DNA of 64,000 bases from Polyangium jinanense. GTDB taxonomy: Bacteria; Myxococcota; Polyangia; Polyangiales; Polyangiaceae. The notes under the pieces are model-generated. The model ran no database searches. It was given only the letters and a program-made list of their open reading frames with translations, and was not told where the DNA came from. Position numbers and translations under genes: made by a program. Numbering within the stretch: position 1 is the first letter of the stretch; every line of letters starts with the position of its first letter. Shown piece after piece: positions 1-64,000 of the stretch. The stretch is from contig NZ_JAGTJJ010000010.1 of NCBI RefSeq assembly GCF_028435365.1, positions 62,001 to 126,000 on the forward strand, in the 5' to 3' direction.

Positions 1-337
1 AGGCGCGGAGGTGGTCGATGAGGATCTTGCGTTTGTCCTCGTCGGTGGCCGCGCCCTGGTAGGCGACCATGAGGGAGGCGGCCTCGCCGTTCAGGCGGTC
101 GAGCTCGCCGACGGCGACGTCGGCAGCGCGTATGAGGGAGGCGATGAAGATGCCCGGGGGATGCGGGCCCGGGCCGAGCTCGGCGGCGATGTTCTCGGCG
201 ATGCGCTCGACGGTGGGGACACGGAGCTTCGCCATGAGGGGCGAGACGCTCTGGAAGAGGTCGACCGCGAGCCCGTCCCGCCCGTCGGCGTAGCGGGATT
301 TGCGTTTGGTGAGCGCTGGAGCGAGGGGGTACTTCAA
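1..337 (-). CDS. Partial hypothetical protein, last visible gene of the CapC-like operon (3' end outside window)
   Basis: The minus-strand frame is open from the TTG at 337 to the window edge, giving about 112 residues that begin LKYPLAPALTKRKSRYADG. The TTG overlaps the TGA of the upstream 1,615-residue gene as TTGA, the same 4-bp coupling style used through the whole operon, and this decides the start; an internal ATG 34 codons later is the alternative. The visible part is soluble-looking and helical, with no signal peptide or membrane segment (for example the stretch VERIAENIAAELGPG). I do not recognise the family. Position implies a role with the CapC-like genes, possibly cytoplasmic. The real C-terminus is not visible. 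Confidence 0.6.
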   Translation of the reverse strand, partial: MKYPLAPALTKRKSRYADGRDGLAVDLFQSVSPLMAKLRVPTVERIAENIAAELGPGPHPPGIFIASLIRAADVAVGELDRLNGEAASLMVAYQGAATDEDKRKILIDHLRA

Positions 338-3300
338 GGCGGCGTGCCCCAGGTCGGGTCGGAGGAGGTGCGGCGCCTGTCGACACGGCCACTGCCCTCT
401 TCGAGCCGAGCGCGGAACGGTGCCTCCCGCGGTGGCAAGTCACGAAGGCCCCTGCCACCCGCGAGGTCGTAGCCCACGAAGATACCTCCGGAGAGTCGGA
501 AGGGCGAGGACTCGACGGGGAGGTCGAGCAAGACGCGGCCCTCGGCCCCTGCGCTGAGGCGATGGCCCCGCATGAGCCACGTCCAGAACGTGAGCTGGGC
601 ACTGACGCCGCTGCGAAGAAAGGATTTCGCGCGGTCGTAGCCGGCCGGTCGGTAACTCGTGAAGGCGCCGAGGGTGATCCAGGGCGCGAGGCCACGGCCG
701 GGGAGGAGGTGGAGCTGGGCTTCGAGGTCGGCGCGGTCGATGCCAGCGAAGTCGGGGGTGGTGCGCGTGGAGACGCCAACGCTTGCGAGGGCGTCGATCG
801 CCGGGCGGAAGAGGGCGCGGAGGCCAACGACGCCGTAGAAGGGGCGCGTGCTGGAGTAGCGGGTCCAGATCTCGCGGTCGGCGTCCTCGCGGCCTTCGAG
901 GGCGGGGTCGGTGAGGATGACGGCCGCGCCGCCCCAAGGGACGAGCGAGACGGAGTCGGCGACGGGAATCGACCAGAGGACGCCGCCGAGGGCGCGGGCG
1001 CCGAGGCCAAAGGTGTCGGTCGGTTGCGCGACGACGCGGCCGCGGACGAAGAGGCCGGGGATGACGCCGTTCGGGGCGAGGTCGAAGGAGCCGGCGACGC
1101 CGAAGCTCGGGGCGCCGAAGCGGGCGCGGGCGAAGACGGAGCCTTGCGCCCAGGCGTGGATCGATTCGATCTCGCGGCGCAGGGCGACGCCGACTTCGAG
1201 CAGGCGCGCGCCGGTGAGGTTGTCCTCGTCGCCGACGTCGAGGTCGACGAGGCGGGCGTAGATGGAGGTGAGCAGGCTGCCGGGATCGGCGTCGGAGACG
1301 ATGTCGGGCGCGACGCGGAGGGGCGGCTCGGGGGCGCCGGTGGGCGCGGGGCGGAGGCTAGGCGCGGGCGGGATGCGGCGCGGCTTGGGCAGGCCGATGG
1401 GGACGGCGAGCTGGACGCGAACGAGGGCGCGACCGCCGGGCGAGGTGACGTGGAGCGTGTGCGGGCCGTCGGGGAGGACAGGGATGCGCTTTTCGAGCTC
1501 CTGTCCGAGGGGGCGGAGGTTGTTCGGGTCGCCGCCGACGAGGTGCGCGGTGGGATCGGCGGTGGGATCGAGGGGGAGCTCGCCGCGGGAGGTGGTGCTG
1601 GGGAGGGGGATCTGCGGGTCGACCGACCAGGTGAGGGTGCGAGGTTCGCCTGCCGGGCCGCGGGCCTGGAGGCGGACGACGGTGGGCGCGGCGAAGGCGA
1701 GCTCGAGGGGGCGCTCGGGGTCGATCTCGAACCACTCGGAGACGACGCGGGCCTGGAAGGAGAAGCCGCCGGCGCCGGAGAGGCGCGCCGAGCCGATGAT
1801 GGTGCGGCCCCGCGGGGCGCGGATCTCGACGCGGTGCGGGCCGCGGGGGATCGAGAGGGTGCAGGCGGTGCGGGGAGACCTGGGGTCATCGCCGCAGGGC
1901 GCGGGTTTGCCGTCGATCTCGACGCTGAGCTGGCAGTTCGGGTCGTCTTCGAGCGCGAGGCACTGCGTTTCGACGCCGAGGGTGGTGGGCTTGCTCTGGC
2001 GGACGCGGAGCTCGACGTGCTGGCCTTCGGCGAGGAGGAGGGCGTCGTCGGGGGCGGCGAGCAGGGCGCGGCGGACCTGGAAGCCGAGCGACGGGGCGCG
2101 GCCGCCGCGGACGTCGACGAGGCCCGTGCCGGCCGCTTGATCGGCGCGGGCGACGGCGAGCCAACCTACGGCGGGTGCGAGGCGTGCGAAGGCGTTCGAG
2201 GCGGGATCACCGTTCTCAACGGCGTGCTGGGCGAGGACGAAGCTGCGGAGGGCGCGGGCGCGGTCCTGGTCGTCGGCGGAGCGGTCGGCGGAGAGGGAGG
2301 CGGCGCGGGCGAGGGCCGGGCCGGAGCCATGCGCGAGGCCGATGTGTTCGAAGACCTCACCGGCGATCCAGCCGGCGCCGGTGCGCTCGACAAGGACGGC
2401 GTAGAGGAGGCCGTCGGCGTCGGTGGAAGAGCGGGCGTTGCCCTCGGTGAGGGCGGTGAGGGCGGCGGCGGTGTCGTCGGCGGCCTGGGCGCGGCGGGCG
2501 CGCGTGAGCGGATCGAGGTCCTTCGGCAAGGGGAGGGGCGGGATGCGCGGGACGAGGCCGAGGGGGACGACGGCAGGGCTGCCGGCGGGCAAGCGGAGGG
2601 CTTGCGGCGGGCCTTGCGCGTCCGGCTCCTCGAGGGCTTCGAGGGGGATCTCGCCCTTGCGATCGAGGGCGGCGAGGGTTTCGTAGCCGAGGGACTCGAG
2701 GGCCTCGGCGCGCCTTTTCCGGATCACGTCCTGCTCGGCGGGCGGGGCTTTTTCGAGCTCGCGGGAGGCGTCGCGGACGCGGGCGAGGAGGAGACTGATG
2801 GCGTCGGGGGCCGTTTCGCGGGAGGCGGCGGGGATGCGCGGCTCGGGGGCGCGGCGCGGGTGGAGGCGCGCGGAGACGCGGAGGAGGGTCTCTTCCTGGG
2901 TCTCGACCTGGATTTCGCCGGCCTCGGCGGGGACGGGGACCTCGATCGCGCCGGTCGCGCCGTGGTCGATCCAGGCCTCGTACACGCGGTCGCCGACGCG
3001 GACGTGGAGGCGGCGCGGCTTGCGGGTGCCGCTCTCGGCGACATGAGCGACGACACGCGCGACGGTGGCGCGGCCCGGGTCGGGGACGCGGAACTTGGCT
3101 TCGCCGTTCAGCCGGATCCAGCGGGTGAGCTCGCGCAGGGTGTCGCAGGGCGCGAAGCCGTCGCGCGGGATGCGGGCGAAGACGGGGACGGCGCCGGCGG
3201 GGCGCTCGAACGCGTGACGGCCGGGCGTGACGGCGATGCCGCTGCCGAGGCCGGCGCCGGTGTGCACGGCGGAGGCGATGTTGTCGATGAGGAGGGAGGT

Positions 3301-5181
3301 CTCCGGGACCGGGTCGGTTTGTCCGGGAATGACGAGGAGGCGGGTGTGGGTCGCGGGCGCGGGCGGCGGGAGGACGTCGATGTCGGCGCGGCCTTCGCGG
3401 AGGACGGTCCAGCGCAGGCCACGCGGGCCGACGAGGGCGCAGCGGGTGCTGCCGACGTTGTCGAAGGGGACGGAGATGTCGTTCCAGACGACGGAGCCGG
3501 TGGGCGGGTCGAGCGTGTCCCACGGCGCCTCGCGGACCCAGGTTTGCCGGGCGCGGCTGGCGGCGCCGGGCATGTCGCCGTGGAGCCATGCATAACGCTC
3601 GGCGAGGGGCGCGGCGGCGGGGCGGCGGCCGTCCTCGGGCGGCGAGAGCATGGCGCGGAGGGCGTCGAGAGCGACGCGGTCGTCCTCGTGGGTGGCCTCG
3701 GGCAGAGGGCGTTCCCAGGGGCGCGGCGGAGGGAGCGTGCGGGCATGGGCTGCGACGAGCCGTTCGAGGACGGCGCGCAGAACGGGGCCGGCGGCGCCGG
3801 CGGGCAGGGCGCGGGCGAGGTCGAAGGCGCGCTCGGCGGCCTCGCGGGCCTGCTCGGGGCTCGTGGCCCAGCGGACGGCTTCGGCGAGGAGGAAGGCGCG
3901 AAGGGCCGGCGGGACGTCGCCCGCGAGGACGCGCTTCAGCGCAGCGTCGACGTCACGCGCGGCGCCCGTGCGGTCGGCGGCGGCTGCGAGGCGGACGACG
4001 GCCGCGGCGGCGGGCTCCTTTGCGCCATCGGCGAGGGCGTCGAGGCGGGCTTCGCGATCGCGGGCGCGAGGGGCGATGTCGAGGACGTCGGGACGTTTGC
4101 GGAAAGCGGTGGCGGCGACGGCGATCTCGCCTTCGAGGGCTTCGATCGAGACGCGACGTGTCTCGACGGGCAAGGGGACGCGGATGCTCTGCGTCGCGGT
4201 CCATCGCTGGGCATCGGCGGTGCGGGTGGCGACGTCCCACACGAGCTCGCGCACGACGACATCACCGGCGCGCACGATCGCGCGCGCAGCGCCAATGCCG
4301 CGGGCCTGGATGGAGAGGCGCACGACGTCGGAGGCGGGCGCGTCAACGACGATGCTGTTCGCCTTGGCGGCGAGCGCGCCGCGGGAAGCGAGGACGAGGC
4401 GCCACGGCGAGGCATCCGGCTCGACGGCGAGCTGATCGGCGGCCTCGCGGGCGTCACGGCCGCCTTCGAGGGAGACCGCGCGGCGGACGAAGTAAGGCTC
4501 GACGAGGGGGCGAACGAGGAGGGTGCTTTCGAGCCAGCGGACGGTGAGCCAGTCGCGGGTGGCGTCGGGCGGCGCGGCGTCGAGCGCGCTCTTCGCGGCG
4601 AAGAGCCAGCGGAGGATCGAGGCGGCCTCGGGGATCGCGGTTTCGGGGCGCGTCGCTGTGGGATCACGCAGCCAGCGCGTGACGTCCTCGTCGAGCCGGT
4701 GCCAGGCGAGCGAGGAGCGGAGGAGGCTGCCCATCGAGGCGGTGATCGCGGCGGGTTTGTCGGACCGAACCACGAGGAAACGAGCGCCGGTCCACATGGG
4801 GACGTCGACGACGCGGGATTCGAGGCCTTTGGGGGACGTCGGCGCGAGGGTGGGTGGAAGCGGCAGCCACGTGACCGCGTCGGGCACGTCGCGCACGCCG
4901 GTGCCGAGGCCGACGGCGGTGATGGGTCCTTCGAGGCGCACGCGATCCCCGGGCTCGATGGGCAGGAGCAGGACCGAGCCCTTCGCGAGGGAGATCGGCG
5001 CGCTCGGATCGACGTCGACGGCACTGCCTTGCGTGGGCGTGTCGAGCGAGAAGGGCGCGATACGGGCGCGGGTCGGCGCGACCCAGCCGGGCGGATCGAG
5101 GCTCGCATCGGCGCGCGCTCCATCGGGAGCGAGGCCGAGGACGAGCCCGAGGGCCACGGCGAGGGCAGACCGAACGTTCAT
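334..5181 (-). CDS. Large exported protein with C-terminal outer-membrane barrel-like region
   Basis: The protein has 1,615 residues. It begins with a Sec signal (MNVRSALAVALGLVLGLAP, cleavage near ARADA). Residues about 30-1300 look like alpha-helical repeat stretches mixed with beta-sandwich segments, with no transmembrane helix. From about residue 1340 to 1600 the sequence alternates short amphipathic strands and turns rich in G, F, W and Y (GSVFARARFGAPSFGVAGS; FRLSGGIFVGYDLAGG), as in an outer-membrane beta-barrel. The ATG overlaps the stop of the upstream lipoprotein gene (ATGA), so translation is coupled. Family not recognised. I infer an outer-membrane export or anchoring component of the polymer system whose inner-membrane part is the double CapC protein. 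A very long antisense open frame covers this gene and is a codon-bias shadow. Confidence 0.75.
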   Translation of the reverse strand: MNVRSALAVALGLVLGLAPDGARADASLDPPGWVAPTRARIAPFSLDTPTQGSAVDVDPSAPISLAKGSVLLLPIEPGDRVRLEGPITAVGLGTGVRDVPDAVTWLPLPPTLAPTSPKGLESRVVDVPMWTGARFLVVRSDKPAAITASMGSLLRSSLAWHRLDEDVTRWLRDPTATRPETAIPEAASILRWLFAAKSALDAAPPDATRDWLTVRWLESTLLVRPLVEPYFVRRAVSLEGGRDAREAADQLAVEPDASPWRLVLASRGALAAKANSIVVDAPASDVVRLSIQARGIGAARAIVRAGDVVVRELVWDVATRTADAQRWTATQSIRVPLPVETRRVSIEALEGEIAVAATAFRKRPDVLDIAPRARDREARLDALADGAKEPAAAAVVRLAAAADRTGAARDVDAALKRVLAGDVPPALRAFLLAEAVRWATSPEQAREAAERAFDLARALPAGAAGPVLRAVLERLVAAHARTLPPPRPWERPLPEATHEDDRVALDALRAMLSPPEDGRRPAAAPLAERYAWLHGDMPGAASRARQTWVREAPWDTLDPPTGSVVWNDISVPFDNVGSTRCALVGPRGLRWTVLREGRADIDVLPPPAPATHTRLLVIPGQTDPVPETSLLIDNIASAVHTGAGLGSGIAVTPGRHAFERPAGAVPVFARIPRDGFAPCDTLRELTRWIRLNGEAKFRVPDPGRATVARVVAHVAESGTRKPRRLHVRVGDRVYEAWIDHGATGAIEVPVPAEAGEIQVETQEETLLRVSARLHPRRAPEPRIPAASRETAPDAISLLLARVRDASRELEKAPPAEQDVIRKRRAEALESLGYETLAALDRKGEIPLEALEEPDAQGPPQALRLPAGSPAVVPLGLVPRIPPLPLPKDLDPLTRARRAQAADDTAAALTALTEGNARSSTDADGLLYAVLVERTGAGWIAGEVFEHIGLAHGSGPALARAASLSADRSADDQDRARALRSFVLAQHAVENGDPASNAFARLAPAVGWLAVARADQAAGTGLVDVRGGRAPSLGFQVRRALLAAPDDALLLAEGQHVELRVRQSKPTTLGVETQCLALEDDPNCQLSVEIDGKPAPCGDDPRSPRTACTLSIPRGPHRVEIRAPRGRTIIGSARLSGAGGFSFQARVVSEWFEIDPERPLELAFAAPTVVRLQARGPAGEPRTLTWSVDPQIPLPSTTSRGELPLDPTADPTAHLVGGDPNNLRPLGQELEKRIPVLPDGPHTLHVTSPGGRALVRVQLAVPIGLPKPRRIPPAPSLRPAPTGAPEPPLRVAPDIVSDADPGSLLTSIYARLVDLDVGDEDNLTGARLLEVGVALRREIESIHAWAQGSVFARARFGAPSFGVAGSFDLAPNGVIPGLFVRGRVVAQPTDTFGLGARALGGVLWSIPVADSVSLVPWGGAAVILTDPALEGREDADREIWTRYSSTRPFYGVVGLRALFRPAIDALASVGVSTRTTPDFAGIDRADLEAQLHLLPGRGLAPWITLGAFTSYRPAGYDRAKSFLRSGVSAQLTFWTWLMRGHRLSAGAEGRVLLDLPVESSPFRLSGGIFVGYDLAGGRGLRDLPPREAPFRARLEEGSGRVDRRRTSSDPTWGTPP

Positions 5182-6344
5182 GGGTTCGGGGGCAACGACC
5201 GGGCGAAGATCGGGTCGAGCGCGGCGGCGAAGCGCGCGCGCTTCTGCTTGTCGGCGCCGAGCGCGTCGCGGACGGTGCGCGAGATCTCGACGTGGAAGAA
5301 CGGCGCGCCGAGCTCGCGGCAGGTGCGCGCTTGCTGGTTGATGGTGCCGCCGAGGATCGAGACGTCGGTCGGGTAGATCTTGACGCTGGTGTCGGTGACG
5401 GCGGGCCCGAGGCGCGCGGCGAGGCTCGCGGCATCGGCGTTCGTCTTCGCGGCGCTCACGATGATGCCCGTGCCCTCGGACTTGTCGTCTTTGAAGCCGT
5501 GGATCTGCACGGTGACCGCGCCTTGCACGAGCGCGACGAGCTCGCGATGGGCCGCGTGGAAGAACGAGCGCTCCGCGTGCGCCACGTCCGACGCGACCAC
5601 CGGCGCCGCCGCGTTCGCATCGTCCGCCTCGTCGCGATCGACCCCGGCCGGCTCCTCCACGGCCGCGCCCTTGTCGTCGTCCTTGTCGTCGTCCTTCTCG
5701 TCGACCTCGTCCCCCTCCGCCTCCGTGCCCTTGGGTTTGTCCTTGTCCTTCCCGGCCGCTGCCTTCTCATCCTTCGCCCCGCCGTCCTTCGCGGCCTCGG
5801 GCTTGTCGATGTAGCGGTGCACCGTGTTGATCAAGAGCACCCGCGCCGCCTGCGCATCGAACACGGAGAGCGCGATCGGCAACGTGCCTGCGTCGTAGAA
5901 CGTGTGCGGCGCTTCCACGAGGATCGGCCTCGCGCGCCCGGTGCGCATCACGATCACGCCCGCGCCCCGCTTCTTTTTCCGCGCCTCCTCGAGCAGCCAC
6001 ACGTCCCCGAGCACCCGAAGCGAAAACCCCTCGGGCGCCTTCTTCGGCGGCTCCTTGCGTTCGGTCGCGGCGACGAGCGCGTCGCGCACCCAGGCGGCGT
6101 ACGCGCGTTCTTCGTCGTTCGTCGGCGCTTTGTACGTGACGGTGCGGCGACCGCCCTTCCGCAGCTTGGCGATCCGCTCCTCGAGCGCCTTCGTCGCCTC
6201 CTCGTCCACCTGGGGCATCATTGCGCTGGCCTCCGAGGGGGGACAAGCGGCGGCCGGCGCAGGCGGGCTCTTCGGGCAGGACGGCGCCCCGCAGCCGAAG
6301 AGCAACGTGGTCGACAGAAGCCCTGCCCATCGCGCTTTTTTCAC
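5178..6344 (-). CDS. Lipoprotein, possible hydrolase, in the CapC-like operon
   Basis: The protein has 388 residues from a GTG that overlaps the upstream TGA (GTGA). The N-terminus is a lipoprotein signal ending LLFGC. A highly charged low-complexity insert (runs of KDKDKPKG and DEKDDDKDDDK, about residues 185-250) interrupts a folded domain. Flanking the insert are spaced His/Glu/Asp motifs: EAPHTFYDAGT, INTVHRY, HAAHREL, VQIHGFKDD and FFHVEISRTVRD. This pattern resembles a metal- or acid/base-dependent hydrolase, and a polymer-trimming enzyme such as a gamma-glutamyl hydrolase would fit the context. Specificity is inference and the family is not firmly recognised. It is third of five coupled genes. 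Confidence 0.7.
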   Translation of the reverse strand: MKKARWAGLLSTTLLFGCGAPSCPKSPPAPAAACPPSEASAMMPQVDEEATKALEERIAKLRKGGRRTVTYKAPTNDEERAYAAWVRDALVAATERKEPPKKAPEGFSLRVLGDVWLLEEARKKKRGAGVIVMRTGRARPILVEAPHTFYDAGTLPIALSVFDAQAARVLLINTVHRYIDKPEAAKDGGAKDEKAAAGKDKDKPKGTEAEGDEVDEKDDDKDDDKGAAVEEPAGVDRDEADDANAAAPVVASDVAHAERSFFHAAHRELVALVQGAVTVQIHGFKDDKSEGTGIIVSAAKTNADAASLAARLGPAVTDTSVKIYPTDVSILGGTINQQARTCRELGAPFFHVEISRTVRDALGADKQKRARFAAALDPIFARSLPPNP

Positions 6345-8857
6345 AGATCGTCCTCCGACCAAAGCCTCGGCTCGAGCTCTCCCGGCAGCGGCGCCTGGCC
6401 GACGAGCACCGCCCCGATCCACACACGATCGACGCTCTCGATCTTGATCGTCCGCATGCCCGGCTCGAGGTCGTCGCCGATCGGAATCTTTACCTTTGCG
6501 AGCCCGTCCGGTTTATTTCGCGCTTCCTTCGCCGTCCGCCGCGCCTCCCAGAGCAGGCCCATCCCCGCGTCGCCCGTGCGCCCCGAGAGCTCGCCGCTGG
6601 CCGTCGTGATCGACCGGAAAAACGCGCTCTTCTGCCGCCTTGGTTTGCCCCCGTCGATGCTGTAGCGAATCTTGAACGGACGCGCCTCTGCCTCGCTGAT
6701 CACGAAGAGCACGAGCGTGAGCGACTCGCCCGGCCGCTGCCGGAACGTGAACGAGAGCGGCTCGCGCGCGGGCAGCTCGAAGACGTCGCGGCGACGCATG
6801 ATCCCGCCGCCTTCCCACGGCGCCGCGTCCGCGTACGCGAGCCCATCGCCGATGCCCTTCACCTGGATATCGTGGATGCCAGCCTTGAGGCTCGCCCGCA
6901 GCACGCCCGAGAGCGACGCGATCGGCTGCTCCACCATGTTTTTCCCGTCGATCCAGAGCTCGGCCATCTTCCCGAGCCGCGACGGATGCGCCCGGTAGAG
7001 CACCTTCAGCCGCCCACCACGCTCCCCCGCGTAGCCGACCCCGAGTTTGAGCGGGTTCTCCAGATCGAGCGGCGTCCACCCGTCGTTCGGGAGCAGCTCC
7101 TTCGCGGCGATCTCGTGCGGCGCGAGGAAGCGACGCCGGACGGGCGCTTGATCCGGCACGAGCGTGCGCTCGGGCTTCTGGCCGGCCTCGCTCGGCGAAG
7201 GCTGGCCGCGCAGCTCGATGCGCACCTGCTCGTAGAGGTCGGCGATGCGGCCTTGCCGTTCGAGCTCGTTCTGGTTCTCGGCGCGGATGGGCGTCCAGGT
7301 GCGCACGTCGAACGGCGCGTATCGCCAGATCTCGTTCTCCGCGAGCTCGACGCGGTACGGCACGCGCAGGATGTCCTCGGGCACGCCCGGATCGAGCACG
7401 CGCAGGTGCACGCGCATGTGAGCGTCGCCGAGGAGCTCGATCTTCGTTGCGCCCTTCGGGATGCGCAGGATCGCACGGCGCGGATCGGTCGCGTCGGCTT
7501 CGGTCTTGTCGCTGCCGGAGACGATCGCGCCGCCCTCCTCGGCCTGATCCCGCGGCCTGCCCCAGCGTTCGAAGCGCGAGCGCGGCAAGGTCTGACGCAG
7601 CTCGGCGCGCTCGTTCGGCCCGGGGCCCCAGCGCGCGACGACGGTGCCGGACATCGAGTCGGGCGCGCCTTCCTCGGGCAGCTCCGCGCGGAGAAGCAGG
7701 CCGAGGTAGGGCTGCTCCGGCGCCACGCGCGCGAGGACCGGCCGCTCCGGATCGAGCTTCAAATACTTCACGACCCGCACATCGGGCCGGATCTCGAGCC
7801 GTTCCCCCTCGAACGGCAGCGCGATCAGATCGCCGATCTGCGCGCGCTCGTACGGCTTCGGAAGGACGAACCGCACGAGGAAATCGTCGCCCTTGCCCTC
7901 GACGACGAACGTGCGCGGGTTGAGGCGCGACGACGAGACGTGGAACACGCCGTCCTCGGGCACCGTGAGCACGCGCGCGCCGCCGCCGCCGCCCTCGCTG
8001 ATCGTCACCGATCGCCCCGGCGGCGCGAGCACGTCGAGCTCGACCGCGCCCATCACGTTGACCGCCGCCGCGTGCCGCTCGCCCACCGAATACCCCGGCA
8101 CCGTGCCCGCGGCCGCGGGGAAGGGCGTGCGATAGTTGCGCAGCAAGAGCCGCCGGAGCGAGTAGTCCTTGCCTTCGAGCCCGGCCGCGTCGAGGCGCCG
8201 ATCCCAGCCGGAGAGCGCGCGCGATCGCGCCGTCTCGGGGAGGTCCTCGAAGCCGAGCGAGGTCATGTCCGACACGACGCGTGATCGATCCTCGTCGTCG
8301 AGGCTCATCTCGTAGAACGTGCGCTCGTACGATCCGCGCCGGTACCGACCTTCCACGCGCGAGAGCACGTCCTTCACCGAGATCGGCAGCCCCCGCATCC
8401 GCATCACGCCGCCGCGTGGCAGGAGCTCCCCCGTGGTGATCGTGGTCGTGCGTGGATCGAGCACCCACTCGTCGCCTTGCGCCACCCGCGCGGCGTACTC
8501 GCCGGCCGTGGCGCCGTCCTTGTCGTCGCACGAGAGCCGGCTCTCGAGCTCGAACCGATGCGTCTGGACGTCCTTGCCGTTCTCGTCGACGAACGTTGCT
8601 TCGAATCCGTACGAAAAACGTGCCTTTGGATCACAAACGGTCGTGCGGGCCACGAGGGCCCAGGTCGAGACCACGACCGCGTCGATCGAGGAGGGCACCT
8701 TCACGGCGACGGGCTTCTCCGGGTCGACGCGATACGCGAGGATCTCGTCCATCGCCGGCAGCGCGAGGTGGGACGCGGGCGGCGGCGAGCCGAGCGGCCA
8801 GAGCAAGGCCGCCCAGCCGAAGAAGAGGATCGCGACGATGAACCAGCGGATGATCAC
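6341..8857 (-). CDS. Membrane-anchored periplasmic protein of the CapC-like operon
   Basis: The protein has 838 residues. The start is the GTG overlapping the stop of the CapC-like gene (GTGA); a longer frame reaching 9049 is only the shadow of that gene. One N-terminal transmembrane segment (IIRWFIVAILFFGWAALLW) is followed by about 810 hydrophilic, mostly beta-type residues facing the periplasm. No catalytic motif is recognised. A Gly-rich patch (SEGGGGGARV) lies near residue 280. In classical poly-gamma-glutamate systems CapB/CapA or PgsA partner CapC; this protein resembles neither visibly, so it may be a lineage-specific scaffold bridging the inner-membrane channel to the outer-membrane partner. 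Confidence 0.7.
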   Translation of the reverse strand: MIIRWFIVAILFFGWAALLWPLGSPPPASHLALPAMDEILAYRVDPEKPVAVKVPSSIDAVVVSTWALVARTTVCDPKARFSYGFEATFVDENGKDVQTHRFELESRLSCDDKDGATAGEYAARVAQGDEWVLDPRTTTITTGELLPRGGVMRMRGLPISVKDVLSRVEGRYRRGSYERTFYEMSLDDEDRSRVVSDMTSLGFEDLPETARSRALSGWDRRLDAAGLEGKDYSLRRLLLRNYRTPFPAAAGTVPGYSVGERHAAAVNVMGAVELDVLAPPGRSVTISEGGGGGARVLTVPEDGVFHVSSSRLNPRTFVVEGKGDDFLVRFVLPKPYERAQIGDLIALPFEGERLEIRPDVRVVKYLKLDPERPVLARVAPEQPYLGLLLRAELPEEGAPDSMSGTVVARWGPGPNERAELRQTLPRSRFERWGRPRDQAEEGGAIVSGSDKTEADATDPRRAILRIPKGATKIELLGDAHMRVHLRVLDPGVPEDILRVPYRVELAENEIWRYAPFDVRTWTPIRAENQNELERQGRIADLYEQVRIELRGQPSPSEAGQKPERTLVPDQAPVRRRFLAPHEIAAKELLPNDGWTPLDLENPLKLGVGYAGERGGRLKVLYRAHPSRLGKMAELWIDGKNMVEQPIASLSGVLRASLKAGIHDIQVKGIGDGLAYADAAPWEGGGIMRRRDVFELPAREPLSFTFRQRPGESLTLVLFVISEAEARPFKIRYSIDGGKPRRQKSAFFRSITTASGELSGRTGDAGMGLLWEARRTAKEARNKPDGLAKVKIPIGDDLEPGMRTIKIESVDRVWIGAVLVGQAPLPGELEPRLWSEDDL

Positions 8858-11800
8858 GGGCTCTCCGTCACCCGTATGCTGGTCAGGCCCGTCGCGACCG
8901 CGCGCCGCACCCGCACGATCGAGGTGAGCGGCTTCGGCGCGCGCGGCACCCGCGATGTGCCGAGCGGGACCAGCACGACCTGCCCTGGCTCCGCCACGAG
9001 CGCCCAGATCCGCCGGGACACCGCGTCCCGGACCACCTCGACGTGGCACGCCCGATCGTTGATCGCCGCGCGCAGATCGAACGGATTATTCTGATCGAGA
9101 TACCGCTCGAAGCTCTGCAGGCGCGCCTCGACGTCGCACCGGTTCGCCGCATCCGCCGCGAAGCTCGGGCATCGCGACTTCGGGGCCACGGCCGGAGGCG
9201 CGTCATCCGCGCCCTTCTTTTTCTTCTCCGTCTTCTTCGGCGCCCCCTTCGGCGCCGGCGCCTCGGCCTTGCACGTGATGAGCTCGAACGCGCGCGACGC
9301 CACGTCCTCCGAGCCGAGATCCACGCCGAGCCGCCCGAGCCGCGGCGTGAGGATGCCGTCGCCCTCGACCGCGGACATCGCCGATCGCAGATCGCCCGAC
9401 ATGTACACGAGCGCGAAGCGACCATCGGCGAACTTGCGCGCGTAGCTCATCGAGAGATCCGCCGAGCCGTTGTACGGCGCGTGCTCGCGCGCTCCATCGA
9501 ACATCCCCACGCGCAGGCCCAGGTCGCCGAACACCTCCACCATCGGCCGCGCCCACTCCGGCACCTGCTCGCGCCGGATCACTTCACGCCCGAACGAAAC
9601 CACGAGATCACCCGTGTAGTCTCGCTCCGGCGCGATGCCCTGCATGCTGATGCCGCTCTTGCCCTCGCCGAGCCAGACCTCGTGCACGCGCTGGAAAAAC
9701 GATCGCCGTGACACCCGGCGCCGCGGGTCCGCATACCCCCGCGGATCGGCGCTCGGCAGCGCGCCCGCGATCAAGAGCCCGCGCGCGCCGAGCGCGTCGT
9801 ACAGCGACAAACCCGCGCCGAACGTCCCGATCTCCCAGCGCGGCGCCGGCACCTCGATGAGGATCTCTCCCGGCGCGACGACCTCTCTGGTCGACGTTTG
9901 GGGCTTCGGATCGCCTTCGGCGTCCTCCGCCCCAAGCCCCAGCTTCTCGACCTTCACGAACAGGCTCGCGTTCCCGCGCCGCCCGCCCGTCTCGTCCTCG
10001 ACGAGCCCCCACGCCTCGATCTCGCCGTCGGGCCGATGCACGCGCACGATCGCGTAGCCGAGCCGCGCCGCCACCGCGCGCTCCCACGCCGTCCATCGAG
10101 GCTCCATGCCCGCGTGCGGCATCCGCCGCGCGAGCGTCGCGTCGAAGAGGCGCAGCTCCTCGATCGTCGGCCCGCGATACCCCGCCGTCCCCACCGACGT
10201 CAGCGCCACGACCCGGCCCACGAGCTCCTGCCGCAAGCCACCCGACCACACCTCGACCTCACGCGCGCCGAGCAGCGATCCCGCGACTTCCTCCGCGAGC
10301 GCCAAGGGCACGCGCAACGTCGGCGCGTTCGACCACGGACGCTGCGTCGCGCCTTGCAGCGGCGCCCTCCACGACAGGGTCACGTCCTTGCCGAGCATGC
10401 GCCCGAGCGCCATCACGTCGAAGCCTTCCGGCACCGAACCGACCGCGCTCACGCCGGGCGGCTCGTCCCCGCCCGATTCGACCACGAGCATCTGATCCAG
10501 GCCGAGCCGCTTTCCGAGCTCCGCCGCGAACGCCTCGTCGAGCGCTCGCTGCCCCTCGTGCCGCGACAGGAGCACGATCGCCCGCGCGCCGAGCGCCTCC
10601 GCCGCCGCGTGCGCGAGCGCGGGTAACGCCGAGCCGGGACCCTCGGGCGTGGCGAGCACGAGGAAACCGCCGCGATGCAAGACGACCCCCTGCGTCGCCT
10701 TCGGTCGCACCGCGAAGCGCGGCGCCGGCGTCACGTCGTCCGGATCGATCTCCGACGCGCGCGGCCGCGCCACGACCCAGCCGCCCTTCTCCTCGCGCAT
10801 CACCAAAAGGCCCGCGGTCTTCGCCGCCGTCAGCGTCCGCGGCGAGACCTCCTCGCCGCCGCGCGTCTCGGTGAATCCATCGACCTCGTTCGCGACCTCG
10901 AGCGCGACCTCGAGCGCCGCGATCCCCACCGATCGCTCCGCCGCGGGCCTTGGCCTCGGCCCCGTGTCGCCCAGCGTGAGCTCGTACGGCACGGTCGCGC
11001 CGCTCGTGATCATCGCGATCTCCGAGACCGCGGCGTGCGGCACGAGCAGCCCCTCGGCCTTCACGAGCCCGTAGCCGATCCCGTTGCCCACGAGGAACGC
11101 GGTGATCGACACCTGCAGCGTCGGCATGACGACGATGCCGATGTGGTCCTTGTTCCACATCTTCACCGCCAGAAGGCTCGGCAGGAGGTAGCCGAATCCG
11201 AAGTAGTCGATCATCGGGACCCCCGGCCAGAAGTAGGCCAGGACGAACCCGAGCAGGACCTTCACGAAGAAGCCCGTGATGTAGCACATGAGCATGCGCC
11301 GCGGGCCGACGATGAGCATGCGCGAGAAGGGCGGGACGCTCATCAAGAACTTCGATGCGCCGTACACGAGCAGCGCTTCGACCGTGGTCGTCACGAGCTT
11401 CAGCGGCTCGTAACACGCGACCGCGAGCAGCCCCGGGACGAGGATGCCGTTGTAGTCCCAGCCGTACCGGACGTTGTTCCGCGCGCCGAGCAGCGCGCCG
11501 ATGACCAGGATGATCTGCGCCTTCGGCGACTCGAGGAACTTGATCGAGAGGCTCTCGTTGATGACCTGGAAGCGCGAGACCGAGAGGTTCGTCGTGCGCA
11601 GGAGCAAGACGAGCAGGATCCAGGTCAACACCGTGACGAACCCGACGCGCGGGAACGCCTTGATGATGCCCGCGTTCCAGAACGTGTTCGACACGAGCGG
11701 CACGAGCACGAGCCCCACGCTGTAGAGCTCACGCGAGTGCGCGAAGCCGTACTGCGCCTCGACGCGCGGCACGATGACGCCCTCGAAGAGCAGCCGCACG

Positions 11801-12111
11801 AGCACCGCGCCGACGATGAACAGGTAGAAGCGCTCGCGCCCGAACGCCGCCGACCATGCGCCGAGGTGCGTGACCCATCGGCCCACGCCCGCGACGAGCC
11901 AGTACGTCACGACCGACTCGACGATGATGAAGATCGCGGTCGCGGGCGCGGCGATGAAGATCGTCGCGAGGTAGCCGGGGACGACGAGGCCTGCGTAGGT
12001 CCAGCCGAACAGCTCGGTGAACACCGTCCCGATCACGAGGCCGATGAGCACGGCGACGTGCAGGCTTCGATCGAGACCGTTGGGCGGGAAGACGGCGAGA
12101 GAGGCCAGCAT
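8854..12111 (-). CDS. Tandem CapC/PgsC-like membrane protein with large C-terminal domain
   Basis: The protein has 1,085 residues. Residues 1-350 are polytopic and contain two CapC/PgsC-like units. The first has TELFGWTYAGLVVPGYLAT (about 32-50) and the second has GWDYNGILVPGLLAVACYE (about 217-235), followed by FGFGYLLPSLLAVKMWNK (304-321). CapC/PgsC is the small membrane subunit of poly-gamma-glutamate synthesis and export, normally about 150 residues; here it is duplicated and fused to about 700 non-membrane residues ending in a Lys-rich stretch (KKTEKKKKG) and a Cys-containing tail. It is first of five overlapping genes. The ATG follows the hairpin at 12131-12162. The family call rests on the repeated VPG motifs and helix pattern. 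Polymer chemistry is unknown, and no CapB ligase is in the window. Confidence 0.75.
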   Translation of the reverse strand: MLASLAVFPPNGLDRSLHVAVLIGLVIGTVFTELFGWTYAGLVVPGYLATIFIAAPATAIFIIVESVVTYWLVAGVGRWVTHLGAWSAAFGRERFYLFIVGAVLVRLLFEGVIVPRVEAQYGFAHSRELYSVGLVLVPLVSNTFWNAGIIKAFPRVGFVTVLTWILLVLLLRTTNLSVSRFQVINESLSIKFLESPKAQIILVIGALLGARNNVRYGWDYNGILVPGLLAVACYEPLKLVTTTVEALLVYGASKFLMSVPPFSRMLIVGPRRMLMCYITGFFVKVLLGFVLAYFWPGVPMIDYFGFGYLLPSLLAVKMWNKDHIGIVVMPTLQVSITAFLVGNGIGYGLVKAEGLLVPHAAVSEIAMITSGATVPYELTLGDTGPRPRPAAERSVGIAALEVALEVANEVDGFTETRGGEEVSPRTLTAAKTAGLLVMREEKGGWVVARPRASEIDPDDVTPAPRFAVRPKATQGVVLHRGGFLVLATPEGPGSALPALAHAAAEALGARAIVLLSRHEGQRALDEAFAAELGKRLGLDQMLVVESGGDEPPGVSAVGSVPEGFDVMALGRMLGKDVTLSWRAPLQGATQRPWSNAPTLRVPLALAEEVAGSLLGAREVEVWSGGLRQELVGRVVALTSVGTAGYRGPTIEELRLFDATLARRMPHAGMEPRWTAWERAVAARLGYAIVRVHRPDGEIEAWGLVEDETGGRRGNASLFVKVEKLGLGAEDAEGDPKPQTSTREVVAPGEILIEVPAPRWEIGTFGAGLSLYDALGARGLLIAGALPSADPRGYADPRRRVSRRSFFQRVHEVWLGEGKSGISMQGIAPERDYTGDLVVSFGREVIRREQVPEWARPMVEVFGDLGLRVGMFDGAREHAPYNGSADLSMSYARKFADGRFALVYMSGDLRSAMSAVEGDGILTPRLGRLGVDLGSEDVASRAFELITCKAEAPAPKGAPKKTEKKKKGADDAPPAVAPKSRCPSFAADAANRCDVEARLQSFERYLDQNNPFDLRAAINDRACHVEVVRDAVSRRIWALVAEPGQVVLVPLGTSRVPRAPKPLTSIVRVRRAVATGLTSIRVTESP

Positions 12112-12130
12112 GGACTCGCGGCTAGGAGCT

Positions 12131-12162
12131 CCGGCGCGAAGGAAGGATGATCTTCGCGCCGG
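12131..12162 (-). terminator. Hairpin between the S53 protease gene and the CapC-like operon
   Basis: This is a perfect 11-bp inverted repeat (CCGGCGCGAAG / CTTCGCGCCGG) with a 10-nt loop. It sits 36 bp past the stop of the sedolisin gene and 20 bp before the ATG of the CapC-like gene, all on the minus strand. There is no T-run, so it could be a terminator or attenuator, or an mRNA structure affecting the downstream start. Confidence 0.5.
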
Positions 12163-12198
12163 CCGGGCCGCGCTGTCGAGTTAACGCATGATCCTGGA

Positions 12199-14250
12199 TC
12201 AGGGGAGGGTGAGCGCGAGCCCCATCGCGTTCGGCGCCCCCCATCCTGTCGGATAATCCCATCCCGCCTTGGGCAGTTTGTTGGGCGGCGTCGTGCCGTC
12301 CGGATCCGTCTGCGTGATGTCGCGGAACGACGCCTTGACGGCGGCGTTCGTGTAGAGGATCGAGTTCAGCCAGCCGGCCTGCGGCAGGTTGTTCGCCGCA
12401 CGGTAATGGTTCACGACGGCCATGAGCCCGCCGAAGACCGGCGACGAGAACGACGTGCCGCCGTAGCCGGGCTCCCACTGGCCGAGATAGAAGACGTAGT
12501 AGCCCGCGTACTGCGAGGCGTGGACCGCGAGGTCCGACGTCGCTCGGCGCGGCGGCGCGTTGATCTCGACGTTCGTGACGTACGGCGCTTGCCACGTGGG
12601 CTGGAGGAACGTGAGCGAGTCGCCGCAGCCCGACGCGTACCAGTTCGTCTCGTACGCGAGCGTTCCGTTCGCGTTCCAGAAGAGCCGCGTGCCGCCGACG
12701 CCCGTGACGTACGGGCTCGCCGAGGGCGTGTCGATCTGCGCCGAGTCGCCCGTCGCGGCCACGACCGTGATGCCGAGCGCCGCCGCTTGCATCGCCGAGT
12801 CGTGGTACTGGATGCGCACCGGCGCCGGCTCGGAGTCCTCGCGATGCGCGAACGAGTCGGTGATGACCGAAACCTCGTTGCGGGCGATCGCCTCGTTGAA
12901 CGTGTAGACCATCGACGTGTTGCGCGCGTCGTGGCCCGCGTAGACCATCAGCGTCGCCCCCGGCGCGAGCGCGCCGGCCCACTCCACGTCGAGCGTCGTC
13001 TCGATGTAACGCGTCGACGGCGGCTCCATCGTGTACGTCACGACCGGATCGTCGCGGATGATGCCGAAGGACTGCCAGAACGACTGCAGATCCTTGTAAC
13101 GGAACATCGCGCCGACCGTGACGCCGAGCTTCATGCCCTGGCCGCGGTAGCCCATGCCGTAGAGCTGATCGACGCCGTACGCCTTGGCGATCTTCGCGGG
13201 CGACTGCCGGTTCGTCGGGACGGTCTGCGGCTGCACCACGATGCCGCCGCCCTCGGGCGTGAGCGGGGTCGTGGACGCTGCGAGATCGGCGGTGATCACG
13301 CCGCCGATCCGCTGCGCCACCCAGGTCGGCACCTTCAGCGGCTCGAGCGTGCCGTACACGTCGATCGGCGGGTTGCCCTGCTGCGGGTTCTCGCGCTCGA
13401 AGACGTGCAGCGTCGTCTGGAAGACCTCGTTGAACCTCGCGACCGTGCCCTGGAACTCGATGAGCAGACGGTTCGTCGCGACGAACGGCACCGTGAAGCC
13501 CTCGGATTCGAGCCAGATCTTGACGAGGTGCAGATCGATCTCGGGCGGCGCGTGCTGGGCCATCCACTCGTCGGCCGTCATGTAGTCCCGGAACATCGGG
13601 TGGCCCGGGTTGTAGATGTTCGCGATCGTCTCCTCGAGGACCGCCTTGTCCCGCATGGGGAAGGCGATCAGCGAGCGGAACTTTGCGTTCAGGTTGGCCG
13701 GGCCGAGGTCCATGTAGACGCCCGGCAGCGGGTTCGGGATGCCGTCGATGCTCGTCACGGGCGCGAGCTCGGCGTCCGTGAAATCGGGGAGCACGTCGGG
13801 CAATTCGCCTCCGTCCGGAACCTCGCTGCCGCCCGCGCCGCTCGACGAGCTCGAGCTGCTGGACGAGCTCGACGAGCTGCTGGACGAGCTCGAGGTCGAC
13901 GTGCTCATGCCGCCCGCGCCAGCCTCGCCGCCGCCCGTGCCACCGATGCCGCCGGTCCCGCCTTGGCCACCGACGCCGCCGGTCCCGCCCTGGCCACCTT
14001 GACCACCCTGGCCACCTTGACCGCCCTGGCCACCTTGACCACCCTGGCCACCTTGACCGCCGATGCCGCCTTGGCCGCCTTGGGCGGTCCCGCCGGAGCC
14101 TGCGGTGCCGCCGGGAGGAGTCTCCCCGGAGCTTCCGCTGCAGCTGACTGCGGCGAACGCCGCGCCGTTGAAGAGGGCGAGCAGCGTGAGCACCCGCGCC
14201 GTGGTGGAAGGAAATCGCAAGGACAGCATGGTCAGCGATGCTCCCTCCAT
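12199..14250 (-). CDS. Sedolisin-family (S53) serine-carboxyl peptidase, lipoprotein
   Basis: The protein has 683 residues counted from the ATG at 14250; a second ATG at 14229, seven codons later and preceded by GGAGGGA, may be the true start. A signal peptide ends in a lipobox-like AVSC (Cys37). A GGQ-repeat linker (about 58-100) and a poly-Ser run (about 119-137) follow, then a pro-kumamolisin-like propeptide (about 160-320) and the catalytic domain (about 350-683). Catalytic residues are visible: Glu417 and Asp421 (IETTLDVEW), the oxyanion Asp502 (ATGDS) and the nucleophile Ser600 (GGTSFSSP). A C-terminal calcium-site pattern (RDIT...GWDYPTGWGAP) is present. It should be an acid-active endopeptidase displayed on the envelope. 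It lies upstream of the CapC-like operon but is separated by a hairpin. Confidence 0.9.
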   Translation of the reverse strand: MEGASLTMLSLRFPSTTARVLTLLALFNGAAFAAVSCSGSSGETPPGGTAGSGGTAQGGQGGIGGQGGQGGQGGQGGQGGQGGQGGQGGTGGVGGQGGTGGIGGTGGGEAGAGGMSTSTSSSSSSSSSSSSSSSSSSGAGGSEVPDGGELPDVLPDFTDAELAPVTSIDGIPNPLPGVYMDLGPANLNAKFRSLIAFPMRDKAVLEETIANIYNPGHPMFRDYMTADEWMAQHAPPEIDLHLVKIWLESEGFTVPFVATNRLLIEFQGTVARFNEVFQTTLHVFERENPQQGNPPIDVYGTLEPLKVPTWVAQRIGGVITADLAASTTPLTPEGGGIVVQPQTVPTNRQSPAKIAKAYGVDQLYGMGYRGQGMKLGVTVGAMFRYKDLQSFWQSFGIIRDDPVVTYTMEPPSTRYIETTLDVEWAGALAPGATLMVYAGHDARNTSMVYTFNEAIARNEVSVITDSFAHREDSEPAPVRIQYHDSAMQAAALGITVVAATGDSAQIDTPSASPYVTGVGGTRLFWNANGTLAYETNWYASGCGDSLTFLQPTWQAPYVTNVEINAPPRRATSDLAVHASQYAGYYVFYLGQWEPGYGGTSFSSPVFGGLMAVVNHYRAANNLPQAGWLNSILYTNAAVKASFRDITQTDPDGTTPPNKLPKAGWDYPTGWGAPNAMGLALTLP
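13841..13900 (-). repeat. Poly-serine coding repeat in the S53 gene
   Basis: About 20 consecutive Ser codons are written mainly as alternating AGC and TCG. This makes the DNA a locally self-complementary GAGCTC/GACGAGCTC repeat. It separates the Gly-rich linker from the propeptide and may vary in length between strains. Confidence 0.7.
13958..14090 (-). repeat. GGQ-coding short tandem repeat in the S53 gene
   Basis: A run of imperfect 9-bp units encodes Gly-Gly-Gln and Gly-Gly-Thr tripeptides (GGCCAAGGT-like) directly after the lipobox. Myxobacterial surface lipoproteins often have such a spacer to hold the folded domain off the membrane. Similar linkers occur in five other lipoproteins in this window. 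Confidence 0.7.
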
Positions 14251-14591
14251 GGGAGAAAAAAATCCACCAATTCCGGGTGATGCGCAGCACGCGTCCAGGG
14301 CGGAGGGTCACTCAAATATCTGAAAAGAAAGCAATATTCGGACGCCGTCGAGAAATGGGCGCCTGGGCGTGGGCCCTGGTAGCATCGAGGACCGGGCTAC
14401 GGTTCCGCCCACGCAACCAGGACTTTGAGGTATAAAGGCCACGCTGCGTGAGGACTGGAGACATCGAAGGCGAGGACTCCAGACCGCAGCGGAAAGGCCC
14501 GTAAGGGCAGCCCCGGGAGCATGCCGGTCGATTTTCCAGGATCGAGAAAGTGCAACGATCGACGTTTCCACAGCGAGACGGGTGAGCTCTG

Positions 14592-14614
14592 CCTGGCATC
14601 GGTCCGATGGCAGG
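14592..14614. promoter_or_regulatory. 23-bp near-palindrome upstream of the CHASE2 sensor gene
   Basis: The sequence reads CCTGgCATCGG, a central T, then CCGATGgCAGG: eleven-base arms with one mismatched pair. It ends 35 bp before the ATG at 14650 and overlaps the -24 half of the sigma-54-like element. It could be a repressor or activator site. Confidence 0.4.
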
Positions 14615-14622
14615 AAAATTGC
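14608..14622 (+). promoter_or_regulatory. Candidate sigma-54 (-24/-12) promoter of the CHASE2 sensor gene
   Basis: TGGCAGGAAAATTGC matches the TGGCAC-N5-TTGC consensus except one base, with the invariant GG and GC doublets correctly spaced. Transcription would start near 14634, leaving a leader of about 16 nt before the ATG at 14650. No enhancer-binding protein gene is in the window. Confidence 0.45.
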
Positions 14623-14649
14623 CGCACACGCTGAACCCGTACCCCCTCG

Positions 14650-17148
14650 ATGCGAAGTTTCGCCCGACGCCTGCTCGAAGCACGCAAGATACCGAAGCCG
14701 TTCCGCGCCCCGCGGCCGATGGCCTTCGAGAAGGATCGATCGCGCCTCTCGAGCCGCGCCCGTCTCGAAGCGACGGCCATCCTCGTCGCCGGAATCACGG
14801 CCGCGATCGCGCCCCTCCGCGGCGCCGACGACGAGGCGCGTGAGCTCACCCTGCGCGCGATCGCAGGCCGGAGCCCCTCGTCGCACGTGCTCGTCGTGCA
14901 TGCCTCGCCCGAGACGCTCGCCGAACGAGATTGCCTCGGCGAGCTCTCCGATCTCGTCGAAAAGGGCCACGCACGCGGCGTGCTCCTCGTGCCGCCGCTC
15001 GACGCCTTTTGTGTGAACCGCAAGCAACCGGCCGCGGAGACGCCCGCGTCGATCCAGACGCTCCCGCCAGGGATCGTGCGCGTCGGCGCGCAAGGCGCAG
15101 CCGTGGGCTTCACGGCCCCACCCGCGGATCGGCCGGCGCTCTCCGCGCTCGGGATCGCGGAGGCGCCGTGGATCGTGCCCGCGCCGGCCGAGAGCGTGCC
15201 CAAGGTCTCGCTCGCCGACGTCGTGGCCGGACGAACGCCGCCCTCCGTCGCCGCGGGGCGCGTGGTGATCGTCGCGCTCGACTCGCCGTTCGAGCCACGC
15301 GCGCGCGCCGCGGGCGCGCCCCAGATCTCGATGGGCACGCACGTGGCCTCCGCGCTCGGCGGTCTGCTCGACGGCGGCGCGAGGCGCGAGGCGCCGCGCT
15401 GGATCAGCGCGCTCGTCGCTGCGCTCTCGGTCTTGCTCCTCGCGTTCGTTCGAAGGGTCGCGTCGATCCGCGGCGCGCTGATCACGCTCGGCGTCTGCCT
15501 CCTCGCGACGATCCTCGGGCAAGGGATCCTCGCCGCCTCGATGGCGCGGGGCCTCCTGCCGACGGCGAGCATCGCCGCGGGCATCGTCGCGGGCGCGATC
15601 GTTGCGCTCTCGCTCGATCTTTCGGGCTGGCGACGCGCGGTCACGCGCACCTCGGATCTGCTCGGCCGCGAGGGCATCTTCCGCCGCGTGCAGACCGAGC
15701 CCGACGCGGTCTTCTGGCCCCGGCTCGGCCGCCTCGCGGGGCGCCTCTTCCCCTCCGACTTCGTGCTCGTCGCGGAGCTCCCGTCTTCGCAGTGGCACCT
15801 CAGGTTCTGGGACGACGGCGACGTCGGCGAGCACCTCATCGGCGAGCGTCGCCGCGACGTGCGCCGCAGGCCGTTCATCAATGAGCACGGCGTGGCCGCG
15901 CCCCACCTCGTGACGGATTTCCTCAAGAACCCCGGCGAGCCCTCGCTCGTCGTGCCGCTCATCGCGCTCGGCGAGACGGAAGGCTACGTGTTCCTGTGCG
16001 GCCCGAAGGCCGAGGCTGCGTTCGCCAAGGCGCCCGAGCGCGTCGAACGCCTCGCGCGCGAGCTTGCGCTCATCGCGCGCAGGCGCCGCCTCGGCAACGC
16101 GGGCGAGGGCGAGCCGATCTCGGGATCACGCCTGCTCGACGCGCCCTTGCCGCCGTCCGAGCGCCTCGTGCAACGCGCGGACGGCGCCGCGAAGGAGATC
16201 GCGACGTTCAGCGAGGTGCTGCGAAGCTCCCCGGTGGGCCTCTTTTACGCGGACGCGCTCGGCGACGTGCGGCTCGCGAGCCGCGAGCTCGGCCGCTGGC
16301 TCGGCGCGCGCGGCGTCTCCGTCCCGCCCGAGTCGGCCGACGGCGCGCTCCCGCCTGGATCGATCCACCTGAGCCAGATCCTCGTCGCGCTCACCGGCTG
16401 CACCGCCGAGGAGGCCGCGACGAGCATGGCCGAGGTGCTGCAGAGCGAGTCGGGTATCACGGGCCGCAGCCAGCCGGGCACGTCGCCGGCGTTCGTCCTG
16501 ACGATCCGCGCGCTTCGGCAGAAGGCCGATGGATTCTCCTCGATCGTCGGATACGTCGCGTCGGTCGTCGAGCAGCCCGAGGACAAACCCACGAACGTCC
16601 GCGCGCTCGCGACGGCGCCGACGCACGATCCGCTGAGCGCGTTCCCGCTCTCGGAGGTGATCGCGCAGGCGGTGGCGGGCACGGCGCGGGCGACGGGGCG
16701 GCAGGTGAAGATCGAGCCGATGCGGGGCATGGGCCACGTGATCGGGCACAGGGCCGCGCTCGAACGGGCGCTCGAGGCGTTCATGGTCGAGGCGGCGGGT
16801 CAGTCGCCGTCGGCGCAGCCGCCGGTGATCTCGGTGCGGGAGACGAGCACCGCGGTCGAGCTCTCGATCCTCGATTGGAGCCTCGGCTTTGGCCTGCCCG
16901 AATCGGCGCTGCAGCGCGTGCTCATCGCGCCGGGCGCGGCGCCGCCGGGGCTCGAGGTGCTCGGGCGGCTCATCATGTCCATCGAGGACAGCCACGGCGC
17001 CGTGCAAATTCGCAGCGAGGATGGATGGGGTCTCACGCTGGTGGTGAGCCTGCTCCGGGCGAAACCTCGGGTGAAGGTGACGGTGGGCGAGGGGGGCGCG
17101 AGCGCGGTGGACAACGTCGTGGCGCTTGGTCGCAACACGGCGAAGTAG
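14650..17148 (+). CDS. CHASE2-domain sensor protein with degenerate kinase-like C-terminus
   Basis: The protein has 832 residues. An N-terminal hydrophobic segment (ATAILVAGITAAIAPLRG, about 41-58) is followed by an extracytoplasmic CHASE2-like domain (about 60-250, including GRVVIVALDSPFE). Three closely spaced transmembrane helices follow (about 255-330), the usual CHASE2 arrangement. The cytoplasmic part has a GAF/PAS-like region (about 345-480), a second PAS-like region (about 515-650) and a C-terminal domain resembling the ATPase fold of histidine kinases. I find no phosphoacceptor H-box and no clear N or G boxes. It is therefore likely a non-catalytic or highly diverged sensor. Met24 is an alternative start. 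It has no partner regulator nearby. Confidence 0.7.
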   Translation: MRSFARRLLEARKIPKPFRAPRPMAFEKDRSRLSSRARLEATAILVAGITAAIAPLRGADDEARELTLRAIAGRSPSSHVLVVHASPETLAERDCLGELSDLVEKGHARGVLLVPPLDAFCVNRKQPAAETPASIQTLPPGIVRVGAQGAAVGFTAPPADRPALSALGIAEAPWIVPAPAESVPKVSLADVVAGRTPPSVAAGRVVIVALDSPFEPRARAAGAPQISMGTHVASALGGLLDGGARREAPRWISALVAALSVLLLAFVRRVASIRGALITLGVCLLATILGQGILAASMARGLLPTASIAAGIVAGAIVALSLDLSGWRRAVTRTSDLLGREGIFRRVQTEPDAVFWPRLGRLAGRLFPSDFVLVAELPSSQWHLRFWDDGDVGEHLIGERRRDVRRRPFINEHGVAAPHLVTDFLKNPGEPSLVVPLIALGETEGYVFLCGPKAEAAFAKAPERVERLARELALIARRRRLGNAGEGEPISGSRLLDAPLPPSERLVQRADGAAKEIATFSEVLRSSPVGLFYADALGDVRLASRELGRWLGARGVSVPPESADGALPPGSIHLSQILVALTGCTAEEAATSMAEVLQSESGITGRSQPGTSPAFVLTIRALRQKADGFSSIVGYVASVVEQPEDKPTNVRALATAPTHDPLSAFPLSEVIAQAVAGTARATGRQVKIEPMRGMGHVIGHRAALERALEAFMVEAAGQSPSAQPPVISVRETSTAVELSILDWSLGFGLPESALQRVLIAPGAAPPGLEVLGRLIMSIEDSHGAVQIRSEDGWGLTLVVSLLRAKPRVKVTVGEGGASAVDNVVALGRNTAK

Positions 17149-17247
17149 CCGGCGTTCTCTCGGCGTGGGGCGGACGACGCGCGTGTTTCGTCCGCGTCAT
17201 CGCTCCCCCGTTGCGGTTCGCGGGTGACGTGTGTCATCGTCGGACTC

Positions 17248-18087
17248 ATGCGCGTGGCCGTTTCTTTTTTGCTCATTGCTTGCCCGCTCGTGATCGCGGC
17301 CGGTTGTTTTGGCGGTGGGAGCATCGACGCTCCGCCGCCCGGACCGAGCGGATCAGGCGCGACGGGCGGCAGCGGCGGAACGGGCGGTGGCTCCAACGGT
17401 TGTCCCGACGACCCCGACACGCCGACCATGGTGAAGGTGCAGGCTCCTGTCGGGGGGAAATTTTACTGCATCGACAGCACCGAGGTTACGAACGCTCAGT
17501 ACCTCGAGTGGGTGGTGTCGGGACCGATGGTGCAGCAGCCTATGGAATGCGAGTCGAACCTGACGTTTGCTCCGTCGGGCGCGCCGTCGCCGGACGACCG
17601 GCCAGTGGCCAACATCGACTGGTGTGACGCATTCGCATTCTGTGCCGCACACGGCAAGCGTCTTTGCGGCCAGATCGGCGGGGAGGCCCTGCCGTTCACC
17701 GAATCCGCCGGCGATCCTACGAAGAGCCAATGGCACAACGCCTGTACGGGTGGGGGCGCGAAGCTCCACCCCTACGCTGACGTGTACGATCCGACGAGCT
17801 GCAATGGCCAGGGTGCCGAGAAAGGTAAAGTCGTCCCGGTCAAGAGCCTGTCGACGTGCGAGGGTGGGTTCCCGGGGATCTTCGACATGAGCGGGAACGT
17901 GTGGGAGTGGGAAGATTCCTGCAACGATACGGAGGGCACCACGCCCGCGGAAAACCCCTGCCGGCGCCGCGGAGGCGGCTACACGAGCTCGGAGCACGAC
18001 ATGGATTGCTCTTCCGCGAGCACGACCTTGGCGCGCGGGTCCAGCAATGCGAACACCGGCTTCCGCTGCTGCGCCGACCTGCCCTGA
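17248..18087 (+). CDS. Formylglycine-generating-enzyme-like (SUMF1/EgtB fold) lipoprotein
   Basis: The protein has 279 residues from the ATG at 17248, which gives a clean lipoprotein signal (LVIAAGC); the frame extends upstream to a GTG at 17224. A Gly/Ser/Thr linker (GSGATGGSGGTGGG) precedes the domain. The FGE-sulfatase family signature is visible: IDSTEVTNAQYLEW, a WCDAFAFCAAHGKRLC segment, DMSGNVWEWEDSC, RRRGGGYTS and the terminal GFRCC. Such domains generate formylglycine in sulfatases or, more often in bacteria, act as ligand-binding or activator modules. As an outer-surface lipoprotein with no sulfatase next to it, a binding role is more likely. It converges with the pspA-like gene. 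Confidence 0.85.
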   Translation: MRVAVSFLLIACPLVIAAGCFGGGSIDAPPPGPSGSGATGGSGGTGGGSNGCPDDPDTPTMVKVQAPVGGKFYCIDSTEVTNAQYLEWVVSGPMVQQPMECESNLTFAPSGAPSPDDRPVANIDWCDAFAFCAAHGKRLCGQIGGEALPFTESAGDPTKSQWHNACTGGGAKLHPYADVYDPTSCNGQGAEKGKVVPVKSLSTCEGGFPGIFDMSGNVWEWEDSCNDTEGTTPAENPCRRRGGGYTSSEHDMDCSSASTTLARGSSNANTGFRCCADLP

Positions 18088-18099
18088 CCGCGGCGTCGC

Positions 18100-18822
18100 T
18101 CAGCCGATCCGGATCTTCTTCTTCAGCGCGGCGAGCTCGTCGTCGATCTCGGGGTTCGACGGTTTGCCGTCCTTCGAGATCGTCCCGCCGCCTTCGAGCT
18201 GCGCGAACTTCGATTCGAGCTCCATGTCGGACATCCCGCCGCTGCGGAGCGCGTCGTCGAGCTCGCGGGCGGCGGCCACCTCGGCGACCTTGCCTTCGAT
18301 CTTGTCCTCCATGCGCCGGAACTCGGCGAACGCGCCGCCCGTGCTGCTGCGCGACCCGAGCCCCTCGGCGCCGCCGCCGGCCTTCGCCTGCTGAAGCTGC
18401 GAGGCGATCGTCCCCTTGCGCGCTTCGAGCTCCTGCTGCTTCTGCTCCATGCGTTCGAGCTCGCGCTTCATGTTCAGCGCGGCCGCGCGTTGCTCGGCGC
18501 GCAGCGCTTCGGCGCGGTCGCGCTCGGCGATGATGCGCTTCTTCTGCACGAGCGCCTCACGCGCGAGCGACTCGTCGCCGGCCTTCAGGGCGAGCTCGGC
18601 GCGCCGCTCCCACTTCGTCGTTTCGGCGTCGATCTCGTCGACCTTCTTGCGCAGCACCTTCTCGGCCGCTACCGCTTCGACCAGCTCCTTGCGGGCGGCG
18701 CGGATCTGGTCCTTCATCTCCTCGACGATCAAATCGACCGACTTTTTCGGGTCTTCCGCCTTGTCGAGGAGCGCGTTGACGTTGCTCGAGATGACCTTGC
18801 CCATCCGGTCGAAGATGCCCAT
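18100..18822 (-). CDS. PspA/IM30 (Vipp1) family membrane-stress protein
   Basis: The protein has 240 residues starting MGIFDRMGKVISSNVNALLD, the typical PspA/IM30 N-terminus; five upstream in-frame codons were rejected. Almost the entire protein (about 25-190) is a long helical coiled coil rich in E, K, R and A, as in the ESCRT-III-like PspA fold. The family binds membranes under envelope stress and helps preserve the proton gradient. No pspF or pspBC is adjacent. It lies 49 bp downstream of a GNAT gene in the same direction and may be co-transcribed with it. Confidence 0.9.
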   Translation of the reverse strand: MGIFDRMGKVISSNVNALLDKAEDPKKSVDLIVEEMKDQIRAARKELVEAVAAEKVLRKKVDEIDAETTKWERRAELALKAGDESLAREALVQKKRIIAERDRAEALRAEQRAAALNMKRELERMEQKQQELEARKGTIASQLQQAKAGGGAEGLGSRSSTGGAFAEFRRMEDKIEGKVAEVAAARELDDALRSGGMSDMELESKFAQLEGGGTISKDGKPSNPEIDDELAALKKKIRIG

Positions 18823-18871
18823 GCGGCAAAGGTGCACCGGCGAGCGGCGGCTGTAAAGCGTGGGGCTTGGA

Positions 18872-19792
18872 TCACCGAGCCGAGAGCGGGCGCGTCCAGG
18901 GCCGATGCACGGTGACGCGCCGAAAGCCGGCCGAGGCGTAAAGCGCCTCCGACGCGGCGTTCGTGGGCCTCGAGAACACGAGAGCCTCGGGCGCGCCGAG
19001 CCGGCGCAGCAGGTGGAGCCCCGCGAGGTTCACGGCCTTGGCGAGGCCCTTCTGCCGATGGTCCGGATGGGTCCCGACCGGCTCGAACTCGCCGATGCGG
19101 GCCACCGGATCCCACCAGACCATCGTGAATGCGGCGAACGATCCGTCTTTCGCCTCGACGACGAGATCCCTCTCGAAGGCGTAGAGGTCCCTGGTGACGA
19201 GCCGCTGGTACTTCTCGACCGTCATCCGCGAGGGCGCGAAGGCGGCGCGATGCACCTCCACCCGCGCCGGGATCTCGTCCTCGCCTCGGACGTGGCGAAG
19301 CGTGTAGCCGGGCGGGAGCACGGGCGCGGCGGGGCTCTCGGAAAGGGGCGCGATGAAGTGGCTGTACGAAGGTTCGTCGGCGGGCGTGAACCCGAGCGAC
19401 CGGAGCTCTTCTCGCAGCCCGTGATCGGTGTCGAGGACGTGGGTCGTGAGGTGGCTCGGCGCCTCCGCGTGGGACACGATCCTCTCCGTCAGCCATTCGA
19501 CGAGCTCGGCGACGACGGCGCGACGAGGCGCGGCCGGCAGGTCGGCCCGGAGATGACAGAGAAGCTCACCTGGTGGTTGAAACCCGCCCCAGGCGACGAC
19601 GTCGCCGCCCGACTCCCATAACCGGATCCGCGTCGTCCAGTCGACTTCGAGCGGCGAGACCGTCATCCACCACGTGACGTCTCCCACGGTCATGTTTACG
19701 AATGGCCGCGCGAGAAGCCACGAGGCCGTGATCGTGCGCTGGAGAGCGTGCAGATCGGCAAGGCCGGCGTAGGGCCGAGAGGTGATGTGCAT
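18872..19792 (-). CDS. GNAT-family N-acetyltransferase
   Basis: The protein has 306 residues from the ATG at 19792; the frame extends to a GTG at 19828 with no better ribosome-binding site. The C-terminal half (about 160-306) carries the GNAT motif A for acetyl-CoA (VGTHPDHRQKGLAKAVN) followed by NAASEALYASAGFRRV, a standard motif B. The N-terminal half looks like a second, degenerate GNAT-like lobe, as in double-GNAT proteins. The substrate cannot be told. It lies between an SDR gene and pspA on the same strand. Confidence 0.85.
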   Translation of the reverse strand: MHITSRPYAGLADLHALQRTITASWLLARPFVNMTVGDVTWWMTVSPLEVDWTTRIRLWESGGDVVAWGGFQPPGELLCHLRADLPAAPRRAVVAELVEWLTERIVSHAEAPSHLTTHVLDTDHGLREELRSLGFTPADEPSYSHFIAPLSESPAAPVLPPGYTLRHVRGEDEIPARVEVHRAAFAPSRMTVEKYQRLVTRDLYAFERDLVVEAKDGSFAAFTMVWWDPVARIGEFEPVGTHPDHRQKGLAKAVNLAGLHLLRRLGAPEALVFSRPTNAASEALYASAGFRRVTVHRPWTRPLSAR

Positions 19793-19899
19793 GGTCGGAT
19801 CCGTGTGGCGACCATGAATGTGCGCCACCTTGCGGCCGGAGGAAAGACACTCCCCGCGCTCGGCTCCGCTTCACTTCGTCCCGTTGCTCCGAGCGCTTC

Positions 19900-20658
19900 T
19901 CACCACTTCTCGATCCACGGGCGCAGATCGAGCTCGAACGTCCACGCGTCGCGCGGCTGGTTGTGGAGGTGCCAGTAGTTTTCCGCGATGTGGTCCGGGT
20001 CGAGAATGCCGCCCTCGTCCTTCTTCGCGTAGATCGCGGGCATGTTGTCGCGGATGAAGGCGGTGTCGATCGCGCCGTCGACGATGACGTGCGCGACGTG
20101 AATGCCCCGCGGGCCGAGCTCCCGTGCCATGCTCTGCGCGAGGGCGCGCAGCGCGTGCTTCGCGCCGGCGAACGCCGCGAAATTCGCCGCGCCGCGCAGG
20201 CTCGCGGTCGCGCCCGTGAAGAGCATCGTACCGCGCCCACGCGCCACCATGCGCTTGGCCACCTCGCGCGCGGTCAGGAACCCGCCGAGGCAGGCCATCT
20301 CCCAGATCTTCATGTACTTGCGAGATGTCTCGTCGAGGATGCTGCAGGGGACGTTCGCGCCCACGTTGAACACGAAGACCTCGATCGGACCGATCTCGCG
20401 CTCGATGCGCTCGACCGTCGCGATGACCTCGTCTTCCTTGCGGGCATCGCACCCGATGGCGTGCGCCCGGCCGCCGGCCGCGGCGATGGCGTCGACGAGC
20501 GGCGCGAGCTTGTCCGCGTTGCGGCGCGTCGCGCACGTGACGAAGCCTCCCCGCGCGAAGCGGCGCGCGATGGCGCCGCCCGTCCCGTCGCCGGCGCCCA
20601 CGATCCATGCCGCGGGATCGCTCCCGCCGCGCTCGTCGCTCGTCGCGCTCGTGTTCAT
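19900..20658 (-). CDS. Short-chain dehydrogenase/reductase (SDR), catalytic Tyr replaced by Phe
   Basis: The protein has 252 residues with a Rossmann fold. The nucleotide-binding GAGDGTG lies at 21-27, a variant NNAG (FNVGAN) near 98, and the catalytic-helix region at 150-170 reads ATASLRG...AAFAGAKHAL. The YxxxK motif is therefore FxxxK (Phe163, Lys167). As far as I recall some SDR subgroups share this Phe, so it may be a family trait rather than a lesion, but it argues for an altered mechanism or a non-classical reaction. A tandem GATG-N2-CATC operator-like block lies just before the start codon, suggesting repressor control. Confidence 0.85.
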   Translation of the reverse strand: MNTSATSDERGGSDPAAWIVGAGDGTGGAIARRFARGGFVTCATRRNADKLAPLVDAIAAAGGRAHAIGCDARKEDEVIATVERIEREIGPIEVFVFNVGANVPCSILDETSRKYMKIWEMACLGGFLTAREVAKRMVARGRGTMLFTGATASLRGAANFAAFAGAKHALRALAQSMARELGPRGIHVAHVIVDGAIDTAFIRDNMPAIYAKKDEGGILDPDHIAENYWHLHNQPRDAWTFELDLRPWIEKW

Positions 20659-20660
20659 AG

Positions 20661-20684
20661 GATGGGCATCATATGATGCACATC
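20661..20684 (-). promoter_or_regulatory. Tandem GATG-N2-CATC operator-like repeats before the SDR start
   Basis: Two copies of GATG-NN-CATC are separated by ATAT, so the whole 24-bp block is close to palindromic and contains the perfect palindrome ATCATATGAT. It begins 2 bp upstream of the SDR start codon on the minus strand. A repressor bound here would block transcription or translation initiation. No regulator gene is adjacent. Confidence 0.5.
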
Positions 20685-20719
20685 ATCTGAAAGGCAAGGC
20701 CCCCCCGCCGTGGGCGACT

Positions 20720-20744
20720 AGAGCGCCGAACAGTTCGGCGCTCT
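20720..20744. repeat. Perfect hairpin 1 of the ppdK-SDR spacer
   Basis: It has 11-bp perfect arms (AGAGCGCCGAA / TTCGGCGCTCT) with a 3-nt loop. It is the first of four strong stem-loops packed into 164 bp. Confidence 0.7.
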
Positions 20745-20780
20745 GCGAGATCGCGAAGCGAGCTCGCCTCGGGGGGTGAA

Positions 20781-20803
20781 TCGTCCGGGCTTTGCCCGGA
20801 CGA
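20781..20803. repeat. Perfect hairpin 2 of the ppdK-SDR spacer
   Basis: It has 10-bp perfect arms (TCGTCCGGGC / GCCCGGACGA) with a TTT loop and is followed immediately by hairpin 3. The pairing resembles a REP/BIME-type dispersed element. Confidence 0.7.
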
Positions 20804-20828
20804 GAGGGGGACGCGAGGCGTCCCCCTC
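20804..20828. repeat. Perfect hairpin 3 of the ppdK-SDR spacer
   Basis: It has 11-bp perfect arms (GAGGGGGACGC / GCGTCCCCCTC) with a 3-nt loop, directly abutting hairpin 2. The two adjacent hairpins look like one composite element. Confidence 0.7.
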
Positions 20829-20841
20829 GGGACGAAAGAAG

Positions 20842-20883
20842 CCTAGAACATCGATCGGTTGTCAAACCGATCGATGTTCTAGG
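20842..20883 (-). terminator. 19-bp perfect stem-loop overlapping the ppdK stop codon
   Basis: The arms 20842-20860 and 20865-20883 are perfectly complementary over 19 bp, with a 4-nt loop. The 5' arm, read on the minus strand, contains the TAG stop of the pyruvate phosphate dikinase gene. The strength and position suggest transcript termination or 3'-end protection. The absence of a T-run argues against a textbook intrinsic terminator. Confidence 0.65.
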
Positions 20884-23638
20884 CCGTCGTCTGAAGCGTC
20901 GTCGCGCCGCCCTCGGTGAGGGCCGCCTGAGCCGCGGCGAGCCGGGCGATCGGCACGCGCAGCGGCGAGCACGACACGTAGTCGAGCTTCACGCGCTCGA
21001 AGAAGCGGATCGAGGACGGGTCGCCGCCGTGCTCGCCGCACACCCCGAGCTCCAGGTTCGGCCGCGTCTTGCGGCCGCGCTCGCAGGCGATCGCCACGAG
21101 CTCGCCCACGCCTTCCGTGTCGAGGCTCGTGAACGGGTCTTTCGGCAGGATGGCCGCCTCGACGTAGGCCCCGAGGAACTTCCCGGCGTCGTCGCGCGAG
21201 ATGCCCATCGTGGTCTGGGTCAGATCGTTCGTGCCGAAGCTGAAGAACTCGGCCTCCTCGGCGAGCTCCGAGGCGCGCAGGGCGGCGCGGGGCAGCTCGA
21301 TCATCGTGCCGAACAGGTACGACACCGACCGACCCTTCTCGGCGAACACCTCGCTCGCCACCCGCTCGATCGTCGCCTTCGCCAGCGCGAGCTCCTTCCG
21401 CGTCATGGCCAGCGGGATCATGATCTCGAGCTTCGGGGGCGCTCCCTTCTCGGCCACGTCGCACGCGGCCTCGAAGATCGCGCGGGCTTGCATCTCGTTG
21501 ATCTCGGGGAACGTCACGCCGAGGCGGCAGCCGCGGTGACCGAGCATCGGGTTCAGCTCGTGCAGCTCCTCCACCTTGCGCACGAGCTCCGCCGGACGGA
21601 CCTTCATCGTCGCCGCCAGGTCCTCGATCTGCTTGCGCTCCTGCGGCAGGAACTCGTGCAGCGGCGGATCGAGCAGGCGGATCGTCACGGGCAGCCCCGC
21701 CATCTCCTGGAAGATCGCGGTGAAGTCCTCGCGCTGGTAGGGCAGGAGCTTCGCGAGCGCCGCTTTCCGCGCGTCCACGTCGCGGGCGAGGATCATTTCA
21801 CGCACCGCGGCAATTCGTTTGTCGTCAAAGAACATGTGCTCGGTGCGGCAGAGACCGATTCCTTCGGCCCCGTACGAGCGTGCCGTCCGCGCGTCCGCGC
21901 CCGTGTCCGCGTTCGCCAGCACCTTCAGCCGCCGCGCCGTGTCGGCCCAGCGCATGAGCTCCTCGTACTCCGACGAGAGCGACGCCGGCGCCGTCGGGAT
22001 CGCGCCTAGGTAGACCGATCCCGTCGCTCCATCGAGCGTGATCACGTCGCCGCCCTTCACGCTCACCGTGTCCGTGGGCCGACCGAGCTCGTCGTAGATC
22101 GTCACGGTCATCGTGGCCGTCTCGTAACTCACGGCGACCGCTGAACACCCCGCGACGCAGCACTTGCCCATGCCGCGCGCCACGACCGCCGCGTGGCTCG
22201 TCATGCCGCCGCGCGCCGTCAGAATGCCGTTCGCGGCCTTCATCCCGTGGATGTCCTCGGGCGACGTCTCGGCGCGCACGAGGATCACGGGCAGGCCTTG
22301 CGCGGCCTTTCGTTCCGCCTCGTCCGCGTGGAACACCACCTGCCCGCTCGCCGCGCCCGGGCTCGCCGGCAGGCCTCGCGCCAGAAGCGTCTTCGGCGCC
22401 TTCGGATCGATCGTCGGGTGCAGGAGCTGCTCGATCGACGCCGGGTCGACGCGCATCACCGCCTCGCGCTGATCGATGAGCCCCTCCTTCGCCATCTCCA
22501 CGGCGATCCGCACGCCCGCGCGCCCCGTTCGTTTCCCGTTTCGCGTCTGGAGCAGATAAAGCCTGCCCGACTGCACGGTGAACTCGAGGTCCTGCATGTC
22601 GCGGAAGTGCTTCTCCAGCCGCTCCTGCGTACGCACGAGCTCCGCGTAGGCCTCGGGCATGCGCACCTCGAGCGAGCCTTCGTCGTTGCCTTGCCCCTTC
22701 GCGATGGGGTTCGGCGTGCGCACGCCGGCCACCACGTCCTCGCCTTGCGCGTTCGGTAGCCACTCGCCGAAGAAGCGCTTCTCGCCCGTCGACGGGTCTC
22801 GCGTGAAGGCCACGCCCGTGCCGGAGTCTTCGCCCAGGTTGCCGAAGACCATCGCTTGCACGTTGCACGCGGTGCCCCACGCCTCGGGGATGTCGTGCAT
22901 CTTGCGGTACGTCTTGGCGCGATTGTTGTTCCAGCTCCGGAAGACCGCGACGATCGCGCCTTCGAGCTGCGCCCACGGATCGTCGGGGAACGGCGTCCCC
23001 GTCTCCTCCTGGACGATGCGGCGTTGCTCCTTCACGAGCGAGCGCAGCGTCTCCTCGTCGAACATCGAGTCGGGCAACTTGCGCTGGAGCTCGGCCACCG
23101 TGAGCCTCTGCGCCTCGACCATCCCGCGCGCGGCCGCGGCCTTGCGGCGGGCGATCTCCAGCGCGTCGTCGAAGCGCTTGCGGTGGATCCCGAGCACGAC
23201 GTCCGCGTACGTCACGATGAACCTGCGGTAGGCGTCGAGGGCGAAGCGCGGGTTTTGCGTGCGCGCGCCGAGCCCGGCCACGATCGCCTCGTTCAGGCCG
23301 AGGTTCAGGATCGTGTCCATCATGCCGGGCATCGAGGCGCGCGCGCCGGAGCGGACGCTCACGAGCAGCGGGTTCTCGGGGTCGCCGAAGCGGGTGCCGA
23401 CGATCTCTTCCACCCGACGGATGGCCGCGCGTGCCTCGTCGAGCAGGCCCTCCGGGATTCGCTCGCCGGAGGCGAAGAAGGCCGTGCAGACCTCAGTGGT
23501 GATCGTGAAGCCCGGCGGCACGGGGATCCCGAGCCGGGTCATTTCGTGCAGCCCTGCGCCCTTGCCGCCCAAGAGCGGCTTCTGGGTTCCGTCGCCGTCG
23601 GCCTGACCGCCCCCGAAGAAGTAGATGCGCTTCGCCAT
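20879..23638 (-). CDS. ppdK: Pyruvate, phosphate dikinase
   Basis: The protein has 919 residues, the usual bacterial length of about 880-920. It interconverts pyruvate + ATP + Pi and phosphoenolpyruvate + AMP + PPi in the cytoplasm. The start is the ATG at 23638, preceded by GGAAGAAG, giving MAKRIYFFGGG; five upstream codons were excluded. The N-terminal ATP-grasp part (1-350) includes GGKGAGLHEM and VSVRSGARASMPGMMDT. The phosphohistidine domain carries the catalytic His482 in GGMTSHAAVVARGMGKCCV. The C-terminal PEP/pyruvate TIM-barrel has GIGLCRTEHMFF, GHRGCRLGVTFPEI, GTMIELPRAAL and the catalytic-Cys segment LGVCGEHGGDP. All key residues are present. A 42-bp repeat array occupies its upstream region. 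Confidence 0.97.
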   Translation of the reverse strand: MAKRIYFFGGGQADGDGTQKPLLGGKGAGLHEMTRLGIPVPPGFTITTEVCTAFFASGERIPEGLLDEARAAIRRVEEIVGTRFGDPENPLLVSVRSGARASMPGMMDTILNLGLNEAIVAGLGARTQNPRFALDAYRRFIVTYADVVLGIHRKRFDDALEIARRKAAAARGMVEAQRLTVAELQRKLPDSMFDEETLRSLVKEQRRIVQEETGTPFPDDPWAQLEGAIVAVFRSWNNNRAKTYRKMHDIPEAWGTACNVQAMVFGNLGEDSGTGVAFTRDPSTGEKRFFGEWLPNAQGEDVVAGVRTPNPIAKGQGNDEGSLEVRMPEAYAELVRTQERLEKHFRDMQDLEFTVQSGRLYLLQTRNGKRTGRAGVRIAVEMAKEGLIDQREAVMRVDPASIEQLLHPTIDPKAPKTLLARGLPASPGAASGQVVFHADEAERKAAQGLPVILVRAETSPEDIHGMKAANGILTARGGMTSHAAVVARGMGKCCVAGCSAVAVSYETATMTVTIYDELGRPTDTVSVKGGDVITLDGATGSVYLGAIPTAPASLSSEYEELMRWADTARRLKVLANADTGADARTARSYGAEGIGLCRTEHMFFDDKRIAAVREMILARDVDARKAALAKLLPYQREDFTAIFQEMAGLPVTIRLLDPPLHEFLPQERKQIEDLAATMKVRPAELVRKVEELHELNPMLGHRGCRLGVTFPEINEMQARAIFEAACDVAEKGAPPKLEIMIPLAMTRKELALAKATIERVASEVFAEKGRSVSYLFGTMIELPRAALRASELAEEAEFFSFGTNDLTQTTMGISRDDAGKFLGAYVEAAILPKDPFTSLDTEGVGELVAIACERGRKTRPNLELGVCGEHGGDPSSIRFFERVKLDYVSCSPLRVPIARLAAAQAALTEGGATTLQTTA

Positions 23639-23714
23639 GGCGGCTTCTTCCATGGGTTGGGCTGTGAGCGCAAGCGAGATCTGAGAGGGTGTTTCCCAGG
23701 CATCGCGAGCGGCC

Positions 23715-24031
23715 CGAGGGTCACGGGCGAGCCTCGGCCAATCTGCCGACCTTGGCCGAGGGTCACGGGCGAGCCTCGGCCAATCTGCCGACCTTGGCCG
23801 AGGGTCACGGGCGAGCCTCGGCCAATCTGCCGACCTCGGGCGAGGGTCACGGGCGAGCCTCGGGCTATCTGCCGACCTCGGGCGAGGGTCACGGGCGAGC
23901 CTCGGGCTATCTGCCGACCTCGGGCGAGGGGCACGGGCGAGCCTCGGCGCATCTGCCGACCTTGGCCGAGGGTCACGGGCGAGCCTCGGCCTATCTGCCG
24001 ACCTTGGCCGAGGGTCACGGGCGAGCCTCGG
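23715..24031. repeat. 42-bp minisatellite, eight copies, between ppdK and a lipoprotein gene
   Basis: Copies start at 23715, 23757, 23799, 23841, 23883, 23925, 23967 and 24009, the last truncated. The core CGAGGGTCACGGGCGAGCCT is nearly invariant (one copy has a G for T). The rest of the unit exists in two forms, one with ...TTGGC / CGGCCAATCT and one with ...TCGGG / CGGGCTATCT. In the first form each unit can fold on an 8-bp stem (GGCCGAGG / CCTCGGCC). The period is a multiple of three, so open frames run through it on both strands, but no start or ribosome-binding site supports a gene. There are no unique spacers, so it is not a CRISPR array. Confidence 0.9.
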
Positions 24032-24035
24032 GGTG

Positions 24036-25091
24036 TCAATCGACCGAGCAGCAGAACGTGATGGGATCGGCGAGCTCGACCGTGCCCGTCGGCTCGACGG
24101 TGCCCGGCGGGCACGCGCCCGGCTCGGTGACCTCCGGCGTGGTGTACGTATAATAGGAGAAGGACGAGGTGCATTGATCGTCCGTCACGAGCGCGGACGT
24201 CGCAGTGGCGCACGCGTCGCTGTATCCTTGCACGGACGCGCTGCACTTGGCGTCCGCCGGCGCGCCGCACGTGCATTCGGTGCAAGCGCGCGTGTCGTTC
24301 ACGCCCTCGTAATGGATGGCGCGGTCGGGATACCCGGGCGGGCAGGGGTGCTCGCCTCCGCGGACGACACAAATACGAAATGGCGTGACGGGCTCGGGCA
24401 CGCAGAGCAGGCCGTCCTCGCAGACCCCGTCCGTCGACGCGCCGCCGCAGGCGCGAACGGCGCTTTGGGAGGATGGCTCGGGGAGCGTCGTCGTCGGCGC
24501 GGGCGTGCAGGGGCCCATGACCTCGTTGAAGTAAGCGTGGACCGAGTTCTGTTTGGGCGTCGAATCGAGGCACGTGTTCGGCGGCCCGGACGCCACGTCC
24601 AGACCGACAGGAGCGCCGCACGATTGATGGTAGAGCAGGAGGAGGTTGCCGCAATCGACGCTCGGCGCGCCGCACGAGCAGCCGCACGCCGCCGGCTCGG
24701 CGGCGATATCGTCGCGCACGTCGACGAGCAGCGTCGGAAAGCTCTCCGGGCACGCCGGGGAAGGGACGCCCGTGACGACGGCGGCCGGCGCGGACCATCC
24801 GTCCGGCGGCGGGACCGCGCAACGATGCGTCTCCGGGCAGGGGACGCTGCCGCCCGCGCCGCCCATCCCCCCTGCGCCGCCCGCGCCGCCTGCGCCGCCT
24901 GTGCCGCTCGTGTAGTCGCGTGCTTTCGGCGTGCAGGCGAGGACCCCGAAGAGAAGCACGGCCGAGGCGAGCCCGAGCCCCAGCGAATCCGGGCGCCACC
25001 GCGCTCGAACGTCACATCCGCTACGACTTTCCAGCACGCGGCGACGATACACCTGCGCGCAGCGACCAAGCAAGGGTCGGGCGCTCGCCAC
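24036..25091 (-). CDS. Cys-rich lipoprotein of unknown function
   Basis: The frame gives 351 residues from 25091, but the lipoprotein signal (LGLGLASAVLLFGVLAC) begins about residue 36. A GTG at about codon 20 (near 25034) is therefore a more natural start; the exact site is uncertain. After the lipobox comes a Gly/Ala linker (GTGGAGGAGGAGGMGG) and about 270 residues with more than 20 cysteines in paired patterns (ACGCSCGAPSVDCG; ACTECTCGAPADAKC), suggesting disulfide-bonded surface modules. No family is recognised. It is divergent from the TonB receptor gene, with which it may share regulation, and its stop lies 4 bp from the minisatellite. Confidence 0.75.
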   Translation of the reverse strand: MASARPLLGRCAQVYRRRVLESRSGCDVRARWRPDSLGLGLASAVLLFGVLACTPKARDYTSGTGGAGGAGGAGGMGGAGGSVPCPETHRCAVPPPDGWSAPAAVVTGVPSPACPESFPTLLVDVRDDIAAEPAACGCSCGAPSVDCGNLLLLYHQSCGAPVGLDVASGPPNTCLDSTPKQNSVHAYFNEVMGPCTPAPTTTLPEPSSQSAVRACGGASTDGVCEDGLLCVPEPVTPFRICVVRGGEHPCPPGYPDRAIHYEGVNDTRACTECTCGAPADAKCSASVQGYSDACATATSALVTDDQCTSSFSYYTYTTPEVTEPGACPPGTVEPTGTVELADPITFCCSVD

Positions 25092-25126
25092 CTTCCGCTT
25101 TGGTGGAACCGTGCTCTTGACACATT

Positions 25127-25155
25127 TTTACATATTCGGACGCGAAGCGTATGAT
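25127..25155 (+). promoter_or_regulatory. Candidate sigma-70-type promoter of the TonB receptor gene
   Basis: TTTACA (25127-25132) and TATGAT (25150-25155) are each one base from consensus and lie 17 bp apart in a locally AT-rich patch. The predicted start is only about 8 nt before the ATG at 25170, implying a nearly leaderless transcript. An overlapping TTGACA at 25117 has no matching -10. Confidence 0.35.
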
Positions 25156-25169
25156 GTAGCAACCAGCCG

Positions 25170-27587
25170 ATGAAATGCGCAGCCCCCATCTCTGCCCTCG
25201 TGGCCTCGGCCTCCCTGCTCTTCGGGGGGGTTGCGCGCGCTGACGAACCCCCGAAACCTGCGCCGGCTCCCCCTGCCGCACCTCCCCCCGCGGCGCCCGT
25301 CCTCGTCCCGCCTCGCCCGCTCGCCGCGCTCGAGGCTGCTTATCCGACCCAGCCGGGCCTCACGGGCGAAGCCGACGTCCTGCTCGACGTCACCGTCGCG
25401 GCGGATGGCAGCGTCAAAGAGGCGCGTGTCGTCTCCGGCGACGCGCCCTTCACGGAGGCCGCGTCCCGCGCCGCGCCGTCCTGGCGTTTCGAGCCGGCGA
25501 CGCGCAACGGAAAACCCATCCCCGCGCGTATTCGTGTCCTCATCCACTTCACGCCCCCGGAGCCGCCTGCCGAGGAGGAGACCCCTCCCGCGCCCGAAGA
25601 CGGCGCCGCGCCGAAGGACGGCGCACCCGGCAAAAAGCCGACCGCGACGCCGAAGCCGGCGGGCCCTGCGCCGATCGAGGTCCTTGCGCTCGGCGAACGC
25701 CGCGCCGTCGGGACCTCCTCGCTTGGCCGCGCCGAGGTCCGCGTCTTGCCAGGCGCATTCGGTGATCCCTTCCGCGCCATCGAATCCCTCCCCGGCGTCA
25801 CGCCCATCTTCTCGGGTTTGCCTTTTTTTTACATTCGCGGCGCGCCCCCCGGCAACGTCGGGTATTTCCTCGACAACGTCCGCGTCCCTTATCTGTATCA
25901 CCTCGCCCTCGGCCCCTCGGTCGTCAATCCGGCGATCGTGGACCGGGTCGACCTCTATCCCGGCGGCTACCCTGCGCAATTCGGTCGTTATGCCGGCGGC
26001 ATCGTCGCCGGCGAGACGACCAAGCCGAAGAGCGAGCTCCACGGCGAGGCGAACATCCGGGTCTTCGACGCCGGCGCCATGGTCGAGACCCCGATCGGCG
26101 ATCGCGCCACCGTCATGGCGGGCGGCCGATTCTCGTATACCGCGGCCGCGCTCTCCCTGCTCGCGCCCGGAACCACCCTCAATTATTGGGACTATCAGGC
26201 ACGCGCGACCTTCGACGTCACGCCCACGGATCGCCTCACCCTCTTCGCATTCGGCGCCCACGATTACCTTGGCGCCGAGCTCGACGGCGTCGAGCAGGGC
26301 CTCTTCGACGTCCAGTTCCACCGGATCGACCTCCGCTACGACAAGGACGTCAGCCCTCGCACGCGCCTTCGCCAGGCCATCTCGTTCGGCTACGACCGCA
26401 CGGCCGTCGGTGGCCAGGAGGGCATTTTCGCGCGCGATTTCCTCTTCTCGACGCGGAGCCAGATCCTTCACCGCCGTAGCGAATCCGTGCTCATCCGGGC
26501 CGGCGTCGACGCGAACTTCGATTATTACGACCTCGTCGCGGGCACGGACGACGACGACGGCCGCGATCTCCAGACGTTCCTCGACCAGTTTTTCCCGCCG
26601 CGCCAGGACACCGCGGTCGGGTTTTACGCGGACGCCGTCCTCGACGCGGGCCGCGGCGTCGAATTCACCCCCGGCGCGCGTGTCGACCTCTGGGGCTCGG
26701 GCGGCGTCACCGCGATCAGCGCCGATGTCCGGCTCGCGATGAAGGTCCCCATCGCGCCCCGATTCAAGCTCGTCTCCGCGATGGGCCTCGCCCACCAGCC
26801 GCCCGGGTTCGTCTTGCCTGTCCCCGGCCTCACCATCGGGAAGCTCGCCGGCGGCTTGCAGCGCAGCGTCCAGTCGAGCACGGGCCTCGACGTGAAATTG
26901 CCGTTCGGCTTCGAGGCGACGGGCACGTTTTTCCTCAATGGCTTTTTCAACATGGCCGACGCGCTCGATTCGGTTGGCCGGGCGAACGGCGGCGGAGGAG
27001 GAGGTCCCGGCGGCCCCGGCGGAGGACCCGGCGGCCCTGGAGGCCCCGGAGGCCCCGGCGGGCCGCCGACCGACGAGGAGGACGACGATGACGACGACGC
27101 GAACGTGATCACCGATCGATCCCTCGGCACCGCCGTGGGGCTCGAGATCTACATCCGCCGCAAGCTCACGGAGCGGCTCGGCGGATACATCGCTTATACG
27201 CTCTCCCGCTCGTCGCGGAGCATCGGCTTCTCCTCGGGCCCGGCGCAATTCGATCGCACCCACGTCCTGAATGGCGCGATCTCCTGGGACGCCGGCAAGG
27301 GCTGGCGCCTCGGCTCGCGTGTCGTTTTCTACACGGGTTTACCCATCGCGGCCGAGACCGCCGCGATCTGGGGCAAGAGCCGCACCGATCCCTTCTTCCG
27401 TATCGACGCGCGCATCGAAAAGCGCTGGGACCTGAAAAAGCGCGGCTGGGTCTCGCTCGTGATCGAGATGCTCAACGCGACGCTCAGCAAGGAGCAAACC
27501 GGCGTCAGTTGCGGCTCCACCGAATGCGAGGCCCAGGAGATCGGACCGGTCACCGTGCCGAGCATCGGCGTCGAGGGCGGGCTTTAG
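25170..27587 (+). CDS. TonB-dependent outer-membrane receptor with N-terminal TonB C-terminal-like domain
   Basis: The protein has 805 residues. A signal peptide (cleavage near ARADE) is followed by a Pro-rich stretch, then a TonB C-terminal-like domain (about 45-128, with LLDVTVAADGSVKEARVVSG and WRFEPATRNGKPI). A second Pro/Lys-rich linker leads to the plug (about 170-290: FFYIRGAPPGNVGYFLDN, DRVDLYPGGYPAQFGRYAGG) and a beta-barrel to residue 805. One predicted loop (about 605-645) is a striking Gly-Pro-Gly run followed by an acidic run (DEEDDDDDD). The receptor would import a large ligand with energy from TonB-ExbB-ExbD; the fused domain may act in periplasmic signalling or self-coupling. 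The loop could bind metal ions. It converges with the ADC-like gene at 27597. Confidence 0.88.
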   Translation: MKCAAPISALVASASLLFGGVARADEPPKPAPAPPAAPPPAAPVLVPPRPLAALEAAYPTQPGLTGEADVLLDVTVAADGSVKEARVVSGDAPFTEAASRAAPSWRFEPATRNGKPIPARIRVLIHFTPPEPPAEEETPPAPEDGAAPKDGAPGKKPTATPKPAGPAPIEVLALGERRAVGTSSLGRAEVRVLPGAFGDPFRAIESLPGVTPIFSGLPFFYIRGAPPGNVGYFLDNVRVPYLYHLALGPSVVNPAIVDRVDLYPGGYPAQFGRYAGGIVAGETTKPKSELHGEANIRVFDAGAMVETPIGDRATVMAGGRFSYTAAALSLLAPGTTLNYWDYQARATFDVTPTDRLTLFAFGAHDYLGAELDGVEQGLFDVQFHRIDLRYDKDVSPRTRLRQAISFGYDRTAVGGQEGIFARDFLFSTRSQILHRRSESVLIRAGVDANFDYYDLVAGTDDDDGRDLQTFLDQFFPPRQDTAVGFYADAVLDAGRGVEFTPGARVDLWGSGGVTAISADVRLAMKVPIAPRFKLVSAMGLAHQPPGFVLPVPGLTIGKLAGGLQRSVQSSTGLDVKLPFGFEATGTFFLNGFFNMADALDSVGRANGGGGGGPGGPGGGPGGPGGPGGPGGPPTDEEDDDDDDANVITDRSLGTAVGLEIYIRRKLTERLGGYIAYTLSRSSRSIGFSSGPAQFDRTHVLNGAISWDAGKGWRLGSRVVFYTGLPIAAETAAIWGKSRTDPFFRIDARIEKRWDLKKRGWVSLVIEMLNATLSKEQTGVSCGSTECEAQEIGPVTVPSIGVEGGL

Positions 27588-27596
27588 CGGCTCGTA

Positions 27597-28571
27597 TCAG
27601 GGCGCGCGCCAGAGCTCGACGCCGTTCTCCACCACGGCATCCATGTCCACGAACAGCCCGACGAGATCGCCGAACGAGCCCGTGGCGAGCCCCATCTCCT
27701 CGATGATCGGGTGGCTGTCGGCCACCTTCAGGTTCAACGCGAAGCGGCCATCCAGCACGCCGGCCCGGCGGAAACGCTGGATCGTCGCGCGCGCCTCGAC
27801 GCCCGATTGATAACAGGCCCTCTCGGGCCGCTCGGCATCACGGAATTGCTTCAGCAGCGCGAATGTGAGGCCGGACGACATCGATCGCGAAAGATCGAGG
27901 CGCACGGCGGATTCGGGCTCCGCGCTCTCCCGCCCACCGAAGAGCCGGTCCGACAAACCCGCTGCGGCCGCCTGCGGATCGTCCCAGACCTCGTCGAAGA
28001 GCGCCCGGCTCGTCCCGGGGACTTTCGTGATCTGGAAGAGCTGCTCCGTGCGCCCCAGGGTCCGTGGACCGAACCGGTCGATCACGACCGGCGAGACGCG
28101 GAACACGCTCGCGGAAGCCGCGTCGTACGGGACCTCCAGGTGCGCGAGCTCGCCCGGGAAACCCCATACCTCGCGCCCCGTCACGACGGCATGTCCCTCG
28201 TCGAAGAACGAGTAATAAGGGAAAACCACCGGCCGATTGGCCAGGGGGCTCGGCCCCGTGGGGCGCGTGGACAGGGCGGGGATCCAGACGCCCCCCGCGG
28301 CGACCGAGAAAAACCCCCGCTGGGCGTCAGGCGCGCTCTCGGGGCGCATGACGCCGAATCGAGCGAGGGTGAAGACGACCCGCGACGAATACACCCGATA
28401 ATCGCAGACCCCGAAGGACGGGCGATTCAGGAACCGATCGCAGACCACCTGCAGGCGGCGGACGTCCGCCTCGACCGGGAACAGATAGAGCGTCGCGCTC
28501 GAAAGCGCGAGCGGCTGCGCGAGCGCCTGGTTGTCCGGGCGCTCGACGTATTTTCCGACGCCCGCGCTCAC
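27597..28571 (-). CDS. Acetoacetate-decarboxylase-like protein, type I paralog
   Basis: The protein has 324 residues from a GTG that overlaps the stop of the FAD-enzyme gene by 4 bp (GTGA), so the two are translationally coupled. The ADC-superfamily signature VVTGREVWGFPGELAHLEV is present (about 130-150), but the PKK of acetoacetate decarboxylase, whose first Lys forms the Schiff base, is PGE here. Classical decarboxylase chemistry is therefore unlikely. The C-terminal half has LLKQFRD, ACYQSGVEA and LDGRFALNLKVADSHP, all shared with the protein at 36616-37593. No signal peptide. I infer a modified role in the isoprenoid-like cluster, such as binding, cyclisation or aldol chemistry. Confidence 0.75.
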   Translation of the reverse strand: MSAGVGKYVERPDNQALAQPLALSSATLYLFPVEADVRRLQVVCDRFLNRPSFGVCDYRVYSSRVVFTLARFGVMRPESAPDAQRGFFSVAAGGVWIPALSTRPTGPSPLANRPVVFPYYSFFDEGHAVVTGREVWGFPGELAHLEVPYDAASASVFRVSPVVIDRFGPRTLGRTEQLFQITKVPGTSRALFDEVWDDPQAAAAGLSDRLFGGRESAEPESAVRLDLSRSMSSGLTFALLKQFRDAERPERACYQSGVEARATIQRFRRAGVLDGRFALNLKVADSHPIIEEMGLATGSFGDLVGLFVDMDAVVENGVELWRAP

Positions 28572-31500
28572 AAGAGGCTCCGGAGCGCGAGTTTGTTCTT
28601 GCCCTGCCCGAGCTCGACGAGGCGCGACGCGAGGCCCGAGGGCGCCGGCAGCGAGAGCTTCCAGCGCGTGCGAATCTGGAAGCCGAACGAACGGCTCGTG
28701 GTGGCGTCGAACCCGGTGATGTCGTATTTGCCGCGCATCGGCCCCGCGAGATACTCGTCATCGAGGGTCACCCGGCCGTCGAGCGGGCGCACCTCGCACC
28801 GCCCGAGCCCCCAGTCGAGGCAGGCCGAAACGAAAGGCCCGAGGCCACGCGCCGAGCGTGTGAGGATCGGCTGCGAGAGCATCGACGAGATGGCCTTCAC
28901 GTTGTGACCGATCGCCCCCGTCCTGCAGGCGGGGTCGAGCCCGGCCTTGCGGATCGGCAATTTGCAGATGGGGCCCCGGTCGAGCCAATCTTCGAGGCTG
29001 CGGAACGCCTCGCGCCCTTGCATCGACGCCGAAAGCGCGCAGAAGCGGCGCAGCGGCGAGCGGACCTGCCAGAGCCGCTCGGGCGTGGAGGTGCTGCGTT
29101 TGTCCCTGATTTCGACGCTGGCGAGCTCGGTATCGAAGCCCCAGAACAAGAGGCCGCCGCCCGCCATGAGCGGATCGGTCACGTAGAAGCGCGGTACGTA
29201 CGTGAAGGGACCGCGCCCGAGGGAAAAACCCGTCATGCGGACGAAGGGAATGGCGTTCATCACCTCCAGGTAATTTCGATGGAGCAGCGAGCGCGGGAAC
29301 GAGAAGCGCGCGCCTTCTCGCGCGCCGAGCGTGATCACGAGCGGATGGAAGCCGGGCGGCGTGATCTCCTGCTCCTCGAGCTCGAGCCCGGCTGGGAGCA
29401 TGCGCCGCACGTCGTTCTCGGGCAGGAAGATGACCATGACGGCGCCATCGTAATCGCCGAGGACCTCGAGGGGGCCCAGCGCGGGCGTGGTGCCTCGCAC
29501 GTCGTAATCGCCGACGATGTTCTCCGGGAAGCCGCAGATCGCGCGTGACACCTGCATGCCGGACATCGCCGCGGACTCGACGCAGCCCGTATTGAGCCCG
29601 TTTTTCGTCCAGTCGCCGGCGAGGAAGAGGTTTTCGAAGCCGGACTTGTCCGAATGCAGGCGATAATGGGTCGAGCCCTTCGGCGACATGACGTAGCGCT
29701 CGGAGGGATCGATGTTCGCGCGCCAGTATTGCGCGTCGAACCTCGCCTTGCCGTCGCGGTGCCGGGGATCGACCAGGAAAAACCAGTTGAGCTCGTCCTC
29801 GTCGTGGGTCGTGGTCGCGAGCGGCCAGAGCACGCCGGGGTTTTTCGTGAGCCATTCGATGGAGGTGCGCCGGACCGCCTCGTGCATCCTCCGCGGGAAA
29901 TCGTGATCCCAGGGCGGGGGCAGCCCGTCCCTCTGCAGCGCGGCCGCGGCGATGCCCGTCGGGGTGGCCGTGGACGAAGGAGGCGCGAACAGGCTCACCG
30001 GGGCGTCGGTCGCGCCGACGAAGGGGGGCTGCGGCGGGGGCAGGTGCGTGGCCGAGACGGGGATCGAGGCGACCGGGAAGGGGCGCAGGAGGTCCGCGTC
30101 GAGCAGCGGGCCGGTGAAATACGCGAGGCTGCCGGGGTAATCGCGATTCGGGTCTTCCGGCGTCCCCACGGGCCAGTTCTCGCGATTGATGAGGTGCGTC
30201 ATGTCGCAGTACGTGTTCTCGGGCTGCGCATAGGCCGCGACGCACGACGAAGCCCCGTTCCAGCCGAGATTCTGGAGGCTCGGGCGCATCCAGAGCTGCA
30301 TGGACTGGGTCTGCACGGTGGGGATGTGCTCGACCATGTCCTGCCATTGCCGGCTGTGCTCGATGAGCTCCTGGCAGATGAACGGCAGCGCGCCGAGCGC
30401 GATGCCGAGGACCACGATGTCGAAATCCTCGCCCTTCTTCAGAACGCGCTTCTCGACGGGCTTCCACGAGGACCAGAAGGATTCGAGGTTGTAATTGAGC
30501 TTCGTCCAGCCCGCCCGCAGCGCGTCGCCGTCCACGATTTGCTCGTAGAGCGGCTCGCTCGGCCAGGAGAGCAGGCCCTTCGTGGAGAAGAGCGGATAAT
30601 ATTCGCGGAGATGGGCCGGCCGCACCGACTTGGGTTGTTCCGAGGGCGGGGGCTCGTCCGTCTCCAAGACCAGCGGCGCTTGCTGGATCGGGGCGTCGTC
30701 CTCGTGGCGCGGCGGCTCCTGCGGCCCCGTGGGGGGCGGCTTGATCCACACCTGCCGGTCGATGCGGATTCGCTCGATCTCCGTTTTCGACGCGTCGAGC
30801 TCGAGCTTGGTCACGCGATGGAAGAATTCGAAGCGCACGCCGCGGCTCTTCAGGACGATGTAGAGCGGCGCGAAGACGACGTCGCCCATGCCGGCCTGCA
30901 TCTTCCAGAAGATCGCCCCGCGGTACTCGAAGAGCATCCGCAGCATGGCGCGCACCATCGCGCCCGCGGCCATGTTCGGCCTTCGCGGGTCACCCTTCTC
31001 GTAAGCGAACACGAAATCGTACGTGCCGCGGATGATGCCCGATCGGAGCGTGAGCTCGTTCGCCCCATTGCGGCGCAGCCATTCGACGAGATCGTACTTG
31101 TCGATGACATCCCAGCCGTGCTCGAGGACCCCGTCGAAGACCACGCCGCGCACACCGGCCGTGATGAGATCGATCAGGATCCACAGGCGCCGGAGGACCG
31201 TGTTTTGCTCGACGATGTGCTCGATCTCGTCCCACAACCACTCCCTCAGGTCGGCGAGGATCTCGCAGATGGTCGACCCGTGCTCGTGCGAGGCCCGGGC
31301 GAGCTCCCGTGCGCGGAGGAGCTGCAGGTGCGCGGTCGTGGGACCGAGGACGAGCCGCGTCCGGTGCCGCTGGCTCGATGCGTTCGAGCGACGCGCCACG
31401 AGGCCGAGCGCGCTGCCCACGACCCCGACGGTCATGGTGGCGATGTCCGCCAGGAAGCTCTCCTTGCGCACTCCCTCCGCGGAGGCCAGACCGACCGGCG

Positions 31501-32113
31501 GCGAAGTATTTTCGGGGGGAGGGGTTTGCGACGCGGCGCTATCCGGGTTTGCCCCCGGAACGGGCGCGCCCTGGGGCGGGCCGAAGGGCGACGTTTGGAA
31601 CGCGTGGAGCGCGAGGCCGATCATTTCCCCGGCGATGTCCCAGATTGACAAGAACTCCTTGCCTTGCCCGGGCGTCTGCTTGTTTTCCCGGAAATGCTCG
31701 ATCCAGAAAACCCAGTCCGGATCGACTTCGAGGCCGCGGATTCCCGCATCCTCCCCCTCGATGCTCTCCATCACGCCGACGTACGAGAATTTCTTGAACG
31801 CCTCGTCCCAGCTCGACAGGGGCATGTTTGGATTGCGGCCGAGCTCCTCGTAGCAGCGCCGCATCATGTTGAAGGCGTTCTCGTAGAAGCCGAGCCAAAC
31901 ATGCAGCCCGTGCTCCTCGATGCGATCGGAGGCCTTGCGATTGCGACCGCTCGCGCCCTTGCCGCCGAGGCGAAACCCTTGCTGATAGACGGTCACGTCG
32001 TACTCGTCTTTCCAGCCTGGGACGCTCGTGAGCTCGAATGCCGCCGTCATCGCGCCCACGCCGCTGCCGAGGATCGCGATCTTTTTCTTTCTGGTCGGTG
32101 CTGATCCGGACAT
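28568..32113 (-). CDS. FAD-dependent desaturase/dehydroxylase-like enzyme fused to an ADC-like domain
   Basis: The protein has 1,181 residues from the ATG at 32113, preceded by GGAGGCGGAG. The frame runs on to 32371 but would overlap the divergent gene. The N-terminal Rossmann FAD motif (KKIAILGSGVGAMTAAFEL) is followed by RLGGKGASGRN and RIEEHGLHVWLGFYENAF, as in phytoene-desaturase/hydroxysqualene-dehydroxylase relatives. The closing FAD motif FENLFLAGDWTKNGLNTG...ESAAMSG lies near residue 840. Residues about 882-1181 form a separate ADC-like domain related to the proteins at 32340 and 37835 (GRGPFTYVPRFYVTDP, LLFWGFDTELASVE), with DTE at the PKK position. It should oxidise or desaturate an isoprenoid. 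It is first of a two-gene operon. Confidence 0.8.
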   Translation of the reverse strand: MSGSAPTRKKKIAILGSGVGAMTAAFELTSVPGWKDEYDVTVYQQGFRLGGKGASGRNRKASDRIEEHGLHVWLGFYENAFNMMRRCYEELGRNPNMPLSSWDEAFKKFSYVGVMESIEGEDAGIRGLEVDPDWVFWIEHFRENKQTPGQGKEFLSIWDIAGEMIGLALHAFQTSPFGPPQGAPVPGANPDSAASQTPPPENTSPPVGLASAEGVRKESFLADIATMTVGVVGSALGLVARRSNASSQRHRTRLVLGPTTAHLQLLRARELARASHEHGSTICEILADLREWLWDEIEHIVEQNTVLRRLWILIDLITAGVRGVVFDGVLEHGWDVIDKYDLVEWLRRNGANELTLRSGIIRGTYDFVFAYEKGDPRRPNMAAGAMVRAMLRMLFEYRGAIFWKMQAGMGDVVFAPLYIVLKSRGVRFEFFHRVTKLELDASKTEIERIRIDRQVWIKPPPTGPQEPPRHEDDAPIQQAPLVLETDEPPPSEQPKSVRPAHLREYYPLFSTKGLLSWPSEPLYEQIVDGDALRAGWTKLNYNLESFWSSWKPVEKRVLKKGEDFDIVVLGIALGALPFICQELIEHSRQWQDMVEHIPTVQTQSMQLWMRPSLQNLGWNGASSCVAAYAQPENTYCDMTHLINRENWPVGTPEDPNRDYPGSLAYFTGPLLDADLLRPFPVASIPVSATHLPPPQPPFVGATDAPVSLFAPPSSTATPTGIAAAALQRDGLPPPWDHDFPRRMHEAVRRTSIEWLTKNPGVLWPLATTTHDEDELNWFFLVDPRHRDGKARFDAQYWRANIDPSERYVMSPKGSTHYRLHSDKSGFENLFLAGDWTKNGLNTGCVESAAMSGMQVSRAICGFPENIVGDYDVRGTTPALGPLEVLGDYDGAVMVIFLPENDVRRMLPAGLELEEQEITPPGFHPLVITLGAREGARFSFPRSLLHRNYLEVMNAIPFVRMTGFSLGRGPFTYVPRFYVTDPLMAGGGLLFWGFDTELASVEIRDKRSTSTPERLWQVRSPLRRFCALSASMQGREAFRSLEDWLDRGPICKLPIRKAGLDPACRTGAIGHNVKAISSMLSQPILTRSARGLGPFVSACLDWGLGRCEVRPLDGRVTLDDEYLAGPMRGKYDITGFDATTSRSFGFQIRTRWKLSLPAPSGLASRLVELGQGKNKLALRSLL

Positions 32114-32269
32114 CACTCGCTCCGCCTCCGCGAGAGCCCCCTCCTCAGGTCGCGCGTGTCGCACGCCCGCGGGGAGGGCCGTCGGGAGCCACCGGCCATG
32201 GTAAACGTCTTGCGAGAAGCCACGCAAGCTCAGAGCAACGTTTGGCCGAGCGCGGAGCCTGCGTGCAAT

Positions 32270-32283
32270 TGAAGTAGACTTCA
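32270..32283. promoter_or_regulatory. 14-bp palindrome in the divergent promoter region
   Basis: TGAAGT-AG-ACTTCA is a perfect 6-bp-arm inverted repeat in the 226-bp gap between the divergent FAD-enzyme gene and the ADC-like gene at 32340. It is a plausible operator controlling one or both operons. Confidence 0.35.
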
Positions 32284-32339
32284 GGGTGCGTCTTGGTGTA
32301 CCATGACGAGTTCCGTACGAGGTCCTTTGCGGAGGATGG

Positions 32340-33215
32340 ATGCTCGAGAGCCCGTACCGGTCCATGAACATCGTCGGAAAGCTGTCCAGTTGCTATGTGA
32401 CGCTCGTCATGCCTCGTGACGAGGTGGCGTGGATGCTGCCGGAGGGTTTGGCGCTCGGACCCCAGGACCACACGCCTCCGGGGACGCACCCCGTCGTGCT
32501 CTCCTTCAGCCACCGCTACGACGTGCGCGTCACGTTGCCTCGCCTGCTCCTGCCCGGGACGACGTACAAGGAGCAGGCCATCGGCGTGCCGTTCGTCCAT
32601 GCCAAGCGCGACCTCTGCGGGGGGCGCGCGCGTGGCCCTTTCCTCTACGTGCCGCGCCTCTTCGCGAGCCAGATCCTGCCCGTGATCGGCGGATGGCTCT
32701 TCTGGGGTTTGGCGAAGCAACTCGGCCGCATTCGGGAGATGTCGTTTGGCCCGGACAAGGGGGCGAACGGCGCGGGCGCGGAGGCGCCTCGTTCCGAGAA
32801 AAACCCCCACGAAACGAGGCACGAGACCGGGACGTACCGCGTCTTTCCCCCCGGGGACGACGCCGAGTCGATCGTGTCGCTGAGCTACGAGGTGACCGGC
32901 GATTTCCAGCCCATGGCGCGGGTGCCGAACCACGAGGCGATCCTCGACGTCCTGCGCCAGCCGCTCATCTGCTGCCAGCCGGTCGGCCGCGGTCCGCTCT
33001 TCTCGTGCGCCGATCACGAAAATGACTGGGAGCGCGCCCAGGCGCGGCCTCTTCATACGACGACGCGCATCGAGGATGCGTTCGTCCCGGGGCTCGTCGT
33101 CGGGACCTATCGCTCGCGCGGGCTCGACATGTCGCCGCTCGGGTCGTTCCAGCTCCGCGCCCCTTTCAAGCTCACCCTGCCCCATTGCTGCGGGCGCGGG
33201 CACAGCCTCGCTTGA
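32340..33215 (+). CDS. Acetoacetate-decarboxylase-like protein, type II paralog
   Basis: The protein has 291 residues. The ATG at 32340 is preceded by GGAGG at good spacing. It shares its layout with the protein at 37835-38671 and the C-terminal domain of the FAD enzyme: VTLVMPRDEVAWMLPEGL near the N-terminus, CGGRARGPFLYVPRLF, LFWGLAKQLGRI at the ADC-signature position, a QPLICCQPVGRGPLFSC segment, and the C-terminal SFQLRAPFKLTLPHCCGRG. At the catalytic PKK position it has AKQ, so the Lys survives in a shifted context. There is an Ala/Gly/Glu-rich insert at about 138-160. Cytoplasmic. It is 32 bp upstream of the CrtC-synthase fusion, likely one operon. Confidence 0.7.
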   Translation: MLESPYRSMNIVGKLSSCYVTLVMPRDEVAWMLPEGLALGPQDHTPPGTHPVVLSFSHRYDVRVTLPRLLLPGTTYKEQAIGVPFVHAKRDLCGGRARGPFLYVPRLFASQILPVIGGWLFWGLAKQLGRIREMSFGPDKGANGAGAEAPRSEKNPHETRHETGTYRVFPPGDDAESIVSLSYEVTGDFQPMARVPNHEAILDVLRQPLICCQPVGRGPLFSCADHENDWERAQARPLHTTTRIEDAFVPGLVVGTYRSRGLDMSPLGSFQLRAPFKLTLPHCCGRGHSLA

Positions 33216-33247
33216 TCGATGGAGAACCTTCGGCACGAGACGACGAG

Positions 33248-35524
33248 ATGACATCGACCCCGGCAGCCATGAAGCTCGGAGCCGCGCGCGGCCCGGATCC
33301 CGCCCGGACCCCTTCCGAAAACGAGAAAGCCCCCGAGCATGCGAGCGTGGATTTCACGCAGCGCGACGCTCCCGAGGGCGCGTGGTTCGAACGCTGGTCC
33401 GCCGCCGTCCACGTCGAGACGAAGGATCAGCGCGCCCTCACGGTGTGGGCCGCCTTCGATCGGAGGCTCTACGCCGGCGCGGACGGCGAGCCGGTGCCGA
33501 CCCACGGCCTCTCCTTCGCGCTCAGCGACGAGAGCACGAAGCGATACCGCCCGAGGCTGGAGCTCGACGCGGCGCGCCGAAACGCCCTGCGGGACGCCAT
33601 CACGCACGGCACGGCGCCCATGGATCGGCACCTCGCCCGCGCCGCGCTGGAGATGCTCGACGCGGAAACGCTCCCCGCCCCCGCGCACGGGATGCACGCC
33701 GAGCCCACCCTCGACCCGCGGGGCCTCGAGCTGCGTTACGGCGGCAGCCTGCTCTCGCGAAGGCCGGACGGGAGTTATCGGCTCGTGCTCGGGCAACTCC
33801 GCGGCGCGCGCGGCTGCGACCTGCGCTTGCGCGCGCTCAAGCCCGCGCTGCTCCTCCACGACGCGCGTGAGAGTTCTCCCGGCGAGGAGGGGGCCTCGCT
33901 CCACTACACGCTCCCGAGCTGCTTCGTCGACGGCACGATCTTCCTCGACGGCCAGGAGCTCCGGGTCTCGGGGTTCGGCCACTACGATCGCCTGATCGGG
34001 CCTTCTTCCGGCGCATCCGTGAGCGAAGGGCCGAAAGCGCCGAGCGTGGTGCAGCGGGCGTTCCTCCACCTCGACGACGGCAGCTCAGTTGTCGTGCAGG
34101 TCCTCGCGCGGGAAGGTCAGGACACGAAGCGCGCGCGGGCCATCGTCATGGACGTCCGCGGGCGTTCGCTCGCCGAGGCGCACGCCACGCTCGCGCCGAT
34201 CGGCACGTGGCGGAGCCCGCGCTCGTACCAGGAGTATCCTGTCTCCTTCACGCTACGGATCCCCGGCGGCGGGCTCGAGCTCGTGCTCGAAGCGACCATG
34301 CCTGCGCAGGAGGTCCATGGCCTTCTGGGCAGCGTCTCCGCGTGGCGAGGACGCGCGCGTGTCAAAGGCACGCGCTGGGGGCGGCCGATCGAGGGCGTCG
34401 GCTGGGTCGAGCAGACGTCTCCGCCTGCCTACGTCGATCTCGGGGGCTTCCTCTCCGCCGCGCATCGGAGCGTGCGACGTGAGATCGCCGCGCTCGTCTC
34501 GCGCGCCCCTTCCGAGCCGGTGCTCGCGGAGATCCTCGGCTGCGTGGGCCACGAGGAGCGGCTCGAGGGCGTCGAGCCCGAGCTCATCGGCCGTTCGCTC
34601 ACGGGGCCGCTCCTCGACGTCCTCGATCGCGGCGGCAAGGGCTGGCGCTCGTTCGTCACGCTCGCGTGCATCGACGCGGTTGGCGGCGACGCCACGGGGT
34701 TTGCTCCATGGCTCGCGATCCCCGAGCTCATCCACACGGGCTCGCTTCTCGTCGACGACGTGCAGGACGGTTCGACGATCCGCCGCGGCGGCCCGGCCTG
34801 TCACCTCCTCCACGGCGAGCCGACGGCGATCAACGCGGGCACGGCGGCGTATTTCCTGGCCGAGCTCTTCCTCTCGCGCTCCGCGCTCCCGCCCGAGCGC
34901 GCCGAGCGTGTCATGCACCTCTACTTCGACGCGATGCGCGCGGGGCACGGAGGGCAGGCCCTCGACATCGCCGGCCTCGAGGATCTCTTGCCGGCCGCGG
35001 TGGCGTCGGGCGACACGCAGGAGCTCGTGCGTCGCGTCACGGCCATCAACCGGCTCAAGACGGCCGTGCCCGCGGGCGCGCTGGCACGCATGGGCGCGAT
35101 CGCCGGAGGCGGCACCGAGGCGCAGGTCGAGGGGCTCGGCGTGTACGTCGAGTCCATCGGGCTCGCGTTCCAGATCATCGACGACGTCCTGAACGTGCGC
35201 GGCTTCCAGGGGAACTTGAAGCAGCGGGGCGAGGACATTCGTATCGGCAAGGTCACGTTGCCCGTCGTGCGCGCGCTCGGACTCCTCGATCGCGACGAGC
35301 GCGAGCACCTCGCGCGCACGCTCCGGGACAAACCCGACGACGACGCCGTGGTCGAGGACCTGATCGGGCGCATCGAGCGCACGGGCGCGCTCGACGCGTG
35401 CGTGCGCGACGCCCAGAACCTCGTCGAGACGGCGTGGACGCGGCTCTCACCGCTCGTCGCGCCCTCGGTCGCGACCGCGCGACTGCGCGCGTTCGGCTGG
35501 TACGTGCTCGATCGGAGCTACTGA
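33248..35524 (+). CDS. Carotenoid-hydratase-like (CrtC/AttH fold) - polyprenyl diphosphate synthase fusion
   Basis: The protein has 758 residues from the ATG at 33248; upstream TTG codons overlap the preceding gene and were rejected. Residues about 40-390 resemble the CrtC/AttH lipocalin-like family (SLLSRRPDGSYRLVLG, VDGTIFLDG, SGFGHYDRLIG, YQEYPVSFTLRIPGG, EGVGWVEQTS). Members hydrate carotenoid ends or catalyse pericyclic steps. Residues about 420-758 are a trans-prenyl diphosphate synthase with the first Asp-rich motif DDVQD (503-507), then STIRRGGPACH, and the second as DDVLN (645-649, final Asp replaced by Asn), then GEDIRIGKVTLPV. One chain may thus make a prenyl diphosphate and act on the derived product. 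The stop overlaps the convergent reductase gene by 7 bp. Confidence 0.85.
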   Translation: MTSTPAAMKLGAARGPDPARTPSENEKAPEHASVDFTQRDAPEGAWFERWSAAVHVETKDQRALTVWAAFDRRLYAGADGEPVPTHGLSFALSDESTKRYRPRLELDAARRNALRDAITHGTAPMDRHLARAALEMLDAETLPAPAHGMHAEPTLDPRGLELRYGGSLLSRRPDGSYRLVLGQLRGARGCDLRLRALKPALLLHDARESSPGEEGASLHYTLPSCFVDGTIFLDGQELRVSGFGHYDRLIGPSSGASVSEGPKAPSVVQRAFLHLDDGSSVVVQVLAREGQDTKRARAIVMDVRGRSLAEAHATLAPIGTWRSPRSYQEYPVSFTLRIPGGGLELVLEATMPAQEVHGLLGSVSAWRGRARVKGTRWGRPIEGVGWVEQTSPPAYVDLGGFLSAAHRSVRREIAALVSRAPSEPVLAEILGCVGHEERLEGVEPELIGRSLTGPLLDVLDRGGKGWRSFVTLACIDAVGGDATGFAPWLAIPELIHTGSLLVDDVQDGSTIRRGGPACHLLHGEPTAINAGTAAYFLAELFLSRSALPPERAERVMHLYFDAMRAGHGGQALDIAGLEDLLPAAVASGDTQELVRRVTAINRLKTAVPAGALARMGAIAGGGTEAQVEGLGVYVESIGLAFQIIDDVLNVRGFQGNLKQRGEDIRIGKVTLPVVRALGLLDRDEREHLARTLRDKPDDDAVVEDLIGRIERTGALDACVRDAQNLVETAWTRLSPLVAPSVATARLRAFGWYVLDRSY

Positions 35525-36567
35525 GGACGAATCGAGGCCGGGCCCGCGCCGATGCGCACGACGACCTTCCCGACGTTTTTCCCGGTGTGCAGGTGCTCGA
35601 CCGCGTCGATGCACGACGCGAGCCCTTCGAATGGCGTCGGGTCCACGTGGACCGAAAGGGCGCCGGCGCCTGAAAGCTCGAGCAGCTCCGCGAGATGCCC
35701 GGCGATCCGATCGGCGAAGTGGAACAGGAAGAAGCCGCGAATCTCCGCGGATTTCCAGAGCAGCTCGTGGTAGACGCGCGGCGCCGTGGTCGAGGCGGGC
35801 TCGGGGCGCGTGTACTCCGAGACGAACCCGCACACGAGCAGCCTTCCGCGGATGGCCAGGTTCGCGAGCGAGGCGTCGAACAGGGCGCCGCCGACCGATT
35901 CGAATGCGATGTCGACGCCCCGCGGGTACTCCTGGGCGAGGACCTCGCCGAGATCCTCGGTCCGATGGTTCACGATACGGTCGCAGCCGAGCCTTTCGAG
36001 GAACTCGCGTTTTTCCTCGGCGCCGCAGACGCCGATGACGTGATTGCCCGCGCGCTTGGCGAGCTGCACCGCGAATTGCCCGACACCGCCCGCCGCGGCC
36101 GTCACCACGACCGTCTCGCCGGAGCCCATGCGCCCGACCTCCTTCAGGCCGATCGACGCAGTCAGGCCGTTCACGAGGATGGCGAGCATCTCGGGCGTGG
36201 CGCGGGGAATGGGGATACACGCCGATGCGGGGGCGAGCAGGTACTCGCGAAACCCGCCGCCGATGACCAGGGCCATCACCAGATCGCCCACCTTGAGGCT
36301 CGTCACGCCGGGCCCTACCGCGACGACCTCGCCGGCCGACTCCGCGCCGAGATCGATATCGGACGACCTCGTGCTGGCCACCTTGAACGCATCGTAAGCG
36401 GATGCGGAGATGTTCGGGTCCGAAGCGTTCACGCCGGCGACCACGTTGCGAACGAGGACCTCTCCCGGCCCCGGCAAGACGAGATCGGCGTCCACGATCT
36501 TCGCGACGGCGCGGAAATCACGGCTCGGGTGAACTGCGATGAGCTTCTTGTAGGTTGTCGGTAGCAT
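35518..36567 (-). CDS. MDR-superfamily NAD(P)H-dependent enone/quinone reductase
   Basis: The protein has 349 residues. GroES-like N-terminal half (GEVLVRNVVAGVNASDPN, near 35-52), nucleotide-binding Rossmann domain with AAAGGVGQFAVQLAKRAG (about 153-170) and the C-terminal substrate lobe. The Cys/His zinc ligands of classic alcohol dehydrogenases are absent, so it belongs with zinc-free quinone reductases and prostaglandin-reductase-3/ZADH2-like enzymes that reduce alpha,beta-unsaturated ketones. In this cluster it could reduce an enone on an isoprenoid scaffold. It follows the ADC-like gene at 36616 by 48 bp on the same strand. Confidence 0.88.
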   Translation of the reverse strand: MLPTTYKKLIAVHPSRDFRAVAKIVDADLVLPGPGEVLVRNVVAGVNASDPNISASAYDAFKVASTRSSDIDLGAESAGEVVAVGPGVTSLKVGDLVMALVIGGGFREYLLAPASACIPIPRATPEMLAILVNGLTASIGLKEVGRMGSGETVVVTAAAGGVGQFAVQLAKRAGNHVIGVCGAEEKREFLERLGCDRIVNHRTEDLGEVLAQEYPRGVDIAFESVGGALFDASLANLAIRGRLLVCGFVSEYTRPEPASTTAPRVYHELLWKSAEIRGFFLFHFADRIAGHLAELLELSGAGALSVHVDPTPFEGLASCIDAVEHLHTGKNVGKVVVRIGAGPASIRPQ

Positions 36568-36615
36568 GTCGACCGTCCGTGCCTTCCTGGGGCGCTCGCG
36601 CGCGCGTGGCTCGAT

Positions 36616-37593
36616 TCAAAACGCCTTCCAGCGCGTGACGCCGGTGTCGAGCGTGAAATCCATGTCCACGAAGAAACCGCGGACCGCGTCGAAGCTGCGC
36701 GGCGTGAGCCCCAGCGCGGAGACCATCGGGTGGCTGTCGGCGGTCTTCACGTCGAGCGTGTAGCGCCCATCCAGCAAACCGGCCCAGCGAAAGCAGTCGA
36801 TCCGCGTGCCGGCCTCGATGCCGGCCTGATAACAGGCGCGGCTGGGATCCGAAACGTCCCGGAATTGCTTGAGGAATGCGAACCTGGGCCCCGTGCGCAG
36901 GAGGTCGACCATCGACAGGACGAGCCCGAGGCCGGGGACGGTGATCATGGGGCCGCCGAAGACGAGGTCGACGAGCGCCTCGAGCGCGGCTTTGCCCTCG
37001 GTAAAACCCTGCGCCACGACCCCGCGCGAGGTACCTCCGACCCGGTTCACCTGCACGAGGTACTCTCGCTGCGCGAGCACGTCGGGCCCGAAGCGATCGA
37101 AGAGCGTGGGCCGGATCTGGAAGAGATCGGCCACGGAGGGCCTCGTCGGGACCGTGATCTCCGCGATTTCTTTGGGCCATCCCTGGTCCTCGCGCCCGCT
37201 CGCGACGGCGTGGCTCGAGGTCGCGAACATGTAATAGGGGAAGAGCACGAGGCGCGTGGCGACCGGGATCGGACCTGTTTTATCGATCGACACGAGCGGG
37301 ATCCAGATCCCTGCCTCGGTGTAGTTGAAGCTGCCCTGGTCGCGGAAGACCGGCACGGTCGAGGACACGGTGCCCGTGTGGGTGAAGACGAGAAATACCT
37401 GAGGAAAAAACGCGCGGTAGCTGGCGAGGCCCTTCGAGGGGGCGTTCAAGAACTTGTCAGCGAGCGCTTGTTGCCTCTGCGTGTCGCTCTCGAGCGGGAA
37501 AAAATAGGCCGTTACGTTCTGGAGCGCCGCGGGCGTCGGCATCGCTTGGTTGTCCGCTCGCTCGACGTATTTCGGCAAATTGGCTCTGCTCAT
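36616..37593 (-). CDS. Acetoacetate-decarboxylase-like protein, type I paralog
   Basis: The protein has 325 residues, a close paralog of the protein at 27597-28571: both start with a KYVERxDNQA block and share LKQFRD, ACYQxGxEA, LDGRxxLxxKxADSHP and a final FVDMD segment. Here the signature reads ASGREDQGWPKEIAEITV, so the Lys matching the Schiff-base residue of acetoacetate decarboxylase is kept (PKE), while the second Lys is Glu. It may retain Schiff-base chemistry of the decarboxylase or aldolase-dehydratase type. No signal peptide. First gene of a two-gene operon with the MDR reductase, divergent from the type II paralog at 37835. Confidence 0.75.
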   Translation of the reverse strand: MSRANLPKYVERADNQAMPTPAALQNVTAYFFPLESDTQRQQALADKFLNAPSKGLASYRAFFPQVFLVFTHTGTVSSTVPVFRDQGSFNYTEAGIWIPLVSIDKTGPIPVATRLVLFPYYMFATSSHAVASGREDQGWPKEIAEITVPTRPSVADLFQIRPTLFDRFGPDVLAQREYLVQVNRVGGTSRGVVAQGFTEGKAALEALVDLVFGGPMITVPGLGLVLSMVDLLRTGPRFAFLKQFRDVSDPSRACYQAGIEAGTRIDCFRWAGLLDGRYTLDVKTADSHPMVSALGLTPRSFDAVRGFFVDMDFTLDTGVTRWKAF

Positions 37594-37822
37594 GCCTTGT
37601 CTCGGCCGCGGGGTTCGGGGGCGAGGCCCGTTCGTCCGGGCGGAGCGCCCCTCGTCTCGGAGCCCGGAACGCGGATGACGAGGCTAGCCGAGCTTCGGGG
37701 GCGGAAGCAAGTGTCGCGAGGCGACGCTGACTCTTGACACCTGTCCCAATCGAGCCTGACCATGGGACGATGTTCTTACCCGTACAGGTCCGGCTGCGCC
37801 GCCTCGCCGTACCACGATGCGT

Positions 37823-37829
37823 GGGGAGG
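37823..37829 (+). promoter_or_regulatory. Ribosome-binding site fixing the start at 37835
   Basis: GGGGAGG lies 5 nt before ATG 37835 and decides this start against an in-frame alternative six codons upstream. Confidence 0.7.
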
Positions 37830-37834
37830 TCGTC

Positions 37835-38671
37835 ATGTCGCTGAACCCCTACCAGGGCATGAAGCTCGTGGGTCAATGGTCGGTCTACGGCGTCACGATC
37901 GCGCTCCCTCGCGAGGACGTCCGGTGGATGCTCCCCGACGGGCTCGAGCTCGGCGATCAGGATTTGACGCACCGGGATACCCATCCGGTGTCGCTGTACT
38001 TCGGCCACGTGCGCGACGCGCACATGACGTTTCCGCGGTTTTTTCCCCCCGAGATGACGTATTTCGAGCAGGTCGTCGGCGTGCCGTACGTGTACGCGAA
38101 GCGCCCGCTCTGTGGAGGGCGGGTCCGGGGGCCCTTCTTTTACATGCCGCGGCTTTTCTTGACGAACCTGCTCGCGACCCTCGGCGGCATCCTTTTTTGG
38201 GGTTTTCCCAAGAAGCTGGTCCGCGTCGTCGAGGGCACGAACCCCGCGAGGACCGACGGGTCGTATGCCGTATGTCCCCTCTATGGAGGAGGCGACGAGA
38301 TCCTCGGGCTGCAGTGGGGCGCCACGGGGGCGTTCGAGCCGGCAACGGCCGTGCCCTCCTTCCAGCGGCAGCTCGAGATCATGACCCAGCCGCTCGTGTC
38401 GCAGCAACCTCTCTCCGTGGGGCCCCTCCTGTCGTGCTCGGACTTCGACAAACTCTGGCGAGAGGCCGAGATTCGGCCCCTGCGCACGAAGACGAACATT
38501 CAAGAAGCATTCGTGCCGGGGCTCGCGCCCGGGAGGTATTCGTCCGAGGGCATCGACCAATCACCGACGGGCGCGTTCCAGCTTCGGGCGCCCTGGGAGC
38601 TCTCGCTCCCTTATTGTTGTGGAAGAGGGCGCGCCCCGGGGGCCGCGCCAAACGTCCCCTCCATCTGGTGA
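37835..38671 (+). CDS. Acetoacetate-decarboxylase-like protein, type II, with intact PKK motif
   Basis: The protein has 278 residues. The layout matches the protein at 32340: VTIALPREDVRWMLPDGL, CGGRVRGPFFYMPRLF, then ILFWGFPKKLVRVVEG and the ending FQLRAPWELSLPYCCGRG. Alone among the five ADC-like domains it keeps the full GFPKK sequence, so it is the best candidate for true Schiff-base catalysis: decarboxylation of a beta-keto acid, or aldol/dehydration chemistry as in characterised ADC relatives. It probably heads a transcript that also carries the giant hybrid kinase 21 bp downstream. A consensus-like TTGACA lies at 37734, without a convincing -10. Confidence 0.78.
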   Translation: MSLNPYQGMKLVGQWSVYGVTIALPREDVRWMLPDGLELGDQDLTHRDTHPVSLYFGHVRDAHMTFPRFFPPEMTYFEQVVGVPYVYAKRPLCGGRVRGPFFYMPRLFLTNLLATLGGILFWGFPKKLVRVVEGTNPARTDGSYAVCPLYGGGDEILGLQWGATGAFEPATAVPSFQRQLEIMTQPLVSQQPLSVGPLLSCSDFDKLWREAEIRPLRTKTNIQEAFVPGLAPGRYSSEGIDQSPTGAFQLRAPWELSLPYCCGRGRAPGAAPNVPSIW

Positions 38672-38692
38672 GCGCGCCGAGGAGCCATCGCG

Positions 38693-44023
<5,331 letters not shown>

Positions 44024-44031
44024 GCTCTCGA

Positions 44032-44649
44032 TCACTGCACCTTGCAGCGCGCCCCCGCCCCTGCCGCGGGCCGACCATATGGGACTTTCGGCCCCTTCGG
44101 CTTGACGTACACCGCGCCGCCCGGCCCGGGCCGCGGCACGACCGCCCCCGAGGCTTGTGGACGACCCGGCGAGAGCTCCTCGATCGTGAGCACCACGTCG
44201 GCCCCTTCCTGCTCCACCGCTGCGATGCTGGGCCGCTGTGGCGCGTCCTCGGCCATCCCGGGGCAGGGCACGCCCTTGGCGCTCACCGCGACCACTGCCA
44301 CGTCCCCGCCGAGCTTCGGCACCTGGGCTTGCCACGTGAGACGCGGATCCCCCGGCGCGCCGACCACGACGGCGAGGCACGAGCACGTCGCGGCGTGGGG
44401 CGCGTCCTTCGCGATCATCACGTCGTGACGCACCCGTTTTTCGGTGGGCGGCGTCGTGGTCGTCCCGGTGAGCGGCGCGGGGGGCTGATCGAGCTCGCTC
44501 AGCGTCTCGGTGCGGCGGAGCGGCTGGCCCGTGGGATCACCGAGATCCTGGGACCAGCCGGAGTTTGCCGGCGAGTTCTGTTCGCCGCCGCAGCCGACGG
44601 CGAGCGCGAGCACGAGCACGGACGAAAGGGAAAGGGGAGCCTTCCGCAT
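44032..44649 (-). CDS. Small lipoprotein of unknown function
   Basis: The protein has 205 residues. The lipoprotein signal is clear (SSVLVLALAVGC). A flexible Thr/Pro region (LTGTTTTPPTE) precedes a compact domain of about 110 residues with an ATCSCLAVVVG segment and beta-strand character, and the tail is Gly/Pro-rich and ends in a Cys. Family not recognised. It starts 44 bp after the C-type-lectin lipoprotein gene on the same strand, so it is probably the last gene of the kinase-lectin operon and may sit in the same membrane leaflet. Confidence 0.8.
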   Translation of the reverse strand: MRKAPLSLSSVLVLALAVGCGGEQNSPANSGWSQDLGDPTGQPLRRTETLSELDQPPAPLTGTTTTPPTEKRVRHDVMIAKDAPHAATCSCLAVVVGAPGDPRLTWQAQVPKLGGDVAVVAVSAKGVPCPGMAEDAPQRPSIAAVEQEGADVVLTIEELSPGRPQASGAVVPRPGPGGAVYVKPKGPKVPYGRPAAGAGARCKVQ

Positions 44650-44693
44650 ACCCCTTCAGAATCGCACCCCGGGCGGGCCGGCGACAAGAAAAG

Positions 44694-45335
44694 TCACGGC
44701 GCCTTGGACTTTTCGCACAGAAATCCGCGCTTCTCGCCGCAGGCCCGGTCGTCGAACGACGCCGCGGTCCCCGGTGATGCCGAGAGCATCACGCAGTCCT
44801 GTTTGCTGCCCTGATCTCCGGGCACGCCTTCCTTCCACGCCGTGAACACCCACGGTTCGCCGTTCGACCACGAGAACTCGCCCTCCTGCTGGGCGTCCGT
44901 CCCGCCGATCCAGACATCCCCCGACACCACGCTCCCGATGAACCAGAACTCCTCGGCCGAGCTCAGCGCGGCCAGGTCGCCGCCGAGCTCCAGGCAATGC
45001 TCGCGCGCCGTGTTCCAGTCGCGCTCGGTGCCATGGTGCAAATAACACGAGCCCGTCGTCGGCGACTTCCATTGCCACGGCAAGGGACATTCGTCGGGGT
45101 CGGGGTCCGGACAGCTCCGGCAAGACGAGCCCCCGCCGGCCCCGCCGCCGCCGTTCCCCTCGTCGGAGCCCCGGCAGCCGGTCTGATCGATACGCGTGCC
45201 GTCCTGGCAAAGCGCGAGCACCCCCTCCTCGATTCCGGCAATCGCATTGCAGCCGAGGGCCTGGCCGAGCACGAAGAGCCCCAGCCACCAAAAGGGACGT
45301 CCGCGCGGGCGCCCCGTTTGCCGTTTGATATTCAA
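44694..45335 (-). CDS. C-type lectin-like domain lipoprotein
   Basis: The protein has 213 residues. The start is a TTG overlapping the upstream stop (TTGA), fixed by GGAGG six nt ahead. Lipoprotein signal (LGLFVLGQALGC), Gly linker (GNGGGGAGGG), then a complete C-type lectin-like domain (about 90-213): CYLHHGTERDWNTAREHC, GGDLAALSSAEEFWFI, VWIGGTDAQQEGEFSWSNG, AWKEGVPGDQGSKQDCVML and GFLCEK. The conserved cysteines and the WIGG core are present. The usual calcium motifs (EPN/QPD, WND) are not evident, so sugar binding is uncertain. It is third gene of the Ser/Thr-kinase operon, a setting that suggests surface recognition. Confidence 0.88.
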   Translation of the reverse strand: MNIKRQTGRPRGRPFWWLGLFVLGQALGCNAIAGIEEGVLALCQDGTRIDQTGCRGSDEGNGGGGAGGGSSCRSCPDPDPDECPLPWQWKSPTTGSCYLHHGTERDWNTAREHCLELGGDLAALSSAEEFWFIGSVVSGDVWIGGTDAQQEGEFSWSNGEPWVFTAWKEGVPGDQGSKQDCVMLSASPGTAASFDDRACGEKRGFLCEKSKAP

Positions 45336-46360
45336 AACACACCTCCGACCACGAGCCCCGCGCCCGATCCCACCGTCCCCACGCCGGCACGCGCGGGCGT
45401 GCCCTCCGGCGCCGTCAGGTACAGGACGAGCCCTCCCGTCGCCGCGAGGACGCCCGCGATGATCGTCCCCGTCGCAGCGTCGCCGCGCGCGCGCGCCTCG
45501 CTGCGCAGGGCGACGCCCGTCGCGTCGCAGAGGTTGCCCTCGATGCAATGGGCGGCCGATGCGTCGTTCCGCGAAATGGCCTGCATTCCCAGAATCGAGC
45601 CGGCGACGATGGACACGACCCCCGCGCCTCCCAGCGCGATCCCCGCGATCTTGTGCACCGGGGCCCTCGAATTCGGAAGTGGCTTGCCGGCCGGCGGCGC
45701 CGGCGCTTGGGGGACGTCCACGAGCTCGGGAATGGCCGCCGTCACCCGCGTGGCCTCGCCGCCAGGCACTTCGACCTCCACGCGGTAGGGGCGTTTGCCC
45801 TCGGCCTGGGCCTCGAGCACGTGTTTGCCCGGGTCCACGGGCACGGCCGTCCCCCAGAGCGCGCGCCCGAGGACCTGCCCGTCCTTGCGAATCTCGAGGT
45901 TCTGCACCTTCTCGGACCACGGCGCGGTGATGACGAGCCGCGCGAGCCTCGGCTCGAGCGCCGCCGCCCGCTCGCGCGCGACCTGCTCGCGCTCGACCTG
46001 CCCTTTTTCGCGCGCGGCATACGCGGCGGCCCGGAACTCCGCCCAGGCGCTCGCGGTGCGGCCGATTTTTTCCAGACAATCGGCGAGGTTCAAGAGCGTC
46101 CCGACGCCCGCGTCGAGCCTCTGGCTCTCGGCGAACTTGGGGCAAGCTTCCGGATATCGCCCCTCGTCCATCAGCCATTTGCCCTCGTCGAAGAGCGCCT
46201 CCGCCGCGGCCCGCCGCGCGGCGCGGTCCTCCATCGAGTCGGGCGGATTCGCGGCGGCCTGGCCGGAGACAAGCAGGAAAGCGAGGGCGACCGCGGACGT
46301 GAGGATGTTTCTCCTCGGATCACGATGAGCGGCGCGGATCGTATTCGTCATGGGTGTCAT
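45332..46360 (-). CDS. TPR/PEGA-like envelope protein downstream of Ser/Thr kinase
   Basis: The protein has 342 residues. The start ATG at 46360 overlaps the kinase stop (ATGA); a second ATG at 46351 is possible. A signal peptide (ALAFLLVSGQAAANP) is followed by a tetratricopeptide-like region (about 40-120: ALFDEGKWLMDEGRYPEACPKF...TLLNLADCLEKIGRTASAW) and a PEGA-like beta domain (about 140-200, with GTAVPVDPGKHVLEAQAEG). Two hydrophobic segments lie near 225-245 and 290-315. This layout recurs beside Ser/Thr kinases in myxobacteria. It is probably an envelope scaffold; the protein at 49504-50877 is a relative. Confidence 0.8.
   Translation of the reverse strand: MTPMTNTIRAAHRDPRRNILTSAVALAFLLVSGQAAANPPDSMEDRAARRAAAEALFDEGKWLMDEGRYPEACPKFAESQRLDAGVGTLLNLADCLEKIGRTASAWAEFRAAAYAAREKGQVEREQVARERAAALEPRLARLVITAPWSEKVQNLEIRKDGQVLGRALWGTAVPVDPGKHVLEAQAEGKRPYRVEVEVPGGEATRVTAAIPELVDVPQAPAPPAGKPLPNSRAPVHKIAGIALGGAGVVSIVAGSILGMQAISRNDASAAHCIEGNLCDATGVALRSEARARGDAATGTIIAGVLAATGGLVLYLTAPEGTPARAGVGTVGSGAGLVVGGVF
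45342..45346 (-). promoter_or_regulatory. Shine-Dalgarno for the TTG-started lectin gene
   Basis: GGAGG on the minus strand lies 6 nt before the TTG at 45335, inside the end of the upstream gene. It is strong support for this rare start codon. Confidence 0.7.
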
Positions 46361-47859
46361 TCGCGCCCATCGAAAGGATTGGGGCGCTTCACGGACGACG
46401 GAGGTTTCTCCGAGGTCTTGTCCGTGATCGTGCTTTGCGGGCGGGGCTTTGAGAAGCCCCCCTGCGGCGCCTTGTTCATCGGGCGCGGCGCGGGTCGCAC
46501 GTCCTCCGCGACGGGCGGAGGCGTTTTTGTCTCGGCGGCCTCGACCGACGCTGCCGGCTTCACCTTCGTGAATGCCGGGGCCAGCGTCGCCTCGATTCCC
46601 CCGCGCGCCGTGGCCGCGAGGACGTTCGGCGCGCCATACACGCGACGCAGACGAATCCCCGCGCCGCCGACGAGGACGATCGCCGCGACCATGGCGAAGA
46701 GCGGCACGGGCCGCAGCATGCGTTGCCATTTCGACCCCGCGAGATCACGCACGAGAATCGCGGTCGCGGCGACCGGCGGCGTCGAGTGCGGAGGCGAAAG
46801 TTGCACGCGCGGATCGGTCAACGTCGGGCTCGTGCTCGCGTCCGACACTTGGAGCGGGGCGCGCGCGCTCGGACATGGATCCGCAGACGAACCGCGCGCG
46901 AGCAGGCGCACCGCGCGCTCGCTCGACGCAATGGCTCCGGGCCGCCTTCCGAACGGCGAGAGCGCGACCGCGAGCTCGCCGATGTTCGCATACCTGTCGG
47001 CCGGGTTTTTGTGAAGGCAACGCAGGATTGCCGCGTCGAGCCCCGGCGGCACGTCGGGCAGACGCTCCTTCAGCGGCATTGGCGGGTCCTTCAGGATGGC
47101 CGCGCAGAGCTCGGGCAGGCTTTGCCATGGAAATGGGCCTTCCCCCGCGATGAGCTCGTACAGCGTGACGCCGATGGACCAGATGTCCGAGCGAGGATCG
47201 GCGTCGCGCGTGGCGCGGAGCTGCTCGGGCGACATGTACATCGGCGATCCGATGACGGCGGAGGTCGTCGTGAGCGGCCCGCCGCGCTCCGGCGACGTTT
47301 CCTTGTCGGCCGACAGCTTGGAAATTCCGAAATCGAGCACCTTCACGGTGCGTGATCCGTCCGGGCGCCGGGCGAGAAAGAGATTGTCGGGCTTCAGATC
47401 ACGATGGACGATCCCGAGGGAATGGGCCTCGGCGATCGCCTCGCACGCCTCGAGCACGTACGTGACGGCGTCGTCGATGGGGAGGGGGCCGTTCCGGGCG
47501 ATGTATGCGCCGAGATCCGAGCCTTCGAGCAGCTCGAGCACCATGTACGGCTGTCCGCTCGGCAATCGCCCGATATCGAGCACACGCGTCGCGTGCTCGT
47601 TCTGGATCATGGCCGCGGCGCGCGCTTCGCGGGCGAACCGGGCGACGACCTCCTCGTTATGGGTGGCGGATTTCAGCAAGAATTTGAGCGCGACCCGGTG
47701 CCCGAGCTCCACGTGCACGGCGGCCACGATGACGCCCATGCCGCCTTTGCCGAGGACGCGCAGGACGCGATACTTGCCATCGAGGACGTCGCCGATGGCC
47801 ACGGGCAGACCCGAAGGCTCGTCCTCCCACGACGAATCCGACCTGCGCTCGACCTGCAT
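46357..47859 (-). CDS. Membrane-anchored Ser/Thr protein kinase (PknB/Pkn type)
   Basis: The protein has 500 residues from the ATG at 47859, preceded by a GGGGGGA Shine-Dalgarno; the frame continues to 47922. It has a full eukaryote-like kinase domain (about 30-300): Gly loop LGKGGMG, Lys59 in VALKFL, catalytic loop HRDLKPDN (152-159), DFG (176-178) and MSPEQ. An intact activation segment suggests an active kinase. A Pro/Ser linker, one transmembrane helix (about 384-403) and a Pro/Lys-rich extracytoplasmic tail of about 95 residues follow. It heads an operon with the TPR/PEGA-like protein, the C-type lectin and a small lipoprotein, so it may transmit an envelope signal. Confidence 0.93.
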   Translation of the reverse strand: MQVERRSDSSWEDEPSGLPVAIGDVLDGKYRVLRVLGKGGMGVIVAAVHVELGHRVALKFLLKSATHNEEVVARFAREARAAAMIQNEHATRVLDIGRLPSGQPYMVLELLEGSDLGAYIARNGPLPIDDAVTYVLEACEAIAEAHSLGIVHRDLKPDNLFLARRPDGSRTVKVLDFGISKLSADKETSPERGGPLTTTSAVIGSPMYMSPEQLRATRDADPRSDIWSIGVTLYELIAGEGPFPWQSLPELCAAILKDPPMPLKERLPDVPPGLDAAILRCLHKNPADRYANIGELAVALSPFGRRPGAIASSERAVRLLARGSSADPCPSARAPLQVSDASTSPTLTDPRVQLSPPHSTPPVAATAILVRDLAGSKWQRMLRPVPLFAMVAAIVLVGGAGIRLRRVYGAPNVLAATARGGIEATLAPAFTKVKPAASVEAAETKTPPPVAEDVRPAPRPMNKAPQGGFSKPRPQSTITDKTSEKPPSSVKRPNPFDGRE

Positions 47860-48049
47860 TCGTCCCCCCCGCCCGACGATCTCCCGTGCGACTGCGACCT
47901 CGCCCACCATAGCGCAGCGCACCCCTCTCGCCCGTGCCTGAGCGCTGGTATTCTCCCGTACGGCGCTTTTTAGGAGGATACGAACGTCCGCGGCGTCGCG
48001 CGGGGGTCGAATGGTGTGCGGAGCGGTGAGGGCAATGGAGACGCGGGGA

Positions 48050-48586
48050 TCAGGCCGAGACGCTCGCAGGGCGCTGGACGACCCCTTCGACCGGTGTCGG
48101 ACGAAGAAGATTGTCGAACATGGGGCTCGTCCGTTCCACGGCGATTCGGATCTCTTCGAGCGTCGCGGCGTCGGCGTCGGCGTCCACGTCCACGGTATAC
48201 CGGAGCTGCCCGAACCCGGGCCGGACGGAGGGATCGAGCGCGAGATATCCGCGCAGGTCGAACGGCGCCTGCACCTTGATCACGAGCTTGCGATACTCGA
48301 TTCCGCGGAGGCGCGCCTGCGTGACCCATCCAATGGTCAGGCACGATCCGAGCGCTGCGAGCAAGAGCTCCATCGGATCGACGTGCTGATCTTTTCCGCC
48401 GAGCGGCGTGGGCTCGTCGGTCTCGATGGTGAAGGACCTCGCCCGTGTCACGGCCTGCGCGCCGTCGCGCCATTCGGTCACGGTCTCGAAGCTCCCTTTC
48501 CCCGCATCGGGCGCTTTCTCCACCGCGTCGCGCGTCTTCCGGAAGGTGTCGATGTCGAGGGTGCAGCATCCACCAAGCGATTCCAT
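48050..48586 (-). CDS. OsmC-family protein
   Basis: The protein has 178 residues; the ATG at 48586 follows GGAGG. It has the OsmC/Ohr fold pattern, with VDPMELLLAALGSCLTIGW carrying the first redox Cys at the start of the central helix. The second conserved Cys, normally in a CxxSP context, is Ser here (ERTSPMFDNL), so a standard two-Cys thiol peroxidase cycle is unlikely. The family detoxifies organic peroxides or modifies small thiols. It is 31 bp downstream of an alpha/beta hydrolase gene, probably co-transcribed. Confidence 0.85.
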   Translation of the reverse strand: MESLGGCCTLDIDTFRKTRDAVEKAPDAGKGSFETVTEWRDGAQAVTRARSFTIETDEPTPLGGKDQHVDPMELLLAALGSCLTIGWVTQARLRGIEYRKLVIKVQAPFDLRGYLALDPSVRPGFGQLRYTVDVDADADAATLEEIRIAVERTSPMFDNLLRPTPVEGVVQRPASVSA

Positions 48587-48617
48587 GCTCCTGACCTCCA
48601 TCGAGCGGCGCGCCCCC

Positions 48618-49478
48618 TCAAGAAAGGGTGCGCAAGAACTCGAGCAAGACGGCGTCGAATCGAGCCGGCTCCTCGAACTGCGGATTGTGTCCGCTTTGCT
48701 CGAAGATGTCGAGACGGCCTCGCGGCAGCTTTTTGCTCGCCTCCGCCCAGAGCTCGACAGGGCAGACGTAATCGTAAAGGCCGCTCAGGGCGAGGACGGG
48801 GCAAGGGATCTTGTCGAGCGAAGGGACGAGGCTCCAGCGCTCGGCCTCCGGGCGGATGACCGATTGCATGTAGCGGGCAAACCCCTTCGGAACGCCGCCC
48901 CAGAGGGCGCCGGCATCGAGCGCCGGGTCCTGCCAGACGAGCGGATGCAAGGCGAGATATTGCCGCAGGGTGAGCTCGTCGGGATCCATGGCGCTCGTGT
49001 CGAGGGCGTGGAGCTCGGCTTGTTTTTGGGCGAGCAGCTCCTTCTTTTGCACATTCGCCTCCGCCTCCCAGCGAGCGATTCCCACGCTCATGGCGCGGCT
49101 GAAATCGGGCACGCTCGCCACGGAGACGACGGCGGCCGCATGCTCGGGGTGCCGAAGCCCAAATTCGAGCGCGATGGCCCCGTGGTTCGAATGACCCATC
49201 ACGACGGCGCGATCGATTCCGAGTTTGTCACGTACGGCGTCGAGGTCGTCGGCGAGCGTCGCATACGTGGCCCCCTCGGGGCTGCCGGTCGAGGGCCCCG
49301 TACCTCGCATCTCTACGTACACGAACGAATGCGCATCGAGGAGCCGCCTTGAAAACGTGCGCCGGTAGAATTCGATGCCGCAGCCTGTGGGGACGAGGAT
49401 CGGAGGCCCCGAGCCCTCCGTGAAAACGTGGATCTCCACGTCGCCCACGCGAACGAGCCTGCTCGTGGTTTCAGTCAT
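48618..49478 (-). CDS. Alpha/beta-hydrolase
   Basis: The protein has 286 residues with an alpha/beta-hydrolase fold. Nucleophile elbow VVMGHSNHG (Ser), acid in LSGLYDYVCP (Asp) and catalytic His in QSGHNPQFEEP. The oxyanion-side motif near the N-terminus is VPTGCG instead of the usual HGxP. There is no signal peptide. Substrate unknown; a cap region at about 130-200 is present. It lies just upstream of the OsmC gene and 25 bp downstream of a TPR-like lipoprotein gene. Confidence 0.9.
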   Translation of the reverse strand: MTETTSRLVRVGDVEIHVFTEGSGPPILVPTGCGIEFYRRTFSRRLLDAHSFVYVEMRGTGPSTGSPEGATYATLADDLDAVRDKLGIDRAVVMGHSNHGAIALEFGLRHPEHAAAVVSVASVPDFSRAMSVGIARWEAEANVQKKELLAQKQAELHALDTSAMDPDELTLRQYLALHPLVWQDPALDAGALWGGVPKGFARYMQSVIRPEAERWSLVPSLDKIPCPVLALSGLYDYVCPVELWAEASKKLPRGRLDIFEQSGHNPQFEEPARFDAVLLEFLRTLS

Positions 49479-49503
49479 GGGCGAGGTTGTAGCAGAAGAT
49501 CGT

Positions 49504-50877
49504 TCAGAACGTGCCGACGCAGCCCACGCCGCCGCCCTTGCCGCCCACGTGCGGGCCGCACTGGAGGGTCAAGGCCGGCGCGCGTCCCACCTTCGGGCAT
49601 TCGAGGTCGGGCGTCGAGCGCGACAGCGCGAAGACCACGATCCCCGTGGTGACCGCGGCGGTTCCGAGGATGTACCCCACGACCTGGAGCCCGGTCGTCA
49701 CCTTGATCCCGGATTCGATCGAGGGACATTCGGGGCTCGCGCCCGACCCGCCGCAGAGGTTCGCATCGAAATTGTCGAGCCTGCCCGAATGCACGACCGA
49801 GGCCGCAATCGCGCCGCCCATCACCGCGAGGCCCCCGACGCCCACCACGATGGGCCAGACAGGCGCCGTGACCGCGGTGACGGGCGCCGCGACCGCGCCG
49901 ACCGGCGCCGTGACAGCACCGACCGGCGCCGAAAGATTCGGGGCGCCAATGTTGGGATTGGGCACATTGAGGGAAGGGTTCGGCGCCTCGAGCCCAGGAT
50001 TGGGCGCCGAGAGCCCGCCGGTGAGCCCTCCGGTGAGCCCTCCGACGGGCGCCGTGAGTCCGCCGACCGCTCCCGTGAGTTGTCCCGTCGGTTTGCCGAG
50101 CCCACCCGCGAGCCCGCCGACCGTCCCGGTGAGCCCGCCGGCCGCGACGCCAATGCCCGGCGTATCCAGGTTCGCGCTTGCACGGGCAATGGCGCCCACG
50201 GCGACACGCGCGCGGACCGTCAGGTCGGGCTTTCCAGGGGGACGGACCACGACCGATACATCCCCAGGCGCGAGGTAAATGGGCGACGCCATGGGCAATT
50301 TTGCGGCGATTTGCCCCCGCACGAGTACGAGCGCGCCCGGCACGCCGCCCTCCACGACGAGGCCGCCGAGCTTCCCCGAAAGCTCGCCGAGCGCCGCGTC
50401 GATTTTCGCGCGGATCGGCTCGTACGCCGCGCGCGCCTCGACGCGGAATCGATGCAGCGCGAGCCAAGCCTCGTCGAGGCGCCCGGCCGCTTGCAGCGCG
50501 AGGCCGAGATCTCCGAGGATCGTCACGTCGCCCGAGAGCTCGAACGCGCGCTCGAGATCCGGCAACGCCTCCCGCAGACGACCCGCATCGATGTTCACCT
50601 TGGCCCGCGCGCGCAGCTCGGCGGCCTCGCGGAGCTGCGCCTCGGTCCGCGGCGGCTCGACGTTCGCGTTTGCCCTGGCATCGGCCGCCGCATCCACGCG
50701 CGCGCCCGCCGTCCCGCTCATCCCTGCATCCACGCGAGGCGCTTGTGCCGCGACGTCTCCGGAGATCGCGGGGCGACAATTTTCCGTGGTCGAGCCGCAG
50801 CCCAGCGGACCGGCGGCGAAGAACATCGTGAGGAGCAACGGGGCGACGGGAAAGGATCGACGCGTCGAGGCCATCAT
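49504..50877 (-). CDS. TPR/PEGA-like lipoprotein with repetitive Gly/Pro/Ala linker
   Basis: The protein has 457 residues from the first of two adjacent ATGs at 50877. The frame extends far upstream, but only this start gives the lipoprotein signal (LLTMFFAAGPLGC). A helical TPR-like region (about 75-165: ALPDLERAFELSGDVTILGDLGLAL) and a PEGA-like strand region (about 170-240) lead to a repetitive linker (about 245-340) of TGAVGGLTAPVGGLTGG-like and APNPGLEAPNP-like units. Two hydrophobic segments near the C-terminus follow, then a Cys-containing tail. It is related in layout to 45332-46360. Role unknown; probably an envelope scaffold. Confidence 0.75.
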   Translation of the reverse strand: MMASTRRSFPVAPLLLTMFFAAGPLGCGSTTENCRPAISGDVAAQAPRVDAGMSGTAGARVDAAADARANANVEPPRTEAQLREAAELRARAKVNIDAGRLREALPDLERAFELSGDVTILGDLGLALQAAGRLDEAWLALHRFRVEARAAYEPIRAKIDAALGELSGKLGGLVVEGGVPGALVLVRGQIAAKLPMASPIYLAPGDVSVVVRPPGKPDLTVRARVAVGAIARASANLDTPGIGVAAGGLTGTVGGLAGGLGKPTGQLTGAVGGLTAPVGGLTGGLTGGLSAPNPGLEAPNPSLNVPNPNIGAPNLSAPVGAVTAPVGAVAAPVTAVTAPVWPIVVGVGGLAVMGGAIAASVVHSGRLDNFDANLCGGSGASPECPSIESGIKVTTGLQVVGYILGTAAVTTGIVVFALSRSTPDLECPKVGRAPALTLQCGPHVGGKGGGVGCVGTF

Positions 50878-50977
50878 CCTTCGAGGTGTTATCACAGGTG
50901 ACGCATCGTAATCAATTGCGAGCGCAATGATACAGCTCGATTGTGCGTTGCAGCAATGTGCGCATCCTCGATGTGTT

Positions 50978-51541
50978 TCACCTCTCGATGCCAAAAACGC
51001 CAAACAGTCCGCCGATCGGCGCGGCCACATGGGACGGAACGAAGAGCGCGCGTGCGTCGAGCCCCGCGTGCAGAGCCCCGAAACGAAAGAGAAAATCGAC
51101 ACCGGGGCCGAGTGCGAACCGCGGCTCCATCCCTTCGCGTATCACCCCGCCGAGCTCAGCCTCGTCGACAATGAAGAAAGAACCGAGGATGAGCCTCGGC
51201 CTTACGAGCAATCGCCCCGCCAGGATCGTCCGATCGTAACCGGCTGCGGCGTGCACGAACACGCTCCGTCGACGCGACCAGTAGACGAGCGTATCGTTTG
51301 CGGCCGATTCGATGCTGCCCACGTGATACGCCGCGCCGAGCTCGACGTGTATCGGCACGCGGAACGTCCACCCACCGACGAGCCCGGTCGCCGGGCCCAG
51401 GTACGACTGCCCGGTGGTCCACGACGTGGCATACCCGAGGCGGGCATCAACACTCCATCGAAACCCCGTTTCACCACGGACGGTTTGCGTGATCAGGGTG
51501 GTCACGAGAGAGACCAGGAAGGCGCACGTCAATCGTGACAC
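50978..51541 (-). CDS. Small predicted outer-membrane barrel protein
   Basis: The protein has 187 residues from a GTG at 51541 that overlaps the end of the metallophosphoesterase gene by 13 bp; a TTG at 51532 (TTGA overlap) is an alternative. A signal peptide (FLVSLVTTLITQTVRGE) is followed by alternating amphipathic strands (FRWSVDARLGYATSW, VELGAAYHVGSIES, FALGPGVDFLFRFG), as in eight-stranded outer-membrane barrels. Family not recognised. Translational coupling to a phosphoesterase lipoprotein suggests a shared envelope function. Confidence 0.65.
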   Translation of the reverse strand: MSRLTCAFLVSLVTTLITQTVRGETGFRWSVDARLGYATSWTTGQSYLGPATGLVGGWTFRVPIHVELGAAYHVGSIESAANDTLVYWSRRRSVFVHAAAGYDRTILAGRLLVRPRLILGSFFIVDEAELGGVIREGMEPRFALGPGVDFLFRFGALHAGLDARALFVPSHVAAPIGGLFGVFGIER

Positions 51542-52485
51542 GCCGCCTCGCCCTCGTCGGCGAACGAGCCGCCCGCGGCTGGGACGAATCGCCACGCGTA
51601 TCCTTCCGACCGAAGCTCGAGCCGCAGGACGCCGTGTGTATCGATATTCCTTATCTCGCTCCCGGCGTGGACCTCGTCGACGGCGTGCAGCGGTACCTTT
51701 CCGCCGGTGCCAATGACGAACCCGCGCATTCCCCGCACGACGTCGATTTGTCCCTCTGCATTCATCGGCGCGAACCGCTCATACAGGTGCGCGTGGCCGG
51801 CGAGGATGACGTCGGCGCCGGCGTCTTGCAAAACCCTCCAGAGATGCCGCATGGAATCGGCGCTCCCGTGCTCCCCGGAGGTGAACCGCGGGTGATGCCA
51901 CATCGCGAGCGTGCAGCGCGACGGATGCGCTGCGAGGTCCTCTTTGAGCCACCGCGCCTGCGGCGAGTCCGGGCCGCAACCGCCGAAATCGTCCGGCACC
52001 GAGGCGGGCACGTCGAGATCACCGCCGCAATTGGAGTTCAGCATCACGACGTGCCAAGCGCCGATGTCGAAGCTCGCGCGCCCCTCGAAGGGCGCCCCCA
52101 CGCCGCCGCAGAAATAAGCGAAAAATGGCCCGGCGCGCGGCGCGTGATATTCGTGGTTTCCCACGACCGCGCGCGTAATCGGGCGAAACTTGCCCCAGCT
52201 CGGGTGATAACAATCGAGGAACTCGTCGAGCGTGCCGTCGGGATACGTGGTGTCGCCGAGCGTGAACACCGCGTCCGGCCCGATCTGCTCGACGAGAGCC
52301 GCCGTCTCCTCCTGCCGCCCCCCGGGACACTCGGCGATATCCCCGGCCGCGACGATCACGGCGGCCGCGGGATCCTTCGGTGTCACGGGGAGCGCGGGGG
52401 AAGCGTCACACGGCGGGAGCTCGCGGGTGCGGGAGCACGCGGAAACACAAGTCGCCGCGAGGACGAGCGCGCGAAGCGCCAGCAT
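51529..52485 (-). CDS. Calcineurin-like metallophosphoesterase lipoprotein
   Basis: The protein has 318 residues. The ATG at 52485 has GGGAG seven nt ahead; a GTG lies one codon upstream. Lipoprotein signal ends VSAC. The dinuclear-metal motifs of calcineurin-like and purple-acid phosphatases appear in order: VAAGDIAE, FTLGDTTYPDG, VVGNHEY, LAMWHHPRF and ILAGHAHLYER. It is expected to hydrolyse phosphate esters or nucleotides at the envelope. Adjacent to an outer-membrane-like protein gene that it overlaps. Confidence 0.92.
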   Translation of the reverse strand: MLALRALVLAATCVSACSRTRELPPCDASPALPVTPKDPAAAVIVAAGDIAECPGGRQEETAALVEQIGPDAVFTLGDTTYPDGTLDEFLDCYHPSWGKFRPITRAVVGNHEYHAPRAGPFFAYFCGGVGAPFEGRASFDIGAWHVVMLNSNCGGDLDVPASVPDDFGGCGPDSPQARWLKEDLAAHPSRCTLAMWHHPRFTSGEHGSADSMRHLWRVLQDAGADVILAGHAHLYERFAPMNAEGQIDVVRGMRGFVIGTGGKVPLHAVDEVHAGSEIRNIDTHGVLRLELRSEGYAWRFVPAAGGSFADEGEAACHD

Positions 52486-52513
52486 CACGTGCTCCCGATT
52501 GCCATGAAGCCCG

Positions 52514-54412
52514 TCACTCCTTCCAGCGCTCGGCGAGCTCGGGGAGCACGGTCACGGACATTTGCACGAGGTGCGCCATGTGCTGATCGGGCGTTTGTCC
52601 CGAATAACCACGCACGTGCATTCCGCTCTTTTTCGCCTCCGTCGTCTGTTCGAGCCGCGTTTCCTGCGCTCCCTTGTTGAACGCCGTGAGCGCGGCCTTC
52701 GTGGTCACGCGCGGCGGCGTCGCCTGCGCCGGGCCGCGCTCGGCGCCCACGTCGCGCAGGAGCGCGTCCGCGCTCTCCGCCGAGCTCGCGTACTCCGTGC
52801 CCCCGATGTCCGAGTGCGTGATCGAAAAGAGCCGCTTCCCCTCGGCCGCGAGCTTCGCGAATCGCGAAAACGGCGCGAGCCGGAGAGGATCGACCGTCTT
52901 CGCCTTCGGGTCGAGGTACGCCGCGTGAATCCCGTCGAGCACGAGCACCGAATCGATCCGCTCGACATTTTTCGCGACATCGAGGAGCTTCGCGAGCGCT
53001 CCATATCCCGCGCTCCACGAGCCCAGCGCCACGCGCCGCACCCGGGCGTCGCGCAGCCCTTGTTTTTTCGCCGTCTCCTGGATCTTGTCGATCGTCTGGT
53101 CGAGCACGCCCACGACCGAGAACTTGTCCTCGTACGGCCCGGAGCCATTCCCCAGGTTCACCGTGTACACGAGCGCATTCAGCCCGGCCGCGGTGGCGCT
53201 CTCCTCGACGAGGTTCGTGTTGCCGTGGAAATGCATGTACAGATCGAACGCGCCGTCGTCGGAGCGGAATTTCGGCGGGACGTGCAAAAGTCCGCCGTTC
53301 ACGAAGACGTGGCCTTCGCGCTTCAACTTGTAATCGGCGCGCTGCTCGGGCGGCAGCTCCGGCTTCGGCGGGAGCTTCGGCGGCGGCATGTGCTTGGCGC
53401 GCAAGAGCTCGCCGGGGCTTCCGGTCGCCGCGGCGACGCCGCCCGTGATCGCGGATCCGAGCACGAGCGAGGCGACGACGCTTCCGATCAGCGCGTTTCG
53501 CGCCTGTGATGACGGCGCCGGCGCCGCGGAGGTGTCCTTCCGCGAGCGGACGAGCCAGAACGCCGCGCCCGCGAGCAAGGTCGCCGCGAGCGAAATCGTC
53601 CCGAAAAAACCGCCGATGATCCGCAATGCACCGACGTTCGTGACGGCGAGAAGCACGAGCGAGAGGACGGCCGCGACGGCCGCGACGAGGGCCACGTGCT
53701 CGAATCCGAGCGCTTTGGAGCTACCGACCTTCACGGACCCGAGCAGCGTCGATGCGCGCGCGGCGAGTTCGGCGGAAATCGCTCCCTCGGCCGGCGCCGC
53801 CTTCGGGGGCGGCGGGATGACGGCTGGGGCTTCGGGCTCGTTCACCGTCGCGGCCAATCCGTCGGAGGCCACCGGCGGGAGATCCCCAGGTCCGGCGGGC
53901 GCCGTGGTTTCGACGGCCGGAGCTGCGGGCACGGTGACTTCGAGGGGCTTTCCCTCGACGGGCGGAGGCTCGGCCGCCGGAGGATCGACCGGGACGGTCG
54001 CCGCGAGCGCATCGGCCTTTTCCGACGCATTGGTCGCGGGCTCCGGCGGCACGGCGCGGATCAAGGTGGGACCGTCGAGGACCGGCGGCGCGGCCGGCTC
54101 CGGCGCGGCCGTTCGTTGCGCGCCGGGGACGATCGGCAGCGGGCCTCCATTCGGCGGCAGCAGGATCGTATCTACCTGCCCCGCCAGGGAACCGGGTTTT
54201 TTCGCGGGCGCCTTCGCCTCGGCGGGCGGCGGCGGCGCGACGTCGGCCGTTCCGGGGACCTTGAGCGCCGGCAAGGTCTGGTCGCGCGGAATCGCGTCGA
54301 TCGGCACGAAGCCCTTTGCGCAGCGCGGGCACGTCGTCTGCGCGCGCAATGCTTCCGTCTCGATGGATAACTTCTGCCCGCAGAAGGGGCAGTACAGTTG
54401 GATCGCTGCCAT
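52514..54412 (-). CDS. Zinc-ribbon membrane protein with C-terminal alpha/beta-hydrolase-like domain
   Basis: The protein has 632 residues. The N-terminus is a zinc ribbon (CPFCGQ at 8-13, CPRC at 28-31), like MJ0042-type fingers. A Pro/Ala-rich disordered stretch (about 45-215) leads to three hydrophobic segments (about 235-330). The C-terminal domain (about 360-632) resembles an esterase/alpha-beta hydrolase: FDLYMHFHGNTN, RRVALGSWSAGYGALAKLL with a GxSxG-type Ser, and a candidate His in GYSGQTPDQHMAHL. It probably has a cytoplasmic finger and an extracytoplasmic hydrolase. No substrate can be named. This domain order is unusual. Confidence 0.75.
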   Translation of the reverse strand: MAAIQLYCPFCGQKLSIETEALRAQTTCPRCAKGFVPIDAIPRDQTLPALKVPGTADVAPPPPAEAKAPAKKPGSLAGQVDTILLPPNGGPLPIVPGAQRTAAPEPAAPPVLDGPTLIRAVPPEPATNASEKADALAATVPVDPPAAEPPPVEGKPLEVTVPAAPAVETTAPAGPGDLPPVASDGLAATVNEPEAPAVIPPPPKAAPAEGAISAELAARASTLLGSVKVGSSKALGFEHVALVAAVAAVLSLVLLAVTNVGALRIIGGFFGTISLAATLLAGAAFWLVRSRKDTSAAPAPSSQARNALIGSVVASLVLGSAITGGVAAATGSPGELLRAKHMPPPKLPPKPELPPEQRADYKLKREGHVFVNGGLLHVPPKFRSDDGAFDLYMHFHGNTNLVEESATAAGLNALVYTVNLGNGSGPYEDKFSVVGVLDQTIDKIQETAKKQGLRDARVRRVALGSWSAGYGALAKLLDVAKNVERIDSVLVLDGIHAAYLDPKAKTVDPLRLAPFSRFAKLAAEGKRLFSITHSDIGGTEYASSAESADALLRDVGAERGPAQATPPRVTTKAALTAFNKGAQETRLEQTTEAKKSGMHVRGYSGQTPDQHMAHLVQMSVTVLPELAERWKE

Positions 54413-54529
54413 GTCGTCCGACGACCGAGGCTATCCGAAGAGCCCGCCGGGCAGAAGCGGGGAATCGGTCCTCAGATCGTGCGACATCAAACGATCTCGG
54501 TAGGTTTTTCCAATTGTCGGGGAAGGGGG

Positions 54530-54811
54530 TCAGGAGCCGCCCGACCCTCCGATCCCGGGTCCACCTCCGCGGTCGCTGGGGTCGACCGGCTCTTTCGGGC
54601 CGCCCACGCGACCGAGAGGTGAGCCGCTGCCTGGCGGGTCCCCCGCAATGGCTTCCGCCTCGTTGCCCGTTTCCGCGTCGGGCTCCTGGCGCCCTGCGTC
54701 GCTGCTCATCATGTCGGTTCTCTTTATCTCCACGCCGCTCGGCTCGTTCGTTTTCACCATGACCATGATCTGGGGCTCGCCCGCGCGAATGGCCTCTCCC
54801 CGAACACGCAT
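54530..54811 (-). CDS. Small Gly/Pro/Asp-rich hypothetical protein
   Basis: This gives 93 residues if started at the ATG at 54811; an internal MVMVKTNEPSG start is about 15 codons later. The composition is hydrophilic and disordered (SSDAGRQEPDAETGNEAEA, ending GGGPGIGGSGGS). Third-position GC is high on this strand, which argues for coding, but there is no clear ribosome-binding site and no family. It lies between the zinc-ribbon gene and the divergent ferritin-like gene. Confidence 0.4.
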   Translation of the reverse strand: MRVRGEAIRAGEPQIMVMVKTNEPSGVEIKRTDMMSSDAGRQEPDAETGNEAEAIAGDPPGSGSPLGRVGGPKEPVDPSDRGGGPGIGGSGGS

Positions 54812-54946
54812 CGCAGCAGCATGAGCACGGCTGCGCACATTTCGCGGGTCCGCTCCACGGTCGCGCTCGCTTTCCTGGGAGAATCGCCATACGATGCGCT
54901 CGCTCTGCATCACGCAGAAACTTCCTTCCTTCTCACGAGGTCATCC

Positions 54947-56119
54947 ATGAATGCTTCGCATGACTTTCGCCGGACCCTCGCGCGTCGGCTCCTCGCGCTC
55001 GTCGCCGCCGCGCTCCCCGTCACGATGAGCGTGCTCTCGGGCTGCGTCGTGCAAGAATCCACGGGCGGCGATTGCCCGGAGGCGTCCCCGAAGCAGGCGT
55101 GTTTCGCCTGGCCCCAGGATTTCGGTACCGTAGGCAGCGGGGGCTCTGGCGGAAGCGGTGGCGGCGCGGGTGGAGCCGGGGGAGGCGCCCCCGTGATGTG
55201 TCCCGCGCAGGCCGAAGCGAAGTCCATCCTCGACCACGAAACCGCCGGGCGTCATACGATGAAATCGGATGGCACGTTCCAGAATGGTCAGTGCTGTTAC
55301 GACACGCTCTTTCAGCCCTTGTGTATCGGGGGTCGCCCCTTCCTCGTGAACGACGCGCCCCGCACGGCCGAGCCCGTTCGCGGCGCCTTCGCGTCGGGCG
55401 CGCGCAGCCCGGAGGCGATGGCTCCGAACCTCGACGATCTCTCCGCGGACGAGCGCGCCTTGCTCGCGGCGGCATGGACGCGTGATGGGCTCTTCGAGCA
55501 CGCGTCCGTCGCCTCCTTCGGACGGTTTGCCCTGGAACTGCTCGCCGTCGGTGCCCCAGCAGATCTCGTCACGCGGGCACACCGAGCCGCGGAGGACGAA
55601 GTGCGCCACGCGGAGCTCTGTTTTGCGCTCGCCTCGAATTACGCCGGGGAAGCCAGGGCCCCGGGGCCGTTCCCCTTCGAGGGACGCATCGATATTTGCG
55701 CCGATCTCGCCTCGGTCGCCGCGCGCGCCGCGCGGGAAGGTTGCATTGGAGAGACGATTGCCGCGGCCGTCGCCGCCGAGCAGCTCGCGGCCGCCACGGA
55801 TCCGGCCGTGCACGCGGTCCTCCGGCTCATCGCCGAGGACGAGGCGCGTCACGCCGAGCTTGCATGGCGCACGGTGGCCTGGGCCGTGCGCGTGGGCGGC
55901 GACGCGGTGCGCGCGGCCGTCCTCGAGGTCTTCGCGTCGCTCGGGCAAGGCGCGCCCGGCGAGCGAACGCCGAGCGATCCGCGTCTCGCGGCGCATGGTC
56001 GGCTCGGCGAGGCCGAGGTGCAGGAGGTGGCCCGACGCGCGACGGTCGAGGTCGTTTTGCCCGCGGTGCGGCTTTTCGTGGAGCGGCTCGGAGGCGGCGA
56101 AATTCGCGCGGAGGCTTGA
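54947..56119 (+). CDS. Ferritin-like diiron-domain lipoprotein
   Basis: The protein has 390 residues from the ATG at 54947 (GAGG ahead); the longer frame lacks support. Lipoprotein signal (VTMSVLSGC), Gly/Ser linker (GSGGSGGSGGGAGG), a Cys-containing segment (GQCCYDTLF), then a four-helix ferritin-like domain (about 165-390). Iron-ligand motifs pair up: Glu184 (FEHASVASF) with E218xxH221 (EVRH), and Glu278 with E299xxH302 (EARH). A surface-anchored ferritin-like protein could handle extracytoplasmic iron or oxidise a substrate. A DoxX gene follows 32 bp downstream. Confidence 0.88.
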   Translation: MNASHDFRRTLARRLLALVAAALPVTMSVLSGCVVQESTGGDCPEASPKQACFAWPQDFGTVGSGGSGGSGGGAGGAGGGAPVMCPAQAEAKSILDHETAGRHTMKSDGTFQNGQCCYDTLFQPLCIGGRPFLVNDAPRTAEPVRGAFASGARSPEAMAPNLDDLSADERALLAAAWTRDGLFEHASVASFGRFALELLAVGAPADLVTRAHRAAEDEVRHAELCFALASNYAGEARAPGPFPFEGRIDICADLASVAARAAREGCIGETIAAAVAAEQLAAATDPAVHAVLRLIAEDEARHAELAWRTVAWAVRVGGDAVRAAVLEVFASLGQGAPGERTPSDPRLAAHGRLGEAEVQEVARRATVEVVLPAVRLFVERLGGGEIRAEA

Positions 56120-56151
56120 CGGGGCCCGCCAAGCGCTCGAAAAGAGGGCGA

Positions 56152-56586
56152 ATGGCCCCCGCCGATCGTCCCGCCGAACCCGCCCCGCCCGAGAGCCGTG
56201 TGAAGGTCGCTCTGCGCGTCGTCCTCGCCCTGGCCATGATCGGGGTGGGCATCCTGCATTTCACGTCCCCCGAGCCTTTCGTGCACATCGTCCCCGCGGC
56301 CCTGCCCGCGCCGCTCGCGCTCGTGTACGTGAGCGGGGTGGCCGAGATTGCCGGGGGCGTGGGCCTCTTGATCCCGCGGCTCCGGCGCGCGGCGGGCATC
56401 GGCCTCATTGCGCTTTACGTCGCGGTTTTTCCGGCAAACATCAACATGGCGATTCACGAGATCCCGATCGGCGAGGACCCCGTGCCGGAATGGGCACTCT
56501 GGGCGCGGCTCCCCTTTCAGATCGTGTTCATCGCCTGGGCTTACTGGGTCGGCGTGCGTTCGCGTTCGGGTCGCATTTCCAGCTGA
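56152..56586 (+). CDS. DoxX-family membrane protein
   Basis: The protein has 144 residues, ATG preceded by AAGAGGG. Four transmembrane helices: ALRVVLALAMIGVGILHF (about 20-37), a second at 52-72 (LVYVSGVAEIAGGVGLL), a third at 82-95 and a fourth at about 118-135. The GVAEIAGGVGLL segment is typical of the DoxX/DoxD superfamily, quinone-linked or thiol-redox membrane proteins. It is probably co-transcribed with the ferritin-like lipoprotein, a pairing that suggests an extracytoplasmic redox function. Confidence 0.85.
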   Translation: MAPADRPAEPAPPESRVKVALRVVLALAMIGVGILHFTSPEPFVHIVPAALPAPLALVYVSGVAEIAGGVGLLIPRLRRAAGIGLIALYVAVFPANINMAIHEIPIGEDPVPEWALWARLPFQIVFIAWAYWVGVRSRSGRISS

Positions 56587-56604
56587 CCGTCGAAAAAGAA
56601 TCGC

Positions 56605-59334
56605 TCAGCGCGTCCCGAGCCCGAGCTTCTTTCGCAGCCGCGGCGTCTCGCGCTCCCGCACCGCAATGCACTGGTTCGCCTGCTCTTCGAGCGCCGCGAG
56701 CTTCCGCGGGTTCACGTCCACGGTCTCGAAGATCGCCTTGAAGACCTTGAGCGCGTCGTCCCGGGTCACCGGATCACACGCCTCGCCCACCGCGCTCGAA
56801 AGCTCGAGCAAGAGCCCTCCGCCGAACCGCGGCGCGAGCTCGGGGCCACGCGCGCGGATCCACCCGAGGGAGGTCGACAAGGTCTCCGGCGCGCGCGCCG
56901 ATTCGTGGAACGCGCGGGCAAACTCGTGCGCCCGTAGCTCACCGGCCCGCGCGATGTCGAGGCCCCGACCGAGCTCCGCCGGATCACCGATCCTCCCGAT
57001 CGCGCGCGCCGCGATGACCCGCTCCTCCGGCGTCGCCGCGAGCCGCACCGCGTCCCGCAGCGCTTGCAGCCGCTCGTCGCCGCCGGTCCGCGCGGCCACG
57101 AGCAGCGCGACGGCCGTCGTGTCCGCGTCGATCGCCCGCGGATCGTCGAGGTACGCCGTCGCGCGCGAGGCCGCTTGCCGGAGCGTCCACGGATCCTCCG
57201 CGAGCACGCCGAGCGCTTCGAGCACGGCCACGCGAGCGAGGCGCGTGGCTTCGTCGTCTTGCTTGCGTGTCGCCCAGCCGAGCTCCTTGCCGAGCGGAAG
57301 GAACAACGAACCGACGAAGCGACCGAGCGCCTCGCGTGACCCCGAGTCCGGCAGCACCACGCGGATCCAGCGCAGGCTCTCCGTCATCTCGGCGAGCACC
57401 GCGGGGTGCCGCTCGCCCCGCAGCGACGAAAGGAGTTCGAGCAGCGCATCCGCCCCGAGCTCTCCGCTTCGCACGAGCGCGAGCGCGTTCGCCACGAGGC
57501 CCACGCGTTCCGTCGGCGCGAGCTTCTTCGCGACCTTCGCGAGCGCGTCCCACGAGGCGCGCGGCAGCGTGAACCGATAGTACCCGCGCTCGTCCGCGTT
57601 CGGATGGATCCACGAAGGGCAGCCTCGCCGCGGCAGCTCCAGCGTCAGGCGATCGGAGAGAAGCCCGCACACCGGCGCCGCTGCGCCCTCGTACGCGACG
57701 CACGCGGGCACGACGAACGCCCGCGCCTCCTCGCCGCCCGCGCCCGCCCGCGAGGTCGGCGGCGTGAGCGCCAGCGAGACGCGGGGCGCTTTGTCCGCCT
57801 CGCAGGTGAGCTCGGCGCGCACGAAGGGCACGCCCGTGCGTTCGAGGAACGGGCGCGCGACAGCCGCGACGTCCTTGCCCGACGCCTCGGCCAGCGCCGC
57901 GAGCAAGCCGTCCGTCGACGCCGTGCCGTGAGCATGCGCGGACGTGTGCGCGGCGAGGCCCTTCCGCATCACGTCTTCCCCGAGCCACCCTTCGAGCATC
58001 CGCACGAGGCTCGCGCCCTTCTCGTAGGTGATCGCGTCGAAGATCTCCTCGGCGTCTCCCGTGCTCACCACGGGTGCGCGCACGGCGCGCGACGAGGGCA
58101 GCTCGTCGAGCTTCATCGCGAGGTGTTTGTCCCGCACGGCCGACGCGGCGGCGCCCGTGTCCTTCGTGATCGTGTCGATGACCTTCGCCGTCATCCACGT
58201 CGCGAGGCCCTCGTTGAGCCAGAGCTCATCCCACCACGGCGGCCCGACGAGGTTGCCGAACCACTGATGCGCGAGCTCGTGCGCCACGATCGACGCCATC
58301 TCCTGCTTCCCTTGCGCCGAGGCCGCGTCAGGGTCGAGCAGCGCGAGATCCTCGCGGAGCGTCACGAGCCCTGGGTGCTCCATCGCCGCGGCCATGAGAT
58401 CGGGGACCGCCACGAGATCGAGCTTGCGGTATGGATACGCGCGGCCGAAGAAGCCCGCGAGCACCGCGAGCTCGCGCGCCGCCGTGTCGAGCACGAGCTC
58501 GCCGAGCTTCGCCTTGCCGCGCGTCGTGACGAGGCGCAGGCGGATCGGTTCCTTTTGACCACCAACGGTCGTCTTCGCCTCGCGGATCTCGAACGGCCCC
58601 ACGGCGAGCGCGACCAGATACGTCGGGAGCGGCTCCGTCGTGGCGAAGGAAAACGTCTCGTGCGCGGCGTCCGGCGAGGCTGTCCGGCTGGTCTCCGGCG
58701 CGTTCGACAGCGCGAGCTGGCCCTTCGGCACCGTCACCTTCACGTCGAACGGCACCTTGAAGCCGGGCTCGTCGAAGCACGGGAAGACCCGCCGCGCGTC
58801 GACGGGCTCGAACTGCGTGAACGCGTACGACGCGCCCGCGTCCTCGACGCGGAACAGGCCCGCGGTGCCCTCGCCGAAGGGCGCGACGTAGGTGATCTCG
58901 ATCGACGCGCGCCCCGCGGGCAGCGGTTTTTCGAACGCGAGCACGAGCTCGTTCGGCGTCGTTTGTCCCGCGCTCGGCCGTGTCGAGGTCCGCGCCGGGC
59001 GCCGCTCGTTTCCGACGACCACGTGCGCGCGCCGCAGATCGATCTCGGCCGCGTGCAGCACCACGTGCGACGTCGGGCGCGGGATCTCCACGTCGATCGT
59101 GACCTCGCCCGTGAAGCGCGGTTCCTTCGGGTTCACCCAGAGCGAGAGCGCGTAACGGAGCGGCCGCGCCGTGTCCGGCAGGCGGCCGTTCGCGAGCGGC
59201 GGCGGCGGCTTCGGCGCCTGCTCCGCGGGCGTCGTCGCGGGCTCGACGCGGAAGACCGGCGCGTTCGGGATGCAGCCCGCGAGGGCGACCACGAGGAAGG
59301 GCAGGGCGAGCCTCCCGCGAGACCAAGCAAGCAT
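56605..59334 (-). CDS. M1-family zinc aminopeptidase, lipoprotein
   Basis: The protein has 909 residues from the ATG at 59334, which yields a lipoprotein signal (LPFLVVALAGC); the frame opens much further upstream in the shadow of the next gene. An N-terminal beta domain with RRVFPCFDEPGFK (about 181-193) precedes the catalytic domain: the substrate-binding segment AAAMEHPG (a GxMEN variant, 315-322), zinc site HELAHQWFG (352-360) and the distant Glu375 in NEGLATW. The C-terminal ERAP1-like helical region (about 560-909) is complete. It trims N-terminal residues from peptides at the envelope. Last gene of a three-gene minus-strand operon. Confidence 0.95.
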   Translation of the reverse strand: MLAWSRGRLALPFLVVALAGCIPNAPVFRVEPATTPAEQAPKPPPPLANGRLPDTARPLRYALSLWVNPKEPRFTGEVTIDVEIPRPTSHVVLHAAEIDLRRAHVVVGNERRPARTSTRPSAGQTTPNELVLAFEKPLPAGRASIEITYVAPFGEGTAGLFRVEDAGASYAFTQFEPVDARRVFPCFDEPGFKVPFDVKVTVPKGQLALSNAPETSRTASPDAAHETFSFATTEPLPTYLVALAVGPFEIREAKTTVGGQKEPIRLRLVTTRGKAKLGELVLDTAARELAVLAGFFGRAYPYRKLDLVAVPDLMAAAMEHPGLVTLREDLALLDPDAASAQGKQEMASIVAHELAHQWFGNLVGPPWWDELWLNEGLATWMTAKVIDTITKDTGAAASAVRDKHLAMKLDELPSSRAVRAPVVSTGDAEEIFDAITYEKGASLVRMLEGWLGEDVMRKGLAAHTSAHAHGTASTDGLLAALAEASGKDVAAVARPFLERTGVPFVRAELTCEADKAPRVSLALTPPTSRAGAGGEEARAFVVPACVAYEGAAAPVCGLLSDRLTLELPRRGCPSWIHPNADERGYYRFTLPRASWDALAKVAKKLAPTERVGLVANALALVRSGELGADALLELLSSLRGERHPAVLAEMTESLRWIRVVLPDSGSREALGRFVGSLFLPLGKELGWATRKQDDEATRLARVAVLEALGVLAEDPWTLRQAASRATAYLDDPRAIDADTTAVALLVAARTGGDERLQALRDAVRLAATPEERVIAARAIGRIGDPAELGRGLDIARAGELRAHEFARAFHESARAPETLSTSLGWIRARGPELAPRFGGGLLLELSSAVGEACDPVTRDDALKVFKAIFETVDVNPRKLAALEEQANQCIAVRERETPRLRKKLGLGTR

Positions 59335-59366
59335 CGATCGAACGTTCGCCGCGCGGCGCGGCCCGG

Positions 59367-60458
59367 TCAAGCGGCAGGCTCCGGCGCGCCCCGGAATCCG
59401 AGCGCCCGCGCCTGCGCCGGGCCCGTGTCCTTGCGGCGCCAGAGCACCGCGTCGAGCACGTAATGCGTGGCCTGCGGCAGCGCGAGCAGAGGCACGACGA
59501 GCGCGCGCGCCGAGGGGCCGAGCAGCGGCGCCTCGCGCATCCCGCCGAAGAGCGAGGGTCTGTCGTGCCAGACCAGCCGATCCCAGAGCGCCTCCTCGGC
59601 GAACGCGAGCGCGAGCGCCGCCGCGGCGAACGCGAGCACGCCGCCCGCCGCGATGCGCGCGACGAGCCCCGCGGGAGCCTCGCGCGCCCGCTCCCGCGTG
59701 TACGCCCAGAGCAGCGCCATGTACGGGATCCCGTGCACGAGCACGTTCGTCACGGTGAACTGGAAGTCCGAGTTCGTCGCGACGATCCCGGAGAACCACG
59801 TGATCGCCGTCGTCGCCACCACGAGATGTTTGCCCGGGTTCCGCGGCCCGCCCCGCCGCCAAACGAGCACGGCGCGCGCGGCGTACGCGACGAGCAGACC
59901 GGCCCAGACGACGCCCGCGGGCACGACGAGCGCGCGGAGCCATGGCGAGGTCACGAAGTCGTCCTCGACGAACCACCGGAACGCGCGGGGCAGGTGGGCG
60001 TGCCAGTAGAGCAACGGGAAGCACGTCGACGCGTAGATCGTGGCGTCGTCAAGCATGCGTCCGAGCCGCGAGCGCTCACCGGCCCGTGCTCGGTAGATCG
60101 CCACCCAGCCCGCTTGTTGCCGCACGAAGTGGAGCACCGCCACGTACGCGAGCACGCGCCAGAAGAGCCGCTCGGACGTGGCGTGGAGCAGCGCGCCCGC
60201 GGCCCAGCACGCGAGCGGCGTGGCCACGTAGAGCGCGCGGCGCTTTCCGAGCTCCTCGCGATCGAAGTACGTCCGGAAGAACGTCGTGTGGACGTGCGCG
60301 ACGTCGACCGCGAGCACGAACGTGATCCATCCCCAGAGCGGCAGCGCGCCCTCGTCGCTCAGCGCGGGCGCGAGCGCGGCGAGCACGAGCGCGAGCGCCG
60401 CGGACCCGCCAAAGACGGCCACGTCGACGCGCGCGCCCCAGATCCAGGGCCCGTTCAC
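59367..60458 (-). CDS. Polytopic membrane protein of unknown function
   Basis: The protein has 363 residues, GTG start. About eight to nine transmembrane segments run through the chain, with conserved-looking polar residues inside the membrane region: VDVAHVHTTFFRTYFDRE (about 50-68), VLHFVRQQAGWVAIYRAR and the tail ALPQATHYVLDAVLWR. The His/Arg/Gln clusters resemble those of membrane enzymes, but I do not recognise the family. It lies between a DUF350 gene (31 bp upstream) and the M1 aminopeptidase (32 bp downstream), likely one operon. Confidence 0.8.
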   Translation of the reverse strand: MNGPWIWGARVDVAVFGGSAALALVLAALAPALSDEGALPLWGWITFVLAVDVAHVHTTFFRTYFDREELGKRRALYVATPLACWAAGALLHATSERLFWRVLAYVAVLHFVRQQAGWVAIYRARAGERSRLGRMLDDATIYASTCFPLLYWHAHLPRAFRWFVEDDFVTSPWLRALVVPAGVVWAGLLVAYAARAVLVWRRGGPRNPGKHLVVATTAITWFSGIVATNSDFQFTVTNVLVHGIPYMALLWAYTRERAREAPAGLVARIAAGGVLAFAAAALALAFAEEALWDRLVWHDRPSLFGGMREAPLLGPSARALVVPLLALPQATHYVLDAVLWRRKDTGPAQARALGFRGAPEPAA

Positions 60459-60489
60459 GAGGCGCTCGGGGACCTTCCTCGCCCCTCCC

Positions 60490-60711
60490 TCAGCCGTGGA
60501 TGGCCGCGGCGATGATCCAGGAGAGCCCCAGGATCACCGAGCCGATCACGATCGCGAGCGCGGTGTTCTGGTCCTCCTCGATCTCCTTGCGGATCGAGAA
60601 CGGCGTCACCTTCGTGATGATGAAGAACGCCACGGCGAAGACGACGAGCCCGATCACGACGAAGATCAGCGTGGCGATCGAGGCCTTGAGCAGCTGCGAA
60701 ATGTCGAGCAT
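60490..60711 (-). CDS. DUF350-family small membrane protein
   Basis: The protein has 73 residues; ATG after GGGAGAG. Two transmembrane helices (about 10-34 and 50-71) flank ITKVTPFSIRKEIEEDQNT, the characteristic TP-x-KEIEE-N region of DUF350. Function of the family is unknown; members often sit beside envelope and lipid genes. First gene of the operon with the polytopic protein and the aminopeptidase. A longer frame on this strand is a shadow of the divergent hydrolase. Confidence 0.82.
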   Translation of the reverse strand: MLDISQLLKASIATLIFVVIGLVVFAVAFFIITKVTPFSIRKEIEEDQNTALAIVIGSVILGLSWIIAAAIHG

Positions 60712-60822
60712 CGATGCTCTCCCGAGGGCCCGGAGGGGCCGTGCCGGCAGGGTAAGGGAAGATGGGCCCGGCTGGGAAGCCTCGACGTCGTGGGCGGAAG
60801 CGACTACCTCACGCGGAGGACC

Positions 60823-61635
60823 ATGGGCATCGCGCGGATCGGCGACGTCGACATTCATTACGAAACCTTCGGCGAGGCCGGTCCGGCCGTGCTGCTCGTC
60901 ATGGGCCTCGGCTCGCGGGGGGACAACTGGACGGCCATTTCGCGCGCCCTCGCCGGCCGCGGCTTTCGTGCGATCCAGTTCGATAACCGCGACGTCGGCC
61001 GCTCCTCGCGTTTCCCGGGCGGAAGCTACGAGATCGCCGACATGGCCCAGGATGCCGTGGGGCTGCTCGATCACCTCGGCATCGGCGAGGCGCGGCTCGT
61101 CGGCATTTCGATGGGCGGCATGATCGCGCAGGAGCTCGCCGTGCGTTTCCCCGAGCGGTTCTCGCGCCTCGTGCTCCTCGCGACCTGGCCTGGCGGGGAC
61201 GTCGCGAAGACGCCCGAAGGCGCAATCCTCTCCGAGCTCGCCTCGCTCGCCCCCGATGACGATCGCGCGGCGGCCGAGGCGCGCCTTGCCGCGTTTTATC
61301 GCGCCATCACGGGCCCCGCGTTCGCCCAGAAGAACCCCGAGATCCTCGACATGGCCATCGCGTTCGCGCTCGAAGGCGTCCCCGAGGTGGACGGTCTTCT
61401 GCGGCAGATCCAGGCGATCAGCCGGTTCTCCATCTGGGACCGCCTCGGCGACGTCCGCGTGCCGACCCTCGTCTTGCACGGCGACGCCGATCCGCTCATT
61501 CCGCACGAAAATGGCGAGCTCCTCGCGCGGCGGATTCCGGGCGCGCGGCTCCGCACGCTGCGCGGCGTGGGGCACCTCGTGCCGCTGGAGGCGCCGCTCG
61601 AAACCTACGGCGCGCTGCTCGATTTTCTATCGTGA
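60823..61635 (+). CDS. Alpha/beta-hydrolase (TAP/AB-hydrolase-1 type)
   Basis: The protein has 270 residues; ATG preceded by GGAGG. The oxyanion-side motif (LLVMGLGSRGDNW), a DNRDVGRSS segment, nucleophile elbow LVGISMGGMIAQ (Ser), acid LHGDADPLIP (Asp) and catalytic His in GVGHLVPLEAP are all visible. No signal peptide, so cytoplasmic. The closest style is short-chain carboxylesterase or peroxidase-type hydrolases; substrate unknown. It is divergent from the DUF350 operon. Confidence 0.92.
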   Translation: MGIARIGDVDIHYETFGEAGPAVLLVMGLGSRGDNWTAISRALAGRGFRAIQFDNRDVGRSSRFPGGSYEIADMAQDAVGLLDHLGIGEARLVGISMGGMIAQELAVRFPERFSRLVLLATWPGGDVAKTPEGAILSELASLAPDDDRAAAEARLAAFYRAITGPAFAQKNPEILDMAIAFALEGVPEVDGLLRQIQAISRFSIWDRLGDVRVPTLVLHGDADPLIPHENGELLARRIPGARLRTLRGVGHLVPLEAPLETYGALLDFLS

Positions 61636-61692
61636 CGTGGCTCGGCTCGCCTGGGCGGATCGCTGGTCCGTCCCATGCATCGCTGTCTTCGC

Positions 61693-61923
61693 ATGGTAGA
61701 TACACGCACGGATGGGATGTCGGGGCTTTCGTGGGTGGCGCTGGTCCTCGTGATCGTCGGCGCCTTGAACTGGGCGCTCGTGGGGCTCTTCGACTGGAAC
61801 CTCGTCGCCGCTCTATTCGGGACGTTCTCGGCGCTCACGCGCATCGTGTACGTGCTCGTGGGCCTTTCGGGTCTGTATTTGATTTTCCTCTCGACGCGGC
61901 TGGTGCAACGGCCAAGAGCTTGA
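61693..61923 (+). CDS. DUF378-family small membrane protein
   Basis: This gives 76 residues from the ATG at 61693; another ATG at 61717 is equally possible. Two transmembrane helices hold the DUF378 signature: WVALVLVIVGALNWALVGLF, then LVAALFG, and ALTRIVYVLVGLSGLYLIF. These are small bacterial inner-membrane proteins of unknown function. It follows the alpha/beta-hydrolase gene by 57 bp. Confidence 0.82.
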   Translation: MVDTRTDGMSGLSWVALVLVIVGALNWALVGLFDWNLVAALFGTFSALTRIVYVLVGLSGLYLIFLSTRLVQRPRA

Positions 61924-61968
61924 CAGCGGAGCGAGCCCTCAATCGCCCGTGATCCCTCACGAAAATTT

Positions 61969-61990
61969 CTGGACAAGCGCGGCTGTCCAG
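61969..61990. terminator. Weak stem-loop after the DUF378 gene
   Basis: CTGGACA / TGTCCAG forms a 7-bp stem with an 8-nt loop, 46 bp past the DUF378 stop and 57 bp before the next ATG. There is no T-run, so the assignment is tentative. Confidence 0.3.
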
Positions 61991-62046
61991 GTTTCGATGC
62001 CCGACGTTTGTGCGCTGCATGGAGCAGCCCATGAGGAGGTCGGAGC

Positions 62047-64000
62047 ATGCGTTTCGGGATTCGGGCGATCGGCGGGGTTTTGCTCCTCGGGGCCATATCG
62101 GGCGCAGCGGCGGGCTGTAGCGACGATCCCGCGACGACCGCGACGGGGGCGGGGGGCCAGGGCGGCAGCGCGGGCCAGGGCGGGGCGGGCGGTCAAGGCG
62201 GCCAGGGCGGCGATGCAGGCCAGGGCGGCGACGCAGGGCAGGGCGGCCAGGGCGGACAGGGTGGGGCGGGCGGGCAAGGCGGCGCGGGCGGGCAAGGCGG
62301 CGCGGGCGGGCAAGGCGGTGCGGGCGGCACGGGCGGCAGCAGCGCGGTCTGCGGCGACGGCGCGGTCGAGGGCAGCGAGGGGTGTGACGACGGCAATACG
62401 GCCGATACGGACGGCTGTTCGGCGGCGTGCGCGGTCGAAGCTGGATGGAGCTGCGCCGGGGAGCCGAGCACGTGCACGACCGGTTGCGGCGACGGGGTGA
62501 TCGCCGGCCTGGAGGCGTGCGACGACGGCAATACGGCCGATGCGGACGGCTGCTCGGCGGCCTGCGGGCTCGAGTCCGGCTGGAATTGCGCCGGAGAGCC
62601 GACCGTGTGCACGGACCTCGACGAATGCGCGCTCGGCACGCACAACTGCGACGCGAATGCGACGTGCACGAACACGCCGGGCTCGTTCACCTGCGCCTGC
62701 AACATGGGATATGCGGGCAATGGCGTCCTGTGCATGGACGTGGACGAGTGCGCGCTGAACACGGACAACTGTGACGCGAATGCGACGTGCACGAATACGC
62801 CCGGCTCGTTCGCCTGCGCCTGCAACATGGGATATGCGGGCAATGGCGTCCTGTGCATGGACGTGGACGAGTGCGCGCTGAACACGGACAACTGCGACGC
62901 GAACGCGACCTGCACGAACCAGCCCGGCACGTTCGCCTGCGCCTGCAACATGGGGTACACCGGCGACGGCCTCATGTGCACGGACGTGGACGAGTGCGCG
63001 TTGAATACGGACAACTGCCACGCGAATGCGACGTGCACGAATACGCCCGGCTCGTTCGCCTGCGCGTGCAACATGGGATACACCGGCAGCGGCGTCATGT
63101 GCACGGATGTGAACGAATGTTCCGCCGGCACGGACGACTGTGACGCGAACGCGACCTGCACGAACCAGCCCGGCACCTTCTCCTGCGCCTGCAATCAGGG
63201 TTTTACCGGCAATGGCAAGACGTGTTCGTCGGTCTGCGGCGACGGCCTCGTGGTCGCGGGCGAGGCGTGTGACGACGCGGGCACGATGTCGGGCGACGGG
63301 TGCTCGGCGACCTGCCAGGTGGAGACCGGCTATTCCTGCACTGGCATGCCGAGCGTGTGCGGACCGCTCTGCGGCGACGGCATTCTCTTGTCCGGCGAGA
63401 AATGCGACGATGGGGACGCCATGGGCGGCGACGGGTGCAGCGCGACATGCAAGGTCGAGCCGTACTTCCGGTGCAAGGGCACCCCGAGCACGTGCGCGCG
63501 CATCAAGATCGCGTATGCCCCGTCGAACGCCGACGCCTCCACCTATCGCTCCGCCATCGCGGCGATCACGGGCGGCACGGTCACATACGTCGATCCCCGC
63601 ACGACCACGCCCTCGCTCGCCACGCTGAACGCCTATGATTGCGTGCACACGTGGGTGAACACGGGTTATGCCAACGGGACCACGTTCGGCAACAACCTCG
63701 GCGATTTCGTGGACGCGGGCGGAAACGTCGTCCTCGGCGTGTTCTCGACCTACACGAGCAACATCTCGCTCGCCGGCAAGATCATGACCGCCGCCTATTC
63801 GCCCGTGGTCTCGCCGACCGGGGACAACCGCTACACCTCGTCGAGTTATTCGGGCAATGGCACGACGTTCCTCCACAGCGGCGTCTCGACATATGCCTCG
63901 TTCTACCGCGACATCCTCATCCTGCAGGGCGCCGGGATCGTCGACGGCACGTACGCCGACGGCGAGATCGCGCATGCGTACCGACCCGACTTCAAGGTCG
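62047..64000 (+). CDS. Cys-rich surface lipoprotein with DUF4215 repeats and five EGF-like modules (partial)
   Basis: There are 651 complete codons to the window edge, and the C-terminus is missing. Lipoprotein signal (VLLLGAISGAAAGC), a GGQ/GGA spacer (about 36-96), two DUF4215-type repeats (CGDG...EGCDDGNTADTDGCSAAC), five calcium-binding-type EGF modules (DVDECALNTDNCDANATC, about 190-394), two more CGDG repeats, then a different domain from about 475 (KIAYAPSNADASTYR, a Thr/Ser/Tyr-rich beta sequence). EGF modules of this eukaryote-like type are rare in bacteria but found in myxobacterial surface proteins. An adhesion or recognition role is inferred. Confidence 0.88.
   Translation, partial: MRFGIRAIGGVLLLGAISGAAAGCSDDPATTATGAGGQGGSAGQGGAGGQGGQGGDAGQGGDAGQGGQGGQGGAGGQGGAGGQGGAGGQGGAGGTGGSSAVCGDGAVEGSEGCDDGNTADTDGCSAACAVEAGWSCAGEPSTCTTGCGDGVIAGLEACDDGNTADADGCSAACGLESGWNCAGEPTVCTDLDECALGTHNCDANATCTNTPGSFTCACNMGYAGNGVLCMDVDECALNTDNCDANATCTNTPGSFACACNMGYAGNGVLCMDVDECALNTDNCDANATCTNQPGTFACACNMGYTGDGLMCTDVDECALNTDNCHANATCTNTPGSFACACNMGYTGSGVMCTDVNECSAGTDDCDANATCTNQPGTFSCACNQGFTGNGKTCSSVCGDGLVVAGEACDDAGTMSGDGCSATCQVETGYSCTGMPSVCGPLCGDGILLSGEKCDDGDAMGGDGCSATCKVEPYFRCKGTPSTCARIKIAYAPSNADASTYRSAIAAITGGTVTYVDPRTTTPSLATLNAYDCVHTWVNTGYANGTTFGNNLGDFVDAGGNVVLGVFSTYTSNISLAGKIMTAAYSPVVSPTGDNRYTSSSYSGNGTTFLHSGVSTYASFYRDILILQGAGIVDGTYADGEIAHAYRPDFKV
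62155..62333 (+). repeat. GGQ/GGA-coding short tandem repeat
   Basis: Imperfect 9-bp units (GGCCAGGGC, GGGCAAGGC) code for a Gly-Gly-Gln/Gly-Gly-Ala spacer behind the lipobox. It is the same type of repeat as in the S53 gene and is likely length-variable. Confidence 0.75.
62614..63228 (+). repeat. Five 123-bp tandem repeats coding EGF modules
   Basis: Units start at 62614, 62737, 62860, 62983 and 63106, each exactly 41 codons. Units 2 and 3 are almost identical over most of their length, which indicates recent duplication or gene conversion. Units 1 and 5 are more diverged. Confidence 0.85.

What the first reader, a model, noticed from the sequence alone, without database searches (positions are those of the whole stretch)
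27597..38671. Possible undescribed isoprenoid biosynthetic cluster with five ADC-like domains
Within 11 kb lie a prenyl diphosphate synthase fused to a CrtC-like domain, an FAD desaturase-like enzyme fused to an ADC-like domain, four stand-alone ADC-like proteins in two paralogous types, and a zinc-free MDR enone reductase, arranged as two divergent operon pairs. Prenyl synthase, desaturase and hydratase or cyclase functions are the standard logic of carotenoid/terpenoid pathways. The multiplied ADC superfamily is not part of any such pathway known to me. No terpene synthase or squalene/phytoene synthase is in the window, so the scaffold may come from elsewhere.
Basis: partly seen in the sequence, partly recalled or inferred. 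Interest (0 to 1): 0.8.

Follow-up and report, generated by a model that had tools for sequence, protein, structure and literature searches.

The report
FAD enzyme and decarboxylase-fold gene set
A soil myxobacterium carries a set of genes in which a carotenoid-desaturase-like enzyme sits beside five copies of a decarboxylase-type protein and a maker of isoprenoid chains; the pairing recurs in many bacteria and has no known function, so it may mark an unknown kind of isoprenoid chemistry.

Summary
The seven genes are where stated. All five ADC-like domains are real, in two paralogous types (A: two stand-alone proteins plus the desaturase C-terminus; B: two). Models of one protein of each type significantly match only ADC-superfamily structures. 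The presumed Schiff-base lysine is kept in three domains and lost in two (27597-28571 and the fused domain).

The conserved unit is the FAD enzyme (a long PDS/ZDS/HpnE relative of no known function) with an ADC domain: FAD is fused or nearby in 52 of 58 type-B ADC loci, from many phyla. A kinase/AAA signalling gene lies within 1 kb in 22 of 58, as it does here (38693-44023). Prenyl synthases join this unit in only two lineages: the window type (three genomes) and a separate cassette (nine loci, seven with a tandem ADC protein). FAD and ADC trees and synthase identities indicate separate origins, which supports an isoprenoid substrate. Both lineages pair a lysine-bearing with a lysine-less ADC domain, from separate duplications.

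Best reading: an uncharacterised FAD/ADC enzyme pair, here acting on a prenyl-derived product. Substrate and product are unknown.

The parts
27597..28571 (-). ADC-like type B protein that lacks the lysine (GFPGE); overlaps the next gene by 4 bp
   Evidence: close relatives also lack the Lys: E and M, S and M in the 15x6 and 6x1 orthologues
28568..32113 (-). FAD desaturase-like enzyme (long PDS/ZDS/HpnE relative) fused to a C-terminal ADC-like type A domain; frame open up to 32371 but start most likely at 32113
29504..32089 (-). FAD part of the fusion (residues 9-870 from the likely start)
   Evidence: alignment A1
28616..29485 (-). C-terminal ADC-like type A domain, lysine lost (FWGFDTE, the same in three genomes)
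32340..33215 (+). ADC-like type A protein; lysine present in an altered context (LAKQ)
33269..35524 (+). CrtC/AttH-like lipocalin domain (about 33389-34414) fused to polyprenyl synthase (about 34598-35365) with DDVQD and DDVLN motifs; frame open from 33185
35518..36567 (-). MDR enone/quinone reductase-like protein; present in Polyangium sp. 15x6, not found in Polyangium sp. 6x1
36616..37593 (-). ADC-like type B protein with the lysine (GWPKE, K141)
37817..38671 (+). ADC-like type A protein with the lysine (GFPKK, K132)
38693..44023 (+). Large Ser/Thr kinase - AAA - TPR - GAF - histidine kinase protein, 21 bp after the ADC gene on the same strand; conserved in 15x6, not found in the 6x1 stretch

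Best explanation
The cluster is a variant of an apparently undescribed two-part enzyme system: a long FAD-dependent desaturase-like enzyme and an ADC-fold partner that probably forms a Schiff base. Here it has been joined to an isoprenoid supply. Proposed steps, all inferred: the prenyl synthase makes a GGPP-like chain; the fused CrtC/AttH domain hydrates, eliminates or cyclises it; the FAD enzyme desaturates or oxidises the hydrophobic product to a carbonyl compound; the lysine-bearing ADC proteins (P0006, P0007, perhaps P0003) form a Schiff base with that carbonyl and decarboxylate it or do an aldol/dehydration step; the MDR reductase reduces an enone; the two lysine-less ADC domains serve as structural or substrate-holding partners; the kinase next door couples the pathway to a signal. 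Shown: gene content, fold, lysine pattern, conserved FAD-ADC pairing, recurrent kinase neighbours, separate linkage to prenyl synthases. Not shown: any substrate, product or activity.
For: Pairing: with type-B ADC as the only query, FAD is fused (25 loci) or separate within the fetched stretch, mostly as the next gene (27 loci), in 52 of 58 loci. Type A: FAD present in 9 of 9 newly fetched stretches with ADC score >=110 bits and in 2 of 11 with lower scores. Isoprenoid link in two lineages: nine cassette loci hold FAD + prenyl synthase + Pro-rich protein; their FADs form one clade (9 tips, local support 0.999) that excludes the window FAD, and the window synthase is 50-54% identical to CrtC-fused synthases outside Polyangium but 30-34% to cassette ones. 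Lysine: 35 of 36 type A, 42 of 45 type B, 58 of 60 type-B domains (sets overlap); the exceptions are the fused window domain, and P0002 with its close relatives. In all 7 aligned tandem proteins the lysine is invariant in domain 1 and a threonine stands in its place in domain 2 (motifs). P0002/P0006 with orthologues form one clade (0.999) and the tandem domains another (1.0), so the lysine losses are separate (73 domains). Prenyl synthase motifs intact. FAD family nearest to PDS/ZDS/HpnE. ADC fold. Kinase hits: 0.154 per kb within 1 kb of the unit, 0.051 at 1-2.5 kb, 0.027 at 2.5-5 kb, 1 hit in 305 kb at 5-10 kb.
Against: Most FAD-ADC loci show no prenyl synthase within the stretch (2 of 58 do), so the substrate may not be an isoprenoid in general. 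The window-type cluster is in only 2 of 6 Polyangium genomes; 6x1 lacks MDR and kinase. CrtC-prenyl synthase fusions had no FAD gene nearby in 11 of 11 other loci fetched. In 6 of 36 FAD loci (window excluded) no ADC was found; there the partner is DUF5995 (2 loci), an unrecognised N-terminal domain (L090, L103), or none recognised (L093, L109). Two of the nine cassettes (L093, L099) lack the tandem ADC protein. No terpene, squalene or phytoene synthase among the window genes scanned. The seeds of both ADC profiles came from FAD loci, so the pairing rates describe these ADC clades, not ADCs at large.
Confidence: 0.5

Rival explanations
1. Signalling module: the FAD-ADC pair serves the large kinase (makes, destroys or binds a small lipophilic signal sensed by its GAF or AAA-TPR part), and the prenyl synthase and CrtC genes are local passengers.
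For: Kinase-profile hits concentrate within 1 kb of the unit (22 of 58 loci at >=100 bits, my count). Full-length kinase of this architecture beside FAD-ADC in three cyanobacterial loci (1419, 1419 and 1467 bits) and beside a FAD gene in G006, G087 and G072, where matches to its AAA-TPR part number 45, 10 and 7 per genome. Two FAD loci without ADC still have the kinase (L090, L103).
Against: Polyangium sp. 6x1 keeps six cluster genes without the kinase. One other FAD gene of G006 and three of G044 have no such match nearby, and in the G044 cassette it is 5 kb away. The kinase profile mixes kinase and AAA parts and myxobacteria are rich in both. Two separate prenyl synthase linkages are unexplained.
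Confidence: 0.2
2. Catabolic module: FAD-ADC degrades an imported isoprenoid, steroid or other lipid; the ADC proteins act in the retro-aldol or decarboxylation direction.
For: ADC superfamily members include aldolase-type enzymes, and two archaeal ones are induced on phenol (PMC7820114, passages read). A gene with TonB and receptor-plug domains ends 9 bp from the cluster (25170-27587).
Against: A prenyl synthase and CrtC-like domain inside the same divergent unit argue for synthesis. No acyl-CoA, thiolase or monooxygenase family among the Pfam hits of the window genes scanned.
Confidence: 0.15
3. Ordinary carotenoid branch: CrtC-like hydratase and desaturase modify a carotenoid whose backbone is made elsewhere; the ADC proteins are incidental.
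For: CrtC/AttH-like and PDS/ZDS-like domains.
Against: FAD scores far below the carotenoid desaturase cut-offs (37 against 622 bits for ZDS, 13 against 569 for PDS); CrtC below gathering score; ADC is the recurrent partner of this FAD family, not incidental. Carotenoid genes beside the FAD-ADC pairs of other genomes were not searched for systematically.
Confidence: 0.1

Closest known systems
Acetoacetate decarboxylase superfamily (ADC; MppR; Swit_4259; S. bingchenggensis aldolase-dehydratase)
   Different: 11-17% identity in these alignments; two of five domains lack the lysine; paired or fused with an FAD enzyme; the residue after the lysine (K116 in C. acetobutylicum, recalled) is K in P0007 but E in P0006
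Phytoene / zeta-carotene desaturases and hydroxysqualene dehydroxylase HpnE
   Same: N- and C-terminal FAD motifs
   Different: About 700-870 residues; far below all equivalog cut-offs; one PDB sequence matches the family profile, over a short C-terminal stretch
Polyprenyl (GGPP-type) diphosphate synthases
   Same: Complete domain, DDxxD and DDxxN motifs
   Different: Fused to a CrtC/AttH-like domain; the fusion is shared with other myxobacteria at loci without FAD genes
CrtC / AttH lipocalin-like proteins (carotenoid 1,2-hydratase and fungal pericyclases, functions recalled)
   Same: Lipocalin_9 passes; solved AttH 2ich matches at E=9e-8
   Different: CrtC model itself below its cut-off; fused to a prenyl synthase
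Ser/Thr kinase-AAA-GAF-histidine kinase proteins (HstK type of cyanobacteria; name recalled)
   Same: Domain order
   Different: Encoded beside FAD-ADC genes

Membership tests
ADC superfamily | ADC fold | tested here: met
   Tested for P0007 (type A) and P0006 (type B): 24 of 24 Foldseek hits at E<=1e-3 each. P0002, P0003 and the fused domain by sequence homology only
ADC superfamily | Pfam PF06314 above gathering score | tested here: inconclusive
   2 of 5 domains pass (P0006 31.4, P0007 30.9 against 29.8 bits); P0003 26.0, P0002 16.1, fused domain no hit
ADC superfamily | Schiff-base lysine | tested here: inconclusive
   Kept in P0003, P0006, P0007; lost in P0002 (G) and the fused domain (T)
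Acetoacetate decarboxylase as an enzyme | decarboxylates acetoacetate | not testable with these tools
   no assay
Carotenoid desaturase / HpnE equivalogs | NCBIfam score above cut-off | tested here: not met
   HpnE 46.7 against 283; ZDS 37.3 against 622; PDS 13.3 against 569 bits
Carotenoid desaturase / HpnE equivalogs | FAD-binding motifs at both ends | tested here: met
   NAD_binding_8 at the N-terminal end and Amino_oxidase C-end of the FAD part; 56 invariant columns in 15 family members
Polyprenyl diphosphate synthase | full domain and both Asp-rich motifs | tested here: met
   150.6 bits against 27; DDVQD, DDVLN
CrtC carotenoid hydratase | PF07143 above gathering score | tested here: not met
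   20.0 against 22.5 bits; Lipocalin_9 met, 51.9 against 26.2
Terpenoid/carotenoid biosynthetic cluster | a scaffold-forming terpene, squalene or phytoene synthase in the cluster | tested here: not met
   none among the window genes scanned with Pfam; elsewhere in the genome not tested
Anti-phage defence system | PADLOC model hits beyond a generic kinase | tested here: not met
   P0001-P0007 no hit; the hits of the kinase that were listed (25 of 32) lie in its kinase domain

The most novel reading that the evidence does not exclude
A new, multi-phylum enzyme system in which a giant FAD desaturase relative works with a hetero-pair of lysine-bearing and lysine-less ADC-fold subunits to make or break carbon-carbon bonds in isoprenoids, coupled to a dedicated Ser/Thr-histidine kinase; the lysine/no-lysine pairing arose at least twice (separate genes in the window lineage, one tandem protein in the cassette lineage).
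Probability: 0.3. Interest if true: 0.85.

Novelty: new variant of a known kind. Interest (0 to 1): 0.63.

Why it matters
The FAD family is large (5675 proteins at E<=1e-20 among 7990 scored) and, where a listed member bears a name, it is 'NAD(P)-binding protein', 'FAD-dependent oxidoreductase' or 'uncharacterized protein with NAD-binding domain and iron-sulfur cluster' (120 listed). The recurrent ADC partner, the lysine pattern and the twice-arisen prenyl synthase linkage give a concrete lead on substrate class and on how the subunits divide the work, and make the question testable with a small gene set in an organism not known to me as a pathogen.

Tried and rejected
Terpene/phytoene synthase in the window: none found among the genes scanned. 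Anti-phage defence: rejected. Ordinary carotenoid desaturase identity: rejected on score. The idea that the window cluster descends from the wider cassette: rejected by the FAD tree and synthase identities and by the ADC-B tree. Other recurrent neighbours of type-B loci: among the 30 groups printed, those present in six loci were shared flanks of the six Nannocystis loci; one group spanned five unrelated loci (L130, L134, L138, L144, L154) and was not identified. Literature: seven searches combining ADC or CrtC with isoprenoid, terpene, carotenoid, FAD-enzyme, COG3349 or myxobacterial terms returned no paper; (at least 3 of 5 terms) listed four papers and (at least 3 of 4) three, none about such a system by title and abstract start, and none of these seven was read further; one search listed four, two of them read in passages. 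Only open-licence PMC papers are held, so absence is limited. A co-occurrence test of CrtC-synthase and FAD genomes was considered and not run (genome size confounds). The scan used a single peptide pattern and is not exhaustive. The phylum-wide type-A search gave matches in 25 of 377 genomes; I fetched 20 stretches from 17 of these; five had been examined before (G001, G069, G084, G089, G097); G152, G197, G292 and a second contig of G259 were not fetched. The ADC-B tree leaves out the first domain of L184 (split match) and the L115 protein.
Full report
WHAT IS THERE. Between 27597 and 44023 the window holds: type-B ADC (27597-28571-), FAD enzyme + type-A ADC fusion (28568-32113-, frame open to 32371), type-A ADC (32340-33215+), CrtC/AttH-prenyl synthase fusion (about 33269-35524+), MDR (35518-36567-), type-B ADC (36616-37593-), type-A ADC (37817-38671+) and a kinase-AAA-TPR-GAF-histidine kinase (38693-44023+). 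The MDR has no group of four closely spaced cysteines (read by eye), in line with 'zinc-free'.

ORGANISM. The window's own assembly is not held. The nearest genome, G001, shares 28% of sampled 31-mers and carries a 96%-identical fusion protein. Contig length and record title identify it as Polyangium sp. 15x6, and G003 as Polyangium sp. 6x1. The window is therefore most likely from a Polyangium species (inference).

LYSINE PATTERN. The lysine is present in 35 of 36 type-A sequences, the exception being the window's fused domain, and in 42 of 45 type-B sequences, the exceptions being P0002 and two close relatives of it. In the 58 loci, 58 of 60 type-B domains have it; the two exceptions are the P0002 orthologues of 15x6 and 6x1. 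These sets overlap. The fused domain reads FWGFDTE in all three genomes. So two ADC domains of the cluster have lost the lysine while three kept it; P0003 has its lysine in the altered context LAKQ.

CONSERVATION OF THE CLUSTER. Of 97 relatives, 2 have the fusion protein at 80-96% identity (2 of 6 Polyangium genomes); 29 have some FAD relative. Type A is found in 6 of 97, type B in 18 of 97, and the CrtC-prenyl synthase query in 25 of 97 at E<=1e-20, of which 13 genomes match across the CrtC-synthase junction at 35% or more (my count). In 15x6 all eight genes are in the same order; in 6x1 six are, MDR and kinase not being found.

THE WIDER FAMILY. The FAD part belongs to a large family: 5675 proteins at E<=1e-20 among the 7990 candidates scored, without a functional name among the 120 listed. 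A scan of genome contigs with the type-B profile, through one peptide pattern, gave 58 loci. FAD was found in 52: 21 fused FAD-ADC, 4 fused ADC-FAD, 27 as a separate gene, mostly the next one (in L138 5.3 kb away; in 15x6 and 6x1 within the cluster), and 6 without (L128, L131, L152, L153, L159, L162, all titled Chloroflexi, Anaerolineae or Thermoflexales; some contigs are short) (my count). Titles of loci with FAD include Myxococcota, Cyanobacteria, Planctomycetota, Acidobacteria, Chloroflexi, Cytophagales, Sphingomonadales, Rokuibacteriota, Lambdaproteobacteria and Thermoleophilaceae; many are MAGs. For type A, 20 stretches fetched after a phylum-wide search (matches in 25 of 377 genomes) hold FAD in 11: 9 of 9 with ADC score >=110 bits, 2 of 11 below. 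The seeds of both profiles came from FAD loci, so these rates describe these ADC clades. In 36 FAD loci near the window (window excluded), six (L090, L093, L097, L103, L104, L109) have no recognised ADC; DUF5995 is the partner in L097 (fused) and L104 (adjacent).

KINASE. In the 58 loci, kinase-profile hits of >=100 bits number 17 in 110.7 kb within 1 kb of the unit, 8 in 157.0 kb at 1-2.5 kb, 6 in 224.9 kb at 2.5-5 kb, 0 in 192.1 kb at 5-7.5 kb and 1 in 112.5 kb at 7.5-10 kb; by open frames, 22 of 58 loci have one within 1 kb (my count). The profile mixes kinase and AAA parts, so not all hits share the full architecture; the three cyanobacterial ones do (1419-1467 bits). In four genomes of one or two contigs, matches to the AAA-TPR part number 45 (G006), 30 (G044), 10 (G087) and 7 (G072). 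One is beside a FAD gene in G006, G087 and G072 and about 5 kb from one in G044; the second FAD gene of G006 and three of G044 have none nearby. G087 and G072 are of one genus and not independent.

TWO ORIGINS OF THE PRENYL SYNTHASE LINK. Nine loci (L082, L091, L093, L099, L110, L114, L115, L184, L185; nine genomes) hold FAD, a prenyl synthase (269-459-residue frames) and a Pro-rich protein (six of the Pro-rich proteins were seeds of that profile, three were found by it). Seven of them have a 947-1415-residue protein with ADC-B domains in tandem, and four have an ADC-A-like gene (two of these weak, 39 and 63 bits). In the seven tandem proteins the lysine is invariant in the first domain, and a threonine is invariant at the matching place in the second (motifs). 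A phylum-wide search finds the tandem protein in 5 of 377 genomes. Among 105 FAD sequences (some loci represented twice) the nine cassette FADs form one clade (FastTree local support 0.999); the window FAD groups with its orthologues (1.0) and then, at 0.875, with cyanobacterial and other FADs that have type-B ADC and no prenyl synthase in the stretch. The window synthase is 50-54% identical to CrtC-fused synthases outside Polyangium and 30-34% to cassette synthases. In a tree of 73 ADC-B domains, P0002, P0006 and their orthologues form one clade (0.999) and the tandem domains another (1.0). So both the prenyl synthase link and the lysine/no-lysine pairing arose separately in the two lineages. 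I take this as the strongest argument for an isoprenoid substrate; it is still an inference from gene neighbourhood.

MECHANISM. See Best explanation. The order of steps is a proposal. Prenyl synthase activity is likely from intact motifs (DDxxN as a GGPP-synthase feature is recalled). The CrtC/AttH domain matches solved AttH 2ich (E=9e-8). The FAD enzyme's reaction is unknown; its nearest named relatives act on carotenoids or hydroxysqualene (functions recalled).

NOVELTY. No paper on such a system appeared in the searches named under Tried and rejected, which cover open-licence PMC papers only. Each protein family is known; the combination, the lysine pattern and the double origin of the prenyl link are what seems new. 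I rate it a new variant of a known kind.

Noticed in passing
L097:8874-11918 and L104:8289-9056: DUF5995 is fused to, or adjacent to, members of the same FAD family where no ADC was found: a possible alternative partner.
   Followed up: partly
L090:7349-11215 and L103:8182-11268: FAD family members with a 280-290-residue N-terminal stretch that Pfam does not recognise, each next to a full-length kinase of the window type.
   Followed up: partly
L114:11152-12141 and eight other cassette loci: A Pro-rich protein with no Pfam hit (2 members scanned), present in all nine cassette loci and not found in the window cluster.
   Followed up: partly
L074:6502-10479: A CrtC-prenyl synthase fusion gene directly followed by an HMG-CoA synthase-like gene.
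   Followed up: no
window 25170-27587: TonB C-terminal domain and receptor plug domain in one protein, ending 9 bp before the cluster on the opposite strand.
   Followed up: no
window 8854-12111: Protein with two CapC-type capsule synthesis stretches (PF14102), beside large genes at 334-9049 without Pfam hits.
   Followed up: no
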